From positions 2,976,001 through 3,040,000 of the forward strand of contig NZ_CAAHFH010000001.1 in assembly GCF_900890705.1 (NCBI RefSeq): 64,000 bases of DNA, written 5' to 3'. Position 1 is the stretch's first letter, and each line of letters starts with the position of its first letter. This document shows, piece by piece, positions 1 to 64,000 of the stretch. The notes beneath the pieces are model-generated. The model was not told the DNA's origin. It worked only from the letters and a program-made list of their open reading frames with translations, and made no database searches. A program made the translations under genes and the position numbers. The DNA is from Pontiella sulfatireligans. Its GTDB lineage: Bacteria > Verrucomicrobiota > Kiritimatiellia > Kiritimatiellales > Pontiellaceae.

Positions 1-353
1 TTGCCGGTGGCGCCGTGGCAGATGGCTTCCGCGCCTTCGGCCTTGGCGATGTCGATCATGCGCTTGGCGATCAACGGACGGGCGATGGAGGTGCCCAGCA
101 GGTAAGTGCCTTCATAGATCGCGTTGGCCTGCATCATCGGATAGATGTAGTCCTTGGCAAACTCTTCTTCGACGTTGTCGACGTAGCACTTCACCGCGCC
201 GTGCTTGAGCGCTTTTTCTTCAAGGCCGTCGAGCTCTTCTTCCTGGCCCACATTGGCACAGTAGCAGATGACCTCGGCGTCGTATTTTTCCTGCAGCCAG
301 GTCAGCAACACCGTAGTGTCGAGCCCGCCGGAATATGCGAGTACAACTTTCAT
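1..353 (-). CDS. argG: Argininosuccinate synthase, N-terminal part (cut by window edge)
   Basis: Argininosuccinate synthase joins citrulline and aspartate with ATP in the cytoplasm, the penultimate step of arginine synthesis. Only the first 117 residues lie in the window; the gene continues off the left edge. The product starts [14 protein letters not shown], the PP-loop ATP-binding signature (residues 6-14) that opens this family, followed by typical ArgG text such as [11 protein letters not shown] and [10 protein letters not shown]. The ATG lies at 353-351 with AAAGGAACG upstream. It is the last gene seen of a minus-strand run with argJ, argB and argD, so it is probably co-transcribed with them. 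The family assignment is secure; the length cannot be judged. Confidence 0.95.
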
Positions 354-379
354 AATTCGTTCCTTTCTATTTAATAAGA

Positions 380-2407
380 CTAGTCAAAGCGTTGACGCAT
401 GCGGGCGTTGGCCGCTGCGAGATCAAAGGCCTCAGGGTCGATTTTCCCACCGACCCATTCCAACATTTGTTCGTATTCTTCGCATTTCGGATGGTCGAGG
501 ATTTCGAGCAGATTGTAGTAGCCCCACAATCCGCCGCAGTCTTCCGGCGGACAGGCGCGCATGCCCTTGATGCATATGGGATAGGCCAGTCCGTCTTCAG
601 GCTCCGTAATTTTCTCGAGCAAGATTTCATGCACCCATGAATCGCCGAAATCATATTCATATACGATTTTCTGCTTTTCCTTCCGCAACAGAACACCGAT
701 GCGCACGCCGGCAGAGTCCTCCGTATCGAAACCACCGAACCCCATAAAGTCGTCTTCAGGATCGGGCAGGTAAAAGGTGCCCCCCTGTTTGAACTGGTAG
801 AGATGGCAGTTTTTCCATCCCATGGTTGCTTGGATAATATAGTGCAAGTCATTCAGCTCCGTGGCGGAAGGAACAAGAATGCGCCGCCAGATCGGCGGTT
901 TCGCACCTTTGAGCGAAACCTTGAGCTGGTAGATCCCGTCGCCCGCCGGAGCGGCGCCCTGCTTTGGGGCATCCTGCAAAAGGCGGTTTGCCAGCTCATC
1001 GATCGCCAGGTCGAACTGCCCCGTCATTCCCTCCAAGGGGTTTGGCAACGCTTCATGGGCGGTTTCTGGAATGTTGAACATGGCCAAGGCAGAACTGATC
1101 ATGGCGGTCAGCTGGCTGAACTCCATAAACGCCGGATTGTCCATGATTTCCATGCCCAGACCGCGGGCGTCGAGCTGGCGCATCACGGCAAATGCCTTGT
1201 CATTGAGGGCAAGGAAGCTGGTGCGGATTTCGCCGAATGGATCGGCCTCCCGCGAATAGTCCTGCTGCACCTCATCCCAGAGGACGCACCACAGATCGTG
1301 GAATTCCTCCTGGTCTTCGGCGGATGCAAAGAAAAGCGTCCTTCCCTCGGCTACGCGCGCCAATACATCTTCAGGACTTTTCCCTTCGTGGCAAAGGGCG
1401 TCGCGCATATAAGCCTCGACCTCTGCTTCGGAAATGGAAAGGCCCAGTTGCTGGAAATAAGCGTCGAGTTCGGATTCCGGTTCGGAGGGATTCTCCAGCG
1501 CGTCGAAAACGGCCTCCTCCTGCGGATCTTCATCTACGTCCCAGAAGAGGGCGCGGTCGCCCACCATTTTCACGGTCAGGTCTTTCTGCAAATTGAAATA
1601 GGTTGCAAGGGCAAGCGGCGGCGCCTTCATGAGCGGAATGCATTTCGGGTCGCCCTGGGCGTTGCACAACGCCAAAGCGAGTTGCTCATAGCAGTCGCCG
1701 TCCGTTCCCAGCTCGTCCAACGCATCGCCCATCGCCCCTGCCATCGAAGCAATCCACTTCTTGGCGGCGACCGCATCGACGCGCGCGCCTTCGTTTTCTG
1801 CGCGCACGATCGAAAAAACACCCTGCAGCCAATCAACCACCGTCAGCATCAGCGAGTCGCCGGGGCGGAAGCCACTGGCGGCGAAATAGCCGCGCAGATC
1901 AAAAACCGTCAGCTCCACATCAGCGTCGAACGGCGGCATGAGCTTCTCCATGTTGCCTTCGTGATCGAGCAGCAAGTATTCCATTGCACCCGCAAAACCG
2001 CAGAAATGGAGGAACGGCATGGCCTGCGCCTGCGGCAAAGAAACCGTGCGGGTCTGGAGCGCGGCGCCGTCCGGCAAAACCAAACGCGCATCTGCCGGAA
2101 AAACCTCGCGCGAAACAAACGGAAAAAAGCGGTGCCCCGGAACCACATAGCCACCCTCGATCTCCGCCTTCAACGGCGTGATCCTAAACTGCGCACCTTG
2201 AAAAAAGGTGCGCCGTGGAACAAAGATTTCGTTCAGGGAATCCGCCTCAAGCAGGTAGTCCGACGTCATGGCGATATCGAATATCTCATCTTCACTGGCC
2301 TTGACGCCCTTGCACTGGACATGGCCGACCAAATCCGCCAACGAAAATTCGGACTCCGCGAGCCGACCATAGTCATCGACAAGCTCCAGCAGTTCATCCT
2401 GCTTCAT
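380..2407 (-). CDS. pRiA4b ORF-3-like (PRiA4_ORF3) domain protein
   Basis: A protein of about 675 residues whose last ~180 residues match the plasmid pRiA4b ORF-3-like family: [19 protein letters not shown], a conserved YEYDFGDSW, and CPPEDCGG near the end. That domain's biochemical role is not established; it was first noticed beside mobile elements. The first ~490 residues are acidic and I recognise no domain in them. I chose the ATG at 2407 because GGAG sits six bases upstream; a TTG at 2419 would add four residues. It starts 20 bases after the DUF3127 gene and ends 26 bases before argG, so it is inside the arginine gene run. No signal peptide or membrane segment is visible. Function unknown. 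Confidence 0.8.
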
Positions 2408-2427
2408 GTGCTGCTCCAAAACGAAGG

Positions 2428-2790
2428 TTAAAACGGAATGTCGTCTTCGTATTCGTCGAAGTCGGCCGGGACGTCTTTGTCGGACACCGGAGGCTTATCG
2501 CCTGCAGCCGGAGCTGGCGCCGCGGCGCCGGTCTGGAGCTTCCACGCGTTCAGGTTGTTGAAGTAGCGTCCATTGTATTCCCGCCCGCGGATATCGAACG
2601 ATACGGTCACCTCTTGCCCTGCTTGAACATTGTCCAGCAGACTCACCTTGTCGTTCACAAATTGCAGCACAATGTCTTGCGGATAGTTCCCATCCTCGAC
2701 CGTTACCACAAACTCACGCACAGTAAACTTGTCGCTAATTGTTTTCGCATCCTGCACGAGTTTTACTTTTCCTGTTAAATCATACGCCAT
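2428..2790 (-). CDS. DUF3127 family protein with SSB-like acidic tail
   Basis: A 120-residue protein. The N-terminal ~90 residues (MAYDLTGKVKLV, FTVREFVVTVEDGNYPQDIVLQF, NLNAWKL) resemble DUF3127, an OB-fold-like family related to single-stranded DNA-binding proteins. A linker rich in Ala, Pro, Lys and Asp follows, and the protein ends DEYEDDIPF. A short acidic tail ending in Ile/Leu-Pro-Phe is the classic partner-docking tip of bacterial SSB, so a DNA-binding role with a docking tail is a reasonable inference, not proven. AGGAG lies just upstream of the ATG. It sits between a decayed DUF2442 gene and the pRiA4b-like gene in the arginine run. Confidence 0.8.
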   Translation of the reverse strand: MAYDLTGKVKLVQDAKTISDKFTVREFVVTVEDGNYPQDIVLQFVNDKVSLLDNVQAGQEVTVSFDIRGREYNGRYFNNLNAWKLQTGAAAPAPAAGDKPPVSDKDVPADFDEYEDDIPF

Positions 2791-2814
2791 TTTTCATCTC
2801 CTTTAGTTCACAAA

Positions 2815-3147
2815 TTATTTACCGGTCCCGCCAACGCGGCATTCAACACTGTTTTCTGCTACCATCTTACGCGACTGGCCTTGAGCCATGATTTCGCCCG
2901 AATATAAGTCCTCGATCGAAAAGCAAAGATTATAGTCATTCCAGATCAGATTTCCAAAGTTAATTACAAATCCTTTGAATGCATCCAAATCTAGGTGCTT
3001 CCTAATTCCAGGTTGCAACGAATCCTTTCAAAAAGGCCCGAAATCAACTTTTCGAACCAGACCGTCACTAATTCCGATTTCTAGCTGATAATCAGAATTC
3101 CATTCTGCAGAAACAACATTCAGCTCAACGCCATCCTGCATGCTCAT
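2815..3147 (-). pseudogene. DUF2442 gene interrupted by an in-frame TGA
   Basis: Reading from the ATG at 3147 gives 39 residues (MSMQDGVELNVV to VRKVDFGPF) and then TGA at 3030-3028. The same frame continues after the stop as KDSLQPGIRKHLDLDAF, then FGNLIWNDYNLCFSIEDLY, which is what a DUF2442 protein should continue with. One nonsense change therefore splits a DUF2442 gene of about 110 codons. The downstream half could be restarted at a TTG (3018) that has AAGGA five bases upstream, giving a 67-residue fragment. Its ATG overlaps the TGA of the DUF4160 remnant upstream. DUF2442 proteins are small, commonly paired with DUF4160, and of unproven role. Confidence 0.75.
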
Positions 3148-3242
3148 TTCAACCTCCGATCAATGCGTTCGGACTTAATCCGCTGATGCTCGTTTGAATA
3201 AAACAAAACAACCAATCCAAAATATTCATAAAGCTTGGGCAT
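3144..3242 (-). pseudogene. DUF4160 remnant with internal deletion
   Basis: A 32-residue ORF starting MPKLYEYFGLVVLFYSNEH, which reads as the conserved N-terminus of DUF4160 (normally about 85-100 residues, continuing with a conserved Pro-Ile-His-Val-His stretch). Directly after NEH it jumps to QRIKSERIDRRLK, which resembles the basic C-terminal end of the same family. The simplest reading is an in-frame internal deletion that joined the two ends. Its stop overlaps the start of the DUF2442 gene as ATGA, the usual arrangement of this pair. It starts 13 bases after argD ends. I do not expect a working product. Confidence 0.65.
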
Positions 3243-3255
3243 AATCGGATTGAGA

Positions 3256-4497
3256 TTATTCCCCCATGCCGCATTGGCAGGGGTTGGGCGACAGGGCCGC
3301 CATTTCTTCATGCAGCTCTTCGCACGCTTCACCAATCAACTGCAACGCCTGCTCGATTTCTTCCTGCGAAACATTCAGCGGGGGCAATAAACGGAGGGTA
3401 TTACCCGCAGTCGCTAGCGCAAGCATGCCTTTTTCCTGCAATTTTTTCTGCAGCGCCGCCGACGGGACATCAAGCACGAGGCCAAGCAGCAAGCCCAGCC
3501 CGCGCACTTCGGCGATCCACTTCTTGTGTTTCTGGGCAATATCGCAAAGCCCTTCTACAAAATAGGCGCCCATCATCATGGTATTGGCCAAAAGCTCTTC
3601 GGAGTCGATCACATCGATGACCGCGAGCGCGGCCGAGCAGGCCAGCGGCGTGCCGCCGAAAGTGGTGGCATGATGACCGGGCTGGAAAATGTCCGCCAGC
3701 GTTGATCCAGCCACGATCGCCCCGATCGGAAAGCCGTTGCCGAGCCCCTTGGCCAGCGAGAAGGCATCGGGTTGCAGATCATAGCTTTGGAAGCCGAACC
3801 ATTTTCCGGTTCGGCCCATGCCGCACTGCACCTCGTCGCACAAAAGAAGAATGCCCTTTTCATCGCAAAGCTTCCGAAGGCCTGAAAGGAATTCAGGATT
3901 GGCCGGAATAACGCCGCCCTCGCCCTGCAATGCCTCAACCAGCACAGCGGCCGTTTTGGAAGAAATGGAATCCTCTACCGACTGCAGGTCGTTAAAATTG
4001 GCGTAGACAAAACCTTCCGGCAGCGGACCGAAGCCGATCTGCACCTTTTCTTGCCCGGTCGCGGTCAGCGTAGCCAGCGTGCGGCCGTGGAACGACTGCC
4101 TCATGGTGATGACTTCATATTTCCCATGCTCGCTGCCCCAAAGGCGGGCCAGCTTGATCAACCCTTCGTTGGCTTCCGCGCCGGAGTTGCAGAAAAAGCA
4201 TTTTGCCCCCGGCAGGCTGGAGCGTTCCGCCAAAGCCTTAGCGAGCAACGGCTGCTTTTCGTTGTAGTACAGGTTGGAAACGTGCACCAGCGTTTCGACC
4301 TGATCCTGAATGGCATGAATCATTTTCGGATGGCAATGGCCAATGTTTGTGACGGCAATGCCCGACACAAAATCAAGGTATTCATTCCCCTCGGCATCCC
4401 ACACGGATGCGCCGGAACCTTCCACCAAGGCAATGCCCGGTGCATAGGTCGGCATGAGGTACTCTTTTTGCAGCGCCGCTATTTCCCCTGTCTTCAT
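3256..4497 (-). CDS. argD: Acetylornithine aminotransferase
   Basis: A cytoplasmic PLP enzyme of 413 residues, the normal length, that interconverts N-acetylglutamate semialdehyde and N-acetylornithine. The class III aminotransferase signature is complete: NSGAEANE (104-111) for cofactor phosphate binding, LLCDEVQ with Asp221, and SLAKGLGNGFPIGA with the Schiff-base Lys250. HATTFGGTPLAC follows. The C-terminus ends in the short Cys-containing string NPCQCGMGE, which is not a standard feature. It follows argB after a 30-base AT-rich spacer and precedes a DUF4160 remnant. The ATG at 4497 has only a weak ribosome site. Some ArgD proteins also serve in lysine synthesis; that cannot be decided here. 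Confidence 0.93.
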   Translation of the reverse strand: MKTGEIAALQKEYLMPTYAPGIALVEGSGASVWDAEGNEYLDFVSGIAVTNIGHCHPKMIHAIQDQVETLVHVSNLYYNEKQPLLAKALAERSSLPGAKCFFCNSGAEANEGLIKLARLWGSEHGKYEVITMRQSFHGRTLATLTATGQEKVQIGFGPLPEGFVYANFNDLQSVEDSISSKTAAVLVEALQGEGGVIPANPEFLSGLRKLCDEKGILLLCDEVQCGMGRTGKWFGFQSYDLQPDAFSLAKGLGNGFPIGAIVAGSTLADIFQPGHHATTFGGTPLACSAALAVIDVIDSEELLANTMMMGAYFVEGLCDIAQKHKKWIAEVRGLGLLLGLVLDVPSAALQKKLQEKGMLALATAGNTLRLLPPLNVSQEEIEQALQLIGEACEELHEEMAALSPNPCQCGMGE

Positions 4498-4527
4498 TTC
4501 AATTTTCCCATTTCAGATTTCAAGTTT

Positions 4528-5400
4528 CTATTTGGTTATTTCGGTTCCCACACCCTCGCTCGTAAACAGCTCCAGCAGGAGTGAATGCGGCATTGAGGCG
4601 TCGATGATATGCGCCTTCTTAATGCCCGTCTTCACCGCCCCCGCCATGCCCCGGATTTTCGGAAGCATCCCGCCGGAAATCACGCCCCGATTGATCAACT
4701 CGTCAATCTCGCTTAAATGCAGCGAGGAAATCAGGGTGGACTTGTCTTCCGCATCGCGCAGCAAGCCCGGCACGTCCGTTAGGAAAACAATCTTGCGGGC
4801 ATTCAGCGCGCAGGCAATGGCTGTGGCGGCATCGTCGGCATTAATATTATAAAGATGGCCGTCGGGCCCCTTGCCCAGCGGCGTGATGACCGGAACAATA
4901 TCCGACCTCAGGTAGGCGCGAACGGGCTCCACATCGACTTCCTCCACTTTACCAACATAGCCCCAGTCCAGCTCTTCATTGGTTTCTGGATCCTTGCCCG
5001 TCATTTTTTCGACGCGAATAATATCCTCGCCATAAATGCCGCGCGCCTTGCCGTGGTATTGCTGGATGATTCCCACCAAATGCGGATTGACCTCGCGATT
5101 GAGCACCCGCTCGACCACATGAATGGTTTTCTCATCCGTCACGCGCAGGCCATGGACAAAGTTTGTCGCAATACTGTTTTCCTTCATCGCACGCGAAATG
5201 GCCTTCCCGCCGCCATGCACCACAACCGGGCGGAGACCGACGCATTCCATGAAAGCAATGTCCTGCATGATGCGGCTGTAGCCGTCCTTATGCTCCATGA
5301 TGCTGCCGCCAAGCTTGACCACCACGGTCTCGCCGCGGAACTGCTGAATAAACGGCAACGCCTCAATCAGCACCGAGGCCTTTTCAATAAATTTGTCCAT
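4528..5400 (-). CDS. argB: Acetylglutamate kinase
   Basis: Phosphorylates N-acetylglutamate with ATP, the second committed step of arginine synthesis, in the cytoplasm. The 290-residue product carries the amino-acid kinase fold: VVKLGGSIM near residue 26, the VVVHGGGKAIS loop, VITPLGKGPDGHLYNINADDAA, FLTDVPGLL, and SGGMLPKI near the end, as in ArgB. The N-terminal extension helix (KASVLIEALPFIQQFRGE) is of the kind seen in arginine-sensitive hexameric ArgB, so feedback control by arginine is likely but inferred. GGGGAAATTAATG gives a good ribosome site. It lies between DUF2442 and argD in the arginine run. Confidence 0.95.
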   Translation of the reverse strand: MDKFIEKASVLIEALPFIQQFRGETVVVKLGGSIMEHKDGYSRIMQDIAFMECVGLRPVVVHGGGKAISRAMKENSIATNFVHGLRVTDEKTIHVVERVLNREVNPHLVGIIQQYHGKARGIYGEDIIRVEKMTGKDPETNEELDWGYVGKVEEVDVEPVRAYLRSDIVPVITPLGKGPDGHLYNINADDAATAIACALNARKIVFLTDVPGLLRDAEDKSTLISSLHLSEIDELINRGVISGGMLPKIRGMAGAVKTGIKKAHIIDASMPHSLLLELFTSEGVGTEITK

Positions 5401-5441
5401 TAATTTCCCCTGCGTATTTCGTATTACGTATTGCCCAATCC

Positions 5442-5738
5442 CTACTTGCCGCTTCCTGCGTTGTATTCCGGAGGCTCTTCTGCCACACGGGAAACCGGCT
5501 CCTCCAACTCTTCATAAAGTGTTTCTGGAGCAATATCCGCTCCGTTCGGCCATGCGATTGTTCCGCCATCAATAATTGCCTGCTTGAAAAAACCCAGTTC
5601 CTTCAATGGCTCGAAAACCGGCCCCTTCCCGAGATAGGAAGAAAAATCCACCTCCCCGCAATGCCCGTCGTCAAACTGAATCCAATAGGAGTAGGCGCCC
5701 CGGCATTCGATTTTACAGACATCATTCATGTCCCACAT
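5442..5738 (-). CDS. DUF2442 domain protein (intact)
   Basis: A 98-residue protein. Residues 1-75 show the DUF2442 pattern: IQFDDGHCGEVDFSSYLGKG, FEPLKELGFFKQ, then IAWPNGADIAPETLYE. A C-terminal tail of about 20 residues rich in Glu and Pro is extra. The ATG has AGGTGA just upstream, and the gene starts eight bases after the stop of a frameshifted DUF4160 gene, the usual partner of this family. Unlike the copy near 2.8-3.1 kb this reading frame is intact. DUF2442 is often listed as a possible antitoxin-like partner, which remains unproven. The gene sits between argJ and argB. Confidence 0.85.
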   Translation of the reverse strand: MWDMNDVCKIECRGAYSYWIQFDDGHCGEVDFSSYLGKGPVFEPLKELGFFKQAIIDGGTIAWPNGADIAPETLYEELEEPVSRVAEEPPEYNAGSGK

Positions 5739-5746
5739 AAATCACC

Positions 5747-6005
5747 TCAATCCAACGGATCAATTCTCCTAATCTCGCAACCGTTCCGCGCAACCGCCCA
5801 ATCGTCCGCTAACTCCACGGTGTGTAGATCGATCCATTCACGAACAAGCTTTAATGCCGTTCGCGAACCTAATCCCCCTTTCAGGACATTGCCTTGAAAG
5901 TCAACCACGGCTTATTTTTCTGATATTCAACATGTATGCGCGGTGGATTATGGTCATCATAATACATCCGCACGAAAATACTAAAAAAATGGAAACAACC
6001 GGCAT
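5747..6005 (-). pseudogene. DUF4160 gene with two single-base frameshifts
   Basis: From the ATG at 6005 the frame opens MPVVSIF and is lost at a run of seven T. Adding one T restores FSIFVRMYYDDHNPPRIHVEYQ, the hallmark DUF4160 text. The frame is lost again at AATAAG; one more A restores KAVVDFQGNVLKGG and on to WIDLHTVELADDWAVARNGCEIRRIDPLD and a stop at 5749-5747. The span of 259 bases is exactly two short of 87 codons, as expected for two one-base deletions. Both sites are homopolymers, so assembly error must be excluded before calling the gene dead. It directly precedes the intact DUF2442 gene. Confidence 0.8.
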
Positions 6006-6023
6006 CCATCCACCCCAAAACAG

Positions 6024-7205
6024 CTAATAATTGATCCGCACATATTCCTCGGTGCAGTTGCAGGTGTAAACCGTGGCCGCGCCGTCCCCGAGATGCAGGT
6101 CGATGTTTATAGCAAAATCAGTTTGGGAAACCACCTTAATCAGCTCCTCCACCGCAATATCCGTCCGCACGCCGCCGGCCACCACTTGGGCGTCGTCGTA
6201 GAAGACACCCACCTTCTCCTCCTCGACCCGCGCCAAAGAATAGCCAACGGCATCCATGATCCGGCCCCAGTTGGGCGTCGTCCCAGCCCAGGCGGTCTTG
6301 TTCAGCATGGAATTGGCCACCGACCGCGCGGCCTGGTCGGCATCGGCGTCCGAAACGGCGCCGGCAACGTTGACCGTCACGAACTTGTCCGCACCCTCGC
6401 CGTCGTGGACGATCATCATGGCCAGTTCGAAGCAAACCTTTTCCAGCGCACGGGAAAAAGCGTCCCAGTCATCCGACGATTCATCGAGCGTCTTAACGCC
6501 CGAGGCGCCGTTGGCCAGCGCCAGCACGGTGTCGTTGGTGCTCTGGTCCCCGTCGATGGAGATCCGGTTGAAGCTGGCATCGACTGCTTTCTTGAGCGCG
6601 TTTTGAAACGCGTGGCGCTCCACCGCGGCATCGGTGGTGATGTAGGAAAGCATCGTGGCCATGTTCGGCTCGATCATTCCGGCGCCCTTGGCAAAACCCA
6701 CGATCTTCACTGCCCGGCCTTCAATCTGCAGCTGGGCAACAGAAACCTTCGGTCGCGTGTCCGTGGTCATCATCGCTTCCGCAGTCTCCTGCACATGCTC
6801 GATCAACGCTGACTCGAAGAGCGTCCCAATGCCCGGAACAATCTTGTCCAAGGGCAGCTGGGGGCCGATCCGCCCCGTAGAGCAAACAAAGATTTCCTGA
6901 GGTTCGCAACCGATGATCTTAGCGGTCTCGGCGGCCATATCGCGCACTGCCACCATGCCCTCGGAACCGGTACATGCGTTAGCAATGCCGCTGTTCATGA
7001 CAATCGCCCGAGCGACACCATGCTCCAAATGCGCCCGGCAAACCTTGACCGGCGCCGCACAAACCTGATTCTGCGTAAAAACGCCGGCGGCCGTTGCGGG
7101 GAAATCGGAGAGGATCAACGCCATATCTTTTGCGCCGCCCAGCTTGATGCCCGCGGAAACCCCCGCGCACTTAAAGCCTTTCGGCATATGGATGTTTGAG
7201 TACAT
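6024..7205 (-). CDS. argJ: Bifunctional ornithine acetyltransferase / N-acetylglutamate synthase
   Basis: ArgJ recycles the acetyl group from N-acetylornithine to glutamate. The 393-residue product has the usual length and the self-cleavage site: GAGMIEPNMATML, where the bond before Thr184 is cut to give the two chains and Thr184 becomes the nucleophile. Other family blocks seen are GVFTQNQVCAAPV, NSGIANACTG and SIDGDQSTNDT. The C-terminal end is EYVRINY. It begins the arginine run, about 210 bases after rpsI, separated from it by a terminator and an inverted repeat, so it probably has its own promoter. Whether it also accepts acetyl-CoA cannot be told from sequence. Confidence 0.95.
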   Translation of the reverse strand: MYSNIHMPKGFKCAGVSAGIKLGGAKDMALILSDFPATAAGVFTQNQVCAAPVKVCRAHLEHGVARAIVMNSGIANACTGSEGMVAVRDMAAETAKIIGCEPQEIFVCSTGRIGPQLPLDKIVPGIGTLFESALIEHVQETAEAMMTTDTRPKVSVAQLQIEGRAVKIVGFAKGAGMIEPNMATMLSYITTDAAVERHAFQNALKKAVDASFNRISIDGDQSTNDTVLALANGASGVKTLDESSDDWDAFSRALEKVCFELAMMIVHDGEGADKFVTVNVAGAVSDADADQAARSVANSMLNKTAWAGTTPNWGRIMDAVGYSLARVEEEKVGVFYDDAQVVAGGVRTDIAVEELIKVVSQTDFAINIDLHLGDGAATVYTCNCTEEYVRINY

Positions 7206-7285
7206 TTAAAAGTCCTGTATTGAGAATGAAGATTAAGCTTAAAGAGATTGCTAAGCAATTGGAAGGAAGATAATTGTTTGTAGAC

Positions 7286-7340
7286 CCGCCTTCAGGCGGC
7301 TCGCCCGCATTGCCGCTCAACCTAAACCGCCTGAAGGCGG
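7286..7340. repeat. Paired palindromic repeat (REP-like)
   Basis: CCGCCTTCAGGCGG (7286-7299) is followed 27 bases later by CCGCCTGAAGGCGG (7327-7340). The two are exact reverse complements, and each is itself nearly palindromic, so the pair can fold as one long hairpin or two short ones. It lies between rpsI and argJ, beyond the rpsI terminator. The layout is like bacterial REP elements; whether copies occur elsewhere in the genome is unknown. Confidence 0.6.
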
Positions 7341-7366
7341 AACTGCGAACCTTAACCTCCCAACGC

Positions 7367-7396
7367 AAAAAAGCCCCCCGGCTTCGGGAGGCTTTT
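7367..7396 (-). terminator. Rho-independent terminator after rpsI
   Basis: On the minus strand the sequence AAAAGCCTCCCG, a four-base loop, then CGGGGGGCTTTTTT forms a strong stem followed by six T. It starts about 22 bases after the rpsI stop and should end the rplM-rpsI transcript before argJ. Confidence 0.88.
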
Positions 7397-7417
7397 GCCA
7401 CTTGCAGTTTCCAAAGA

Positions 7418-7816
7418 TTAACGTTTGGAGAACTGGAAGCGTTTACGCGCACCCGGCTGACCCGGTTTTTTTCGTTCTTTCATGCGAGCGTCACGAGTAA
7501 GGAATCCAGCTTTTTTGAGAAGCTCCCTCATCTCTTCATCGGAAGCCGCCAATGCACGGGAAACAGCGTGTACCACCGCTCCGCATTGCCCTGACTTTCC
7601 GCCACCTTTTACGGTAGCGATAATGTCGTGCTTTCCTTCGATTCCAAGAGCCTGAAACGGCTTCTTAAGCACTTCCTGCTGCAAGGCGGTGTTGAAATAT
7701 TTATCAGACTCTAGGCCGTTGACGGTGATCGTCCCGGAACCTTCGGTCATGCGTACGCGGGCAACGGAGGTTTTGCGGCGGCCGGTTGCTTCTAGTGTCA
7801 AAGTATCTTTTGCCAT
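7418..7816 (-). CDS. rpsI: 30S ribosomal protein S9
   Basis: S9 of the small ribosomal subunit, 132 residues. ATGRRKTSVARVRM opens the conserved domain, and the product ends ARKRFQFSKR, the basic C-terminal tail that reaches the P-site tRNA; the final Lys-Arg is conserved. It follows rplM by 15 bases, the standard bacterial L13-S9 operon order. The stop is followed by a clear terminator. Confidence 0.97.
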   Translation of the reverse strand: MAKDTLTLEATGRRKTSVARVRMTEGSGTITVNGLESDKYFNTALQQEVLKKPFQALGIEGKHDIIATVKGGGKSGQCGAVVHAVSRALAASDEEMRELLKKAGFLTRDARMKERKKPGQPGARKRFQFSKR

Positions 7817-7831
7817 GATGATTATTCCTGC

Positions 7832-8266
7832 TTAGAAGTTGAGTTTCAGCTCTTTCACTTGCTGCGCCGCATGCGGATGCTCGGCACCGGTATAAACCTT
7901 AAGGCGGGTCAGGGTCTGACGCGACTGGCGGTTGACCGGCAACATGCCCTTAACGGCCTGCGTGATGATGCGCTCAGGGTTCTTTTCGCGGATATCCTTG
8001 GCCTTGGTTTCCCTCCGGCCACTGGAATAACCCGTATAATCCTGATAGATTTTATTTTCTTCTTTGTTTCCGGTCAGCTTAATTTTATCGCAGTTGAGCA
8101 CAACAACGAATGCGCCGGTATCGACGTGCGGCGTGTAGGTTGGCTTGTCGCGTCCGCGCAATGCGTCTGCAATAACAACGGCCAAACGTCCGGCCGGCTT
8201 ATCTGTGGCGTCAACGACGTACCACTCACGTACGACATCAGCCTCTTTGGGCATAAAAGTTTTCAT
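7832..8266 (-). CDS. rplM: 50S ribosomal protein L13
   Basis: L13 of the large ribosomal subunit, 144 residues, normal length. Typical blocks are REWYVVDATDKPAGRLAVVIADALRG, KPTYTPHVDTGAFVVV and VKGMLPVNRQSRQTLTRLKVY, ending ELKLNF. It is first in the rplM-rpsI operon, with a likely promoter at 8314-8340. A second in-frame Met (residue 5) is possible as a start. Confidence 0.97.
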   Translation of the reverse strand: MKTFMPKEADVVREWYVVDATDKPAGRLAVVIADALRGRDKPTYTPHVDTGAFVVVLNCDKIKLTGNKEENKIYQDYTGYSSGRRETKAKDIREKNPERIITQAVKGMLPVNRQSRQTLTRLKVYTGAEHPHAAQQVKELKLNF

Positions 8267-8313
8267 TTAAAACGTCCTCTAGCTCTGTTCGGTATAAACA
8301 CAAGGTCGGGGAA

Positions 8314-8340
8314 GTTATAGTAGGCGGGCATGTGTGTCAA
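8314..8340 (-). promoter_or_regulatory. Candidate sigma-70 promoter for rplM-rpsI
   Basis: On the minus strand TTGACA (8340-8335) and TATAAC (8319-8314) are separated by 15 bases, about 48 bases upstream of the rplM start. The boxes are close to consensus but the spacer is shorter than the usual 17, so this is a moderate call. Confidence 0.5.
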
Positions 8341-8392
8341 CCCCTCCGAGCAAGAAGTTTCTTGTTTTTACAACCCCGCCCCCGTGCTACAA

Positions 8393-9052
8393 ATGAACCC
8401 TATGAAATTCGCCCTAATAAAGATTGAGCCGGCCCGAAGGCCAACAGGACTCTGCTGGCTGCTGATTGCGATCCTGCTTGCAGGCCTTGCCTTCGGTTTT
8501 CTAACCAATATATACGGTTTTCTGGCACCCAATGCCAACCCCAACAAAGGGCTTATGGTTGTGGAGGGGTGGATCCACGACTTTGCACTCGATGAAGCCG
8601 TTGCGATGTACCGCACCGGAAACTACACCCGGATCGCCTGCACCGGCGTGCAAATTGAAACCGGCAGCTACATCCAACAATTCAAATCCTACCCCGAAAT
8701 GACCGCCGCCCGCCTACGCAAGCTCGGCATCCCCAACGACCAAATCATCGTCGCCGTGGCGGACGAAGCGCAGAAAGACCGCACCTATCTCGCTGCCGTC
8801 GCGCTTCGGGAGGCCATCATGGCCTACAACATTGAAGAGACCAACCTCCACCTCATCACCACCGGCCCCCACGGCCGGCGCAGCCGCCTGCTCTTCCAGC
8901 AGGCGCTCGGCAAGGACTACCACATCGGCGTCACCTGCCTCGACGACGCCGGCTATGAGCCCGACCGATGGTATGCCTACAGCCAGGGCGTCCGCAAAGT
9001 CATCGGCGAATGCATCGCCTACGCCTACGCCAAAGTCCTCTTTCTTCCATAA
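8393..9052 (+). CDS. YdcF/ElyC-like (DUF218-related) membrane-anchored protein
   Basis: A protein of about 219 residues. One N-terminal membrane segment (WLLIAILLAGLAFGFL) is followed by a soluble domain with NKGLMVVEGWIHDFALDEAVAMYRTG, KLGIPNDQIIV and LITTGPHGRRSRLLFQ. These resemble the YdcF/SanA/ElyC group, envelope proteins of poorly known biochemistry linked in some bacteria to cell-wall precursor handling. Start codons at 8393 and 8402 are both possible; the open frame extends further upstream but into a divergent promoter. The stop abuts the ATG of the GGDEF gene (TAAATG), so the two are probably co-transcribed. Confidence 0.65.
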   Translation: MNPMKFALIKIEPARRPTGLCWLLIAILLAGLAFGFLTNIYGFLAPNANPNKGLMVVEGWIHDFALDEAVAMYRTGNYTRIACTGVQIETGSYIQQFKSYPEMTAARLRKLGIPNDQIIVAVADEAQKDRTYLAAVALREAIMAYNIEETNLHLITTGPHGRRSRLLFQQALGKDYHIGVTCLDDAGYEPDRWYAYSQGVRKVIGECIAYAYAKVLFLP

Positions 9053-9538
9053 ATGAGCGACGCCGAAACCAACCTGCCCCTCTGGCTCGCCTTTCTTTCG
9101 TTGAACGAACAGGCCACCCGCGACTGGCTGACCGGCCTCCGCAACCGTCGCTATTTTGAAGAAACGCTTGCCGATCACGTTGCCGCCGCCAACCGCTACG
9201 ACCGCGAACTCAGCCTCGCGCTGTTCGACATCGACCAGTTCAAACAAATCAACGACCAGAACGGGCATGAAGCCGGCGACAGCGCACTGAAACATTTTGC
9301 TGAACTGCTGACCTCCACCGCCCGCGCCGCGGACATCGTCTGCCGCTACGGCGGCGATGAATTCGCCGTCATCCTTCCCGAAACCAACAAGGCCAGCGCG
9401 GAACACTTTGCGGAGCGGGTTGCCGCGAAACAAATGTTCCCTACAATCACCGCCGGCATCGCCGCCCTCCCCTGCGAAAATCTCGTAGCTGAAGCCGACG
9501 CCCATTTGATTTTCAGAAAAAAAGAATCCCGGCGATAG
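9053..9538 (+). CDS. Minimal GGDEF-domain diguanylate cyclase
   Basis: A 161-residue protein that is almost only a GGDEF domain, the fold that makes the second messenger c-di-GMP. LTGLRNRRYFEE opens the domain, ALFDIDQFKQINDQNGHEAGD is the metal and substrate region, and RYGGDEFAV is the active-site loop. RAAD lies five residues before GGDEF, the position of the inhibitory I-site. No sensor domain, membrane segment or signal peptide is present, so output may depend on expression or a partner. The C-terminal helix is short (ADAHLIFRKKESRR). The last 26 bases overlap, tail to tail, the end of a chromate transporter gene. Confidence 0.85.
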   Translation: MSDAETNLPLWLAFLSLNEQATRDWLTGLRNRRYFEETLADHVAAANRYDRELSLALFDIDQFKQINDQNGHEAGDSALKHFAELLTSTARAADIVCRYGGDEFAVILPETNKASAEHFAERVAAKQMFPTITAGIAALPCENLVAEADAHLIFRKKESRR

Positions 9539-10031
9539 CTGAACCGATTACGAGAATCACGGGACTGACCTTCCATTTGGCAATGAGCAGAATGCAAACG
9601 ATCGAGACACCGCCAGCCACCCAATTGACCACGGCCACCTTTCCGATCTGCCACGCGGCGGCCGCCACCAAACCCACTACGGCCGGGCGCAACCCCAAGA
9701 ATACCGCCTGCACGGCCGGGCGTTCGTAGAAGTGGAATACGAAAAGGGCGAAAATCATGATTAATATGATTCCCGGCAGGGCTACCGCCAGCGTGGCCGC
9801 CAGCGCCCCCGGAACGCCGGCCACCTCATAGCCGACAAACGTCGCCATGTTGATCGCAATCGGCCCCGGCGTGCTTTGGGAAATGGCGATAAAATCGACA
9901 AAGCGCTCGGTGGTCATCCACCCGCGCCGCTCGACCTCCTGCTGAAGAAAAGAAAGCACCGCATAGCCGCCGCCAAACGCGAAGAGCCCGATGGTGAAAA
10001 AGGCGGAGAACATCTGAAACAGGATGCTCAC
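9513..10031 (-). CDS. Chromate transporter, second half-protein
   Basis: A CHR-family membrane protein of about 172 residues, start GTG at 10031. It has FAFGGGYAVLSFLQQEV near the N-terminus and SQSTPGPIAINMATFVGYEVAGVPGAL, both signatures of the family, followed by several hydrophobic segments. Its GTG overlaps the stop of the partner gene as GTGA. Such short pairs encode the two halves of one transporter that in other bacteria is a single long chain. The substrate is named from the family (chromate, possibly sulfate-like anions) and is not shown here. Confidence 0.85.
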   Translation of the reverse strand: MSILFQMFSAFFTIGLFAFGGGYAVLSFLQQEVERRGWMTTERFVDFIAISQSTPGPIAINMATFVGYEVAGVPGALAATLAVALPGIILIMIFALFVFHFYERPAVQAVFLGLRPAVVGLVAAAAWQIGKVAVVNWVAGGVSIVCILLIAKWKVSPVILVIGSAIAGILFF

Positions 10032-10585
10032 GCCCCGGCCTCCTTCCTGAAAAGAAGGAATCCAAGCAGACCGCCGGCAACAATCATCAGCACCGGAGAG
10101 CAGTGCATCCCGACAATCGCCAAAAAGGCGCCGACGGCAATCGCGCCCTTCGTAATCGAGTCTACCGACTTTCTGCCCACCTGCCAAACGGCCGTCACAA
10201 TCATTGCCACCACCGCAGCGCGGATGCCGGCAAAGGCCTTCTGCACCCAAGGATGCTCGAAATACGGCGTCAAAAACGCGGCAACCAGCAGAATAACCGC
10301 CAGCGAAGGCGCGGCCATGCCGCAGGCCGAGGCGGCTGCGCCGGGAATCCCGCGCTTGCGGTAGCCGATCAGGGCCGCGGTGTTCATGGCAATAATCCCG
10401 GGAACCGACTGGCCGAGGGCATAGTAATCGACCATCTCCTCGTCGGTGATCCACCCCTTGGAGTCGACCGCTTCGCTTTTAAGCAACGGAAACATGACAT
10501 AGCCACCGCCGATGGTAACGGCGCTCACCCGCGCAAAGACGCAAAAAAGCTCCAACAGCTTCGGACGTTCCGATTTTTCAGCCAT
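10028..10585 (-). CDS. Chromate transporter, first half-protein
   Basis: A CHR-family protein of 185 residues. SAVTIGGGYVMFPLLKSE and YYALGQSVPGIIAMNTAALIGYRKRGIPGAA parallel the two motifs of the adjacent half, so the genes are paralogous halves of a two-chain transporter. Several membrane segments follow (LAVILLVAAFL, VVAMIVTAVW, VLMIVAGGLLGFLLF). It is translationally coupled to the second half through GTGA. The gene lies downstream of serA on the same strand, 33 bases away from its stop. Confidence 0.87.
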   Translation of the reverse strand: MAEKSERPKLLELFCVFARVSAVTIGGGYVMFPLLKSEAVDSKGWITDEEMVDYYALGQSVPGIIAMNTAALIGYRKRGIPGAAASACGMAAPSLAVILLVAAFLTPYFEHPWVQKAFAGIRAAVVAMIVTAVWQVGRKSVDSITKGAIAVGAFLAIVGMHCSPVLMIVAGGLLGFLLFRKEAGA

Positions 10586-10617
10586 TGGAGCCTTTCTCTT
10601 TTGATCTAAGCCGATGC

Positions 10618-12195
10618 CTAGTAGCTCACGCAGGAGGCGTGGAGCGCTTCGATTTGTTCCGCAATTTTTTCAACCACTTCACAGTCAACCTTCCCGCTGA
10701 TCCGCAGGAGGGCCAGTGAGTTTTTGCCGGACGGGTCGTGCGGGTTGCGCATGTCGTTGATATTGATGCCGGCCTCAGCAAGCGCGTTGCCGATCCGGCC
10801 AACAACTCCCGGACGGTCCTGATAGATGAAGAGCACGGCAGTTCCGACCGGCTCGAAGTAGAGCTTGTCGAAATCGTTGATGCGCGAAATCATCATGTTG
10901 CCTTCGGCCACGGTGCCGCGGACGCTGATGCGTTTGAAGGTGGCCGCATCGACGGAGGTGGTGACGTCCACGGTGATGGAATCGCCGTAGCCCTTGGAGG
11001 TATCGGTCTCGCGGTTGAAATATTCCACGCCCATCTCCTTGAGGTATTCGAGCGCGGCATCGTAGCCCTGCGTGCGGTCGAAGTCATCGGAGAGCGCCGC
11101 CACGATCTGCACGAGCAACCAGCCGCTGAACTTGGCGAGGTCGCCGTAGAAACTGGTTTCGATGAGCTTCATCTGCTTGTTGCCGCCGGCAATGCCGCGG
11201 CAGGTGTGCGCCAGAGCAAAGGCCAGTTCGGAGTAAGCGCGATCGAGACCTTCCGGCACATCGCGGTTCACGACATAGGAGGCAATGCCCTTGTCGTCGT
11301 AGCCAATGAGCTGGGTGGCGGAGCGTTGCGCCGCATTAAAGTTGGCTTCATTGGTGCTGGCTCCAAGATGCGGCAGCATGATGTCGGCAATGTCGGAAAC
11401 GGATTTGTCGCCCTCGGCATCTTTGGCATAGACATCGTTCAGAAAACGCAGACCCTTGTCGGCCTTCAGCTCGCGCAGATCGTCTTCATTGATAATGCCG
11501 GCGCGGGCGCAATTGATGAGTGTGGCGCCATTCTTCATGCGGGCAAAGAGCGACTTGTTGATAACCCCGCGGGTATCATCGTTTTCCGGCATGTGGAGCG
11601 AAATATAGTCGCACTGCTCGAAAATCTCGCCGAGTTCAGCAGGCACAGCACCAAGGTCGCGGGCGCGCTCGTCGGAGAGAAAGGGATCGTAGGCCAGCAC
11701 CTTGGCATCGAAACCGAACAGGCGCTTGGCGACCAACTGGCCAATGGCACCAAAGCCGACAATACCGACGGTTTTGCCGGTGATTTCCTTACCCATGAAG
11801 TTTTTCTTTTCCCATTTTCCAACGCGGGTGGAGGCGTCGGCGAGGACGATATGGCGGGCATCGGCCAACATCAGGGCAATTACTTCTTCGGCCACGGCAT
11901 TGGCATTGGCGCCCGGCGTGTTCATAACATCGATGCCCTTAGAGCGGGCGTATTTCGTATCAATCGTATTGTAGCCGGCCCCGGCGCGAATGACGACCTT
12001 GAGCATAGGCATGGCATCGATGATTTCCGGCGTCACCTTTTCGGAGCGCACAAACAGCGCATACGTGTCGGGATGCTGAGAGGCAAGGGTACTGAGTTCC
12101 TGAGAATCGTCCTGAACAACTTCGTAGCCTCCATGAGCGTTGAGGGTCTCGCGGGCAACCGCATTCAGCTTGGTCGGGATCAGTACCTTTTTCAT
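10618..12195 (-). CDS. serA: D-3-phosphoglycerate dehydrogenase
   Basis: SerA oxidises 3-phosphoglycerate with NAD, the first step of serine synthesis. The 525-residue product is the long form: a substrate/NAD domain with the Rossmann motif VGIVGFGAIGQLVAKRLFG and MLPHLGASTNEAN around the catalytic His, then an intervening domain (about 300-440), then a C-terminal ACT domain (VLFIYQDRPGVVGRIGNALAEAGININDM), the usual site of serine feedback. I set the start at 12195 because AGAGGAAAC precedes it and MKKVLIPTKL begins the family homology; the open frame extends 61 codons upstream without a better site. Confidence 0.93.
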   Translation of the reverse strand: MKKVLIPTKLNAVARETLNAHGGYEVVQDDSQELSTLASQHPDTYALFVRSEKVTPEIIDAMPMLKVVIRAGAGYNTIDTKYARSKGIDVMNTPGANANAVAEEVIALMLADARHIVLADASTRVGKWEKKNFMGKEITGKTVGIVGFGAIGQLVAKRLFGFDAKVLAYDPFLSDERARDLGAVPAELGEIFEQCDYISLHMPENDDTRGVINKSLFARMKNGATLINCARAGIINEDDLRELKADKGLRFLNDVYAKDAEGDKSVSDIADIMLPHLGASTNEANFNAAQRSATQLIGYDDKGIASYVVNRDVPEGLDRAYSELAFALAHTCRGIAGGNKQMKLIETSFYGDLAKFSGWLLVQIVAALSDDFDRTQGYDAALEYLKEMGVEYFNRETDTSKGYGDSITVDVTTSVDAATFKRISVRGTVAEGNMMISRINDFDKLYFEPVGTAVLFIYQDRPGVVGRIGNALAEAGININDMRNPHDPSGKNSLALLRISGKVDCEVVEKIAEQIEALHASCVSY

Positions 12196-12316
12196 TGTTT
12201 CCTCTCGGTTGGGGTTAAAAAGCGAGAACCACCCTAGAGCAGGCTTCCCTGCAGAATCAAGCTTTGACAAATCCATTTTTTGCTGAGAGTGTCTACCACT
12301 TCCATTTAACGACGCT

Positions 12317-12826
12317 ATGAAGAGACGAATCCATTTACTAACTAGCTTGGTCGCCACCCTGTTTCTGACCGGATGCATGGGCTATCAACTGGGGGGCTCC
12401 CGTCCGGACGGGATTGAAACAGTCTACCTTGCCCCGGTCGTGAACAAAACCGGCGAAACGGCCATCGAACTGCCCGTCACCCAAGCGCTGCGCGAGCGCA
12501 TCCAGAACGACGGACGGCTGAAACTGGTAAACGATGCCAGCCAAGCCGATGCCGTCATCGAAGTTGAACTCGTGAAGTTCAAACTGAAAGCCATCGCCTT
12601 TCAACGCAAACAGAAGACTACCGCCAGAGAGTTCCGCATGCGCATCGACGCAGTGGCATCCCTCAAGAGCACCACCACCGATGAAATCCTGTCGGAGTCA
12701 AAAACCTACGGAAACGCGAACTTCACCTTTGACTCCGACCTCACCAACGCCAAGCGGCAGGCCACCCCTCGGGCGGCCTACGAGCTGGCCGAATACATGG
12801 TTGATGATCTGATCGAGCAATGGTAA
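12317..12826 (+). CDS. LptE-like outer-membrane lipoprotein
   Basis: A 169-residue lipoprotein. The signal peptide has the basic start MKRRIHLL, a hydrophobic core and the lipobox LTGC, so Cys20 should be lipidated. GYQLGGSRPDGIETVYLAPVVNKT and the helix LRERIQNDGRLKLV are typical of LptE, which plugs the LptD barrel and helps insert lipopolysaccharide in the outer membrane. No other lpt gene is nearby. It is divergent from serA and convergent with rpsT, sharing a terminator. Other small secretion lipoproteins with this fold are an alternative. Confidence 0.7.
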   Translation: MKRRIHLLTSLVATLFLTGCMGYQLGGSRPDGIETVYLAPVVNKTGETAIELPVTQALRERIQNDGRLKLVNDASQADAVIEVELVKFKLKAIAFQRKQKTTAREFRMRIDAVASLKSTTTDEILSESKTYGNANFTFDSDLTNAKRQATPRAAYELAEYMVDDLIEQW

Positions 12827-12933
12827 GCGAGCCAAAGGCTCGAAGACTCAGGCGTTAAGCTTTAGGTTTTTTAAGCCCCCCCTCTCGGAACAACGGCACC
12901 TTAAAACCCAACCACCTAGAAACTATCCAGGCA

Positions 12934-12963
12934 CAAAAAAACCCGCTCAATGGCGGGTTTTTA
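12934..12963. terminator. Bidirectional terminator between lptE-like gene and rpsT
   Basis: AAAAACCCGC, a short loop, then GCGGGTTTTT is flanked by A-runs and T-runs on both sides, so it can end transcripts arriving from either gene. It lies 23 bases past the rpsT stop and about 110 bases past the lptE-like stop. Confidence 0.88.
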
Positions 12964-12985
12964 GTCGAACGCTTGGTTGCGTCAA

Positions 12986-13249
12986 CTAGGCAATCTTACG
13001 CAGGCCGTTCGCTGCGTTTGTCTTGCGACGGATTGCGGTGTTTTTCTTGATGACCCCAGCCTTGGCCGCTTTATCGAGCACCGAACTATAGCTGCGCAGT
13101 GCGGTTTCGCCTGCTTCGGTGTTTTTGGCTTCCAATGCTTCAAACATTTCGCGACGAGCAGTCTTGATGCGGGTACGCACCTGCTGATTGCGGTCGTGGC
13201 GAACTACATTCTGGCGCATTCTCTTTTTGGCGCTTATAAGATTCGGCAT
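12986..13249 (-). CDS. rpsT: 30S ribosomal protein S20
   Basis: S20 of the small ribosomal subunit, 87 residues of the usual length and very basic. MPNLISAKKRMRQNVVRHDRN and LDKAAKAGVIKKNTAIRRKT are characteristic. It is monocistronic, with a near-consensus promoter at 13304-13332 and a strong terminator after the stop. Confidence 0.96.
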   Translation of the reverse strand: MPNLISAKKRMRQNVVRHDRNQQVRTRIKTARREMFEALEAKNTEAGETALRSYSSVLDKAAKAGVIKKNTAIRRKTNAANGLRKIA

Positions 13250-13303
13250 ATCAAATCACTCCGTTTATTCAAATTTGTTCTATTTTCTGGAAAAGAAGGT
13301 TGG

Positions 13304-13332
13304 GATAGTAGCGCAGGGCGCATCGAAGTCAA
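13304..13332 (-). promoter_or_regulatory. Sigma-70 promoter for rpsT
   Basis: On the minus strand TTGACT (13332-13327) and TACTAT (13309-13304) are separated by 17 bases, ideal spacing, and lie about 55 bases upstream of the rpsT start. One mismatch to consensus in the -35 and two in the -10. Confidence 0.75.
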
Positions 13333-13358
13333 CCCGCAAATCGAGCATTTTTATTTAA

Positions 13359-14618
13359 CTAGCGAATGATTCCCCAATGATCCCTAAAAGGCCAATAAAC
13401 AAAAAACGCAGGCCCTTGAAAATCATCGCGGGGGACGCCGGCGAAGAAGCGGCCGTCCAAGCTCATATTCGGTCTGGTGTTGTCGCCCATCATCAAATAC
13501 TCATCCTCCGCCAGCTGGATAAAATCATCCGCATCCTGCAATCGAGACCCCGGCGTGGTTGCATGCCCGCCGCTGTAGATCGGGTCGGTGGCGATCGTTT
13601 CAAACATGGGCGGGTCGGAAACAACTTCCCCGTCCGCCACAATCCGATGGTTCTGGATCTGGATCTTCTCGCCGGAGAGGCCGACCATGCGTTTGATGTA
13701 GAACGTGTCGCTGCGAACCCCGTCATAATCGATGTGCCTCGTGTCGAACACCGAAATGTCGCCACGCTCTGGGCGCATGAAGTTGTATTTAATTTTATTG
13801 ACCAGGATATGGTCGCCGGCCACCACCCTGCCCGCCAGAATGGGGTCGCCCTTGTTGTAGAATTTCTTATTGTTGGGCTGCAGCATGTAGGCGGGAACAC
13901 TGTGGGGCGTCGCGCCAATCATAACAATATAGTCGCCATTGGCATCGATTTTAATGCCTTGAATGGTTCCCGCCGCCTGGGTGCAGATTTCCGTGCCCTT
14001 CGGCCCGGGAATCAGAATGTCGCCCTTGGCATATTCGTGCCCGTAATCGATCTGCCCCAAACCGCGCAAATAGACGGGAATCTTGTGCGGCACGTTATTG
14101 ATGTAGACCACACTGTTGTCGCGTGTGCCAACCCCGCTCGTCAGATAGCCCGAAGCCTTTGCCTTCACCACTTTATACGATTCTCCAGCGACCAGCCAGT
14201 TGACCAGCTTGAAGGGCTGGCGCTCATTCCAGGTCGGCCCCGTCTGCGCAAAGGCATTGATGCCGTTCAAGGTGGGCTGCATCGAGCCGGTTGGAATTTT
14301 GAAGGGCTGGAAAAAGAAGGCCCGGATCGCCATGGCGGCGCCGAGGGCGACGATGATGACTTCGATGTTTTCGCGCATGCCCGATGTGTTTTGCGTGGGA
14401 TAAACCTTGTCGGACGCCGCAGCCAGCACTTCAACCGCCTTCTCGACATCGCCCTGCCCGCCGTTGCGGATATCCCGCACCACCTCCTCGGCCGCCTGGA
14501 GCGCCTCGATGTCCGCCGGGGCGGCAATGTCTTCGCGCATGTGCCGCGCATGCTGCGCCGCGTGCAGATATTCCTTCAGCTGCTTGCGCAGCTTCCGCTT
14601 TTTCAGCAAATCAATCAT
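13359..14618 (-). CDS. lepB: Signal peptidase I (large form)
   Basis: An inner-membrane protease that removes signal peptides at the periplasmic face. A cytoplasmic, partly helical N-terminus of about 80 residues precedes a membrane segment (84-101). The catalytic Ser112 is in PTGSMQPT and the general-base Lys309 is in FYIKRMVGLSGE; MMGDNTRPNMSLDGR is the last conserved box. At 419 residues it is longer than the 324 of E. coli LepB, and the distance between Ser and Lys (about 200 residues) shows a large inserted domain. It lies downstream of lepA on the same strand. Confidence 0.93.
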   Translation of the reverse strand: MIDLLKKRKLRKQLKEYLHAAQHARHMREDIAAPADIEALQAAEEVVRDIRNGGQGDVEKAVEVLAAASDKVYPTQNTSGMRENIEVIIVALGAAMAIRAFFFQPFKIPTGSMQPTLNGINAFAQTGPTWNERQPFKLVNWLVAGESYKVVKAKASGYLTSGVGTRDNSVVYINNVPHKIPVYLRGLGQIDYGHEYAKGDILIPGPKGTEICTQAAGTIQGIKIDANGDYIVMIGATPHSVPAYMLQPNNKKFYNKGDPILAGRVVAGDHILVNKIKYNFMRPERGDISVFDTRHIDYDGVRSDTFYIKRMVGLSGEKIQIQNHRIVADGEVVSDPPMFETIATDPIYSGGHATTPGSRLQDADDFIQLAEDEYLMMGDNTRPNMSLDGRFFAGVPRDDFQGPAFFVYWPFRDHWGIIR

Positions 14619-14665
14619 TGTTTCCCTTCGGAATTCAAAATTCCTTGTTCTCTATTCGACATTCC

Positions 14666-16471
14666 CTACTGCGTATTGGTTTTCAGGACAGCGATAAACG
14701 CCTCCTGCGGAATGTTCACCTTGCCGATTTTCTTGAGCTTCTTTTTGCCTTCTTTCTGGCGTTCAAGCAATTTGCGCTTACGGGAAATATCGCCGCCGTA
14801 GCACTTGGCCGTCACATCCTTGCGGTAGGCTTTGATGGTCTCGCGGGCAATGATCTTGCCGTTCACCGCGGCCTGCACCGCCACAGCAAAGGCCTGGCGA
14901 GGGATAACATCCAGCAGCGACTTGCACATCTGCCGTCCGCGGGACTCGGCCTTGGAGCGATGCAATATGCTCGAAAAGGCATCCACGACCTCGCTGTGAA
15001 TCATGATGTCCATCCTCACCAGCTCGGATTGCTGATAATCGGAATACTCATAATCCATCGAGGCATAACCGCGGCTGATGGTTTTCAACTTGTCGTAGAA
15101 ATCGATCAGCACCTCATTCAGCGGCATGTAGCACGTGAGCATAACGCGATGCCCGTCGATAGAGTCCGTTTTGGTGATGTCGCCGCGACGCTCCATGATC
15201 AGTTTCATCATTTCACCCAAATAATCCGTCGGACAGATGATGGTGGCATTAATCATGGGCTCCTCGATGTGCTCAATATTGCTCATATCGGGCAGATACA
15301 TCGGATTATCAATTTCCTGAACGTCGCCGTTTTTCAGAATCACGCGGTAAACCACGTTCGGGTACGACGAAATAATATCGAGGTTGAACTCGCGGCGCAG
15401 GCGCTCCATGATGATTTCCATGTGCAGCAAGCCGAGGAAGCCGCAACGGAAACCAAAGCCCAGCGCAATCGAGGATTCCGCCTGGAATGAAAAGGATGCG
15501 TCGTTCAGGCGCAGCTTATCCATGCTGGCGCCGAGCTTTTCGTAGTCGGACGTTTCCACCGGATAGATGCCCGAAAAGACCATCGGGTGGATTTCTTTGA
15601 AGCCCGGCAAAGCGTCCGGAGCGGGCGTCTTTGCAATCGTAAGCGTGTCGCCGATCTGGATTTCGGAGGCATCCTTAATGTTGGCAATCACATAGCCAAC
15701 GGACCCTTCCTCCAGCACCGGGCATTTTTCCATTTCGGGCGTAAAAATACCGACTTCCTTGATTTCGTAGCTTTCGCCGGTGCTCATCACCTGCACCTTG
15801 TCGCCCGCTTTGAGCCGGCCGCTGAACAGGCGCATATAAACCACCACACCGCGGAACGCGTCGTATTTCGAATCGAAAACCAGCGCACGGGTAAACTTGT
15901 CCTTGCCCGGCGTCGGCGGCGGGAAGCGTTCCACCACGGCTTCGAGCACCGCTTCAATGCCGATGCCCTTCTTGGCGCTGATCTGCAGCGCATCCGTTGC
16001 CTCGATGGCGAGAATATCCTCGATCTGCTGGCAAACCTCGTCGATATCCGCATTAGGCATCTCGATTTTGTTGAGCACGGGAATGATGCTGAGGCCGTTG
16101 TCGTTGGCCAGATAGGTGTTTGAAACGGTCTGCGCCTCCACGCCTTGCGAAGCGTCCACCACCAGAATCGCGCCTTCACACGCTTGCAAGGAACGCGACA
16201 CTTCATAGGAAAAGTCCACGTGACCGGGGGTGTCGATCAAGTTGAAGGTATAGATTTTTCCATCCTTCGCCTTGTATTTCATCGTCACTGGATGCGCCTT
16301 GATCGTGATGCCGCGCTCGCGCTCAAGATCCATTGAATCGAGAAGCTGCTCCTTCATCTTGCGGTCTTCAACGGTATGAGTCAGCTCCATCATACGGTCG
16401 GCCAGCGTTGATTTGCCGTGGTCGATGTGCGCAATGATTGAAAAATTTCGTACTAAAGATAGATCGTTCAT
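14666..16471 (-). CDS. lepA: Elongation factor 4 (LepA)
   Basis: A ribosome-associated GTPase that acts in initiation and back-translocation. IAHIDHGKSTLADRM is the P-loop, DTPGHVDFSYEVSRSL is G3 and NKIEMPNAD is G4; the LepA-specific C-terminus contains GGDISRKRKLLERQKEGKK. Starting at 16471 gives 601 residues, the family norm. That ATG overlaps the rpe stop as ATGA, which decides it against the ATG four codons upstream. It is followed by lepB, a common lepA-lepB order. Confidence 0.96.
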   Translation of the reverse strand: MNDLSLVRNFSIIAHIDHGKSTLADRMMELTHTVEDRKMKEQLLDSMDLERERGITIKAHPVTMKYKAKDGKIYTFNLIDTPGHVDFSYEVSRSLQACEGAILVVDASQGVEAQTVSNTYLANDNGLSIIPVLNKIEMPNADIDEVCQQIEDILAIEATDALQISAKKGIGIEAVLEAVVERFPPPTPGKDKFTRALVFDSKYDAFRGVVVYMRLFSGRLKAGDKVQVMSTGESYEIKEVGIFTPEMEKCPVLEEGSVGYVIANIKDASEIQIGDTLTIAKTPAPDALPGFKEIHPMVFSGIYPVETSDYEKLGASMDKLRLNDASFSFQAESSIALGFGFRCGFLGLLHMEIIMERLRREFNLDIISSYPNVVYRVILKNGDVQEIDNPMYLPDMSNIEHIEEPMINATIICPTDYLGEMMKLIMERRGDITKTDSIDGHRVMLTCYMPLNEVLIDFYDKLKTISRGYASMDYEYSDYQQSELVRMDIMIHSEVVDAFSSILHRSKAESRGRQMCKSLLDVIPRQAFAVAVQAAVNGKIIARETIKAYRKDVTAKCYGGDISRKRKLLERQKEGKKKLKKIGKVNIPQEAFIAVLKTNTQ

Positions 16472-17142
16472 ACAGCCTTGCAATAGTTGTCTTGGGCGGT
16501 CTTCCGCAAATCGGAAACCGCCGGCTTCATGTCGTCCTGCTTAAAAAGATACGAGCCCGCCACAAACAGATTGACCCCGCAGGCCGCGGCGCGTTCAACC
16601 GTTGTGTTGTCAATGCCGCCGTCGATGGCAATATCCACCCAATCCGCCATCCGGCGAATCACGGCCACCTTCCCTTCTACATAGGAGAGGTATTTCTGTC
16701 CGCCAAAGCCCGGATGCACCGACATCACCAGCACCTCGTCCACCCAGCGGTTTTCCAGGCATTCAAAAATGCTCTCCACCGGCGTTTCCGGATTCAACGT
16801 AATCGCAGGTCGCTTGCCCAGCGCACGGATGGCCGCCAGCGTCTCCCGAACATCGCACTTCGATTCGATATGGATCTGAATCGTGTCCGATCCTGCCTCG
16901 GCAAACGCCTTAATGTGGTTTTGCGGCTGCGTCACCATCAGATGCACGTTTTGCGGAATCTGAACCGCTGCAACCGACATTTTAACCACATCCGGCCCAA
17001 AACTGATGTTCGGCACAAACACGCCGTCCATCACATCCACATGGATCTGATCCGCCCCCGCCGCTTCCGCTCGCGCGCAACCTTCGGCCAATCGGCCAAA
17101 GTCGGCGGCTAGAATGGATGGCATAATCTGAATATCCGGCAT
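16468..17142 (-). CDS. rpe: Ribulose-phosphate 3-epimerase
   Basis: Interconverts ribulose 5-phosphate and xylulose 5-phosphate in the pentose phosphate pathway. The 224-residue TIM barrel shows IMPSILAADFGRL, IHVDVMDGVFVPNISFG (metal-binding His and Asp), VHLMV, VMSVHPGFGGQKY and IAIDGGI with the phosphate loop VAGSYLF. I set the start at 17142 because AAGGGAA precedes it. It is first in an rpe-lepA-lepB run and is translationally coupled to lepA. Confidence 0.95.
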   Translation of the reverse strand: MPDIQIMPSILAADFGRLAEGCARAEAAGADQIHVDVMDGVFVPNISFGPDVVKMSVAAVQIPQNVHLMVTQPQNHIKAFAEAGSDTIQIHIESKCDVRETLAAIRALGKRPAITLNPETPVESIFECLENRWVDEVLVMSVHPGFGGQKYLSYVEGKVAVIRRMADWVDIAIDGGIDNTTVERAAACGVNLFVAGSYLFKQDDMKPAVSDLRKTAQDNYCKAV

Positions 17143-17275
17143 TTTGCTCGTTCCCTTGAAAAAATGAACGCAGAAGCTACCCAACCCCGCTCCAAAGGTC
17201 AAGGTTCCACACCTTCAGCAAATGGACTCCTGCAAAAGGAAAAAAGCGAGCCTCTCAAATGTTCGCATTTTCTTG

Positions 17276-17303
17276 CTAGATTCCCATTAAGATTTTGTTA
17301 GGT
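17276..17303 (+). promoter_or_regulatory. Candidate Pho box upstream of first Na/Pi symporter
   Basis: Three motifs CTAGAT (17276), TTAAGA (17287) and TTAGGT (17298) start exactly 11 bases apart, fitting YTAR plus seven free bases. The same 11-base phasing occurs upstream of four other genes in this phosphate region. It ends about 40 bases before the start codon. The match is weaker than at pstS. Confidence 0.6.
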
Positions 17304-17344
17304 TCACCGCGCATTCCAAAAACAACCAGAACCGGGAGAGGATA

Positions 17345-19060
17345 ATGAACGTAAGTTTCCTGCAAATTGCACTAAATGTAGTGGGAGGATTGGGTATTTT
17401 CCTCCTGGGAATGAAACACATGTCGGAAGGCCTTCAGGCTGTATCCGGCGACCGTTTGCGCAAAATTATCAGCGTCGCCACCAACAACCGGGTCATGGGT
17501 GTGCTCATGGGCATTCTGGTTACCTGTCTGGTACAATCCAGTTCGGTTACCACCGTAATGGTTGTCGGCTTTGTTAACTCCGCCATCATGAACCTGATGC
17601 AGGCCATCGGCGTCATTCTCGGAGCAAACATCGGCACAACGATTACCGGCTGGATTCTGGTGCTGAACATTGGCAAATGGGGACTTCCAATCCTTGGAAT
17701 TGCAGCATTCTTTTTCCTCTTCTCTAAAAGCGAGCGTATCCGCTATATCGGCATGACCATTATGGGCATCGGCATGGTCTTCTTCGGACTTGAACTGATG
17801 AAGAACGGATTTAAGCCACTACGCTCCATGGAAGAATTCAGCGCCTGGTTCCAAACCTTTCACATCACGTTGGATGGAGGAATTTTCGCAGCATATGGTG
17901 ACATCATCAAATGCGCCCTCGTCGGGATGGTGCTGACTATGATTGTGCAGTCTTCTTCGGCAACACTGGGCATCACGATCGGCCTTGCAGCCACCGGTGT
18001 GATTGAGTTCCAAACCGCCGCCGCCCTAGTGATGGGCGAAAACATCGGAACCACCATAACTGCCCTATTAGCCTCTATCGGCACAACAACCAATGCCAAA
18101 CGGGCGGCCTATGCCCACTTCTTCTTTAATGTTCTGGGAACCATCTGGTTTATTGCCCTATTCCCGATTGCCATAAAAGGGCTTTCGGCCCTGGTTGCCT
18201 CCAAAACCGGATTTAACCCACTGGACATCAGTATTGATTCGATGGATGAAAAGGAGTTCGGACTGGTCATTACCTCAGGAATTGCTCTTACTCACACCAC
18301 GTTCAACGTGGCGAACGTGCTTATCTTCCTGCCATTCATCGGCTTTCTGGCCAAATTTGTTACCTGGTTGGCTCCGGAAAAAGAGACGAAAGAATCCGCA
18401 CACCTCACCTATCTGGATATTCGCATGCTCGACACCCCGACATTGGGTATTGTTCAGTCGCAGGGACAGCTCAACTTCATGGCTGAGAGCGTGGAAGGCA
18501 TGATGGATCAGTTGAAGGAATGTCTCGGCGGAAAGGCAACGACAGCAATCGAAAGCAAAATTTTCCACCGCGAGGAAATCCTCGACAACGTCCAGAAGGA
18601 AATCTTCCTGTTTCTCAGCAATATGGTTTCGGGACAGGTTCCGCACGAGGTCACCACCAAGGCCCATATGCAGATGCGTATCGCCGATGAATACGAGTCG
18701 CTCTCCGACTACATCGCAAACGTGCTAAAAGGGATCAAGAAAATGGAGCAAAACAAACTCCACCTCGACGGCCCCGCCAAAGACAAGCTGCTGGTGCTCC
18801 ACGAGAGGGTTGCTTCGTACATCGCTACGGTCGATCAGCACATGAAGGACGAAAACGCGGACCACCTTGCCTGGGCCAACACCGAAGGCGCGGCCATCGG
18901 GAAGCTCATGAAGGAAACGCGCCGCGAGCATCTCGCCCGCCTGCAGAAAGAGGAGGTTTCGCCCTACTTCAGCCTGGCCTACACCGACATGCTCAACTTC
19001 TACCGCCGCATGAAAGACCACGCCCTCAACATTGCAGAGGTGGTCTCAGGCGACAAATAA
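17345..19060 (+). CDS. Na/Pi cotransporter with C-terminal PhoU-like domain (first copy)
   Basis: An inner-membrane sodium-coupled phosphate importer of the NptA/YjbB type, 571 residues. The two inverted repeats of this family are seen as QSSSVTTVMVVGF (64-76) and QSSSATLGITIGLA (202 onward), each with a following GANIGTT or GENIGTT motif. About eight membrane segments fill residues 1-340. The remaining ~220 residues are helical, with repeated acidic patterns like PhoU (LSDYIANVLKGIKK, FYRRMKDHALNIAEVV). GGGAGAGG precedes the ATG. It is followed by a terminator and a close paralogue, and a Pho-box-like repeat lies upstream. Confidence 0.92.
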   Translation: MNVSFLQIALNVVGGLGIFLLGMKHMSEGLQAVSGDRLRKIISVATNNRVMGVLMGILVTCLVQSSSVTTVMVVGFVNSAIMNLMQAIGVILGANIGTTITGWILVLNIGKWGLPILGIAAFFFLFSKSERIRYIGMTIMGIGMVFFGLELMKNGFKPLRSMEEFSAWFQTFHITLDGGIFAAYGDIIKCALVGMVLTMIVQSSSATLGITIGLAATGVIEFQTAAALVMGENIGTTITALLASIGTTTNAKRAAYAHFFFNVLGTIWFIALFPIAIKGLSALVASKTGFNPLDISIDSMDEKEFGLVITSGIALTHTTFNVANVLIFLPFIGFLAKFVTWLAPEKETKESAHLTYLDIRMLDTPTLGIVQSQGQLNFMAESVEGMMDQLKECLGGKATTAIESKIFHREEILDNVQKEIFLFLSNMVSGQVPHEVTTKAHMQMRIADEYESLSDYIANVLKGIKKMEQNKLHLDGPAKDKLLVLHERVASYIATVDQHMKDENADHLAWANTEGAAIGKLMKETRREHLARLQKEEVSPYFSLAYTDMLNFYRRMKDHALNIAEVVSGDK

Positions 19061-19083
19061 GGAATAAACATTCCTGTTTACGC

Positions 19084-19116
19084 AAAGGCTCTTCCGGGAA
19101 CGGGAGAGCTTTTTTT
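19084..19116 (+). terminator. Terminator after first Na/Pi symporter
   Basis: GCTCTTCCG (19088-19096), loop GGAA, then CGGGAGAGC (19101-19109) and seven T. It begins 24 bases after the stop, so the two symporter genes are separate transcription units. Confidence 0.85.
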
Positions 19117-19156
19117 GCACCTGAGCCGTCCGCAATGGAAACGCCAGCATAATTGA

Positions 19157-19184
19157 TTAGCAAACGGTCAGGATTTTGTTAGTT
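19157..19184 (+). promoter_or_regulatory. Candidate Pho box upstream of second Na/Pi symporter
   Basis: TTAGCA (19157), TCAGGA (19168) and TTAGTT (19179) are spaced exactly 11 bases apart. The stretch from the third repeat to GCGCATT downstream is similar to that before the first symporter (ATTTTGTTAG, then GCGCATT), with the same distance to GCATT (13 bases from the last repeat start), suggesting shared control or a duplicated promoter. Confidence 0.6.
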
Positions 19185-19215
19185 TCTTTGCGCATTTTCA
19201 ACTGCGGGGGAAAGC

Positions 19216-20892
19216 ATGGAGTGGCACGCGATTCAGGATATCCTTTTCAAGGTCGTCGGGGGACTCGGCATCTTTTTGCTGGGCATGAAATACATGTCGG
19301 AAGGCATGCAGGCCGTGGCCGGGAGCCGCCTGCGCAAGATGATCAGCGCCGTAACCGACAACCGCTTCGCCGCGTGCGCGATCGGCACCCTGATTACCGG
19401 CATTGTCCAGTCGAGCTCGGTAACCACGGTGATGGTGGTCGGATTCGTGAACAGCGGTGTCATGACCCTGATGCAGGCGATCGGCGTAATTCTCGGCGCA
19501 AACATCGGCACAACCGTAACCGCTTGGATCATTGCGCTTAAGATCGGAAAATTCGGGCTGCCCGTGCTTGGAGTGGCTGTCTTTTTCTTCCTGTTTTCCA
19601 AAAAGGAGCGCGTGCGCTACACCGCCATGGCACTGTTGGGCGTGGGCATGGTTTTCTTCGGACTCCAGACCATGGGCGGCGCATTCAAAACCCCGGAAGT
19701 CAACGAATACCTCAGACAGGCCTTTTCCGTCATGAACGGAACCACGATCCCGGGCGTGCTTAAATGCGCCTTCTTCGGCTGCTTGGCCACTATGATCGTG
19801 CAGTCCTCCTCGGCCACGATCGGCGTAACGATTGTTTTAGCGCAAGGGGGCATCATCGACTTCGGCACGGCGGCGGCGCTGGTGCTCGGCCTGAACATCG
19901 GCACCACCATCACCGCCTTCCTCGCCTCCATCGGCACCTCTACCAACGCCAAACGCGCGGCCTACGCCCACATTATCTTCAACGTCATCGGAACACTCTG
20001 GCTCATCCCCATCTTTTTTTCCTATGTAAAAGGCATCGACTGGATCTTCGGCCACGTCCATGGGTTCATGGCAAAGAATCCCGAGATGGCCGACGACGTC
20101 ACGGCAAAGATCGCCTTGGTGCACACGGGCTTCAACCTCATCAATACCATCATCTTCCTGCCGCTAATGAAACCGCTCGCCCGCTTGGTTGAATGGCTCG
20201 TCCCCGAAAAGAAGGCCGACGAAATCAACCACCTCGCCTACTTCGACGTCCGCATGCTCGACACGCCGGCGCTCGGCATCGTGCAGTCGAAAAAACAAGT
20301 GCTATTCATGGCGGAGAGCGTCGAAAAGATGGCGGAATGGCTTGGCGAAGTGCTTGCCAGCAACGAGCAGCTCGACGAGCTTGAAAGCAAGATTTTCCAC
20401 TACGAAGGCATTCTCGACAACGTGCAGAAGGAAATCGTGGTATTCCTGAGCGAAATGATGACGGGCCAAGTGACGCACGATGTGATGGAAGAGGCGCGTC
20501 GCCAAATGCGCTTGGCCGATGAGCTCGAAAGCCTTAGCGACTACCTCATGAATGTCCTCAAAGGGCATGTGAAACTGCGGACCAACCAGCTGACGGTCTC
20601 GGAAAAAGGCCGCGCAGAACTTATTGACCTGCACAACAAGGTCTTCGATTACATTAAGATGGTAAACAATGCCGAGCGCAACGAAAACAAGGATATCCTT
20701 GGCCGGGCGCAGACCGACAGCGATGTCATCACGCGCCAAATGAAGGAATACCGGCGCCTGCACCTGCTGCGTCTATCGGAAAGCAAGTCCTCCCCGCTGC
20801 ACAGCCTGGTCTTCACCGACATGCTCAACGACTACCGCCGCATGAAAGACCATGCCCTCAATATTGCCGAAGTCGTGGCCGGGGAAAAATAG
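19216..20892 (+). CDS. Na/Pi cotransporter with C-terminal PhoU-like domain (second copy)
   Basis: A paralogue of the upstream gene, 558 residues, with the same architecture: QSSSVTTVMVVGF and QSSSATIGVTIVLA in the two transport repeats, GANIGTT and GLNIGTT motifs, and a helical PhoU-like C-terminus ending YRRMKDHALNIAEVVAGEK. The two proteins agree over most of their length, including identical stretches such as LDTPALGIVQSKKQ against LDTPTLGIVQSQGQ, so they arose by tandem duplication. GGGGGAAAGC precedes the ATG. It has its own Pho-box-like repeat. Confidence 0.92.
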   Translation: MEWHAIQDILFKVVGGLGIFLLGMKYMSEGMQAVAGSRLRKMISAVTDNRFAACAIGTLITGIVQSSSVTTVMVVGFVNSGVMTLMQAIGVILGANIGTTVTAWIIALKIGKFGLPVLGVAVFFFLFSKKERVRYTAMALLGVGMVFFGLQTMGGAFKTPEVNEYLRQAFSVMNGTTIPGVLKCAFFGCLATMIVQSSSATIGVTIVLAQGGIIDFGTAAALVLGLNIGTTITAFLASIGTSTNAKRAAYAHIIFNVIGTLWLIPIFFSYVKGIDWIFGHVHGFMAKNPEMADDVTAKIALVHTGFNLINTIIFLPLMKPLARLVEWLVPEKKADEINHLAYFDVRMLDTPALGIVQSKKQVLFMAESVEKMAEWLGEVLASNEQLDELESKIFHYEGILDNVQKEIVVFLSEMMTGQVTHDVMEEARRQMRLADELESLSDYLMNVLKGHVKLRTNQLTVSEKGRAELIDLHNKVFDYIKMVNNAERNENKDILGRAQTDSDVITRQMKEYRRLHLLRLSESKSSPLHSLVFTDMLNDYRRMKDHALNIAEVVAGEK

Positions 20893-20961
20893 CCGGATGC
20901 ACCCTCCCCATAAAAAGCCCCCGCCCACACTTCTCAAACATTAAACACTGCCCACTAATAT

Positions 20962-20989
20962 CTAACGGCCTCCTAATACTCTCCTAACA
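20962..20989 (+). promoter_or_regulatory. Candidate Pho box upstream of porin
   Basis: CTAACG (20962), CTAATA (20973) and CTAACA (20984) start exactly 11 bases apart; an additional CTAATA at 20955 is out of phase. The last two repeats resemble those before pstS (CTCCTAACATT in both). It lies about 140 bases upstream of the porin start. Confidence 0.72.
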
Positions 20990-21131
20990 TTCGGAATTTA
21001 CTTTTTCGCACATGCAAAGGAAAAAACTGGAATGGCGAGCTCGGAATCTCCGGGACTGAAAAGGTGCCTTCCGCTTTCCTTTGCTGCACATTTATAACGA
21101 AACGTATAACTCCAACGAGAGGATGAATAAG

Positions 21132-22301
21132 ATGAATAAAAAACACATAGCTATCATAGCACTCGGCCTTGCGGTATCCGCATCGGCCGCATTTGCAGAA
21201 GAAGCAGTCGCACAGGTTCCCGCAGAAGCGGCCGAAGCGGCCTCCGAAGAGTCGATTTACGACAAAATATGGGGTGCGGCTGAATTATACAAAAACAACG
21301 ACGGAAAAGTTCTCCAAAGCCTGGCCTTTACCGGACGCTTGCAGGGCGACGCCGTCAACTTCCAAAACGAAGACTCCTCCCATGACGATACAGACTGGAG
21401 ACGTCTGCGCCTCGGTTTCAAAGCCAAGGTATTCGACGATTTCACCCTGCATAGTGAAATGGACCTGAACATGAACGAAGCAGACTCCGACTCATGGGAT
21501 AAATTCTACAAACGCCTGACCGACTCCTACCTTAAATGGGCCCCTTCCAAAGATTTGAGCCTAAAAGTGGGCAAACAGTCCGCCGGCTTCACCCTCGACG
21601 GTGCAACCTCGTCCAAAAAGCTCATCGTTCCGGAACGCAGCATCGTGGCCCGAAACATCTGGTTCGGCACCGAGTATTTCACCGGCGCATCCGTGACGGG
21701 GAAAAACAATGATTGGTCCTACAACGTAGGCGGTTTTTCGTCCAGCGGCGAAGATGAGTTCGGCCACTTTGACAGCGGCTACTTTGCCCTGCTGTCCGCC
21801 GGCCACACGATCGGAGAGGATGGATCGCTTCGCCTCGACTACGTGTATAACGACCCGGATTACAGCACCGACTACAGCGTGGGCACCAGAAACCTCAAAC
21901 ATGTTGTCTCCCTCGTCTATAAAGACATGCTGAACGAAAAGCTTGGATTCTGGTCCGACATTTCCTGGGCGCAGGGCATCTCCGGCCAAAGCGATCTGGT
22001 CGGCATCGACCTCATGCCTTTCTACAACTTAACCGAAGAGCTTCAGTTGGTTCTTCAGTATGCCGGCGTTTCCAGTCTGAACAACAAATCGGATGTCAAC
22101 ATGGCGCGCTATGCCAGCAAGAATTCCGGTCAGAAGGTTGAAACAGCGCACAACCTGCTGCTGGGCTTCAACTGGTACCTCTACGGCCACAAGCTGAAAT
22201 GGCAGAATGCGATCGAATACAACCACGGCGACCGCTTGGCTGACGGAGGAGGCACCTACAAAGGATACGGCCTCACCTCCGGACTCCGCCTCAGCTGGTA
22301 A
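21132..22301 (+). CDS. Phosphate-selective-type porin (OprO/OprP-like)
   Basis: An outer-membrane beta-barrel of about 389 residues. The start at 21132 gives a normal signal peptide (MNKKHIAIIALGLAVSASAAFA) and has GAGG nine bases upstream; an upstream ATG at 21123 is less likely. The mature protein has alternating hydrophobic strands such as LRLGFKAKVFDDFTLHSEMDLNMNE and WAPSKDLSLKVGKQSAGFTLDG, and ends GLTSGLRLSW with a terminal aromatic residue as barrels do. The LKVGKQ pattern is characteristic of the porin O/P family. Gene position and the upstream Pho-box-like repeat support anion, probably phosphate, uptake; specificity is inferred. Confidence 0.8.
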   Translation: MNKKHIAIIALGLAVSASAAFAEEAVAQVPAEAAEAASEESIYDKIWGAAELYKNNDGKVLQSLAFTGRLQGDAVNFQNEDSSHDDTDWRRLRLGFKAKVFDDFTLHSEMDLNMNEADSDSWDKFYKRLTDSYLKWAPSKDLSLKVGKQSAGFTLDGATSSKKLIVPERSIVARNIWFGTEYFTGASVTGKNNDWSYNVGGFSSSGEDEFGHFDSGYFALLSAGHTIGEDGSLRLDYVYNDPDYSTDYSVGTRNLKHVVSLVYKDMLNEKLGFWSDISWAQGISGQSDLVGIDLMPFYNLTEELQLVLQYAGVSSLNNKSDVNMARYASKNSGQKVETAHNLLLGFNWYLYGHKLKWQNAIEYNHGDRLADGGGTYKGYGLTSGLRLSW

Positions 22302-22330
22302 GGCGACGCGCACACCGCACAACCGAATCA

Positions 22331-22357
22331 GGGGCTCCCATCCGGGAGCCCTTTTTT
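22331..22357 (+). terminator. Terminator after porin
   Basis: GGGCTCCC, loop ATCC, GGGAGCCC followed by six T. A very strong hairpin about 30 bases after the porin stop. Confidence 0.92.
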
Positions 22358-22687
22358 GTTTCACAAACCAGCAGATCGAAAGTCGGTTCCACAGAGATTC
22401 CCTCCATTATGTTTGCATGAGGAAAAACTTGTGCACCATGGCCGGCGAAAACACCGGCCCTCCGCACTTCTGGAGCGCTCCTCCGCTCCCTTGAAGAAAT
22501 CTTAACAATGCCGTTTTCACTCTATTACAGGGGTTTATTCCAATTTTATGTAAATTCCGCCTTATTCTGTCCATCTTTCAGCATCCAGCGACGTTCTCAC
22601 TAGCAATACATGATAATATTTGTCATATTTTGCTTTTTCATCTTTTTTACGATGAAAAGAATCCATCCAACGCCAGGAGAGATACAA
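22358..22687 (+). other. Leader region of the RND operon with two inverted repeats
   Basis: No gene is seen here. A GGCCGG/CCGGCC hairpin lies near 22440-22460. ATGATAATATTTGTCAT (22610-22626) is a near-perfect palindrome with one mismatch, a plausible repressor site 60 bases before the operon start. TTTTTCATC (22634-22642) and GATGAAAAG (22651-22659) form a second inverted repeat. I found no set of three 11-base YTAR repeats here, unlike the flanking genes. Confidence 0.5.
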
Positions 22688-23734
22688 ATGGAAAAGACCA
22701 TCCTTACAGCAGCAGGCATTCTCGCCGGCACACTGGCTTACGCCGCCGCGCCCGTGGAACTTGTACCCGTCCAAAAGAAGGATCTGGCCGTCACCACCAC
22801 CCAGCCCGTCAGCATCGAGGCCTTCCACACGGCCAGCATCGGCACCCGTGTTACCGGCTATGTGAAAGCCGTGCTCGTCGATATCGGCTCCCCTGTCAAG
22901 GCCGGACAGCCCATGGTGGCGATCGACGCCCCCGAGCTCGTCGCCGCCGTGAACGTGCTGCAAGCCGAGATCAAAGATCGCGAAGCCGCCCTCGCCGCCG
23001 CGCAGTCCGAACAAAAGCGGGTGAAAGCACTGGCCGACAAAGGCTCCATCACGGAAAAGGCGGCTCAAGAGGCCGATCTTCGCCTTCAGCAAGCCGCGGC
23101 GGCAAAAAGCGTCTCCGAGGCCAAGCTCGCAGAAGCCGAGCAAATGCTGGCCTATTCCAGCATTCCCGCCCCGTTTGACGGCGTTGTATCCATCCGCAGC
23201 GTCGACCCCGGCGATCTCGTTGCCGCCGACTCCGGCGCCGTACTCATCGAGGTCGCACAGCTCTCCTCCTTGCGCGTCGTCACCTACATCCCCGAGCGCG
23301 AAGCCGTCTGGCTCAACAACGGCGACCGCGTATCGCTGAGCTTCGATGCCTACCCCGGCCAGACGTTTTCAGCCAAAATTTCGCGTTCCGCCGGCGTGCT
23401 CGACAGCACAACCCGTCGCATGCGCACCGAAATCGACCTCGACAATGCACAAGGCCTGCTCTTCCCCGGCATGTATGGAAAAGTAACCGTTGAACTCGAA
23501 TACCGGCGCGACGCCCTCGTCCTGCCGGCCGGATCCGTTCGGCTGAACGACGGCGCACCGCACGTCTACGCCGTTGAAAACGGCACCGTCAAACGCCTGC
23601 CCGTTGCAACGGGAACCGATACGGGCACACAGATTGAAATCATTTCCGGGCTTTCGGGCAGCGAACAGATCGTGGCCAACAGCATTGGCCGCCTGCGCGA
23701 TGGCGACGCCGTAACCGTCAAGAGCCGCAACTAA
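22688..23734 (+). CDS. RND efflux periplasmic adaptor (membrane fusion protein)
   Basis: A periplasmic adaptor of 348 residues linking an RND pump to its outer-membrane channel. MEKTILTAAGILAGTLAYAAAP is a signal peptide. The barrel-sandwich half motifs are GTRVTGYVKAVLVDIGSPVKAGQPMVAIDAPEL and, after a helical hairpin (about 85-145), IPAPFDGVVSIRSVDPGDLVAADSG. The start at 22688 has AGGAGA upstream and gives the signal peptide; the open frame runs 26 codons further upstream. It is first of three genes with tight spacing. Confidence 0.92.
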   Translation: MEKTILTAAGILAGTLAYAAAPVELVPVQKKDLAVTTTQPVSIEAFHTASIGTRVTGYVKAVLVDIGSPVKAGQPMVAIDAPELVAAVNVLQAEIKDREAALAAAQSEQKRVKALADKGSITEKAAQEADLRLQQAAAAKSVSEAKLAEAEQMLAYSSIPAPFDGVVSIRSVDPGDLVAADSGAVLIEVAQLSSLRVVTYIPEREAVWLNNGDRVSLSFDAYPGQTFSAKISRSAGVLDSTTRRMRTEIDLDNAQGLLFPGMYGKVTVELEYRRDALVLPAGSVRLNDGAPHVYAVENGTVKRLPVATGTDTGTQIEIISGLSGSEQIVANSIGRLRDGDAVTVKSRN

Positions 23735-23747
23735 CCGGGAATTTCCA

Positions 23748-26700
23748 ATGCTTGTAAAATTTTCTCTTAAAAACTCCTATGCCGTTCTGGCGGCGGTGCT
23801 GGCGCTCGCCTTCCTCGGCTTTGCGGTCTACCCAAAGATTCCGACGGACATCCTGCCCAATTTCAATAAACCGGTGGTGATGAGCTACTATTCCTATCCC
23901 GGCCTCCCTACCGGCGAAATGGAAAAGTCGGTCTCCTCCCGCGTCGAGCGCGCCCTGACCCTCGCCGGCAAGCGCGAATCCATCGAAGCGCGCATCCTGC
24001 CGGGCGCGGCGCTCATCAAGGTTACCTTCCAGGCCGGCGCCGATCCGGGGCAGGCCATGAACGACATCATCAACTATGAAATGAGCGACCTCTTCCACCT
24101 GCCGCCCGGCATCGAGGTTCCGTTCACGATGCGTTCCGAGCCCGGCAACATGCCGGTGCTGCTTGCCGCCATCAGCGGCGAAGGGCTGAGCGAAACCGAG
24201 CTCTACAAAATCGGCTACTATGCCGTGCGCAACAAAATGGGCGGACTCAAGGGCGTACAGATCCCCCATCCGTTCGGCGGCAAGTTCCGCCAGATGATGA
24301 TTTATGTTGATCCCGACAAGCTCGCCTCCCACCACCTCTCCGCCGACGACGTCGTTAAGGCGATGGAAAAGGCCAACCTCGTGATGGCCGGCGGAACCGT
24401 CAAGATGGGCGCGCTCGACTACCAGGTGCATCCCGTCAACACCCTGCTGACCACGGCCGACATCGACAACGTTCCCGTCGCCGTGCGCAACGGCCAAACG
24501 ATCTACATCAAGGACATCGGCTACACCAAAGACGACGCCGCGCTGCAATACAACATTGTCCGCGTGAACGGCCTCCGCTCGGTCTACTGCCCGCTCCTGC
24601 GCGAACCCGGCGAAAACACCGTGCAGGTCGTCGACCGCATCCGCGAAGGCATCGCCGCCGAAGTGCCCAACATGAAGGCCCGCGGCGACATTCCGGAATC
24701 GACCGAAATCACGCTCGTGAGCGACCAGTCCACCTACATCCGCCAAGCGATGTCCGGCCTTCAGAAGCAGATTCTGCTCGGCGCACTGCTCGTGGTCGTG
24801 ATTGTTGTGCTGTTCCTGCGCAAGCTGCGCCCGTCGATCGCTGTATTGCTCATGCTCCCGCTCTCGCTGCTTTCGGGCATCCTCGGCTTCTACTTCACCG
24901 GCGAAACACTCAATGTGATGACCATCGGCGGTCTGGCCCTCGCGGTCGGCACCGTGGTCGACGCCGGCATCGTGGTGGTGGAAAACATCATGCGCCACCG
25001 CTCCATGGGCAAAAACGCCGTCGATGCGGCACGCGACGGAGCCGAAGAGGTTTCCATGCCGGTCCTCGCCGGCATCGTCACCACTCTGGCGGTCTTCATC
25101 CCCGCCCTCTTCCTGTCCGGCATGATCAAGTTTCTCTTCCTCCCGCTGGCGGCGGCCGCCGTGCTGACCATTGCCGCGTCCTATGTCATCGCCATGACGG
25201 TCGCGCCCGCCTTTTGCGCGCGCTTCCTTGGAAAGAACGGCAGCGAAACCCGCGTTGAACACAATCTGGAAGAGCGCATGTCCGAGCCCGCCACCTTCTA
25301 CCAAAAGCTGCTCTCCAAAGCGATGAAGTCGCGCTGGCTCACCATCGCCGTGATCGGCGGCGTTTCCCTGGCCTGCTTCCTCCTGCTTCCAATGGTTGGA
25401 AGCGAACTCTTCCCTGCAGTGGATGCCGGGTCGTTCGAGATCCGGGTCAAGACCGCGCCGGGCACCCGGCTGGAAAACACCGAAGCCCTCGTTGCCAGAA
25501 TTGAGGAGCATATACAGAAAACCATTCTGAAGGACGACATTAAGTCGATCATTTCAAACATCGGCATGCCGGTCGGCAAAGGCGCGGGCTTTTCCACCGT
25601 GCTCAGTTCAAACTCCGGCCCCGATACCTCCTTCCTGATCGTCAACCTTCAGGACAAAGGCCGGAAGAAGAGTGTGATGGACTATGTCAGTGAACTGCGG
25701 GAAGGGCTTGCCGAAGCCTTCCCGCACGAAAAGTTCCTCTTCGTAACCGGCGGCATCATTAATGCCACACTCAACGAAGGCGTTGCCGCTCCGATCGATA
25801 TCCAGATTGCCGCGGGCACGCTCGAAGCTTGCCGCGCCACCGCCGAAAAGATCGAACGGGCCGTCAAGGATGTTCCCGGCGCTGCGGACGTGCAGATTGC
25901 ACAGGCGCTGGACTATCCGCAGCTCGACATCGACGTCGACCGTGCCAAAGCAGCGCTCTACGGCCTTACGCAGGATGATGTGGCCCGCAATGTCGTGACC
26001 GCCTATGGATCGAGCATCGGCCTTAGCCGCATGATCTGGATCGACAAGGGCGGCGTCGATTTCTTTATCGGCATCCAGTACGAGGACAACGAAATCGAGT
26101 CGATCGAAGAGCTGAAGAATATTCCGCTGCCGGTTGAGATCGACGGCAGACATGCCTCGGTTCCGCTCTCAAGCGTTGCCACCATCCGCCGCGTGAACAT
26201 TCCCGGCGAGATTGCCCACTACAACATGTCGCGGGTGAACGACGTCTATGTGAACGTCGAAGGGCGCGATCTGGGCTCGGTGGTGAAGGATGTCGAAAAG
26301 GTGCTGGCCGGCATCGAGCTGCCCAACGGCGTGACGGTCAACCTGCGCGGCCCGGTGCAGTCGATGCGCGATGGCGCGTCGTCGCTGGGCTTCGGATTGC
26401 TTACGGCGATTGTACTGGTCTTCCTGGTGCTGATGGCGCAGTTCCGCTCGTTCTCTGAACCGCTGATCATCATGCTGGCCGTCCCGCTGGCGCTTTCGGG
26501 CGTGGCGGCGGCGCTGTTCATCACCGGAACCTACATTAACATTCAGTCGCTAATGGGCTCGCTGATGCTCGTCGGCGTGGTGGTGAACAACTCGATCCTG
26601 CTGGTGGAATTTGCCAACAAGCAGATGGATAAGGGGCACAGCCCATTCGAAGCGGCCTATGAGGCGGCGTGTGTTCGTCTGCGCCCGATCCTGATGACGT

Positions 26701-26879
26701 CGTTGACGATGGTTGCCTCGATGGCGCCGTTCGCCTTTAACTTTTCGATCGGCAACGAAGCGATGGTCCCGCTGGCCCGCGCGATGATCGGAGGCATGGC
26801 GGCCTCCACCATCCTGACCCTGTTCCTCGTGCCCTGCGTCTACACGCTGGCCAAGAAACATCAGCCCAAACGCATTTAA
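23748..26879 (+). CDS. RND efflux transporter permease
   Basis: A 1043-residue inner-membrane RND pump of normal length. Twelve membrane segments flank two large periplasmic domains. GGLALAVGTVVDAGIVVVENIMRH in segment 4 keeps Asp405 of the proton relay, but the neighbour that is a second Asp in AcrB-type pumps is Ala, as in heavy-metal-type CusA. PLSLLSGILGFYFTGETLNVMT and the second-half LMGSLMLVGVVVNNSILLVEF are family signatures. Substrate unknown. It starts 13 bases after the adaptor gene. The setting inside a phosphate gene cluster is unusual. Confidence 0.93.
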   Translation: MLVKFSLKNSYAVLAAVLALAFLGFAVYPKIPTDILPNFNKPVVMSYYSYPGLPTGEMEKSVSSRVERALTLAGKRESIEARILPGAALIKVTFQAGADPGQAMNDIINYEMSDLFHLPPGIEVPFTMRSEPGNMPVLLAAISGEGLSETELYKIGYYAVRNKMGGLKGVQIPHPFGGKFRQMMIYVDPDKLASHHLSADDVVKAMEKANLVMAGGTVKMGALDYQVHPVNTLLTTADIDNVPVAVRNGQTIYIKDIGYTKDDAALQYNIVRVNGLRSVYCPLLREPGENTVQVVDRIREGIAAEVPNMKARGDIPESTEITLVSDQSTYIRQAMSGLQKQILLGALLVVVIVVLFLRKLRPSIAVLLMLPLSLLSGILGFYFTGETLNVMTIGGLALAVGTVVDAGIVVVENIMRHRSMGKNAVDAARDGAEEVSMPVLAGIVTTLAVFIPALFLSGMIKFLFLPLAAAAVLTIAASYVIAMTVAPAFCARFLGKNGSETRVEHNLEERMSEPATFYQKLLSKAMKSRWLTIAVIGGVSLACFLLLPMVGSELFPAVDAGSFEIRVKTAPGTRLENTEALVARIEEHIQKTILKDDIKSIISNIGMPVGKGAGFSTVLSSNSGPDTSFLIVNLQDKGRKKSVMDYVSELREGLAEAFPHEKFLFVTGGIINATLNEGVAAPIDIQIAAGTLEACRATAEKIERAVKDVPGAADVQIAQALDYPQLDIDVDRAKAALYGLTQDDVARNVVTAYGSSIGLSRMIWIDKGGVDFFIGIQYEDNEIESIEELKNIPLPVEIDGRHASVPLSSVATIRRVNIPGEIAHYNMSRVNDVYVNVEGRDLGSVVKDVEKVLAGIELPNGVTVNLRGPVQSMRDGASSLGFGLLTAIVLVFLVLMAQFRSFSEPLIIMLAVPLALSGVAAALFITGTYINIQSLMGSLMLVGVVVNNSILLVEFANKQMDKGHSPFEAAYEAACVRLRPILMTSLTMVASMAPFAFNFSIGNEAMVPLARAMIGGMAASTILTLFLVPCVYTLAKKHQPKRI

Positions 26880-26896
26880 GTTCCGGAGATTGTAAA

Positions 26897-28246
26897 ATGA
26901 AAACCCATCTTATTACCTTCACTCTTGTTCTCGCGGCGGCCGCCCATGCGGAACCGCTGCTGATCGACCTGCCGACCGCCTTGCGGCTCGCCGACGAAAA
27001 GAACACCGACCTCGCCATCCAGGTGCAGCAAGTGGAGCTGGCCGAATTCGACAAGGCCGCGGCGTGGTACCAGTGGCTTCCGACAGTGCGCGTCGGCGCG
27101 AGCTACGGCTGGCAGAAGGGCCAGTTGCAGGAAACCGACGGCACCATGACTGACGTCGAGCGCAACTCGCGCTACGGCGGGCTGGGCGCCGGTGCTTCCG
27201 GTTCCGGCATGCCGCTGCGCCCCGGCCTTTCAGCCGGCGTCGATCTTTCCGCCGCTATTTTTGGGCCGCTAGCCGCCAAGCAGCAGTTTCAGGCGGCCAT
27301 GCTGGGCGAAGAGTCGGTTCGCCTTCGAGTGATGCTTGATGTGGCCTCGGCCTACTATGAATTGGTGCGGGCCTTCCGCGAACTAGAGATTGCCGAACTG
27401 TCCGCCGAAAATTCGGGAGCGCTGGCCAAGCAGACCGCCGACTTTGCCGCCAGCGGCGAAGGCCTCCAGGCCGATGCCGAACGGGCCGAGGTGGAATCGC
27501 TCATTCAACAGCAGCGGGTGGAGCTGGCACGGGAGCGTAAAGAAGGCGCTGCGGTCCAAATGGCACGCCTGCTTCGGCTCGACGATGCAGCGCAGCTCAC
27601 TCCAGCGGATTCCATGATTACGCCGCTCGCACTGATGGAGGCCGAGGCCGATCTCGCCGATCTGGTCTCGCGGGCACTGATGAACCGCCCCGAAGTCGGG
27701 CAGAACCGCGCGATCCGCGCCGCCGGAAAGGCCCAGCTTGATCAGGAGCGCTACGGCATTTTCCTGCCCAAGGTCGAGGTCGGCTACAGCTATGGCAGCT
27801 ATGGCGGCGGACAAGGTTCCGGAAACAGCGGCGACGATGAGCGCCACGACGTCTATGGAATGCTCTACTGGCAGTTCGACAGCCTCGGCCTGCGCAACCG
27901 CAACAACATAAAGAAACAGCGCGCCCTGATGAGCAAAGCCAAGGCCATGGAGGAACAGGCGCTGGTAGATATTGCGGCCGAAGTACGGATGGCCTATGCC
28001 CAGTTTTCAGGCGCGCAGCGCCAGCTCGGCCTCGCGAAGCGCGCCGTGGACAGCGCGCGGAAATCCTATGAGCTCAACAACGAACGCATCTTTGAAAACA
28101 GCGGACTGCCGCTCGAAGCACTGCAGTCGGTTAAAGCGCTAGCCGAGGCCGAATCGCTCTATCTGGCTGTGGCCACGAAATACAACATGTCGCAGCTGCG
28201 GCTGGTCTCCGCCACCGGCAAGGGCCTTTCCGCCCCGAAAGAATAA
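26897..28246 (+). CDS. TolC-family outer-membrane efflux channel
   Basis: A 449-residue outer-membrane factor. A signal peptide (MKTHLITFTLVLAAAAHA) is followed by LPTALRLADEKNTDLAIQ, the typical opening helix of the family. Long helices with heptad character (for example AEVESLIQQQRVELARERKE) form the periplasmic tunnel, and AYYELVRAFRELEIAELSAENS is a standard segment. It completes the tripartite pump with the adaptor and RND permease, 17 bases upstream. Confidence 0.9.
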   Translation: MKTHLITFTLVLAAAAHAEPLLIDLPTALRLADEKNTDLAIQVQQVELAEFDKAAAWYQWLPTVRVGASYGWQKGQLQETDGTMTDVERNSRYGGLGAGASGSGMPLRPGLSAGVDLSAAIFGPLAAKQQFQAAMLGEESVRLRVMLDVASAYYELVRAFRELEIAELSAENSGALAKQTADFAASGEGLQADAERAEVESLIQQQRVELARERKEGAAVQMARLLRLDDAAQLTPADSMITPLALMEAEADLADLVSRALMNRPEVGQNRAIRAAGKAQLDQERYGIFLPKVEVGYSYGSYGGGQGSGNSGDDERHDVYGMLYWQFDSLGLRNRNNIKKQRALMSKAKAMEEQALVDIAAEVRMAYAQFSGAQRQLGLAKRAVDSARKSYELNNERIFENSGLPLEALQSVKALAEAESLYLAVATKYNMSQLRLVSATGKGLSAPKE

Positions 28247-28254
28247 GCGGCCGG

Positions 28255-28295
28255 AGTTCCAATGGATGGAAGGCGTTGGAACTTACTGCTTTTTC
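28255..28295 (+). terminator. Probable terminator after the RND operon
   Basis: AGTTCCAA (28255-28262) and TTGGAACT (28276-28283) pair around a 13-base loop, followed by CTTTTTC about eight bases later. The T-run is somewhat distant from the stem, so efficiency is uncertain. Confidence 0.55.
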
Positions 28296-28303
28296 ATGCT
28301 CCG

Positions 28304-28331
28304 CTAATACCCTTCTAATCCGCTCCTAACA
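28304..28331 (+). promoter_or_regulatory. Candidate Pho box upstream of pstS
   Basis: CTAATA (28304), CTAATC (28315) and CTAACA (28326) start exactly 11 bases apart, the cleanest example in the window. Direct repeats with 11-base period are the known layout of PhoB and PhoP sites. It lies 64 bases upstream of the pstS start codon. Confidence 0.78.
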
Positions 28332-28394
28332 TTTCGTGCTCATCCTTTGGCCGTCGTTAATTAAGAAACGGCTAAACCAACAGGAGAATACGAT

Positions 28395-29210
28395 ATGAAA
28401 AAAACAGTTATCACCACGTTTGCAATTTGCGCGGCGCTCAGCACGCAGGCACAAAACAAAATCGCCATCGACGGCTCTACTACTGTAGGCCCCATCGCCA
28501 AGGCTTTCGCTGAATACTTCATGTCGGCCAACCCCGACGTGAACATTACCGTTTCCGAGTCCGGCAGCGGCAACGGCGCCAAGAGCCTCGTCAACAACAC
28601 CTGCGACGTAGCCGCCATGTCCCGCCCGATGAAGGATACCGAGTTCAAAGCCGCCGCCGACAAAGGCATCCAGCCGGTCGCCCACGTCGTCGCCCTCGAC
28701 GGCCTGCCGATTCTCGTCCACCCGTCCAATCCCGTTCAGGCCCTGACGGTTGAACAGGTCCGCAAGATTTACCTTGGAGAAATCACCAACTGGAAGCAGG
28801 TCGGCGGACCGGATAAAGCCATTGTCAGCATTTCGCGCGACACCAACTCCGGCACCTACGAAACCTTCGCCAAGCTCGTAATGAGCAAGCAGAAGATCCA
28901 CAAAAACTGCGAATACGTCGGCTCCAACGGCGCTATCCGCCAGCGCGTGCAGAGCACCCCGGCCGCCATTGGCTACGCCGGCCTCGGCTTCGTCGACAAA
29001 ACCGTGAAAGCCCTTAAAATCAACGGCATCTACCCGTCCGCAGAAACCGTGCAGACCGGTGAATACCCGATCGCCCGCCCGCTCTTCATGTACACAAACG
29101 CTTATCCGAAGCTAGGCTCCCCCCTCTACCGCTTCGTTACCATCCACCTCACCGAAGACGGACAGGAAATGGTTGAAGAAATCGGCTTCGTTCCGGTTAC
29201 TGCATACTAA
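28395..29210 (+). CDS. pstS: Phosphate ABC transporter substrate-binding protein
   Basis: A periplasmic phosphate-binding protein of 271 residues. MKKTVITTFAICAALSTQAQ is the signal peptide. IAIDGSTTVGPIAKAFAEYF and ESGSGNGAKSLVNNTCDVAAMSRPM carry the phosphate-binding loop residues of the PstS family; ISRDTNSGTYETF is the second ligand region. AGGAG precedes the ATG. A terminator after the gene separates it in part from pstC, so it is likely made in excess over the membrane subunits, as is usual for binding proteins. Confidence 0.96.
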   Translation: MKKTVITTFAICAALSTQAQNKIAIDGSTTVGPIAKAFAEYFMSANPDVNITVSESGSGNGAKSLVNNTCDVAAMSRPMKDTEFKAAADKGIQPVAHVVALDGLPILVHPSNPVQALTVEQVRKIYLGEITNWKQVGGPDKAIVSISRDTNSGTYETFAKLVMSKQKIHKNCEYVGSNGAIRQRVQSTPAAIGYAGLGFVDKTVKALKINGIYPSAETVQTGEYPIARPLFMYTNAYPKLGSPLYRFVTIHLTEDGQEMVEEIGFVPVTAY

Positions 29211-29234
29211 TGCAGCATGATTCGTGACGATTGA

Positions 29235-29260
29235 GGCGCGACCTGCGGGTCGCGCCTTTT
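29235..29260 (+). terminator. Terminator between pstS and pstC
   Basis: GGCGCGACC, a short loop, GGTCGCGCC, then TTTT. A strong stem with a short T-run, 25 bases after pstS, directly before the pstC Pho-box-like repeat. Confidence 0.8.
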
Positions 29261-29272
29261 CAACATACCCTT

Positions 29273-29300
29273 CTAACCCACCCCTAATCTTTCGCTAACA
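29273..29300 (+). promoter_or_regulatory. Candidate Pho box upstream of pstC
   Basis: CTAACC (29273), CTAATC (29284) and CTAACA (29295) start exactly 11 bases apart, matching the arrays before pstS and the porin. This gives pstCAB-phoU its own Pho-type promoter, 45 bases before the pstC start. Confidence 0.76.
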
Positions 29301-29344
29301 ATTCACCCCCACTATCGCCGCGTCTTTAAGAAATTCAGGAGTCT

Positions 29345-30490
29345 ATGAGCGCAAAATCTAATCAAAGCCTAATCATGAGCGATGCCGCCAGCCGACGGCA
29401 TCGGATGGCGACTCTGTTTGGCCAGTCCATTCTTTTCCTGATTACCTCGCTATCCACCTTAACGGTGTTTTTCATTTTCTATTTTATTCTGAAAGACGCG
29501 ATCCCTTTCTTCAAACTCGAAGGTTTCAAGGAGTTCTTCACCAGCGCACGGTGGTATCCTTCCGGCTCGCCGGCTGAATTTGGTGCGTTGCCAATCTTCA
29601 TGGGCACCGGCCTAGTCACGCTCGGCGCCGTGGTGGTGGCCGTTCCGCTGGGCATCGCCGCCTCGGTTTGCTTGAGCGACCTGCTCCCCTTTCACATTAG
29701 GCAGATTGTTAAGCCCATCATTGAAATTCTGGCGGCCATCCCCTCGGTCGCCTATGGTTTCTTTGCGTTGGTGGTTTTTGCCCCGATGCTGCAAAACCAT
29801 GGAGGCGCGATCCTCTCCGCAGGAACCTGGATGATTCTCGGTCCGATCTTTGCCCTGCTGGTGATTGTTATGGGCGACCTCACCATCGACAAGCTGCGCA
29901 ACAAGGTGAAAAATCCCAAGCTGGCCGGAGCGATTGTTTTTCCAATCCTTGGCATTCTGGCCTTCACCTTCATCTACCGTCTGGCCAGCCATCTGAGCGG
30001 CGTTGAAATCAGCAGCGGCACCAACGCGCTGAACGTGGCGGTCATCCTCGGCATCATGGCATTGCCCACGGTGGTGAGCGTTTCGGAAGATGCGCTCCAA
30101 GCCGCCGGACGCGAGTTGCGCGAAGGCTCCTACGCCCTCGGCGCCACCCGCGCGGAAACCATCATCAAAACCGTCATCCCCGCCTCGATCAGCGGCATTC
30201 TGGCGGCGGTCATTCTCGGCGTCATGCGCGCCATCGGCGAAACGATGGTGGTCTGGATGGCGTCCGGCAACGCGGCGCGCCTGCCGGACCCGTGGTACAA
30301 CATGCTCCAGCCCGTCCGCACCCTCACCGCCACCATTGCCGGCGACATGGGCGAGGCCGACCACGTCACCGGCTCCTCCCGCTTTCACGTCCTGTTCGCC
30401 ATGGCCTTCTGCCTGCTCGCCTTCTCCTTCATCATGAATCTCGCCAGCGAGCTCATCGTCAAGCGCTCGCGCAAGAAGCTGGGAAAATAA
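29345..30490 (+). CDS. pstC: Phosphate ABC transporter permease PstC
   Basis: An inner-membrane permease of the Pst phosphate importer, 381 residues. About six membrane segments; the ABC-permease coupling motif is seen as LREGSYALGATRAETIIKTVIPASISGI, followed by GVMRAIGETMVVWMASG, a PstC signature. The first segment is LFLITSLSTLTVFFIFYFIL. It is longer than the 319 residues of E. coli PstC. AGGAG lies just before the ATG; a second Met at residue 11 is a possible start. Confidence 0.94.
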   Translation: MSAKSNQSLIMSDAASRRHRMATLFGQSILFLITSLSTLTVFFIFYFILKDAIPFFKLEGFKEFFTSARWYPSGSPAEFGALPIFMGTGLVTLGAVVVAVPLGIAASVCLSDLLPFHIRQIVKPIIEILAAIPSVAYGFFALVVFAPMLQNHGGAILSAGTWMILGPIFALLVIVMGDLTIDKLRNKVKNPKLAGAIVFPILGILAFTFIYRLASHLSGVEISSGTNALNVAVILGIMALPTVVSVSEDALQAAGRELREGSYALGATRAETIIKTVIPASISGILAAVILGVMRAIGETMVVWMASGNAARLPDPWYNMLQPVRTLTATIAGDMGEADHVTGSSRFHVLFAMAFCLLAFSFIMNLASELIVKRSRKKLGK

Positions 30491-30563
30491 ACTGAAACGT
30501 GAAACCTGAAAATACAAACTTGGATTCTTCCGTGCATTCAGTGTCTTCCGTGGTTGAAAAAAC

Positions 30564-31910
30564 ATGAGACTAGAAACTAGAAAACTTTTGGACAAAGCCT
30601 TTTCCGGCCTCGGCATCATTGCCATCGGCGTCATGGCCATGGCGTTGCTGCTCATCCTGACGCCCATTGTCGTCCGGGGATCGAAGGCGTTTGTTTTTAA
30701 GGGAACGATCGAATTCCGCCGGATGATGCTGGAGCAGTTCGATCGCGGCGACCCCGATAAATTCAACCAAGAAGCGGCCAGCACGGCCGCCGCCCGCGCG
30801 CCCGTCTACCTCATGATGGAGGAGTTCGAAGCCGAGATGAAGGCGATGAAAAGCTCCGAGCGCCGCGAATACAAGGCTGCCTTCAAAGAGGTTGAAAAAA
30901 GCATCGAGACGCTGCTCGGACCGATCCCCGGCGAGCGCAAGCCCGTGCTGCTCCGTCAGCAATACGGCCAGACCCGCTGGGAGCGCACCTTGGTCAAACT
31001 GCACGAAGCGCTCTACTCTGAAGAATGGGACTATTCCAATGCCGACGCCATGGGCTTGCTGGTTGAAAAACCACGTGTGGAGCAGTTTATAGGCACCAAA
31101 CTTGAACCGATGTTCCCCTATCTGGAGGAGCATATCAGCGATATGATGTTGCCCAAAACCACGTTCTACTGGCGCTTCATCACCGATAAATCAAAAGACT
31201 CGCACATTTTTGGAGGCATCTGGCCGGAGGTGCTCGGCACCCTCTACCTCACGCTCGGCGCGATGATTTTCGCCATCCCCATGGGCGTGATTGCCGCCAT
31301 CTACCTTTGCGAATATGCCAAGGAAGGGCGCGTGGTCAGCTTCCTGCGCATCTGCATCAGCACGCTCGCCGGCGTGCCCAGCATTGTCTTCGGCCTCTTC
31401 GGCCTCGCCTTCTTTTTGAACACCATTCACGTGTCCAACTCCAAAAGCGTGCTGGCTGGATCGCTGACGCTTTCGCTGCTGATCCTCCCGACCATCATCC
31501 GCTCCTCGGAAGAGGCGATTCTCGCCGTGCCGCGCGCCTATAAAGAAGCCGCGCTCGGCCTCGGCGCCGGACGCTGGCACACGGTGATGAGCGTTATCCT
31601 GCCCGCATCCCTGCCCGGCATCCTGACCGGCATCGTCATCAGCATGGGCCGCGCCGCCGGCGAAACGGCTCCTATCATCTTTACCGCCGCGGTCAGCGTC
31701 GGCGCGCCGCTCAAGATTTGGGAAACGCTGAGTCAACCGACGCCCGCCCTGCCGTGGAACATTTACAACCTTTGCACCGAACACGAAGCGGTGGACGAAA
31801 TCCGGCACGTTCAATACGGCATGGTTTTCACCCTAGTGGCCATTGTGCTGCTCCTAAACCTGTTCGCCATCCTGATGCGCGCACGAATTTCCAAAAAATT
31901 GCGAGGCTGA
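30564..31910 (+). CDS. pstA: Phosphate ABC transporter permease PstA with large periplasmic insertion
   Basis: The second membrane subunit of the Pst importer. The permease core is residues ~220-448, with [32 protein letters not shown] as coupling motif and [15 protein letters not shown], diagnostic of PstA. Between the first membrane segment (about 15-38) and the core lies a charged helical stretch of roughly 170 residues ([28 protein letters not shown] and on), so the protein is 448 residues against about 296 in E. coli. A 73-base spacer precedes it and the ribosome site is weak. Confidence 0.93.
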
Positions 31911-31911
31911 T

Positions 31912-32733
31912 ATGACCGAAGAAATCACCATGAAGAAAATCGACACGTTCGCCGAACACGGCGACGACGGCGCGACGAACGAAACGCATATCGAAGCCAA
32001 GGACTTTTCCCTGTTTTACGGCGACTTCGAAGCCGTGCGCAAAGTCAGCATGGAAATCCCCAAGCAAAAGGTTACGGCCATGATCGGCCCAAGCGGTTGC
32101 GGCAAGAGCACCCTGCTGCGCTCCATTAACCGCATGAACGACCTCATTCCCTCCACCAGCGCGACGGGGGAAATGATTTTCGACGGACACAACATTTACA
32201 ACAAAAACATCGACGTCGTTACCCTGCGCGCCCGGGTCGGCATGGTGTTTCAGAAACCCAACGTCTTCCCCAAGTCGATTTTCGACAACGTCGCCTACGG
32301 CCCGCGCCTGCAGGGCACCAAGAACAAGCAGGAACTCAGCGAAATCGTTGAGCAGAGCCTGCGCAACGCCGCCATCTGGGACGAGGTGAAGGACCGCCTC
32401 ACCGCCAACGCCCTCGGCATGTCGGGCGGGCAGCAGCAACGCCTTTGCATTGCCCGCGCCCTGGCCATCAAACCGGAAATCCTGCTGATGGATGAGCCAA
32501 CGTCCGCGCTCGACCCCAAAGCCACCGCCAAGATCGAGGATCTCATCGGCGAGCTGCGCAACAACTACACCATCATTATCGTGACCCACAACATGCAGCA
32601 AGCCGCGCGCGTCTCCGACCTTACCGCTTTCATGTATGAAGGCGTGCTGGTAGAGTTTGGAAAGACAAAGCAATTGTTCACCAACCCGGACAATCCGCAG
32701 ACGGAAAACTATATTACTGGACGATTTGGTTAG
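31912..32733 (+). CDS. pstB: Phosphate ABC transporter ATP-binding protein
   Basis: The cytoplasmic ATPase of the Pst importer, 273 residues. Walker A is GPSGCGKST, the signature is [17 protein letters not shown], Walker B is [13 protein letters not shown], and the switch His is in [28 protein letters not shown] and [10 protein letters not shown] are PstB-specific. The ATG at 31912 has GAGG five bases upstream and starts one base after the pstA stop; a second Met at 31930 is possible. Confidence 0.97.
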
Positions 32734-32809
32734 TAATGCGTAACGAGTAATGCGTAACCGAGAATAGCACGCATTACGGATTACGGATTACGGATTACGG
32801 AGAAACCCC
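32734..32809 (+). repeat. Short-period repeat spacer between pstB and phoU
   Basis: The spacer holds two copies of GTAATGCGTAAC-like text (AGTAATGCGTAACGAGTAATGCGTAAC) and then four tandem copies of ATTACGG. It resembles spacers before DUF2442/argB (5401-5440) and lepA (14619-14665). It is not coding and shows no stable hairpin. Confidence 0.6.
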
Positions 32810-33469
32810 ATGGCAAAGCATTTGGAAAAAGAACTCGAGCGCTTGAAAAAGCTGATCTACACGCTCAGCGCACGAGTGGATGAAAACCTTGAGTTGTCGG
32901 TTAAATCGTTTCAGGAAAACGATCTCGACCTGGCGCAAAAAGTCATCGCCGACGACAAGATCATCGACGACATGGAAGTCGAGGTGGAAGAGGAATGCCT
33001 CAAGGCGCTGGCCCTATACCAGCCGGTGGCCATCGACCTCCGCTTCATCACCGCCGTCATGAAAATGACCAGCGACCTCGAGCGCATCGGCGACCTCGCC
33101 GCCGACATTGCCAAAAACGGCATCGCCATCAACAAGGCCCCTAAACCGAAGATCCCTCTCGACCTTCATCAGATGAGCTACCTCGTGAAGGCTATCGTCC
33201 GCAAAAGCCTCGATGCCCTAGTAAACATCGATCCCTATCTCGCCCGCGAGGTCATCAAGGACGATGCTGAAATCAATGCGATGAAGGCTGAAATGAAAGA
33301 TGAAATCGTGCAGGCGCTTCAACGCGAACCCGCACATGCAGAATCGCTCATCACGCTGCTGGCCATCACCCACCGCCTCGAGCGCATTGGCGACCATGCC
33401 TCCAACATTGCTGAAGATGTAATCTACATGGTCGAAGCGGAAATCGTCCGCCACCAGCCGGCCGAGTAA
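32810..33469 (+). CDS. phoU: Phosphate signalling protein PhoU
   Basis: A 219-residue all-helical cytoplasmic protein that links Pst transport to PhoR/PhoB signalling. Two repeated three-helix bundles carry metal-binding motifs: KVIADDKIIDDMEVEVEEECLKAL and MTSDLERIGDLAADIAKN in the first, VIKDDAEINAMKAEMKDE and RLERIGDHASNIAEDVIYMVE in the second. It is last in the pstCAB-phoU order and converges on the second porin gene with only 15 bases between. Confidence 0.95.
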   Translation: MAKHLEKELERLKKLIYTLSARVDENLELSVKSFQENDLDLAQKVIADDKIIDDMEVEVEEECLKALALYQPVAIDLRFITAVMKMTSDLERIGDLAADIAKNGIAINKAPKPKIPLDLHQMSYLVKAIVRKSLDALVNIDPYLAREVIKDDAEINAMKAEMKDEIVQALQREPAHAESLITLLAITHRLERIGDHASNIAEDVIYMVEAEIVRHQPAE

Positions 33470-33484
33470 GACGCCTTTCGCTCG

Positions 33485-35014
33485 CTAAAACTCGACCTGA
33501 AAACGGGTTTGAACGAAGTAGAGTTCGCCATTGGAATCCGGCTTGTCGACATTGGCCCCGCCAAGCACCAGCATAAGCCGGTTTTGTTGGGTCAGATAGC
33601 AGTTAAAGCCGGTGCTGAGAACCGACATCTTTCCGCCTTGAACCGCCCCGTCTGTCAGATCGATATAAGACGCCCTCGCCGTTAACTCCAGAGCGCCCAG
33701 ATGGCGGTCCTTAAAGGAAAACTTGCGCTTGAGCTTCACACGTCCAAATGTTCCGTTGCTTCGGTTATAGGGGCGCGAATCACCGGTTAAAAATACGCTG
33801 CCCATTATGTAGCCGCCGAAGAAGTCGTGTGTATCGTCGGCCTCATCGTCGGCAAAGGCATTAAAGAATTCACCCTGCACGGTGAAGGGCCCCTTCGCCC
33901 AAGCGGCTTCCAATGCATAGGTGAACGCTTGGTCTCCACCAAGTTCTCCGGTATCAACGAGGTGGGGCGCCAAATAGCTTCCCGGCCTCGCCCGGTAGCG
34001 GGTGCCATCGCCCTGCGAAAACTGAAAACCGCTGGAAATCCCAAGATGAACGAGCTCTTTCGACTCGGGGCGATCCATCACCAACCATGTTCCCCGGCTG
34101 ACAAAGCGCGAATAGCTGTCCGACGTATCCCCGTCTTTGTCATCCGCAGTCTGGCCGAAAAAACCGCCCAGCAACGTTCCTTTTCCCTCGTAAAGCTGGC
34201 CTCCGATTTGAAAGCCAAGCCGCTCGCCGGGGACGAACGCACCGACCGGAGCGGCCCGTTCCATAAGCAATGTGCTGGAGCTGCTCTGCATATATTCCAG
34301 CGACATTGGAGCCTTGAACAATCCAACCTTTAAACTGTTCACATAAGGAATTTCATGAAACCAGAGGTAGCCGTTGCTGAAGGAATAGTCCCCGTTGGAG
34401 ACCCCGTACTCCACTCCATAGGTCAGCGGACGGAAAAGATAGGTTCGGCCGTAGGTGCTCAGCCGAATACGCCGGGTAGTCGAGTTGTGGTTGACGTCAG
34501 GCATGTCGCCACCGCTATGAAAGCCGCCGGCATCAATGTGCACCTTTGCCCCTACGCGCCCGGTGATGCGGCGTTTTTCTGAAAAGATCGATTTAAGAAC
34601 ATTTTTATCAGATGGGTTGTCCCGCTTTAATTCATAATAGAGACCGTCCTTGAGATAAAAATTAACCTGCATTCGGGAGCGGTTCTCCTTCGAAAAGATC
34701 GACTCCCAGCTTCCCGCATCTTCATCCGCTTTGACGGAGGCGACAAAATTGGTCTCGCTGATGGCACGAGCGGCTTCAACAATGTTTGTTTTGTTTTGGG
34801 CAATCGCGACCGCCACAAGATTCGTATCATTGGAATCAATAGCTTCCGCAAGCTGAGTAGCCTCCTTAACGTCCTCGACTGTAGTCACAAGGTTGGCATC
34901 AACCTTCGGCGGATCCACGGCAACGGCTTCGCTTCCCTTATCGGCAAATCCCACCGTTGCTCCCAACAGGAAAACAGCCAGCTTCCACATGATTATTTTT
35001 TTGGATGCCAGCAT
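33485..35014 (-). CDS. Phosphate-selective-type porin (OprO/OprP-like), second copy
   Basis: An outer-membrane protein of 509 residues. A signal peptide (MWKLAVFLLGATVGFA within the first 25 residues) is followed by a stretch of about 90 residues with repeated Asn/Ala/Val-rich helical text, then a barrel starting near RMQVNFYLKDGLYYE. VGLFKAPMSLEYMQSSSSTLLMERA matches the porin O/P family, and the C-terminus is VQTRFQVEF with a terminal Phe. GGAG lies eight bases before the ATG. Unlike the first porin I see no 11-base YTAR array upstream. Confidence 0.82.
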   Translation of the reverse strand: MLASKKIIMWKLAVFLLGATVGFADKGSEAVAVDPPKVDANLVTTVEDVKEATQLAEAIDSNDTNLVAVAIAQNKTNIVEAARAISETNFVASVKADEDAGSWESIFSKENRSRMQVNFYLKDGLYYELKRDNPSDKNVLKSIFSEKRRITGRVGAKVHIDAGGFHSGGDMPDVNHNSTTRRIRLSTYGRTYLFRPLTYGVEYGVSNGDYSFSNGYLWFHEIPYVNSLKVGLFKAPMSLEYMQSSSSTLLMERAAPVGAFVPGERLGFQIGGQLYEGKGTLLGGFFGQTADDKDGDTSDSYSRFVSRGTWLVMDRPESKELVHLGISSGFQFSQGDGTRYRARPGSYLAPHLVDTGELGGDQAFTYALEAAWAKGPFTVQGEFFNAFADDEADDTHDFFGGYIMGSVFLTGDSRPYNRSNGTFGRVKLKRKFSFKDRHLGALELTARASYIDLTDGAVQGGKMSVLSTGFNCYLTQQNRLMLVLGGANVDKPDSNGELYFVQTRFQVEF

Positions 35015-35371
35015 TCCTACAACTCCATCACTATCTAAAACATATAAATGCTCAAGTTACTTTAGTATAGATTGTGGATTCATGCGCAGTTTTGCAAGTA
35101 CAATGCCACCCTCGCCCCATCAGCAACCACAAAACCTAGCAGAAGCATAATGGTCGCTCGAAAACCCGGAACAGCAAGGCTTTCAAACCCTCGAAAAAGA
35201 AAAATTAATATTAAAACGGGCTCGCAATTCCGTTTTAGCATCCCTAGCCTTTCTCGTGATTGGAAACAATCAACCCCTAGGGGGTTGAAATGAGAGGCCG
35301 GTTTCTATAAGGGGGATTTGGCCAAGTCAAGAAAATGGCCGGCAACGGCCCGTTTAGGAGTATAGAAAGTC
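35015..35371. other. Divergent intergenic region between porin and cspA
   Basis: No gene is seen in these 357 bases. The left part should hold the porin promoter on the minus strand. The right part is probably the long leader of cspA: CAACCCCTAGGGGGTTG (35271-35287) is a near-perfect hairpin, and flanking bases can extend it (GCCTTTCTC pairs partly with GAGAGGC). Cold-shock genes often have long structured leaders, so a temperature-responsive role is plausible but unproven. Confidence 0.5.
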
Positions 35372-35584
35372 ATGTCAGATCAGTTGGAAACCGGTACCGT
35401 CAAATGGTTCAATGATGAAAAAGGCTATGGGTTCATTTCCCGCGAAAGCGGCGACGATGTATTCGTACACTTTACCGCCATCAACGCAGAAGGACGCCGC
35501 TCCCTGCAAGAAGGACAAGGTGTAAGCTTCGAAGTGGAAAATGGCCAGAAAGGCCCGCAAGCCACTAACGTTACCCCCCAATAG
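35372..35584 (+). CDS. Cold-shock protein (CspA family)
   Basis: A 70-residue nucleic-acid-binding protein of one cold-shock domain. [31 protein letters not shown] holds both RNP motifs (KGYGFIS and VFVHF). It acts as an RNA chaperone in the cytoplasm. TAGGAG precedes the ATG. It stands alone with a long leader and a strong terminator. Confidence 0.96.
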
Positions 35585-35890
35585 TTTCCAAGGGGAGGAA
35601 AGCCCGCTTTCCATCCGTAGGGAATATTTCCAACCAATCCTTGAACCGCACGGTTCAGGGCGTTGGTTTTTTTTTGCCCGCACACAACACGGCGGGCTGT
35701 CCAGCGCCCCGCTAAGGCCCAGCGCAGAGCCATTCTAAACAAGAATGCAACCATGGCCTCTGCTTTCCTTCCGCATCTTTTTTGAACGCTTTCTCATAAA
35801 ACGCATCTACAGCACTACGGATTTGACCCCTATTAGGTATTGTGATACCTATTTTAGGTACTTGTTGCGCAGTTACTTAACGAGGTTTAT
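35585..35890 (+). other. Intergenic region between cspA and DUF1800 gene
   Basis: No gene is seen in these 306 bases. GGAAAGC/GCTTTCC (35597-35612) is a small inverted repeat. The cspA terminator follows. Further on, AGGTAT (35835-35840), four bases, ATACCT (35845-35850) form a palindrome and another AGGTA occurs at 35856, an operator-like cluster about 35 bases before the DUF1800 start. Confidence 0.5.
35633..35675 (+). terminator. Terminator after cspA
   Basis: CCAATCCTTGAACCG, loop CA, CGGTTCAGGGCGTTGG and a run of nine T. A long stem with small bulges and a very good T-tract. Confidence 0.85.
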
Positions 35891-37984
35891 ATGAATGCTC
35901 TCGCTCGAAAAATAATGGTCGCTACGGTTGGCATAGCCTTTAGCGGCCTTTTGGCTCAAACAAGCCATGCGTCTGACACATTGACATCCAGCGTATCCAA
36001 TGGCCAATTCGAGGTAATCCTTCCTGACTCGGCGCCGACAAACCAGTTTCGGATGCTTGAATGGTCAACCGATATGGTGAACTGGGAACCGGTGGCGCGT
36101 GACTACGGAACAGACTGGGAGAACACATTCCCCTTTGCATTGCCGGTTTCCACCGGAGGCGAGAACCAAGTGCTTTCGGATCCGAACGATTCCGACAAAC
36201 GCTTCTATCGCGTGGTTTCCACAACCACCAGCAGCCTGAACAACTCCAACTCGATTGCGCGCTTTCTGCAGCAGGCGACGTTTGGCCCGACGCGGGATTT
36301 GATCAATAATTTTCCTGGGCTGGACAGTGCTGACTTGAATGATGCTCCCTACACAAACTACGCAACGTGGATCGATGCACAGCTTGCCGGCCCCACCAAT
36401 TCCCACCGCGCCTTCTGGCGCGAGCGCAGCAACCCCACCTATACTGACAACCCAGCCAATGCACATCTTTACGAAGTGAGCCATAACCCAGCGTATGGGC
36501 ACCAGTTATCCTATTACATCGATAACACGGCGTATAAAGCGAACACCAATGACGCCATTGCCGTCGACCGTAAATACAACGACGTTCTGTTCAACACCGA
36601 AGAAACCAAAAAGATCGTCTGGTACCAGATGGCCCTGAAAGCTGACGACCCCCTGCGCCAGAGAATGGCGTGGGCGTTGAGCCAAATCTTTGTCGTTGGG
36701 GAAAACGGTTCCAACCAAGCCAACTATGCAGAACGCTGGCTGACCTACTACGATATTTTCGTGCGCCATGCCTTCGGGAACTTCCGCGACATCCTCGGGG
36801 AAGTCACCTACAGCCCGCACATGGGCCGCTACCTCACCTTCGACAGCAACAAGAAAGCCGATCCCACCAAGGGAACCTTCCCCGACGAAAACTATGCCCG
36901 CGAAGTCATGCAGCTCTTTACCATCGGGCTGTGGGAGTTGAATCAAGATGGAACTCCGATATTGGATCCAAACGGAGAGCTCATCCCGACCTACAACAAC
37001 TCGAACATTACGGAATTCGCCAAGGTGTTTACTGGGCTAAAGCGGCACCCCAAACGCTACAATGTTGAGACTTCCAACAACTATATGGATTCCTCGCTGA
37101 TCCGGGCAGACTGGCACGACTTGACGGAAAAGACGCTGCTGGATGGAAGCACTCAAGGGCCTTTCCCGGAAACCGAAGCCGGGGTGCGCGCTGATATCGA
37201 CGGTCTGCTCGACCATCTCTTCAACCATCCCAGCGCGGCGCCGTTTGTCGCCCGCAAACTGATACAGCGCTTCACGGTCTCCAATCCGTCGCCCCAATAC
37301 ATCTATGATGTGGCTGGAGCATTCATTGACAACGGAAGCGGCGTTCGCGGAGATTTAGCAGCGGTTGTTAAGGCGCTCCTGCTCCATCCCGAAGCAAGAG
37401 AAACCGCATTGGCCTACGATCCCGCCCACGGTCGCCTGCGCGAACCGCTCATCCGCCTCCTTAGCTATGCCCGTGCATTCGAAATCACTTCTCTCCAAAC
37501 CTACGGATTCTTCCCCTTCTATAAGCTCGATGAGGTTTTTGCGCAGTCGCCCTACGACTATCCCTCGGTCTTCAGCTTCTATCTGCCGGACTATCAGCCC
37601 CTCGGCGAGATTCTCGACAGAAACCTCTTTTCGCCCGAGCTTCAGATCCACAACGACATCACCGCGCTCAGCCTCCCCAATGCTATCTGGTGGCTGGTCT
37701 TCGAAGGCATCCAACAGGATGGAACAACAGGAATCGGGCAGCGGTGGTATAGCCAAGGCGATCTCGATCTCTCCTACGAAAAAACACTCGCAACGGATTC
37801 AGGCGTCTTGCTTGCCCATCTGGATACCATGCTGACGGCCGGCCGTCTGACAGCGGCAAACCGAACCACAATCGCTGGAGTGATCGATGCCATGCCCAGT
37901 GGCTCTGACGGCGAACTCGAAGCCCGCGCACAACGAGCGATGTGGCTCATTTCTCTTACCCCCGAATTTAATGTGCTTTACTGA
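35891..37984 (+). CDS. DUF1800 family exported protein
   Basis: A 697-residue protein with a signal peptide (ending about TSHA, residue 27). Residues ~30-115 form a small module with RMLEWSTDMVNWEPVA and RFYRVVS, common at protein ends in Verrucomicrobia relatives. The DUF1800 region follows: IARFLQQATFGPTRDLI, the conserved RMAWALSQIFVV, NYAREVMQLFTIGLWELNQDG and HPSAAPFVARKLIQRFTVSNPS. The family has no proven function and is nearly always next to DUF1501, as here (nine bases to the next start). The two probably act together at or outside the inner membrane. Confidence 0.88.
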   Translation: MNALARKIMVATVGIAFSGLLAQTSHASDTLTSSVSNGQFEVILPDSAPTNQFRMLEWSTDMVNWEPVARDYGTDWENTFPFALPVSTGGENQVLSDPNDSDKRFYRVVSTTTSSLNNSNSIARFLQQATFGPTRDLINNFPGLDSADLNDAPYTNYATWIDAQLAGPTNSHRAFWRERSNPTYTDNPANAHLYEVSHNPAYGHQLSYYIDNTAYKANTNDAIAVDRKYNDVLFNTEETKKIVWYQMALKADDPLRQRMAWALSQIFVVGENGSNQANYAERWLTYYDIFVRHAFGNFRDILGEVTYSPHMGRYLTFDSNKKADPTKGTFPDENYAREVMQLFTIGLWELNQDGTPILDPNGELIPTYNNSNITEFAKVFTGLKRHPKRYNVETSNNYMDSSLIRADWHDLTEKTLLDGSTQGPFPETEAGVRADIDGLLDHLFNHPSAAPFVARKLIQRFTVSNPSPQYIYDVAGAFIDNGSGVRGDLAAVVKALLLHPEARETALAYDPAHGRLREPLIRLLSYARAFEITSLQTYGFFPFYKLDEVFAQSPYDYPSVFSFYLPDYQPLGEILDRNLFSPELQIHNDITALSLPNAIWWLVFEGIQQDGTTGIGQRWYSQGDLDLSYEKTLATDSGVLLAHLDTMLTAGRLTAANRTTIAGVIDAMPSGSDGELEARAQRAMWLISLTPEFNVLY

Positions 37985-37993
37985 GGATCAACC

Positions 37994-39406
37994 ATGAATA
38001 CTCGCAGACAATTTTTCAAACAGGCCAACTGCGCAGCCGTTGGCACCGCCTCGATGGCTTCCACCTTGTTCTCTCTAAAAATGATGGAAGGCGCGGCCTA
38101 CGGCGACACCTTGGTTGGCCAAAAGGCGCTTGTTTGCCTTTTCTTTTTGGGAGGAAACGATTCGTTCAATACGCTTGTCCCGACGGATGCAACAGCATAC
38201 GGCGACTACACCGCAGTCCGAGGTGGGTTGCACCATCCCATCGACAATCCAACCGGCCTAGCGCTCGATAAAGACACTGGCCAATTGCTGCCGATTTCCG
38301 ATCTAGGACAAACCTACTCCCAGAACTTTGGAATCCACCACAAGCTCCCCTTCCTTCAAGAGCTCTACGGCAACGGGAACCTTGCCTTTGTCAGTAATGT
38401 CGGCACGCTGATCGAGCCCACGACAAAAGCACAATACGAAGCAAAGAGCACCTCATTGCCGGTAGGCCTTTTCTCGCATGCTGATGAACAAATGCACTGG
38501 CAGACCGTTGTTCCACAGGTTCGCGGTGCGGGGCCAAAAGGCTGGGCGGGGCGCGTAGCCGATTTAATGGCCGAAGCCAATTCCGGGGCATCAGTAGGAA
38601 TGAATATTTCTATTTCCGGCAACAATGTATTCCAGTCCGGTCCTGCTTCGGTTCCATACATCACAGATCCAGCCGGCGTCGTAACACTGAATGACTATGA
38701 GGGCACGGCCTACAAAAGTGCAATCGACAGCATATTGGCACAGCAGTATGGCAACCTCTATCAAAAGAGCTTTGCCGGCAGCGACCGGTTCGCTATAGAC
38801 ACTGCCGTAGCTTTCGCCGATGCCCTAAACCCCTTCGATTACAGCGCGGACTTTCCGACTACGCAAACAGGCAAAAAGCTGAGGAATGTAACCGAGATAC
38901 TGTCCGCCAGAGGCCCTACGGGGCTTAACATGAACCGTCAAATATTCCTCGTTAGCCGTGGCGGATGGGACCACCATAACGAAGTCATCAATTCCCAAGA
39001 AAACCTGTATACTGAAATCAACGATGCCATTGAATCCTTTTGGAACAAGCTCGAAACCTTGGGGATGCAAAACGATGTCGTGTTATTTACGGCCTCCGAT
39101 TTCGGTCGCACGCTAACCTCCAACGGCAGAGGATCCGACCATGCATGGGGCGGAAACGCCTTCATTCTTGGCGGCGACGTCAACGGCGGGAAAATCTACG
39201 GCGATTTCCCGGAGCTTGCATCAGGCAGCCATTGGGATATTGGGCGCGGGCGCCTTCTGCCAACCACCTCGGTCGATGAATACTGCGCTGAGATGGCATC
39301 ATGGTTTGGTGTGCCTGGTGACGCATTGAGCACGATCTTCCCTAATGCCGGGAATTTTTTCGATCCACTGGGCACATCCTATCCGCTCGGAATTCTTGGC
39401 TCGTGA
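37994..39406 (+). CDS. DUF1501 family protein with Tat signal
   Basis: A 470-residue protein. The N-terminus NTRRQFFKQANCAAVGTASMA is a twin-arginine signal, so it is probably exported folded. The DUF1501 region (alkaline-phosphatase/sulfatase superfamily) shows ALVCLFFLGGNDSFNTLVP, NFGIHHKLPFLQELYGNGNLAFVSNVG, IFLVSRGGWDHHN, VVLFTASDFGRTLTSNGRGSDHAWGG and a putative metal-binding His-rich set. No substrate is known for the family. GAGG precedes the ATG. It is the partner of the DUF1800 gene. Confidence 0.9.
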   Translation: MNTRRQFFKQANCAAVGTASMASTLFSLKMMEGAAYGDTLVGQKALVCLFFLGGNDSFNTLVPTDATAYGDYTAVRGGLHHPIDNPTGLALDKDTGQLLPISDLGQTYSQNFGIHHKLPFLQELYGNGNLAFVSNVGTLIEPTTKAQYEAKSTSLPVGLFSHADEQMHWQTVVPQVRGAGPKGWAGRVADLMAEANSGASVGMNISISGNNVFQSGPASVPYITDPAGVVTLNDYEGTAYKSAIDSILAQQYGNLYQKSFAGSDRFAIDTAVAFADALNPFDYSADFPTTQTGKKLRNVTEILSARGPTGLNMNRQIFLVSRGGWDHHNEVINSQENLYTEINDAIESFWNKLETLGMQNDVVLFTASDFGRTLTSNGRGSDHAWGGNAFILGGDVNGGKIYGDFPELASGSHWDIGRGRLLPTTSVDEYCAEMASWFGVPGDALSTIFPNAGNFFDPLGTSYPLGILGS

Positions 39407-39412
39407 TACGGC

Positions 39413-39904
39413 TCAATCAAGCTCGATGACGGCATCAAGCATGCGGTCGTTGTCGAAGATGAAGCGCCCGGAGAAATGCCGTCCTTCGAGCATGTGCGGA
39501 AACCAAATGTGGTCGTCCTCCCACATGCGGTCGAAGGGCAGTTCGTCAATCGAGCACCAGATGGGGTCGGCCTCGTCGGTTTCGGTCGGTTCGCCTTCGT
39601 AGCCGGTGGCGGTGTAGACGTAGCCGTGAATTGAGTTGTTGTCGGTGAACTGGAAATGAAGCTCGCCGGCAAACTCCACGCCCGTCGGGGTGATGCAGAG
39701 CTCCTCCTGGGTTTCGCGGATCGCGCATTCGAGCGGCGTTTCGCCGGACTCCAGCTTTCCTCCGGGGCCGTTGATCTTGCCCTTGCCGAAGCCGCGCTTT
39801 TTGTGGATGAGCAGAATGCGCCCGTCGCGGATCACAAACATCAGCGTCGCGGTCACCACCGGATCCCAGTTTTCCCAATTAACATCGTCTACGGTTTTAT
39901 ACAT
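39413..39904 (-). CDS. NUDIX hydrolase, MTH1-like (oxidised purine nucleotide hydrolase)
   Basis: A 163-residue NUDIX protein. The NUDIX box is GKLESGETPLECAIRETQEELCI, which fits the pattern except Cys in place of the last Gly. The surrounding text FGKGKINGPGGK and, near the end, MWEDDHIWFPHMLEGRHFSGRFIFD resembles the MTH1 family, which removes 8-oxo-dGTP and 2-hydroxy-dATP from the nucleotide pool, more than classic bacterial MutT. I chose the ATG at 39904, preceded by GGGAG. It ends seven bases from the convergent DUF1501 gene. Exact substrate is inferred. Confidence 0.85.
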   Translation of the reverse strand: MYKTVDDVNWENWDPVVTATLMFVIRDGRILLIHKKRGFGKGKINGPGGKLESGETPLECAIRETQEELCITPTGVEFAGELHFQFTDNNSIHGYVYTATGYEGEPTETDEADPIWCSIDELPFDRMWEDDHIWFPHMLEGRHFSGRFIFDNDRMLDAVIELD

Positions 39905-39920
39905 CCAGCGGCTCCCTAAT

Positions 39921-39954
39921 AAAAAACTGCCGCGCAGTGTGCCGTGCGCGGCAG
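39921..39954 (-). terminator. Terminator after mscS-family gene
   Basis: On the minus strand CTGCCGCGCA, an eight-base loop, TGCGCGGCAG and six T. It ends 17 bases upstream of the NUDIX start, about 30 bases after the channel gene stop. Confidence 0.88.
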
Positions 39955-39983
39955 CTTCAAACAAGTTTCCTGTGGCAGGAAAA

Positions 39984-40868
39984 TCAGTCTTCTTTGTGCT
40001 CGTACATATGAACATCGCGCTGCGGGAACGGGATGGTGATGTCTTCCGCATCGAACTTTTTCTTGATGCCTTCGATCATTCCGAAATAGACGCCCCAATA
40101 GTCGTTCGGATGGCACCACGGGCGCACCTTGAAGTTTACGCTGCTGTCGGCCATCTCCGAAACGAAGATGTCCGGCGCAGGAGATTCGAGAATGCCCGGA
40201 ACCTCTTTGAGCACGGCCTGAATGGAAGCGCGCGCCTTGTCGATGTCGTCTCCATAGCTGATGCCAGCCGTAATGTCGACACGACGCGTTTTGTTGGCCG
40301 AATAGTTGGTGATGTTGTCGGACATCAGCTTGGAGTTCGGAACAATCGTCTTCTTGTTGTCGAGCGTATCGACGTGGGTCGTGAAGATGCCGATTTCGCG
40401 GACCGTACCCAGCACGCCGCCGGCCTCGATCAGATCATTCACCTTGAACGGCTTGAAGATGATCATCAGCACGCCGGACGCAAAATTCGAGAGCGAGCCC
40501 TGCAGCGCCAAACCAATGGCCAAACCGGCCGCACCGAGAATGGCGACGAACGACGTGGTCTTCACGTTCAGCTTTTCAAGCGCGGCCACCACCACGAACA
40601 CCTGCATGAACACATAGGCCAAACTGGCGACGAAGGAAATCAGGGTGGGGTCCACCTTGCCCTTTTCCATCACCTTGCAAAGCACCTTCTTGAGCTGCTT
40701 GGCAAACCACATTCCAATAATCAGGATGGCCAGCGCGCCGAGCACCTGCAAGCCGTATTGAACAACCAGTTCCTGCAAGGTTTCCATCCAAGTTGCCGCC
40801 GTTTCTGCTGCCGACGAGACCATTTCGGTTGTGGACTCAACCACAGATGTAATGTTGCTTGTTTCCAT
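39984..40868 (-). CDS. Small-conductance mechanosensitive channel (MscS family)
   Basis: An inner-membrane channel of 294 residues that releases solutes on osmotic downshock. The pore helix is seen in FVAILGAAGLAIGLALQGSLSNFASGVLMIIFKPF, with the Gly/Ala packing typical of MscS TM3. After it comes VNDLIEAGGVLGTVREIGIFTTHVDT, the start of the beta domain, then VPNSKLMSD. Three membrane segments in total. The N-terminus up to ~45 is a Thr/Ser/Glu-rich stretch. It is monocistronic. Confidence 0.93.
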   Translation of the reverse strand: METSNITSVVESTTEMVSSAAETAATWMETLQELVVQYGLQVLGALAILIIGMWFAKQLKKVLCKVMEKGKVDPTLISFVASLAYVFMQVFVVVAALEKLNVKTTSFVAILGAAGLAIGLALQGSLSNFASGVLMIIFKPFKVNDLIEAGGVLGTVREIGIFTTHVDTLDNKKTIVPNSKLMSDNITNYSANKTRRVDITAGISYGDDIDKARASIQAVLKEVPGILESPAPDIFVSEMADSSVNFKVRPWCHPNDYWGVYFGMIEGIKKKFDAEDITIPFPQRDVHMYEHKED

Positions 40869-40981
40869 TTCTACCTCCTGTTGCGGGTTAAACTGCTCTG
40901 CAATACCCCGTAACTATAAAAGCTGAACAATCTTTGGCAAGAACTTAGGAACATCTGAAATGGAAGCGGCCGCAGAAAGGG

Positions 40982-41009
40982 AAAGGCTCCGGATTGCTCC
41001 GGAGCCTTT
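40982..41009 (-). terminator. Hairpin terminator after the subtilase gene
   Basis: AAAGGCTCCGGA, loop of four, TCCGGAGCCTTT, a perfect 12-base-pair stem. It lies about 70 bases past the subtilase stop. The T-tract on the minus strand is weak (TTTCCCTTT), so efficiency is uncertain. Confidence 0.65.
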
Positions 41010-41078
41010 CAGTTTTGCCAGACAGAGGAAATCGGCGGGAGGATCCTTTTTCCAATGTCTGTATTTTGGGAGAATGTT

Positions 41079-44000
41079 TTAGTTGCTCACCTCTACCTTG
41101 TAGAAGCCGCTGTCGGCGGCATCCGCATCCGGCACAGCAACCGAGCCGTTCGTTCCGGCCACAACGCCGTTTGCGAGCGGAGTCCAGCCCCCGCCGATTG
41201 AAGCGCAGCAGTAGACGGTGTAGGTGCGGCCAGAAACCGTATCGAAGACCACATCGCAGCCTCCGCCAGCCAGCGGACGGATGTCCGTCACGTAGAAATA
41301 CGACGTGATGTCGAGCGGATCGGTGCCGGCAATTTGCTCGTCGCCATCGGGGCTCTTGTCGCCGTCGGAATCAGCGTTGGTGGGATTCGTTCCGGCGCCG
41401 TATTCGGCGGCGTTCGACAGGCCGTCGGAGTCGGAGTCTGCGCTGACGGAATCGAGGCCGTAGACGGACAGAAACTCCACAAGGGCGCTGGACACCATGG
41501 TCGGATCGGTGCCGTTGGCAACTTCAGATCCATCTAAGAAGCCGTCACCATCGGAATCCGCCGCGACATTGACGTATTCATAAGCGCCGATGTCCATACG
41601 GACATAACCGTTGTTGTCGCCATCGAGCGGGCGCTGAACGCCCTTGCGGTCGTAGGCTGGAGCGGAAGCCGATGTGCCGTTGTCAATGCATGGTGAACCG
41701 GCACCCAGCTCATAGCCCTTCTCGAACTGCGGATCGGTCGAAAAGTTGTAACGGTCGTATACAAATCCGCCGCCGTCGCTGATGTCGCAATACCACGGAT
41801 CAAAATGCCCCGAGCCCTGGTTGCAGTGCAGCGCGTTGAAGGACGGACTTCCCGGAATCAACAACACGACCGGATCCGCTTCGGTGTCGAGTTGGGCATT
41901 GTTGCAGGAGTTGCTCCAGAGGATGTCGTTGCGCATATATTCAACAAAGTTTCCGTAGGTGGTGAAGCCGCCGCCGAGCGTCATGGCTTCGTTGTCGGCC
42001 ACGGTGCAGTTGATCAGATTCACCTTGCAGTTGGGGCCGGCAAAAAGGCCGCCGCCCAAGCCGTAGTACGGCTTCAAAACATTTTCCGGAAACTCTGGAT
42101 CGATGGCTGTTGTGCGGTTGTTGACGATCACGCAGTTTTGAACGGTTGGGAAGCTGCCGGACATCAGTAGAATGCCGCCGCCGTTTTCTTCGTCGTTGCG
42201 CGCATCGTCAACCCCGTCGGTTTCGTGGGCATAAACCGCAATATTCCTGCTTTCATAGCCGTAGAAGTCGCCTTCGAAGTAGTCGGGGGCGGCGTTGCCG
42301 GAAATGGTGCACTGGTCAATCAGCGGCGAACTGTTGTCGCAACGGATGCCCCCTTGGGAATTCGCCACCACCGTATTGATGATCTGCGCGTTTTGATCGT
42401 TCACCAGCCAGATGCCTCGACCGGTTCCTGCATAGTTTTCGCAGTTCGTGATCGCGGAGTTGACGACTTCCAGTCCGTCGCTGTCGGAAGCGTAGATGCC
42501 GCAACCCACAAAGATGTCGTAGATAACGCAGTCGAAGATCTTAGGCGTCGAGTCTTTGACCCGGATGCCGTGGCCTTCGTAGATAGTGCGAATGGTCACG
42601 TTGGAAATAACCGGATCGGAGGCAAATTCACAATAGACGGCATCTTCGCGGCAAAGTTCAACCACGCAGTTGGTGATGAGCGGGCTGGAGGCGTCTTTGC
42701 AAACAATCCCGTTCATTTCGCCGCAGTCGCCGTTGGAGCAGTCCAGCCCCTGCATCGAGCTCTGGATGGTGAATCCGGCCAGCACGGTGCTGGCAGTCTC
42801 GCCTCCATCGAACACAAACACCGGCGACAAGCCATGGCTGCGCACGACGGTCAGGGATGGATCGCCCTGCTCTTCGGCCAGGATGCGAAGATCTTTGCCT
42901 CTGGATTGGATGTTCCGGTTGCCTTCGCCGTAATAGAAACCTTCCTTGACGATAATGGTCGTGCCCGCTACTGCATTGCTGATGGCTTCCTGAATCGCAT
43001 CGAACGGATGTTCAAGAGAACCGTCTTCGTCGGGATCGCTGGACTGCGGATCCTGCGGCATGCCACCGGCCCCGCCCCACTCCAGAGGCTGGTCCAAAAC
43101 CGCATCATCATCGACCCAAACCGGATCAGCGGCGTTGGTGGCGATGGTGCCCCAGTTCCATTCATCTTCGTCCCTAAAGCCGTCTTCATCGGTATCCTCA
43201 GAGTCCGGATCGCTTCCGTTTAGATATTCCTGATAGTTGGTCAAGCCGTCGACGTCTTGGTCGCCGTCGGGGCCTTTGTCGAAATCATCGGTTCCATCGT
43301 CATTCGGATCCAAATTATTGTCCAGCTCCCACTTGTCGGGCATGCCGTCGTCGTCGGAATCAGCTTTAAGCGGATCCGTTTTGTGAGTTATGGTTTCATC
43401 CCAATCGCTCAAGCCGTCGCCATCGGTATCGCTCTTGTTCGGGTGCGTGCCCAAACCATATTCGCTTATGTTGGACAGTCCGTCTTCATCGGGATCATCG
43501 CTGGGGTTGTAATAGGTCGGGTTGAGCCCCATTTCAATTTCCCAGCCGTCGGGCATCCCATCGTTGTCGCTGTCGTATTTTCTCGGATTAGACCCTGCCG
43601 GCTCTTCGTCGCGGTTAAGCGCGCCATCGCCGTCATAATCGGCTTCATCGTCGCCATCTGCCGGATCGAGCGGATCCAGGTTGTTGAGCACTTCCCAGCG
43701 GTCGGTCATGGTGTCGCCGTCGGTGTCCGTCTTATAAGGGTCGGTTCCATAGGTGATGGCTTCTGCATAATCGGTCAAGCCGTCGCCGTCGGTGTCGGAT
43801 TTGCGGGGATCAGAGTTGTATTGCTTCACTTCCTGATTGCCGTCCACCAAGCCATCGCCGTCCTGGTCCGAACTTTCGGGATTGAGGCCGGTCAGGTATT
43901 CGCCCCAGTTGCTGATGCCGTCGTTATCGTAGTCGCCATCCGCCGTCTCAACAAGGGAATTGAAATGCTCCATTTCCCACTTGTCGTACATGCCGTCGGC

Positions 44001-46664
44001 ATCGGAGTCGGTGGAAGCGCGGAAGAGGTATAAGCCGCCGGTGCGCCCGGCTACGTAGACGTAGCCGTTGTTGAAGCTCACGTTCTGGGCAAAAATATTG
44101 GGATAGGATGCGTGCGTAGAAATGCTGGCCAGATCGCTGCCGTTCATCACCTTCAGGCCATCTGAGCCGTCAGCGACGTAGATCAGGCCGTCGTCTTCGC
44201 AAATGCCCAGCGGCGCAGTGAAACCGGCATTGCGGGAAACGAGCGAGAGGTCCGGATTTAAAACGGAGAAGCCATAGTTTTCCAAGGTCACAAAAAACTG
44301 GTTGCCGTTAAAGTACATCGCTTTCGAAGAAGCCAAGCCGTCTGGAGTCAGAAGCTTGAAGAAGCTATCGTACTGAGGGTTGGTTGGGCTCGAAACATCA
44401 ACCGTTGTGACATATTCTGCGCCGGTCAAATAGGCCGTGCTTCCGGAAACCGCCACATCGTAGGCCGAAACAAACTGCGTGTCGAAGCTGCCCTTGAGCG
44501 TCGGCGCGCTCGGATTCGAGATGCTGACCACTTCAAGGCCGGTCTCGCCGGTGGCCACATAGGCGTAGCTGCCCTGCACCGCCGCATTGTATGCGGTGGT
44601 TGCGTAGATGCCCTTGAGCACCGGCTGGCTGGCGTTGGAAACATCGATGATATGCAGCCCGGTGCTGATATCCGAAAGATAGACATAGCTGCCCGACACT
44701 TCGACGCCACGCGCCGAGCCGCCCGATGCATAGGAGCTCATCAGCTGCACGTTCAGCGGATCGCTAACATCCAGAATGCGCAGCCCGCCGGCGCCGTCGG
44801 CCACATAGGCATAGCTGCCTTGGAGGGCAACATCATAGGCATCGAGGCAGGCGGCGTTTTGGCCAATAAACTGCAGCGAAGGCAATGCGCCCCCCACGTT
44901 CTTGGGGTTAAAGCCATAGCGGACTTCCCAGCCGTCAACGAGGCTGTCGCCGTCGGTGTCGGGATCGGTCGGATCGCATCCATTGCGGTACTCTTCCAGG
45001 TTGGTCAAAAAGTCGCCGTCGCCATCCAGTGCGGCATCGGCATCGCTGCTGGGATTCAGACCATAGCGTTCTTCCCACGAATCAGGCATGTGGTCGCCGT
45101 CGGTATCGTCGGCGTTTGCAAACAGTGCGTTCACATTGAGCCGCCCGCCGGAAACGGTCTTGGGCGCCAGAGAGGCCACTGGATCGACGCTTTCAAGCAA
45201 GAGCTGCTTGGCCGCGGCCGCGGAAATGGAGGGGTCGATGCCGGCCAGCAGCGCCATGGCGCCGGCCACATGCGGACAAGCCATCGATGTTCCGTCCATG
45301 CTGGTGGTGCCGCCGTTGAGGTATGTGCTGATAATCCCTACGCCCGGCGCGCCCAGATCGACTTCGGTGGCGCCATAGTTGGAAAAGGTGGCCAGATTGT
45401 CGTTCTCGTCCGTGGCGGCCACGGCAATCACGTTACCCACTTCGTAACTGGCGGGATACTGCTTAAGCGCATCATTGTCCGAAGCGTCATTGCCGGCCGC
45501 GGCCACAAAAATGGCCTCTTGGTCGTTGGCATATTCGACAGCATCGAGTTCGGTCTGGCTGAAGCCCGGGCCGCCATAGGAGTTGGAGAGCACCTTTGCG
45601 CCGTTGCGCACGGCATAGCGGATGCTGTCCGAAATATCTGATGAATAGGAGTCTTGATCGAAGTCGCCGCTATCGAGCGTGACCTTGACCGGCATGAGGC
45701 TGACGCTCCAGCACACCCCGGCCACCTGGTTGTTGTTGTTGCCGACTGCACCAATCGTGCCGGCGCAGTGGGTGCCGTGGCCGTATCCATCCTCGGGGGT
45801 TTTATCGTCGTTGCCAAAGTCCCAGCCGTTGACATCATCCACATAGCCGTTGCCGTCGTTGTCGAGCCCGTCATTGGCAATTTCGTTTTTGTTGACCCAC
45901 AGGTTGGCCAGCAAATCGGGATGGTCCATATCCATGCCCGTATCGATGACCGCAACCACCACGTTGGAGCTTCCGGTGGAAAGATCCCACGCCTGAGGCG
46001 CCTTGATCTTGCCCATCCCCCACAGATCGCCATACATGGCATCGTTGGGCAGCTTGGAAATGCGGCGGATATAGTTCGGTTCGGCGTAGGCGACTTCGGC
46101 GGCGGCGGTTTCGAAATAGGCGATGGCCTGTTCGACGCCGTCCAATGAAGGTGCTTCAAGCTGCACGATAAATGTTTTTTCGTCTGAGAGGGCGCGGAGA
46201 ATCGTTGCGCCATGCTCGCTGGCCAGACGTTCGAGGGCGTCAACCGAGGCATCGGGGCGAAGGCTGACCAACACATGGTCAGCCACCATTTCGATGTGGC
46301 CGGCCGAGATGAAATTGCGTTGTTGGCGGTCTTTGCGCAACGTTTCCTTTACGAGGCGGAGCGGATGTTTTCCGCTCTTTTCAATCAGCGCTTCATGCAG
46401 AATGGAGCCGTCGACCTGCAGGGTTTGGCGTTCGTCCAAAATGGTCGATTCCGGCAAAGCGGTGCTGGGAACAAGCTCCTGCACCGGTGTTTCGGCGGCC
46501 AGCAGCACATTGGCGGGAGCCGGGCCGACGACCGATTTTACAACTTCCGGCGGGAGCGGACCTGGCGCCGCATTGCGTTCCGGCTTCGTAGACAGGGTTC
46601 CGAGCAGCAGCAGGCCGATGGTTAATCCACAGGCGATACCCCAACCTAAAATTTTCTTTTTCAT
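41079..46664 (-). CDS. Giant multidomain subtilisin-like serine protease
   Basis: An exported S8 protease of 1861 residues. Start at 46664 is set by GGGAG seven bases upstream; it gives a signal peptide ([22 protein letters not shown]). A prodomain (about 125-200) precedes the catalytic domain with Asp241 ([13 protein letters not shown]), His296 ([11 protein letters not shown]) and Ser460 ([11 protein letters not shown]). Then come thrombospondin-type-3 calcium repeats (DxDxDGxxD), LVIVD beta-propeller repeats (about 630-905, e.g. [25 protein letters not shown]), a long TSP3 block (~910-1235), a right-handed beta-helix region (~1240-1670), more TSP3, and a C-terminal module with TYTVYCCAS and FYKVEVS. 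It lies 60 bases after the secretin gene, so it may be a client of that system. Confidence 0.93.
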
Positions 46665-46683
46665 GACAACTCCCATCCAGCCG

Positions 46684-46703
46684 CCCTCCGCCTCTGCGGA
46701 GGG
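46684..46703 (-). promoter_or_regulatory. Intercistronic hairpin between secretin and subtilase
   Basis: CCCTCCGC, loop of four, GCGGAGGG, a perfect eight-pair stem without a T-run. It sits in the 60-base gap and could set the ratio of the two products by RNA stability or partial attenuation. Confidence 0.5.
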
Positions 46704-46723
46704 ATGCTGCGGTTTTCTTTCCG

Positions 46724-48673
46724 TTACTTGGCTGAAACGACTTTGGTTTGCTTGGCGGACTTTTCCAGTTCCTTCTCAAGAGCTCTGATGCGCAGCTCCA
46801 AGCGGTTGTCTTCCTTCTCTTTCATCCCCTTGAGCATATCCTCTAGCCGGTCCTCTTCTTCAGCGCTGAAGTAGGAGCGGTCTTGCTCGCGCAGCACCTT
46901 GTCGTTGCGGTCTTTTATCACTCGGCGACGGGCCAGCTCGGAATCGTCAGGCAGTCCCAGCTCTGTGGTCAACTCCTGCGTATTGGCGAGGCCAACCGTA
47001 ACGAAGATGATGGTTTCGCTCTGGCCGCTCATAGTCTGCTTCCAAGAGAACAACCGGCCGAGGAACGGAATGCTTCCAAGCACCGGTACCTTGCGTTCCT
47101 CTTCGCTATCGGTCGCTTCAGTCAGGCCGCCAATGGCCGCTGTTTGACCGCTGGCGAGGTTGAAAACAGTCTTGATGGTTTTCGCGTCAATGATCGGATA
47201 GGTGTTGTCGCCCGCCGGCTTGTCGTCATATTTGCGCGTCAGCGAGGGATTGATTTTCACGGTGATGTTGCTCGACGTGTTGATCGAAGGAGTCACATCG
47301 AGCTCGATGCCGAATTTGAAGAACGGCTCCAGCGGATCCAACGAGAAAGTGATGGTATCGGCCGTGTCGTTCATAGACTGCTGCCGCTCCTGCTTGAGGT
47401 TCGGCTCTTTCCGAACAATGGATATGTTGGCCATCTCTTCGTTTGCAACGATGATTTTCGGATTTGAAACGGTGTTCACCCCTTTCAAGTTTTCGAGTGC
47501 ACTGACTGCCACGCGGAATTCGTCGGCGCTCAGCACGCTGGTGAACACCTTGCTCGAGGAGTCATCGTCGGTCTTCAAGACGGAGGGCGTCAGACCTTCA
47601 TACACCGGCGTGAGCGGGCCAAGGCTGCCGGGAACAGAGAACCCGCTGCCTTCGGCGTATTTATTGCCGGCCGCATCTGTAAACCGATTCCGCTGCGTGC
47701 CGTCGGTCTTGGTATCCACATAGCTCTTTTCGGTGGCCCCTAGCGTGCCGGCGCTGTAGGCTTCCAGCACGCTCCAGTCGACGCCGAGGTCTTTCTGCGC
47801 ATCATCGCTGAGTTCCATGAATTTGGATTCAATGAAGACTTGCTGGCGGACTATATCGATGACTTCCAGCACCGAGCGTACCTCGCTAATGCTCGATTCG
47901 GTGCTCTTGACCACGATCATGTTCCGCGAAGCGAATTCAGACACCTTGGCGTCCGGCGGAAGCAGGCCGCGGATCAGCTCAGCGACATTAGGAACGGTGG
48001 CATACTTCAGCAAAAAGGTTTCAACCATTTGCGGCTCGGGCGTGCCGACGGGACGGCGGCGGACGCTGTAGACATTGGAGTCGGAAACGCGCTGGTACAG
48101 CTCGTAATTGTAGGTGTCGAGAATCGCCTGCAGCGCAGGGCGCCATTCCACATCCTTGAGGTTCACCGAAATCTGCGAGGCTTCCGCCAACTCGGGAACA
48201 ATGATGTTGGCGCCGGAAAGCTGGGCAAACAGGCTGATGGCCTCCCCGAGCCCCACCTTGTTCAGGCGGACGGAAATGAGGCTGCCCTCGCTCGACGCCT
48301 CGTCGGGCTCATAGGTATTCATATCCAAATCGTTAATGGAGGAAGCTTTCCCCTCTTCTTCAGTCTCCAACGTATCAAACACCGCATCGGTTTCTTCTAC
48401 GCGTTCAACGGAAGCTTCCAGCACATCCTCCACTTGGGCCGCCGGGCCGTTGGACACGGTCAGTTCGACAACGGAAGCATCGATGACAGGGGCGGAAAGT
48501 TCGGTCACCACCGGAGTCTCGGCCGCCACCTGCTCTTGGTCGACCATATCAAGCAGCTCCATCAACGCATCGTCCTCAACCTTTTCCTGGGCGACGGCAA
48601 ACGAGACCGCACAAAGCGCGACGGCCAAAGCGCCGCCAACAGTACCATTCCAACTTGATTTTATTTTTTTCAT
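46724..48673 (-). CDS. Secretin (PilQ/GspD-like outer-membrane pore)
   Basis: A 649-residue secretin. After a signal peptide and an acidic stretch of about 90 residues, an STN-type domain ([27 protein letters not shown]) is followed by a KH-like N domain ([26 protein letters not shown]). The C-terminal secretin domain has [28 protein letters not shown] and [18 protein letters not shown], all family landmarks. The last ~100 residues form a charged coiled coil ([30 protein letters not shown]). It lies between a pilP-like gene and the subtilase. Whether the pore serves pili or secretion is open. Confidence 0.92.
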
Positions 48674-48704
48674 TTTCCTGTTCCCTTGTTTGATAAATCG
48701 TTGC

Positions 48705-49139
48705 CTATTTCACCGATAACTGACGCAGCTTGACGGAACCCGCCTTGTTGATGTCGTCCACCACCCATGTGTAGTCCAAGCCTCCGAGTGAAACTGAAAC
48801 GGTTTCACCCATACTCTTGACCCGGCCGTTGATCACAGCAAAACACTCGTTGTCCGAGCGGCTGCTGACTCCATTGATGACGACCTGTTTCATTGCGGCA
48901 TTCCAATCCTGTTTTCCATTTACGCTCTGCGCATTGCTCAGCGTTTCGTTCTTGATGCGTTCGGGCACGTAATTCAAAGGCCAGAACGGATCGCGCTTTA
49001 CCGGCGCGGTCTTTTTATTAGCATTATTCAAGCCATTCCCTGCGGCAGGCTCGGCATAGGTGGTTCCGCCCGAAAGATACACGGTGGCGAACAGCAGTCC
49101 GCCAAACGTCAAAATCATGGCATTGCTACGAGTTCTCAT
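48705..49139 (-). CDS. PilP/GspC-like periplasmic linker protein
   Basis: A 144-residue exported protein. The start at 49139 is preceded by GGAGGGG and overlaps the pilO-like gene by 14 bases. A signal or anchor segment (AMILTFGGLLFATVYLSGG) is followed by RDPFWPLNYVP, a motif at the start of PilP/GspC-type homology domains, and a C-terminal small beta domain (INGRVKSMGETVSVSLGGLDYTWVVDDI). By position between pilO and the secretin it should couple the inner-membrane platform to the secretin. Sequence similarity is weak, so the call rests on order and motifs. Confidence 0.7.
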   Translation of the reverse strand: MRTRSNAMILTFGGLLFATVYLSGGTTYAEPAAGNGLNNANKKTAPVKRDPFWPLNYVPERIKNETLSNAQSVNGKQDWNAAMKQVVINGVSSRSDNECFAVINGRVKSMGETVSVSLGGLDYTWVVDDINKAGSVKLRQLSVK

Positions 49140-50730
49140 TTTTCCCCTCCACAATTGAATCAAGAAATCCACTAAGCGATGTTTGCTTTTTCGAGACTGG
49201 CTTTTTCAGCAGGCTTTCGATTTTTTTCGCACTTATGCTACTATCGACAGATTGTTCGGCAGGCGCGTCCTCTTCTTTCACGACGGGCGCAGCAGGCTCT
49301 TCGGGCAACTGAGCAATGTATTCGAGCAAATCGTCTTCTTCAGCAACCGGAGCGGCCTCGACCTGCGGCATGGCGACGGCTTCAACAACCGACTCCTCCA
49401 TCATAGGATCTTCCTTGGGAAGATGCGGCCCCACCATCTCTTGGGAAAGCGACTCGATCAATCCGCCCAGCTCCGAAGCCCCTTTCCCATCGCCCTGCAC
49501 AACGGCGCCAGAATCCTCCTGGCTTGAATCCGTTGAAGGCAGCGATTCAGAAGCTTCCACCACGTCCAGAACAATCGATCCGAGCAAACCTTCCAAGCCC
49601 GAGAGCATGGGCGCCGGCGCTTCCGGGAGATCCTCCACGGCATCAGGCTCTCCAATCAGCTCTTCCAGCTGCGGATCCGTCAGAGCGGTTTGCTTGGCGG
49701 GATCTTCTACAGCAGGTTCGCTGCTCTTGGACAAGTCCGCCAAAACGACGGGTTCCACAGGAACAGACTCGGGGATTCGCTGCGGCGCAGGTTCAGGTGC
49801 CTGGACGACCACCGGCTGAGGCGCCGGTGCGAGGACAGGCTTTGCAACCGGTTTCTCCACTGGCTTTACAGCCGGCTTCGGGGTTTGCGCAACGATGGGA
49901 GACGGCTCGGCAACGGCGTTCTCCGGCATGACCGGTCGGACCGGAGCAGCCTTTTCAGCCACGGGAGCCTTTGGTTCAGGAGCCGGTTCTTTTTTCGAGG
50001 GAGCAGAAAGCATGCTTTCCGGTGCGGCCGCCGGCTGGGACGCGGCAACGGCTACGGGAGTCTCCGGTTGTGGCGGGGGGATTTTCTCCCGCTCTGCCAA
50101 AGGCTTGGCAACTCTCTTGTCCAACGTCTGTTTCCTTGCGGCAATCGCGTCCCACTGCTGCTCGAGAACGCCTAGACTGAACGGCCACTGGAGAAAGAGT
50201 TGAATCTCATGCATCTCAGGGCTGGCCCCCTTGTTGATTTCAATCCCAGTAAAGCGTGCAAAGGGGTGCTGTTCCTCAACCAAGCGCAGAAACTGCTTGC
50301 TGTTTTCATAGCCGCCGCGGGCGGTGATGCGCAAGCTGTAGGATTCAAGCTTTATACCTTCTTCGGCATCCAGTGAGTTGTGCAAGCCCACTTCGTCAAT
50401 CGCATCGATGTCCAGCGAAGCCTCGCGGGCAATGGAATAAATGACTTCGCTCGCCCAGGAATAATAGTTCCGGTTCGGCGGCAGCTTCACCATAAAGCCC
50501 TTGAGCGCTTCGATGCTCGATTCCAATTCCTGGGCGATGTCCTCGTGCGCCAAAGCCCGATCAGCATTTTCGATTTTCCCCACCAAGTTCTGCAGCTCCA
50601 GCTTTGCCGCCGAAATGGACTTCAGGCTCAAGCGGATGCCGAACCCGATAAGGGCAATCAAGGCCGCAGCCACAAGCAGGCCGATCAAGGCATACTGCTT
50701 TTGCTCTTTTGTTAAGTCAGCGAGGCTCAT
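49126..50730 (-). CDS. PilO-like inner-membrane protein with long Pro/Ala/Glu tail
   Basis: A 534-residue protein. One membrane segment (YALIGLLVAAALIALIGFGIRL) is followed by a coiled coil and a ferredoxin-like domain up to about 205 (MVKLPPNRNYYSWASEVIYSIAREASLDI, IEINKGASPEMHEIQLFLQWPF), the layout of PilO/GspM. From about 215 on it is low complexity rich in Pro, Ala, Glu, Val and Lys (KPAVKPVEKPVAKPVLAPAPQP and acidic blocks), roughly 320 residues with no counterpart in PilO of about 200. Its ATG overlaps the pilN-like stop as ATGA. Confidence 0.8.
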   Translation of the reverse strand: MSLADLTKEQKQYALIGLLVAAALIALIGFGIRLSLKSISAAKLELQNLVGKIENADRALAHEDIAQELESSIEALKGFMVKLPPNRNYYSWASEVIYSIAREASLDIDAIDEVGLHNSLDAEEGIKLESYSLRITARGGYENSKQFLRLVEEQHPFARFTGIEINKGASPEMHEIQLFLQWPFSLGVLEQQWDAIAARKQTLDKRVAKPLAEREKIPPPQPETPVAVAASQPAAAPESMLSAPSKKEPAPEPKAPVAEKAAPVRPVMPENAVAEPSPIVAQTPKPAVKPVEKPVAKPVLAPAPQPVVVQAPEPAPQRIPESVPVEPVVLADLSKSSEPAVEDPAKQTALTDPQLEELIGEPDAVEDLPEAPAPMLSGLEGLLGSIVLDVVEASESLPSTDSSQEDSGAVVQGDGKGASELGGLIESLSQEMVGPHLPKEDPMMEESVVEAVAMPQVEAAPVAEEDDLLEYIAQLPEEPAAPVVKEEDAPAEQSVDSSISAKKIESLLKKPVSKKQTSLSGFLDSIVEGKNENS

Positions 50731-51353
50731 TTAAGGCCCCCTTCCTGATTAATCCCTTCAAGCCGGAATTCGCGCAAAACGCTTCCCGCCGCAGCGGAAC
50801 GCTTGCGCATGGAGGCGAGAATGATCGAATCGAACACATCGGCAACCTCTTGGCGGTCCAGCAGGTTTTTGCGAAAGGCGATGACCTCGTTTTCGGCCTG
50901 CTGCCCCTGCGAAACGCCCTCAATCAAAAGCTTATAATCGAGCCCGAGGTTCGACGCGTTCTTATGGATCGAAGTCTTGGTTTCGCTCTGGATGGACAAG
51001 CGCGTGAACTGGATCTCCGACGGCACAATGTCCTGAATGCCGGAAAGCAAGCCGACAAACGACACTTGCGCATTGGTCCAGCCGTCGAACAGATCCAGCG
51101 CCTGCTGGTTGACGGCCACGCCGTGGCTTTCGTCCTGATACAGCTTGAGCCGAGGCTCCAAATCCGCCCAGATCTCGTGGCTGGCCTTGAGTTCGGACTG
51201 CACGCCGCTGTACTGAATCAGCTTAACGCCGCTCAGAATGGCGATGAACAGCACCGGAGTTACAACGATGCCGACAAAGATGAATCGTAAACTGACGGCT
51301 CCCTGGTAGCGCAGCTCGTTTTTCTTTAAAAAATCAACCCGTGGACATGTCAT
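50727..51353 (-). CDS. PilN-like inner-membrane assembly protein
   Basis: A bitopic protein of 208 residues. VDFLKKNELRYQGAVSLRFIFVGIVVTPVLFIAIL is the cytoplasmic N-tail and membrane segment; in PilN this tail binds PilM. A coiled coil (SELKASHEIWADLEPRLKLYQDE) and a small alpha-beta domain (PSEIQFTRLSIQSETKTS) follow. The start at 51353 overlaps the pilM-like stop as ATGA, which decides it against the longer open frame. Order pilM-pilN-pilO is conserved. Confidence 0.82.
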   Translation of the reverse strand: MTCPRVDFLKKNELRYQGAVSLRFIFVGIVVTPVLFIAILSGVKLIQYSGVQSELKASHEIWADLEPRLKLYQDESHGVAVNQQALDLFDGWTNAQVSFVGLLSGIQDIVPSEIQFTRLSIQSETKTSIHKNASNLGLDYKLLIEGVSQGQQAENEVIAFRKNLLDRQEVADVFDSIILASMRKRSAAAGSVLREFRLEGINQEGGLK

Positions 51354-52363
51354 GACTGTTCTAGCCCCCCTATTGCCGCACCGATGGCCGCCGCGAAGCG
51401 GGGAGCCTGCTGCTCCAATCCTCCAGGAATGGCCTCTGAATCGTATTGCAGGTTTTCGAGCGGACTCCACTGCACCACCTCGGCATGAAGCATCCGCCCG
51501 GCTTCTTCCTTCCAGTGCGGCAGCAAGCTCAGCCCGCCAGAGACAAACACCTTGGAAATGCGGCAGCCTTGGTGGCGCTCAATGAAGTCCTTCGAGATCG
51601 ACAGCTGTTTGAGGTATGGCTCCATTACCGAATCCAGCGAGGCCGATATGTTGATGGAGCGGTCATTAAGAATCGTCGCCGCCAAGTCATCGTCCACCCC
51701 GAGATCGGCGGCCAGTTTTTCGCGAATGACCCGGGCGCCGAAACCCAGCTTGCCCACCAGCACCACAACCCCTTGGTTGAGGAAGACAAAATGAGTTATG
51801 GATTCCCCCGCCTCCAGCAGACAGACCGCTTCGTTGGCGCAGGAGGCGCCGCGGGCATGCTGGAAGGCGGCGACAAAGGCAAGCCCGGCCACTTCAACAG
51901 AGGCCGCCGCCGGCGAACCGGAGGGAAACATGTTCAGCAGAAACCGGACATCTTCTTGCGGGATGGCCGCCGAAAGGAAGTTCGAATCCTGGCGGCCGCG
52001 GCCGCGCTTCACCAGCACGGAACTGACGCGGAAACCCTCTTCGACATTCAGCAATTCGCGAAGCTTCGCTTCGGGCAGGGTGGCCTCCTCCGGAGATAGG
52101 GGTGCATTCACCATACGCACCACCGAGGCCAGTCCGCTGTAGGCCAGGCATCCGTAATTTGCAGTAATATTCCGTGGCAGCTCCAACCGCCGCGATGCCG
52201 AATTAAAATCAACAGCCGGAAGCAGATCCATTCCTAGCAGCGTAATGGCGTCTTTGGTCTTTTTCAGGCGAACCACCTTCGTGGCTGTGGTTGAAAAATC
52301 CAAGCCGACGAGATCCGCAAACCGCTTCTGCGACCGACTTATTTTCATAGTTTTCTTCGTCAT
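51350..52363 (-). CDS. PilM-like actin-fold ATPase
   Basis: A cytoplasmic actin-like protein of 337 residues. LVGLDFSTTATKVVRLKK is the phosphate-1 strand-turn; CLLEAGESITHFVFLNQGVVVLVGKLGFGARVIREKLA is the phosphate-2 region, and KVFVSGGLSLLPHWKEEAGRM is the adenosine motif. PilM links the cytoplasmic motor side to PilN. It is first in a six-gene minus-strand run to the subtilase, and a sigma-54 type promoter lies 80 bases upstream. The ATG at 52363 has AAGGA ten bases upstream; Met at 52345 is possible. Confidence 0.85.
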   Translation of the reverse strand: MTKKTMKISRSQKRFADLVGLDFSTTATKVVRLKKTKDAITLLGMDLLPAVDFNSASRRLELPRNITANYGCLAYSGLASVVRMVNAPLSPEEATLPEAKLRELLNVEEGFRVSSVLVKRGRGRQDSNFLSAAIPQEDVRFLLNMFPSGSPAAASVEVAGLAFVAAFQHARGASCANEAVCLLEAGESITHFVFLNQGVVVLVGKLGFGARVIREKLAADLGVDDDLAATILNDRSINISASLDSVMEPYLKQLSISKDFIERHQGCRISKVFVSGGLSLLPHWKEEAGRMLHAEVVQWSPLENLQYDSEAIPGGLEQQAPRFAAAIGAAIGGLEQS

Positions 52364-52442
52364 TGGTTCTGTTTTCCTTGTCGCTTTCTTGCGGGCGTCG
52401 ACCGGCCCGGCAATGGATTAGTGAAAACGCACCATCCAAATA

Positions 52443-52459
52443 AGCACTATCCGTACCAT
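52443..52459 (-). promoter_or_regulatory. Sigma-54 promoter upstream of pilM-like gene
   Basis: On the minus strand TGGTACGGATAGTGCTT has GG and GC separated by exactly 10 bases, fitting the -24/-12 consensus TGGCACG-N4-TTGCW with two differences. It lies 80 bases before the pilM start. A matching site stands before gspE. Confidence 0.72.
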
Positions 52460-52557
52460 GATGATCGGCCAATTTCCCACTTGCCAAAAACAACTGCACT
52501 ACCAATGATATGCGCCACTCGATTTTGAATTCGATTTAGAAGGACCAGGAGCCTGCT

Positions 52558-53088
52558 GTGAGCAATTTGAGCAACGAAGCCCCCATTTCAGAAACTGAAA
52601 GCCCCGAAAAGCGGCAAACGTCTTCGGGCGTGATGCTGGTAACCCTGCTGCTGCTGATCGCCGCCCTTTTACTGACCAGCACCATGATGGTTCACTACGC
52701 CATCCAACAACAAGACGGCAACGGCCAAAGCATCGGCGCACAGCTCGCTGGCATGCTCGACAAGGGCAAAGCCTATTCCTCCCAGTTTAAAGGGGCGGTT
52801 CAGCAAAAAAGCCAGCAGGAAGAAGCCAAAACGCAGACAGCGGCATCCAAAGCCGTATCCCTTTTTTCCAGCAGCGCAGGAAAAAAGGTAAAATGGCCCA
52901 GAATGGCGCTTGCTGGATTTGGACGTTCAACCGACGGCGACGGCGGATTCGCCATCATCAATGGGGACCAGATTCTTCCCGGCCAATATGCCGGCAAGGT
53001 GAAGCTGGTTGAGATCCGCAACCAAGGCGTTGTGGTTGAATACATGGGCGAGCAAAAATACCTGACGGTCGATCTGCAGCAGGACTAA
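52558..53088 (+). CDS. GspB/PilP-like secretion protein
   Basis: A 176-residue bitopic protein with a GTG start (AGGAG seven bases upstream). One membrane segment (GVMLVTLLLLIAALLLTST) is followed by a Gln/Lys-rich linker and a C-terminal domain (MALAGFGRSTDGDGGFAIINGDQILPGQYAGKVKLVEIRNQGVVVEYMGEQKYLTV) that resembles the GspB domain of type II secretion and the small beta domain of the PilP-like gene opposite. It is divergent from pilM. I infer a role in coupling to the secretin; no enzyme function is expected. Confidence 0.65.
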   Translation: MSNLSNEAPISETESPEKRQTSSGVMLVTLLLLIAALLLTSTMMVHYAIQQQDGNGQSIGAQLAGMLDKGKAYSSQFKGAVQQKSQQEEAKTQTAASKAVSLFSSSAGKKVKWPRMALAGFGRSTDGDGGFAIINGDQILPGQYAGKVKLVEIRNQGVVVEYMGEQKYLTVDLQQD

Positions 53089-53122
53089 TGTCAGGAAATT
53101 AGTGTCCCCTACGACGAATTTG

Positions 53123-53191
53123 AACAGAAGAGCGCAAAGGGCGCAAAATTTAGATGGAGGGTGTTCTTCGCGACCTTTGCGTCCTTCTGTT
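53123..53191. repeat. Inverted-repeat element, 18-base arms
   Basis: AACAGAAGAGCGCAAAGG (53123-53140) and CCTTTGCGTCCTTCTGTT (53174-53191) are reverse complements with two mismatches, separated by 33 bases. It fills most of the gap between the GspB-like gene and the MshEN-like gene that converges on it, and may end both transcripts. GCGCAAAG-rich palindromes of this kind occur as dispersed intergenic repeats in other environmental bacteria; copy number here is unknown. Confidence 0.55.
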
Positions 53192-53220
53192 AAATAGGGC
53201 AGAGATTGGCAGACTAAGGA

Positions 53221-54057
53221 CTAGGCCGCCATGGAGCGCAGCTTGTTCAGCGCCAAATCATAATCTTCCGGCGAAACCAGATAGGTGTGGCAGCGATGCC
53301 CCCCTAACCGCTCCACTTGATCGACCAGCATGTTGTTGAACGGATTCAGCACCGCCACGAGCAGATCGTTCCCAAAAAACGCAAACGGCAGGGCGCCATC
53401 ATGAACGGCCACTTCCAGCGGCAGCACTCCGACAATCTGGTCGGTCAGCTCAAAACTGGCCAGCGACAGGTAGGGTGCGCCGGAACGGTTCGACATATAG
53501 TTCATGATCCGGTTCATTTGCGTGAAGCCGCGGTCGTTGAGAACATGCAATACGCTTACGGGGACATCGACTTCCTTGGAGGAAATTTCGGTCAGGTCGT
53601 GCAGCACGCTGGAATATTCCTCTTGGGACAGCTGATTCTCTTCATAAAGCCGCCAAGCTAAGGCCAGTTCTTCACTGATGTCGACCTCCGCTTCACGGGA
53701 AGGCGGCTCCGCCACATCGCCGCTCGATGCATGTGCCAGGGAAGCGGTGGATTCATTCGTGGCGGAAAGCACCCGCAAGCGCGCCTGCTGGGCGGCCGCC
53801 TCGGAGGGATGCGACTCCTCGAAACGCGTTAATTCTGCCATCACAAAGGCGATGCCGTCGGCATCCTCTTCCATCATCGCCACATCGACCATGCGGTTAA
53901 TGAAATCAAATGCCTTTCCCGTCTGCCCGCTTTGCTGATAGGCGCCGTAGAGCGCCCGGAGCGAACTCATGTCTTGCGGCATAACCTCAAGTATCTGTTC
54001 GAGCATTGCGACGCTGTCGGCTAAAGCGCCTTCATTCTGTTGGTTTGGTTCTGCCAT
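53221..54057 (-). CDS. TPR-like / MshEN-type domain protein (no ATPase domain)
   Basis: A 278-residue cytoplasmic protein. Residues 1-90 look like helical repeat text (LEQILEVMPQDMSSLRALYGAYQQSGQTGKAFDFINRMVDVA). An acidic linker follows. The C-terminal ~115 residues (VDVPVSVLHVLNDRGF, APYLSLASFELTDQIVGVLPLEVAVHDGALPFAFFGNDLLVAVLNPFNNMLVDQVERLGGHRCHTYLVSPEDYDLALNKL) look like the N-terminal domain of GspE/PilB/MshE, which in MshE binds c-di-GMP. AAGGAG decides the start at 54057. It is divergent from gspE and may be an adaptor or regulator of the motor. Assignment is moderate. Confidence 0.65.
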   Translation of the reverse strand: MAEPNQQNEGALADSVAMLEQILEVMPQDMSSLRALYGAYQQSGQTGKAFDFINRMVDVAMMEEDADGIAFVMAELTRFEESHPSEAAAQQARLRVLSATNESTASLAHASSGDVAEPPSREAEVDISEELALAWRLYEENQLSQEEYSSVLHDLTEISSKEVDVPVSVLHVLNDRGFTQMNRIMNYMSNRSGAPYLSLASFELTDQIVGVLPLEVAVHDGALPFAFFGNDLLVAVLNPFNNMLVDQVERLGGHRCHTYLVSPEDYDLALNKLRSMAA

Positions 54058-54362
54058 TGTGCTGACTCCTTTAATATACCGTCCAGACATTAGCATTTTG
54101 CAGGCCACATCCATCTGTTTTAGAGGAATGGCGGCCGCCTCGAAGCCCGCCTCAAGCCCCCTCCCTCTTCGAACAGCCCCATTCAAACGAACGCAAAAAC
54201 GGCGGAACATTTATTCCATCAAATCGCCTCTCCCTCCTGCCGCAGGAGCATTCTCATCGGTGGAAGGGAACCAGATAAACATTGGCCTCCGCCCGCATTT
54301 TCCGACTGTAGGCACGGGTAATGCTTACATGAGATCAATTCAATTTAACGACAGGGAGCAAC
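54058..54362. other. Divergent control region between MshEN-like gene and gspE
   Basis: No gene is seen in these 305 bases. It must hold promoters for both directions. On the plus strand a sigma-54 site lies at 54310-54326. TCCTGCCGCAGGA is a short palindrome near 54234-54248, in the distance range where enhancer-binding proteins act, but I cannot tie it to PilR. Confidence 0.5.
54310..54326 (+). promoter_or_regulatory. Sigma-54 promoter upstream of gspE
   Basis: AGGCACGGGTAATGCTT has GG (54311-54312) and GC (54323-54324) separated by exactly 10 bases and matches TGGCACG-N4-TTGCW closely. It lies 37 bases before the gspE start, so transcription should begin about 54336. Confidence 0.8.
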
Positions 54363-56072
54363 ATGACCAAAACCAGCAACAGCCTGATGGATTGCCTAAA
54401 GCGGATCCGCCCGATTGAATCGGAAATCTTTGAAGAGGCGCAGAAAGAGGCGGAAACCTCTAATGTGCCTCTAGAGCAGCTGCTGATCCAACAGGGCGTG
54501 GTCTCCGATTCGGATCTTGCGCTCGCGACAGCCGACTATCTGGAGATCCGCCCCATCTCACTGGCCTCCTTCGCTCCAGAAACGGCGCTGGTTGATTTGA
54601 TGCCCCGCGATAAATGGAAAGAGCTGAAAGCCCTGCCCGTGAGCCGGCTGGGGACACGCCTGGCCGTAGCCATGGCGGATCCGTTCGACATCGTTGCACG
54701 CGACACCATTGCATCAAGCACCGACTCCGAGCTGGTTCCGCTGGTCGCACTGGAAAGTGAAATTACCGAGGCCATTGAATCGGTCTCGAATGAACCGGCC
54801 CAGGCGCTGGAAGACATTCTCAAAGACATGGCCGAAGACGGCGATGTAGAAGTTGGACAGGAAGAGATCGAAGATGCCGATTTGGACCAAATGCTTGAAA
54901 CCGCCGGCGAAGCGCCGGTAATTCGCATTGTAAACTCCATTCTGATTGAAGCGTTGCGCAAGCATGCCTCCGACATCCATATCGAACCCATGGAAAAGAC
55001 CGTCCGGCTGCGCAACCGCATCGACGGTGTTCTGTATGAATCGCCCAGTCCGCCCAAGAACCTGCAGAATGCGATCACCTCCCGCCTTAAAATCATGTCG
55101 AGCCTCGATATTGCCGAACGGCGCGTCCCGCAAGACGGCCGCTTTAAAATCAAGGCCCTCGGCAAAGAGGTCGATGTGCGCATGAGCATGCTGCCAACCG
55201 TCCACGGCGAAAAGGTGGTAATGCGTATTCTCGACAAGACCGCCCTCGCACCCAACTTAGGCGCACTGGGCCTGGATCAGCTCTCGCTAGACAACTTTTC
55301 ATACGCCTTGGGACAGCCCTACGGCATGATTCTGGTGACGGGGCCGACGGGAAGCGGAAAAACCACTACGCTGTATTCCGCGCTGCAGGAGCTCAACGTC
55401 GTCGGCACCAACATCATCACCACCGAAAACCCGGTGGAATACCAGCTTGACGGCATTAACCAGGTGCAGATCAATCCGCAAGTGGGGCTTACCTTCGCCG
55501 CCGCATTGCGCTCGATCCTGCGCCAAGACCCGGACGTCGTGATGGTTGGGGAAATCCGCGACGCCGAAACGGCTACGATCGCCGTGGAAGCGGCGCTGAC
55601 GGGCCACTTGGTTTTGAGCACGTTGCACACCAACGACGCCGCCGGCGCGATTGCCCGCCTGATCGATATGGGAATCGAACCCTTCATGCTGTCGTCCTCG
55701 CTGCTGCTGACTCAGGCGCAGCGCCTCTACCGCAAGCTCTGCCCGGTCTGCAAAAAGGAAATCGACATCCCAACGGAAACCCTGAAGAAAAACCGGGTTG
55801 ACCCGGAGATCATGGAGAACACCCAGTTCTACAAAACCGCCGGCTGCCCCAAATGCAACGGAATCGGCTACAAAGGACGCGGCGGCATTATGGAAATCCT
55901 GCTCGTCGACGAAGCCATCCGCAAGACGGTTTTAAACACCCCGGAAGCCGATGCCATCTCGAAAGTCGCCATCCAAAACGGCATGCGGACCCTGCGCGAA
56001 GCAGGACTCGACCGCGTGCGGTCCGGACTCACCACCATTGAAGAAATCATGCGCGTCACCAGCGAACACTAG
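54363..56072 (+). CDS. Type II secretion / type IV pilus assembly ATPase (GspE/PilB)
   Basis: The cytoplasmic hexameric motor, 569 residues. The N-terminal domain (about 15-140, e.g. LEQLLIQQGVVSDSDLALATADYL) is of the MshEN/GSPII_E type. The ATPase has ASDIHIEP, Walker A GPTGSGKT (327-334), the Asp box ITTENPVEYQ, Walker B VMVGEIRDAETA and the His box LVLSTLHTNDA. A four-cysteine zinc site is formed by CPVC and CPKC. GGGAG precedes the ATG. It is first of gspE-gspF-pilS-pilR under a sigma-54 promoter. Confidence 0.95.
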   Translation: MTKTSNSLMDCLKRIRPIESEIFEEAQKEAETSNVPLEQLLIQQGVVSDSDLALATADYLEIRPISLASFAPETALVDLMPRDKWKELKALPVSRLGTRLAVAMADPFDIVARDTIASSTDSELVPLVALESEITEAIESVSNEPAQALEDILKDMAEDGDVEVGQEEIEDADLDQMLETAGEAPVIRIVNSILIEALRKHASDIHIEPMEKTVRLRNRIDGVLYESPSPPKNLQNAITSRLKIMSSLDIAERRVPQDGRFKIKALGKEVDVRMSMLPTVHGEKVVMRILDKTALAPNLGALGLDQLSLDNFSYALGQPYGMILVTGPTGSGKTTTLYSALQELNVVGTNIITTENPVEYQLDGINQVQINPQVGLTFAAALRSILRQDPDVVMVGEIRDAETATIAVEAALTGHLVLSTLHTNDAAGAIARLIDMGIEPFMLSSSLLLTQAQRLYRKLCPVCKKEIDIPTETLKKNRVDPEIMENTQFYKTAGCPKCNGIGYKGRGGIMEILLVDEAIRKTVLNTPEADAISKVAIQNGMRTLREAGLDRVRSGLTTIEEIMRVTSEH

Positions 56073-56081
56073 GAACAGATC

Positions 56082-57191
56082 ATGGCCAAAGAAAATTTAA
56101 AAGCTAAGAGAAAAGTAAAATCCAAAGGAGGCATTCCAATTGTCCGCAACGCTCGGAAAATAAGGCTTAAAGAGCTTCCCATGTTCACCCGGCAGGTCTC
56201 CGCCATGCTTTCGGCCGGCATGCCGCTGGTACAAACCTTGACCGCCATGGAGCAGCAAACTGATGAAAAAAGCTTCAAGGCGGTGATCAATGGCATCCGC
56301 ACCCGCGTAGAAGGCGGCTCCATGTACTCCGAAGCCTTGGCCTCCTACCCCACTATTTTCGACAGCTTGTACATCAGCATGATGCGCGCCGGCGAAGTGG
56401 GCGGCATTCTCCCAGACACCTGCTCCCGCGTAGCCATGTTTTTGGAGTCCAGCAACAAACTCCGCGCAAAAGTAAAATCCGCCATGATGTATCCAACCGT
56501 GGTCATCGTAGTTTCGCTCGTCCTGTCGACCGCATTGATCATGTTCGTCTTGCCGGTGTTTGTCGGCATGTTTGCCGACTTTGGCGCGGACCTGCCAGGC
56601 CTGACCCAGGCCCTGCTCGACTTCAGCCACCTGCTCACCCAATACTGGTACATTGCTGGTTCGATCGTCGCCGCAATCATCTACACCCTCAAATACTATA
56701 ACAAAACCGACAAGGGCGAATACAACATCGACAAATTCCGGCTTCGCTTCCCCATTATTGGCGAGCTGGTCACCAAGGTGGCCATCAGCCGCTTCGCATC
56801 CACTTTTGCACAGCTGATGCACAGCGGCGTGCAGATCATCGAATCGCTCGAAATCGTCGGGCTGGCCACCGGCAACCGGGTGATCGGCGATTCACTGTTC
56901 GCCGCGCGCAAAATCATTGAAGAGGGGCAGCCACTTTCCACGGCACTTGAAACGAATCCCTACTATCCGCGCATGCTCATTCATATGCTTTCGGCCGGCG
57001 AAAAAACCGGTCAGGTGGAGGAGATGATGGACAAGGTCGCCGAATTCTACGAAAGCGAAGTCGAAACCATGCTCGCCGGCCTGACCTCCATGATCGAGCC
57101 GCTGCTGATGGTCATCATCGGCGCAATCATCGGCACCATCGTGGTCGCCATGTTCCTGCCGATCTTCAAAATGAGCGAAATTGTAATGTAG
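56082..57191 (+). CDS. Type II secretion / type IV pilus platform protein (GspF/PilC)
   Basis: An inner-membrane platform protein of 369 residues that partners the motor. The two family repeats are LPMFTRQVSAMLSAGMPLVQTLTAMEQQ and RFASTFAQLMHSGVQIIESLEIVGLATGN; MRAGEVGGILPD and LSAGEKTGQVEEMM are the paired Gly-Glu motifs. Three membrane segments include the final one (LLMVIIGAIIGTIVVAMFLPIF). It starts ten bases after gspE. The basic N-terminus (KENLKAKRKVKSKGG) is cytoplasmic. Confidence 0.95.
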   Translation: MAKENLKAKRKVKSKGGIPIVRNARKIRLKELPMFTRQVSAMLSAGMPLVQTLTAMEQQTDEKSFKAVINGIRTRVEGGSMYSEALASYPTIFDSLYISMMRAGEVGGILPDTCSRVAMFLESSNKLRAKVKSAMMYPTVVIVVSLVLSTALIMFVLPVFVGMFADFGADLPGLTQALLDFSHLLTQYWYIAGSIVAAIIYTLKYYNKTDKGEYNIDKFRLRFPIIGELVTKVAISRFASTFAQLMHSGVQIIESLEIVGLATGNRVIGDSLFAARKIIEEGQPLSTALETNPYYPRMLIHMLSAGEKTGQVEEMMDKVAEFYESEVETMLAGLTSMIEPLLMVIIGAIIGTIVVAMFLPIFKMSEIVM

Positions 57192-57209
57192 CCCTTAGGG
57201 AGCATGTGA

Positions 57210-58511
57210 ATGATTGCAGAACAAAAAACCACCTCCTGGCCGGAACTCACGGCGATCCTGCTGGCTCGCCTGGGCTTCCTGTGGCTGCTGGTGCTGATCT
57301 CGATGCTGATGCCCAGCGACGATGCATCGTTCTATGCCTTCATGGGCGTGGCGTTCATCATCACCATCCCCTACTCGCTCTGGCTGCGCAGCAAGCTGCG
57401 CTCGCTGCAGTTCGCACCGCTGCAGTTTCTCGTCGATCTGGTGCTCGTCACCGGGCTGGTCTACTTCACCGGAGGCATCCAAAGCGATCTGACGCTGCTG
57501 TACCCACTAGTAATTCTAACCGCCGGCATTGTTGCACCGCCGAAGCAGGCGGCGGAGATTACGGTTTTAGGCATCATCATCTATGTCCTCATGGCCACGG
57601 TTCTCTCACAGAATTTGGTTGTGGAATATGTGCCCATTGGCGGCACCATGGCCCATGATGCCAGTAAAGCCTCCCTATTCCTGCGGGTGATTCTTTTCGC
57701 GGCCTTTGGCGCCGTCAGCATCTACGTCGCCAAACGCTGCGATTATATCCACACTCATGAAAATGATCTGCAACGCACCACCCACCTTTTCCTGAACAGC
57801 AGCCCGGCCCCAACTCTGATGCTAGATCCCGAGGGATCCATCCTTGGGGCAAACGGAGCCGCCTGCGAAATGCTGAACCGATCGCAAGAAGCGCTCTGCA
57901 CCATCAAATTCATCGATTTATGCACCTCTGGAAAGCAACCGATTGCGGAAGTGCACGGCAAGTCCGTCTATCTATCGCGCGAAAACAAACCATCTCTGCC
58001 GGTGACCTACCGCACCGCCGACATCAAACTCCTCGAAACCGCATTGCTGGGCAACAAGGGGCGCAAAAGCAAAGCAGTGGATATAACCCTGCTCTCCTTC
58101 AACGACATTTCCGAGTCCGTATCGCTCAACCATCAACTCAAGCAGGTTGAACGGATCACGCAAGCCACCCGCATCGCCGGCGAAATGGCGCACGAAATCC
58201 GCACGCCCCTCACCGCCATCTCCGCATCGGTCCAACTCCTCAAGCACTATGAAGACAAGACCACGGCGTCAGACTGGCTCCCCAACAGTCCGCGCCGGCA
58301 TGAACGCTCGGAACTCTTCGCCCATATCGAAGACGCTTCCGTCCAAATGAACACCGTGATTCAAAATTTCATCGACTTCGCTGAGTTTTCTCCTCAAGAC
58401 CTTCTGTCTATCATTAAGCTTGACTCTATAGGCGAAAATCAGGGTTATATAAGCCATCTGAATACCACAGGGAGAGGTAATACGAATGGCCAGAATTCTG
58501 ATAGCGGATGA
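57210..58511 (+). CDS. PilS-like sensor protein lacking the kinase ATPase domain
   Basis: A 433-residue membrane sensor. About six hydrophobic segments in residues 12-175 resemble PilS. A PAS domain (about 190-310: LFLNSSPAPTLMLDPEGSILGANGAACEML) and a HisKA dimerisation helix with the phospho-acceptor His328 (GEMAHEIRTPLTAISASVQLL) follow. The HATPase_c domain that should come next is absent: after about residue 400 there is only a short tail, and the response regulator starts inside its last codons. It therefore cannot phosphorylate itself without a partner. GGGAG precedes the ATG. Truncation or a deliberate split design are both possible. Confidence 0.85.
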   Translation: MIAEQKTTSWPELTAILLARLGFLWLLVLISMLMPSDDASFYAFMGVAFIITIPYSLWLRSKLRSLQFAPLQFLVDLVLVTGLVYFTGGIQSDLTLLYPLVILTAGIVAPPKQAAEITVLGIIIYVLMATVLSQNLVVEYVPIGGTMAHDASKASLFLRVILFAAFGAVSIYVAKRCDYIHTHENDLQRTTHLFLNSSPAPTLMLDPEGSILGANGAACEMLNRSQEALCTIKFIDLCTSGKQPIAEVHGKSVYLSRENKPSLPVTYRTADIKLLETALLGNKGRKSKAVDITLLSFNDISESVSLNHQLKQVERITQATRIAGEMAHEIRTPLTAISASVQLLKHYEDKTTASDWLPNSPRRHERSELFAHIEDASVQMNTVIQNFIDFAEFSPQDLLSIIKLDSIGENQGYISHLNTTGRGNTNGQNSDSG

Positions 58512-59868
58512 CGATCCGACAATTCTTAGTTTGCTCAACAAAATACTGCTTGCAAAAGGATACGAGGTACAATTGGCGGAAAACGGAAGCGTCGCCGAAA
58601 AAAAACTTAAGTCCGAGCAATTCGACCTGCTGATTTCCGACATCAAGATGGAACCCGTCGACGGCATGCAGCTGCTCCGCAACACGCGCAAGCTGCGCCC
58701 CCATGTCGGCGCCATCATGCTCACCGCCTACGCCACGGTAACCACCGCGGTTGAAGCCATGAAGGAAGGTGCGTTCGACTACATCCCCAAGCCCTTCAAG
58801 ATCGACGAGCTTCTTGAAACCGTCAAACGCGCGTTGGACTACCAAAAATCGATCTCCGAACAGATCAGCGCCGACTCCCACATTGAAGCCAAAAAATATT
58901 TCGGCAACATAGTCGCCGAAAGCGACCAGATGGTTAACGTCTGCGAAATGATCAAGCGCGTCGCCCCCACCAAGACCACCATCATGATTACCGGCGAAAG
59001 CGGCACCGGCAAAGAGCTGGTGGCGGAAGCCGTCCACGCCTTCAGCGCCCGTTCCGAAGGCCCCTTCCTGCCGGTCAACTGCGCCGCACTGCCGGAATCG
59101 CTGATCGAGTCCGAACTTTTCGGCCATGTAAAAGGCGCCTTCACCGGCGCCGGCACGAATAAGGTCGGCCTGTTCGAGGCCGCCAATAAGGGCACCCTCT
59201 TCCTCGACGAAATCAACTCCATCCCCCACCCCCTGCAGTCCAAGCTGCTTCGCGCCATTCAGAACAAAAAGATCCGCAAAGTAGGCGGCACCGAGGAATT
59301 TGATGTGGATGTGCGCATTTTGGCCGCATCCAACCGAAACCTTGAAACCATGGTAAAAGAAGGTTCCTTCCGCGAAGACCTTTTCTACCGCCTCAGCGTC
59401 ATTGGCATCGACATCCCGCCGCTCAAGCAGCGACCGGAAGACATTCTGCCTCTTGCCCAGCACTTTATTGCCTTGGAAATGGACGGCGCTGAATTCCCCT
59501 CCATGGACAACGCCGTGCTCTCCATCCTGCAAAACTACAGCTGGCCGGGCAACGTGCGCGAACTCCAGAACGTAATCCAGCACTGCCTAACCTTCCTGCG
59601 CGACAACAAAATCACCAAAGAAACCCTGCCCTCCAAGCTGATTGTCTCCTACGAAGAAAATCCCGGCGCACAAAACGCCGCCCTGACCGGAGAGTTTTCC
59701 AAAGGAAAATCGCTCAAGGCCTTCCTACGCGCCAAAGAGAAGGAATACCTCAAGACCGTGATCGACACCATGGGCGGCGACAAAGTCAAAGCCGCCAAGG
59801 AACTCGACATCAGCCTGGCCACGCTTTACCGCAAGATGCCGGAAGACGGTCAAGAGCAGTCCTCCTAA
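58486..59868 (+). CDS. PilR/NtrC-type sigma-54 response regulator
   Basis: A 460-residue activator. The receiver domain has Asp8-Asp10 and phospho-acceptor Asp52 (LLISDIKM), Thr80 and Lys102. The AAA+ domain has Walker A GESGTGKE (170-177), the sigma-54 contact loop GAFTGA (217-222) and Walker B LFLDEI. A Fis-type helix-turn-helix ends the protein (KVKAAKELDISLATLYRKM). It overlaps the pilS-like gene by 26 bases and has GAGAGG upstream. The sigma-54 promoters before gspE and pilM are its probable targets. Confidence 0.94.
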   Translation: MARILIADDDPTILSLLNKILLAKGYEVQLAENGSVAEKKLKSEQFDLLISDIKMEPVDGMQLLRNTRKLRPHVGAIMLTAYATVTTAVEAMKEGAFDYIPKPFKIDELLETVKRALDYQKSISEQISADSHIEAKKYFGNIVAESDQMVNVCEMIKRVAPTKTTIMITGESGTGKELVAEAVHAFSARSEGPFLPVNCAALPESLIESELFGHVKGAFTGAGTNKVGLFEAANKGTLFLDEINSIPHPLQSKLLRAIQNKKIRKVGGTEEFDVDVRILAASNRNLETMVKEGSFREDLFYRLSVIGIDIPPLKQRPEDILPLAQHFIALEMDGAEFPSMDNAVLSILQNYSWPGNVRELQNVIQHCLTFLRDNKITKETLPSKLIVSYEENPGAQNAALTGEFSKGKSLKAFLRAKEKEYLKTVIDTMGGDKVKAAKELDISLATLYRKMPEDGQEQSS

Positions 59869-59895
59869 GCGTCTAAACCGGCTTTCGAACCGGCA

Positions 59896-61175
59896 TCACT
59901 CGTGGCGAAGCGCTTCGATCGGATCCATCATGGCAGCGCGACGGGCTGGATAGATTCCGAACACCACCGACACTGTAACTGACACCGAGAAGGCAAGGAC
60001 AAACGCCGAGAAGGTGAGCACGGTTTTAACGCCAGTGGCGGCCGTGATGGCCATGGGGATCAAGGCGCCGAAGATGAGGCCGATGACCCCGCCGGAAATG
60101 GAGAGTAGCAGCGTTTCCATTAAAAACTGCAGGACGATGTCGCGCCGGCGCGCGCCGAGTGCGCGGCGAATGCCGATCTCGCGCGTGCGCTCGCTCACCG
60201 TGGCCAGCATAATGTTCATGATGCCGATGCCCCCGACAATCAGCGAAATGGCGGCAATCGACCCGAGCACAATGTTGAACAGCCTTCTTGTTTCGCGCGC
60301 CTGCCGGATCAGCTCGAGTGGCACGATGATGCTGTAGTCCTCTTTCTTGTGGTTCTTTTTGAGAACCCGGCGGACGGCGTCTACGGCAGTGACCACGTTT
60401 TCCTGCTTATCAATCGTTAGAATCAGTTCATAGAGTTCGATTTTCTCGAACGTCCCGCCCCCCTCTGACCATTGGGTGAACAAGTCGCCGCGCTTTTGAA
60501 GGTAGGTGCGCAACGGAATGAATACGCTTTGGTTTTCGCCATCGAGCCAGAGCTGATCCTCTCCCGGCACCTCGCCCTGGGCCATGTCGCCGACAATGCC
60601 GACGACGGTGTAGGCATCGCGGTCGAGCTGGAGGGTTTTCCCGATGGGGTCGTAGCCGGCGAACAGGATGCGCGCCAAGCGGGTGCCAATCACGCAGACG
60701 GGCGTGCCGAACTCCATGTCGGCGCTGGTGAGGAAGCGGCCGCGCATCATGCGGTGGCTCTGCACCCCAAGAAACCAAGGGACGGTCGCCACCACGTCGG
60801 TCTGCAGCCGGCGCGCCTTGAACTGCACATCGAAACGGAGCCGCTTGATCGGCGTGCTGGCCACCAGATTCGGAACAAAACGAGACAACTCTTCCGCATC
60901 GGCATAAGTGAGCCCGTAGGCGGCAATGAAGCTGCGCTTCGACTGACCCGCGTTTTCGTCGTTGGGCACCTTGACGCTTTTGATGAGAATGTTCTGGCTG
61001 CCCATCTTCTGGATCTTTTCCTGGATTTCGCGGTTGGCGCCCTCGCCTACGCTGAGCATGGCCACCACGGAGCAGACGCCGAAAATAATGCCGAGCATCG
61101 TCAGGCCGGCGCGCAACTTGTACTGGCTGAGGTTTTTGACCGCCAGCCGAACCATCCGCTCTGGGCGCATCGAGT

Positions 61176-61179
<4 letters not shown>
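59896..61179 (-). CDS. MacB-type ABC transporter permease
   Basis: An inner-membrane permease of 427 residues. The first membrane segment (LRAGLTMLGIIFGVCSVVAMLSVGEGANREIQEKIQKMG) opens a periplasmic MacB_PCD domain, with three further segments at the C-terminal end (GSIAAISLIVGGIGIMNIMLATV, then TREIGIRRALGARRRDIVLQFLMETLLLSI). It is a mechanotransmission-type exporter subunit. Its ATG overlaps the stop of the ATPase gene as ATGA. The substrate (peptide, lipid or drug) is unknown. It converges on pilR with a 27-base gap. Confidence 0.92.
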
Positions 61180-61873
<694 letters not shown>

Positions 61874-61877
<4 letters not shown>

Positions 61878-63403
61878 CCCTGTTCCTGCTGCTCTTCGGT
61901 CTTGTTTTCTTCCTTGAGCGGGCTTTTCTTCAGCTTGGAATCCGCGTCCATCTCCACCTCGGCGTAAAGCAGCATCTCCTCGCCGACTTCCAGACCGTCG
62001 ACCACTTCGATCAGCTGCGTGTTGTATTTTCCAATCCCGACTTCCCGCAGCGCCTTGCGGCCACGCTTCACCACATAGACATAGTGCTTCCCTTTGCTTG
62101 AGACGACGGCCTGGATGGGAACATGGAGCACGTCGCGCAGCTGGTCGGTTACGATCTCTACGGTCGCCGACATGCCCGGCTTGAGCTGGGTATTCATCGT
62201 GGAAGAAACATTCACCATGATGGTGTAGGTCTTTACGCCCGAATTGAACCAGTCCTGCGAATCGGGCACCGCGCTTATTTTTTCGACGCACCCTTTCAGC
62301 ACCATTCCCGGAACGGCGTCGAGCACGGCGACGGCCTCCTGCCCCATCGACACCTTGTCGATCATCGCTTCGGGAATGCCGACTTTCAGTTCCCACGCGC
62401 TTAAATCAGGAAACGAAAGGATGCGCTGCCGAACGTTGACGGTTGCCCCTTTCTCGATTTTGGCGGACCGGCGGTCCTGGGGATAGAACACCTGGCCTTC
62501 GAAATCGGCATAGACCTTGGTGTTGGCAAACTGCTCCTCGCGGGTAACGAGCTGGTTTTTTTCGATTTCCAGCCGGGTCTTTTTCGACTCGATCGAGGCC
62601 TCTTTGCCCGTGACATCCGAGTCGATGGTTTTTGCGAGGCGCTCCAAGGCCGAGACGGCATTCGACACGCTGTTCTCCAATTCCTTGCGCCGCTTCACCG
62701 AGGTGTATTTTTCGAGGATCTCAAGATCCTTGGTTTTGTTGCGCACCTCGATTTCTTTTCGCTCAACGCCCAGCTCGTCGGATTCCAGATCATTTTTGTT
62801 GGAATAGCCCTTGTCGAACAGCTCCTGCGTTCCTTCAAGGTCGCTGCGTGCCTTTTTCAGCTCCTGCTCCGCCAGATAGATTTCTGATTTGGCCTTGTCC
62901 AGCAATTGATTGAACTCCACTTCCTCATATTTCTTGAGGTCCAGCTTGGCGAGTTCAACCTTCAACTTAGCCGTTTCCAGATCGGTGGCATTCTTGAGCT
63001 TGGCAATTTCCAGCTGTTCCTGAGCCTGTTTAAGGCCGGCCTCGGCCTCGGCCACATCGGACTGCTGGTCAAGATAGCGCTCCATCAGCGCGCTCGACTC
63101 CAGCTCGAACAGCAGCTGCCCGTTCGTAACGCTTGCGCCGTCTTCGACAATCTCCGTAATCTTGGCATCGCGGTAGGCCTCGTTGAGAATGTCCCGGCTG
63201 ATCTTGGCCTTCAGTTCGCCCGACTGCAGGATGCTCACCACCAGATCGCCGCGCTGCACGCGGCACAGGTGCGCGGTGTCCAAGTCGATGCGGCTGTCAT
63301 CCTTGTTCGGCTTAACGGCCAGCGCAATCGCCGCAAGCACAACCAGGCCAACGGCGACTTTGCCGCTACGGCGTTGCCACAGGCTCTTCATCATCTTCTT
63401 CAT
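61874..63403 (-). CDS. HlyD/MacA-type periplasmic adaptor
   Basis: A 509-residue membrane fusion protein. One N-terminal membrane anchor (GKVAVGLVVLAAIALAV) is followed by the first lipoyl half (VSILQSGELKAKISRDI, VEDGASVTNGQLLFELES), a long coiled coil of about 220 residues (for example LKQAQEQLEIAKLKNATDLETAKLKVELAKLDL), the second half and a beta-barrel (GATVNVRQRILSFPDLSAWELKVGIPEAMIDKV). The coil is much longer than in MacA (371 residues in total in E. coli). AAGGA precedes the ATG. It overlaps the end of the TolC-like gene by 38 bases. Confidence 0.92.
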
Positions 63404-64000
63404 ACCACATTCCTTTGGGGTCGATTTTAAAACGTTCGATGGCGTTCCAGAAACGGAGGCGATTGATGGTGTAGTCCACCAAGGTCACGGTCGCCGAGTT
63501 TTCCGAACTCAGCAGCTCGTTCTGCGCATCGAGCAGGTCGCGCGTGAGCGCCTTGCCTTGCTGCAGCAGCAAGGTCGTGCTTTCCACCTGCCGGCCGGCC
63601 AGCTTAACGCTGAGCAGGCGGTTTTTATAGACCGACCGGTTGCGCTCAAGCTTGCGCCACAGGTCGCGCACGGTGCGTGTCACGTCGTCTTCCGACTCCT
63701 CGACATTGCGAATTTGGCGCTCCAGCGAAATCTGCGCCCTCCGGTATGCGTTCCGCCGCTCGGTCCAGTCGAACGGCAAATCCAGCCCAACGCCGAGATT
63801 CTGTTCGACGTCGGTGTCGGAGGAAAAATTCTTATCGACGGTATAGCTGACATCCAGATCCGGCAAAAAATCGCGCCGCTGGATTTCCAGCTTGCGCTCC
63901 CTGTCTTCCACTTTTTCGCGCTGGTTGATCAAGTCCAGCCGATTCGATGCGGCCGACTCCAGCGACACCGCCAACGTAATATCCAGCTCCACCAGCCCGC
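63366..64000 (-). CDS. TolC-family outer-membrane protein, C-terminal part (cut by window edge)
   Basis: The last ~210 residues of an outer-membrane efflux protein; the frame stays open to the right edge. NRLDLINQREKVEDRERKLEIQRRDFLPDLDVSYTVDK is the typical start of the second TolC repeat, followed by LDLPFDWTERRNAYRRAQISLERQIRN and the helical VRDLWRKLERN segment. The acidic end YEEDDEEPVATP is extra. It heads the operon tolC-macA-like-ATPase-permease, which would form a full channel from cytoplasm to exterior. Confidence 0.88.
   Translation of the reverse strand, partial: GLVELDITLAVSLESAASNRLDLINQREKVEDRERKLEIQRRDFLPDLDVSYTVDKNFSSDTDVEQNLGVGLDLPFDWTERRNAYRRAQISLERQIRNVEESEDDVTRTVRDLWRKLERNRSVYKNRLLSVKLAGRQVESTTLLLQQGKALTRDLLDAQNELLSSENSATVTLVDYTINRLRFWNAIERFKIDPKGMWYEEDDEEPVATP

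Follow-up and report, generated by a model that had tools for sequence, protein, structure and literature searches.

The phosphate island of Pontiella comprises two Na/Pi symporter genes, a porin gene and the pst genes, and five of these genes are preceded by three short words repeated with a period of 11 bp. This raises the question whether the arrays are operators, which regulator would bind them and whether all genes of the island would be controlled with the same sign. In the preliminary description of the 64-kb stretch of DNA analyzed here (the window), five equal arrays of the word YTAR were listed and interpreted as a Pho box of new sequence, bound by a PhoB/PhoP-like regulator encoded outside the window. 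As set out below, sequence comparisons indicate that the arrays are very likely Pho boxes, operators of a PhoB ortholog, and that the island would represent a PhoB regulon; a probability of roughly 0.87 is assigned to this reading.

The coordinates of all five arrays were correct. A strict YTAR triple at the 11-base phase is present in four of them, against 0.03 expected from shuffled sequence, and only the array at 19157 departs from it, since its middle unit is TCAG. YTAR is its own reverse complement, so that the orientation of an array was hidden in the preliminary description, and the word was therefore dropped as a motif. Read as a CTAAY triple, the arrays at 20962, 28304 and 29273 match at 15 of 15 positions on the plus strand, in the same direction as the porin, pstS and pstC. 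Their scores in bits refer to an independent matrix, for which 52 distinct arrays preceding pstS and pstC in relatives were used and the window was left out.

Before the first porin, the putative Pho box CTAAC/CTAAT/CTAAC (20962..20988, plus strand, 29.1 bits) is followed at exactly 10 nt by the -10-like hexamer TACTTT (20999..21004, plus strand), whose second and sixth positions are A and T, as is also seen in the pst promoters. The porin belongs to the Porin_O_P family (Pfam PF07396), its longest ORF being 21081..22301 on the plus strand; the in-frame ATG at 21132 was taken as its start in one of the analyses. The putative box before pstS (CTAAT/CTAAT/CTAAC, 28304..28330, plus strand, 23.3 bits) is again followed at exactly 10 nt by a -10-like hexamer, CATCCT (28341..28346, plus strand), and by the gene for the phosphate-binding protein (28395..29210, plus strand, Pfam PBP_like_2). 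An extra, weaker in-phase unit, TTCAT, is present at 28293. The best site of the window, CTAAC/CTAAT/CTAAC (29273..29299, plus strand, 33.8 bits), precedes pstC, with the -10-like hexamer CACTAT exactly 10 nt past the array (29310..29315, plus strand) and the genes pstC, pstA, pstB and phoU at 29345..33469 on the plus strand. The distance is a regular one: exactly 10 nt past the direct array, a hexamer with A at position 2 and T at position 6 was found in 18 of 18 pstC arrays whose downstream sequence was long enough and in 39 of 50 pstS arrays, while the same test gave at most 4 at every other offset tested. That the array may replace the -35 element was judged by eye, and with a simple sigma-70 score pst promoters (means 7.9 and 7.5) look much like Pontiella symporter promoters (7.9 and 7.8). 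Between 17150 and 29400 of the window, a sigma-70 scan gave 5 sites versus 4.6 in shuffles and a terminator scan 16 versus 16.1.

The arrays before the symporters had been regarded as equivalent to those of pst and the porin. Read as CTAAY, both are located on the strand opposite to their genes. On the minus strand, the array of symporter 1 (17301 to 17275) reads CTAAC-N6-TTAAT-N6-CTAGC, with two mismatches to the CTAAY triple and 8.9 bits, and a similar element is found in relatives; that of symporter 2 (19182 to 19156) reads CTAAC-N6-CTGAC-N6-CTAAT, with one mismatch and 20.4 bits. They precede nptA1 (17345..19060) and nptA2 (19216..20892), both on the plus strand and both encoding Na/Pi cotransporters with a PhoU domain (Pfam Na_Pi_cotrans and PhoU for nptA1, Pfam also for nptA2). 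Weak candidates for a -10 hexamer, positioned by analogy with the pst promoters, are CATTCC (17312..17317) and CATTTT (19193..19198), each on the plus strand 10 nt past its array.

In the relatives, the arrays were examined for periods from 6 to 20 at an array score of 14/15, separately for the upstream regions of each gene class. Before pstS, period 11 was found in 36 of 83 regions and the 14 other periods 0 or 1 time each; before pstC, in 16 of 41 regions, with at most 2 for any other period. A direct array of this score precedes the porin in 5 of the 5 relatives found; in the comparison of periods, the porin gave 4 of 5 at period 11 and 0 at the others. Shuffles average at most 0.15 per gene class. 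Direct arrays at 14/15 were absent before phoR (0/48), pstA (0/39), pstB (0/50) and phoU (0/41); together, these 178 operon-internal regions of relatives contained no direct array and a single inverted one, before phoU. Below 14/15 remain 47 of 83 pstS and 25 of 41 pstC upstream regions. The core is CTAA in the direct arrays of the window and CTAA or TTAA in relatives, and pstS arrays of 14 or 15/15 also occur in loci whose deposited bins bear the labels Lentisphaerae, Planctomycetota, Phycisphaerae and Riflebacteria.

Within the 7.4-Mb genome, CTAAY-N6-CTAAY-N6-CTAAY with at most one mismatch occurs at 4 places, all 4 within the island; of the 11 strict YTAR triples in the genome, 4 fall in this 12-kb stretch. 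The remaining 7 YTAR triples were treated as noise, the ORFs around them being judged by eye, and so were 20 of the 23 further places with exactly two mismatches to the CTAAY triple; the 3 in the island are 17275 and two register shifts. At up to two mismatches, the reversed-pattern control (63) exceeds the CTAAY pattern (27) genome-wide, and hence the array at 17276, which has two mismatches, is by itself not distinguishable from chance. The claim of five equal arrays was accordingly overstated, given also the mismatched middle unit at 19157; the 17276 array is weak, and the case for it as a putative site rests on position and homology. The matrix from the relatives ranks 29273, 20962, 28304 and 19156 (minus strand) as the top four places of the window, at 33.8 to 20.4 bits. 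Between these and 17275 on the minus strand, only register shifts of the same arrays are found, and the best place of the window outside the island reaches 5.9 bits. Of the 32 places with at most one mismatch in 9 genomes of the genus, 24 precede island genes, the reversed-pattern control giving 26 versus 32; strict YTAAY in 58 genomes gave 50 places versus 23 for the reversed pattern. Outside the island, matches are about as frequent as in the control.

Among known Pho boxes, that of Bacillus subtilis PhoP consists of tandem repeats with a TTAACA-like half-site, as compared with CTAAY here. On the side of the protein, the segment which we take to be the recognition helix reads DVQIVGLRKK here versus DVHIRRLRKA in E. 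coli PhoB. The latter (1GXP) also belongs to the OmpR/PhoB family, and its Pho box shares the 11-bp direct repeats (PMC4415409). The E. coli half-site is CTGTCAT. For Desulfovibrio vulgaris PhoB, a direct repeat before pst genes is described as well (PMC3333781); its half-site is a different one, (c/t)GT(n)AC. Much closer is the cyanobacterial SphR/PhoB box, described as three tandem 8-mers with 3-bp linkers and the core TTAA before pstS, pstC and phoA (PMC1906773); in Synechocystis, mutating any of the three TTAA cores reduced or abolished PhoB binding (PMC11126600). Both this box and the arrays described here have three direct repeats and an 11-bp period before pst genes, and the cores are similar, TTAA there and CTAA, or in relatives also TTAA, here. 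The differences are the half-site, which is (C/T)TTAAC there and mostly CTAAC/CTAAT here, and the inverted arrays before the Na/Pi symporters. The very regular -10 at 10 nt is a feature described for the arrays here. A [CT]TAA triple at 11 bp being nearly the cyanobacterial box, the designation as a Pho box of new sequence is not supported; the cyanobacterial box is the nearest known relative, and the arrays are a close variant of it and not a new kind.

The proposed regulator outside the window finds its counterpart in a PhoB ortholog (L017; Response_reg and Trans_reg_C domains) at C1:1564619, 1.43 Mb from the island, which is followed by a sensor kinase gene (HisKA, HAMP, PAS), so that a candidate PhoB-PhoR pair is present in the genome. 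In 29 of 47 genomes, an ortholog of L017 is encoded no more than 10 kb away from a symporter gene or a strict array; in the other 18, no partner is listed on that contig (15) or it is far away (3). Before phoB of close relatives, a degenerate in-phase direct array at 13/15 was found in 13 of 19 regions, which suggests a possible autoregulation; at period 11, all of the 19 regions stay below 14/15, and 9 of them also score at inverted period 10. In this genome, the array of the phoB promoter itself is weaker.

Taken together, the period of 11, the specificity for gene classes, the fixed -10 and the linkage to a PhoB ortholog make a Pho box very likely. In the proposed mechanism, scarcity of phosphate would lead to phosphorylation of PhoB by the kinase, PhoB~P would line up head to tail on the direct repeats, where a -35 element would otherwise stand, and by its recruitment of RNA polymerase to the -10, located ten bases further on, expression of the outer-membrane porin and of the Pst transporter would be switched on. 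A chance alignment of short AT-rich words has a negligible probability: the pattern is indeed short and at two mismatches does not exceed its control, but for the porin, pstS and pstC arrays such an origin is contradicted by the period specificity, the fixed -10 distance and the independent matrix. It is also improbable that another regulator of the OmpR family, perhaps a second PhoB-like protein, binds the arrays instead of the L017 ortholog. The genome encodes 8 Trans_reg_C proteins, including the PhoB-like paralog L019 (52% identical to L017), and among 14 non-best matches examined in relatives, those near an island gene or strict array are, in G002, a 50% paralog at 0.9 kb from the pstC array, in G027, a 41% paralog separated by 4.4 kb from a symporter gene, in G031, a PhoB-like protein with a strict array at 0.7 kb and, in G032, one 16 kb away. 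Against this stand the L017 ortholog as the nearby one in the 29 linked genomes, the kinase gene behind it, the degenerate in-phase array before phoB of close relatives and the location of L019 and the island on different contigs in this genome.

Less clear is the role of the inverted arrays. Since arrays of this kind also precede the symporters, though on the opposite strand, PhoB probably binds at both of them as well. Symporter 2 of Pontiella-type relatives, in tandem behind symporter 1, has an inverted array in 4 of 7 and a direct one in 0 of 7 cases at 13/15 or better, whereas symporter 1 of relatives is ambiguous at 13/15 (direct 5/15, inverted 6/15, with period 7 also giving 6). These restricted counts supersede the unrestricted nptA counts (inverted 10/28 and 4/12), which include arrays of divergent porins. 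Order-level relatives carry a 4-unit in-phase array over the -35 of TTGACT-N17-TA(A/C)AGT in 6 of 7 symporter promoters with TTGACT; this had been considered as an inverted symporter array in support of the inversion and was rejected, since it belongs, as a direct array, to a divergent porin, with a Porin_5 gene in 5 of 6 loci (none found in L183) and a porin-type -10 at 10 nt in 6 of 6. In Pontiella, a possible -10 of the symporters lies at the 10-nt distance in 6 of 14 promoters (other offsets at most 3), and one for an inverted array firing antisense in 7 of 14, but in 8 of 14 at another offset. With a possible -10 and no clear -35 by eye, the symporter promoters look activator-dependent.

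That PhoB co-activates the symporters has about an even chance, and repression by PhoB is somewhat less probable. Only tentatively can it be proposed that in Pontiella the strand of the array sets the sign of control by one regulator, the direct arrays turning porin and Pst on under starvation and the inverted ones turning both symporters off or acting in an unknown geometry. The inversion at both symporters here and at symporter 2 of Pontiella-type relatives argues for it, and PhoB bound at the order-level array could block the symporter -35 that it overlaps. In S. meliloti, the regulation of Pit is reciprocal to that of Pst (PMC8829014), and repression is possible for PhoB and PhoP (PMC10294691, PMC6232261). 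On the contrary, the order-level array belongs to the divergent porin, symporter 1 of relatives is ambiguous, the Pontiella symporter promoters look activator-dependent, though the sigma-70 score does not set them apart from pst, and S. aureus nptA is induced at low phosphate through PhoPR (PMC13170248). Literature searches gave no match for inverted Pho boxes and no usable information on which strand carries the PhoP repression sites of B. subtilis. A promoter or leader element conserved between the two paralogs, with a coincidental YTAR spacing and no PhoB site, is a rather unlikely reading of the elements at 17275 and 19156. In its favor, conservation of the middle unit is poor, small insertions occur in several relatives, the site at 17275 is a weak one, and a homologous YTAR pair 22 bp apart is kept in only 11 of 22 Pontiella-type symporter promoters (12 rows have a pair, one of them at another place). 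Such an element fits poorly with 19156 being among only 4 places genome-wide with at most one mismatch, and with inverted triples of 14 or 15/15 at 43 to 46 nt from the symporter 1 start in four relatives and at 35 to 36 nt from symporter 2 in two.

Read as Pho boxes of the PhoB ortholog, the arrays allow the Pho regulon of a Pontiella-like bacterium to be defined from sequence and can serve as a template for its neighbours. The comparison of sequences also suggests a wide distribution of the TTAA/CTAA type of Pho box, which is known from cyanobacteria. The inverted symporter arrays offer a clear test of whether the strand of an operator sets the sign of PhoB control; if this were true, phosphate starvation would bring about an exchange of uptake systems by one regulator.

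Upstream of the first porin (20962), pstS (28304) and pstC (29273), the arrays read on the forward strand as CTAAY-N6-CTAAY-N6-CTAAY with all 15 bases matching. The arrays of the two Na/Pi symporters are best read on the reverse strand, at 19156-19182 for symporter 2 (14/15, one mismatch) and at 17275-17301 for symporter 1 (13/15, two mismatches, or 14/15 once TTAAT is counted as a full match). The preliminary description had placed YTAR triples at these five promoters, and reading of the sequence bears out all five array coordinates; four of the five arrays match the strict pattern, the exception being the middle unit at 19168, which is TCAG. YTAR reads the same on both strands, which hid the orientation in that description.

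In the 7.4-Mb genome, a pattern scan for three CTAAY units with at most one mismatch finds four sites, all inside the island. With two mismatches, 23 further sites appear, among them three island sites, the array at 17275 and two shifts of register. At up to two mismatches the reversed-pattern control gives 63 matches against 27 for the pattern, and therefore two-mismatch matches carry no weight by themselves. Strict YTAR triples occur at 11 sites genome-wide, four of them in the island. Furthermore, an independent matrix, for which relatives supplied 52 distinct arrays before pstS and pstC and from which the window was left out, ranks 29273 (33.8 bits), 20962 (29.1), 28304 (23.3) and 19156 on the reverse strand (20.4) as the top four sites of the 64-kb window. 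Only register shifts of those arrays lie between them and 17275 on the reverse strand (8.9 bits), and the best off-island site in the window scores 5.9 bits.

None of the top 14 matrix sites precedes the HlyD-AcrB-OEP efflux gene set located between the first porin and pstS (22610-28246), or the second porin, of the Porin_O_P type (33485-35014, reverse strand), which is convergent with phoU. The pstB-phoU gap (32730-32808) holds a repetitive stretch, GTAATGCGTAAC..., followed by four head-to-tail copies of ATTACGG, which is unusual inside a pst operon.

For the relatives, the 200 bp upstream of each gene, the window excluded, were scanned for triples reaching 14/15 at every period from 6 to 20; where rows agreed throughout their last 150 bases a single one was kept, and the counts otherwise ignore relatedness. 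The neighbours named by the pstS matches (best 80 of 180 loci) include a Pontiella desulfatans MAG, Pontiellaceae, Kiritimatiellales and others. Direct triples of period 11 precede pstS in 36/83, pstC in 16/41 and the porin in 4/5 cases, and every other period gives 0 or 1 for pstS, at most 2 for pstC and 0 for the porin. The operon-internal controls phoR (0/48), pstA (0/39), pstB (0/50) and phoU (0/41) have no direct period-11 triple at this threshold, and a single inverted one, before phoU. A search of 58 genomes for the strict YTAAY triple gives 50 sites, versus 23 for the reversed pattern; within the genus (nine genomes), 24 of the 32 sites with at most one mismatch precede island genes, the control totalling 26 matches. 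The conserved operator array is real. In the congeners G001 and G009 (loci L202:1501-3025 and L234:1-1500), an array also stands before an arsR-type gene that carries a fused low-molecular-weight phosphatase domain and has a second pstS-like gene behind it; PhoB control of this arsenic-type island is possible.

In E. coli Pho promoters, the activator stands in for the -35 element. Here, direct arrays of at least 13/15, window included, are followed after a 10-nt gap by a hexamer whose second base is A and whose sixth is T in 18/18 cases for pstC (two of 20 arrays were dropped for short downstream sequence) and 39/50 for pstS, and other offsets give at most 4. In the window these hexamers are CATCCT (pstS), CACTAT (pstC) and TACTTT (porin). 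Such a layout is what an activator replacing the -35 element should give, the absence of which was judged by eye and is not shown by a simple score.

The symporter arrays are less uniform. In order-level relatives, the symporter and a Porin_5 gene diverge in five of six loci carrying TTGACT-N17-TA(A/C)AGT (back to back in L167, L169, L176, L177 and L178), as well as in L174; no porin was found at the sixth such locus, L183. In all six, the array is followed by a hexamer at 10 nt (e.g., TAGGTT), and in these relatives the fourth in-phase unit of the porin array overlaps the symporter -35. Their array was considered as an inverted symporter array and rejected, since it is the direct array of the divergent porin. 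In Pontiella-type genomes, symporter 2 has inverted arrays of at least 13/15 in 4/7 and direct ones in 0/7 cases; in the window it lies in tandem downstream of symporter 1, and in these genomes its inverted array is not explained by any divergent gene. The orientation at symporter 1 is ambiguous (inverted 6/15, direct 5/15, period 7 also 6), which comes from the direct pair that precedes the inverted element in several relatives. A ribulose-phosphate epimerase gene points away from symporter 1 in this genome, and the array at 17275 could therefore serve the epimerase gene too. Of 22 Pontiella-type symporter promoters, 11 retain the homologous pair of YTAR units with 22-bp spacing.

A candidate -10 at the same distance as in the pst promoters (6/14 symporter promoters) and the lack of an obvious -35 suggest activation through the putative PhoB sites, which would parallel S. 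aureus nptA (PMC13170248). Repression is also compatible with the inverted arrays and with reciprocal Pit control as described for S. meliloti (PMC8829014); sequence alone does not fix the sign.

A PhoB/PhoP-like regulator outside the window had been proposed, and among the eight Trans_reg_C proteins of the genome L017 (C1:1564619), with a response-regulator receiver and a DNA-binding domain and followed by a HisKA/HAMP/PAS kinase gene, is taken as the PhoB ortholog. In 29/47 genomes the best match to L017 has a symporter gene or strict array no more than 10 kb away; in 15/47 neither is listed on its contig, and in three the distance is large (this genome, 1.43 Mb; G032, 0.53 Mb; G053, 2.05 Mb). 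The distance from the island (C1:2993000-3009500), set against at most 10 kb in those 29 genomes, probably reflects a rearrangement in this lineage. It is also possible that another PhoB-like protein acts on the arrays, since a few of the 14 such proteins examined lie near island partners (G002, 0.9 kb; G027, 4.4 kb; G031, 0.7 kb; G032, 16 kb). Those of G031 (contig 60, ~14680-15451) and G002 (contig 121, ~3580-5125) adjoin strict arrays or pst genes and are possible second phosphate regulators. As for L017, its DNA-binding helix aligns as DVQIVGLRKK with DVHIRRLRKA of E. coli PhoB (1GXP), and QIVGLRKK is nearly constant across the clade; we infer that this difference may account for CTAAY in place of TGTCA. 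Autoregulation of phoB is suggested by a degenerate in-phase direct array before the gene in 13 of 19 close relatives (at least 13/15; 14/15 in none), of which regions 9/19 score also at inverted period 10; the array of this genome is weaker.

Published descriptions of known Pho boxes include cyanobacterial triples such as CTTAATTCtatCTTAATTTcgaCTTAATCA (PMC1906773), a box of three TTAA-core units in direct tandem, every one of which PhoB requires for binding in vitro (PMC11126600), the half-sites CTGTCAT of E. coli and GTTCACC of S. coelicolor (PMC4415409), and (c/t)GT(n)AC of D. vulgaris (PMC3333781). The cyanobacterial half-site is one base away from CTAAY, and the claim of a Pho box of new sequence is not supported. 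The matches listed from open-licence literature hold no description of a CTAAY-type box in Kiritimatiellota, Verrucomicrobia or Planctomycetes, which is weak evidence of absence. The conserved array is very probably a Pho box, as predicted; its type is ordinary, the group that carries it has been little studied, and the inverted symporter arrays are its one oddity.
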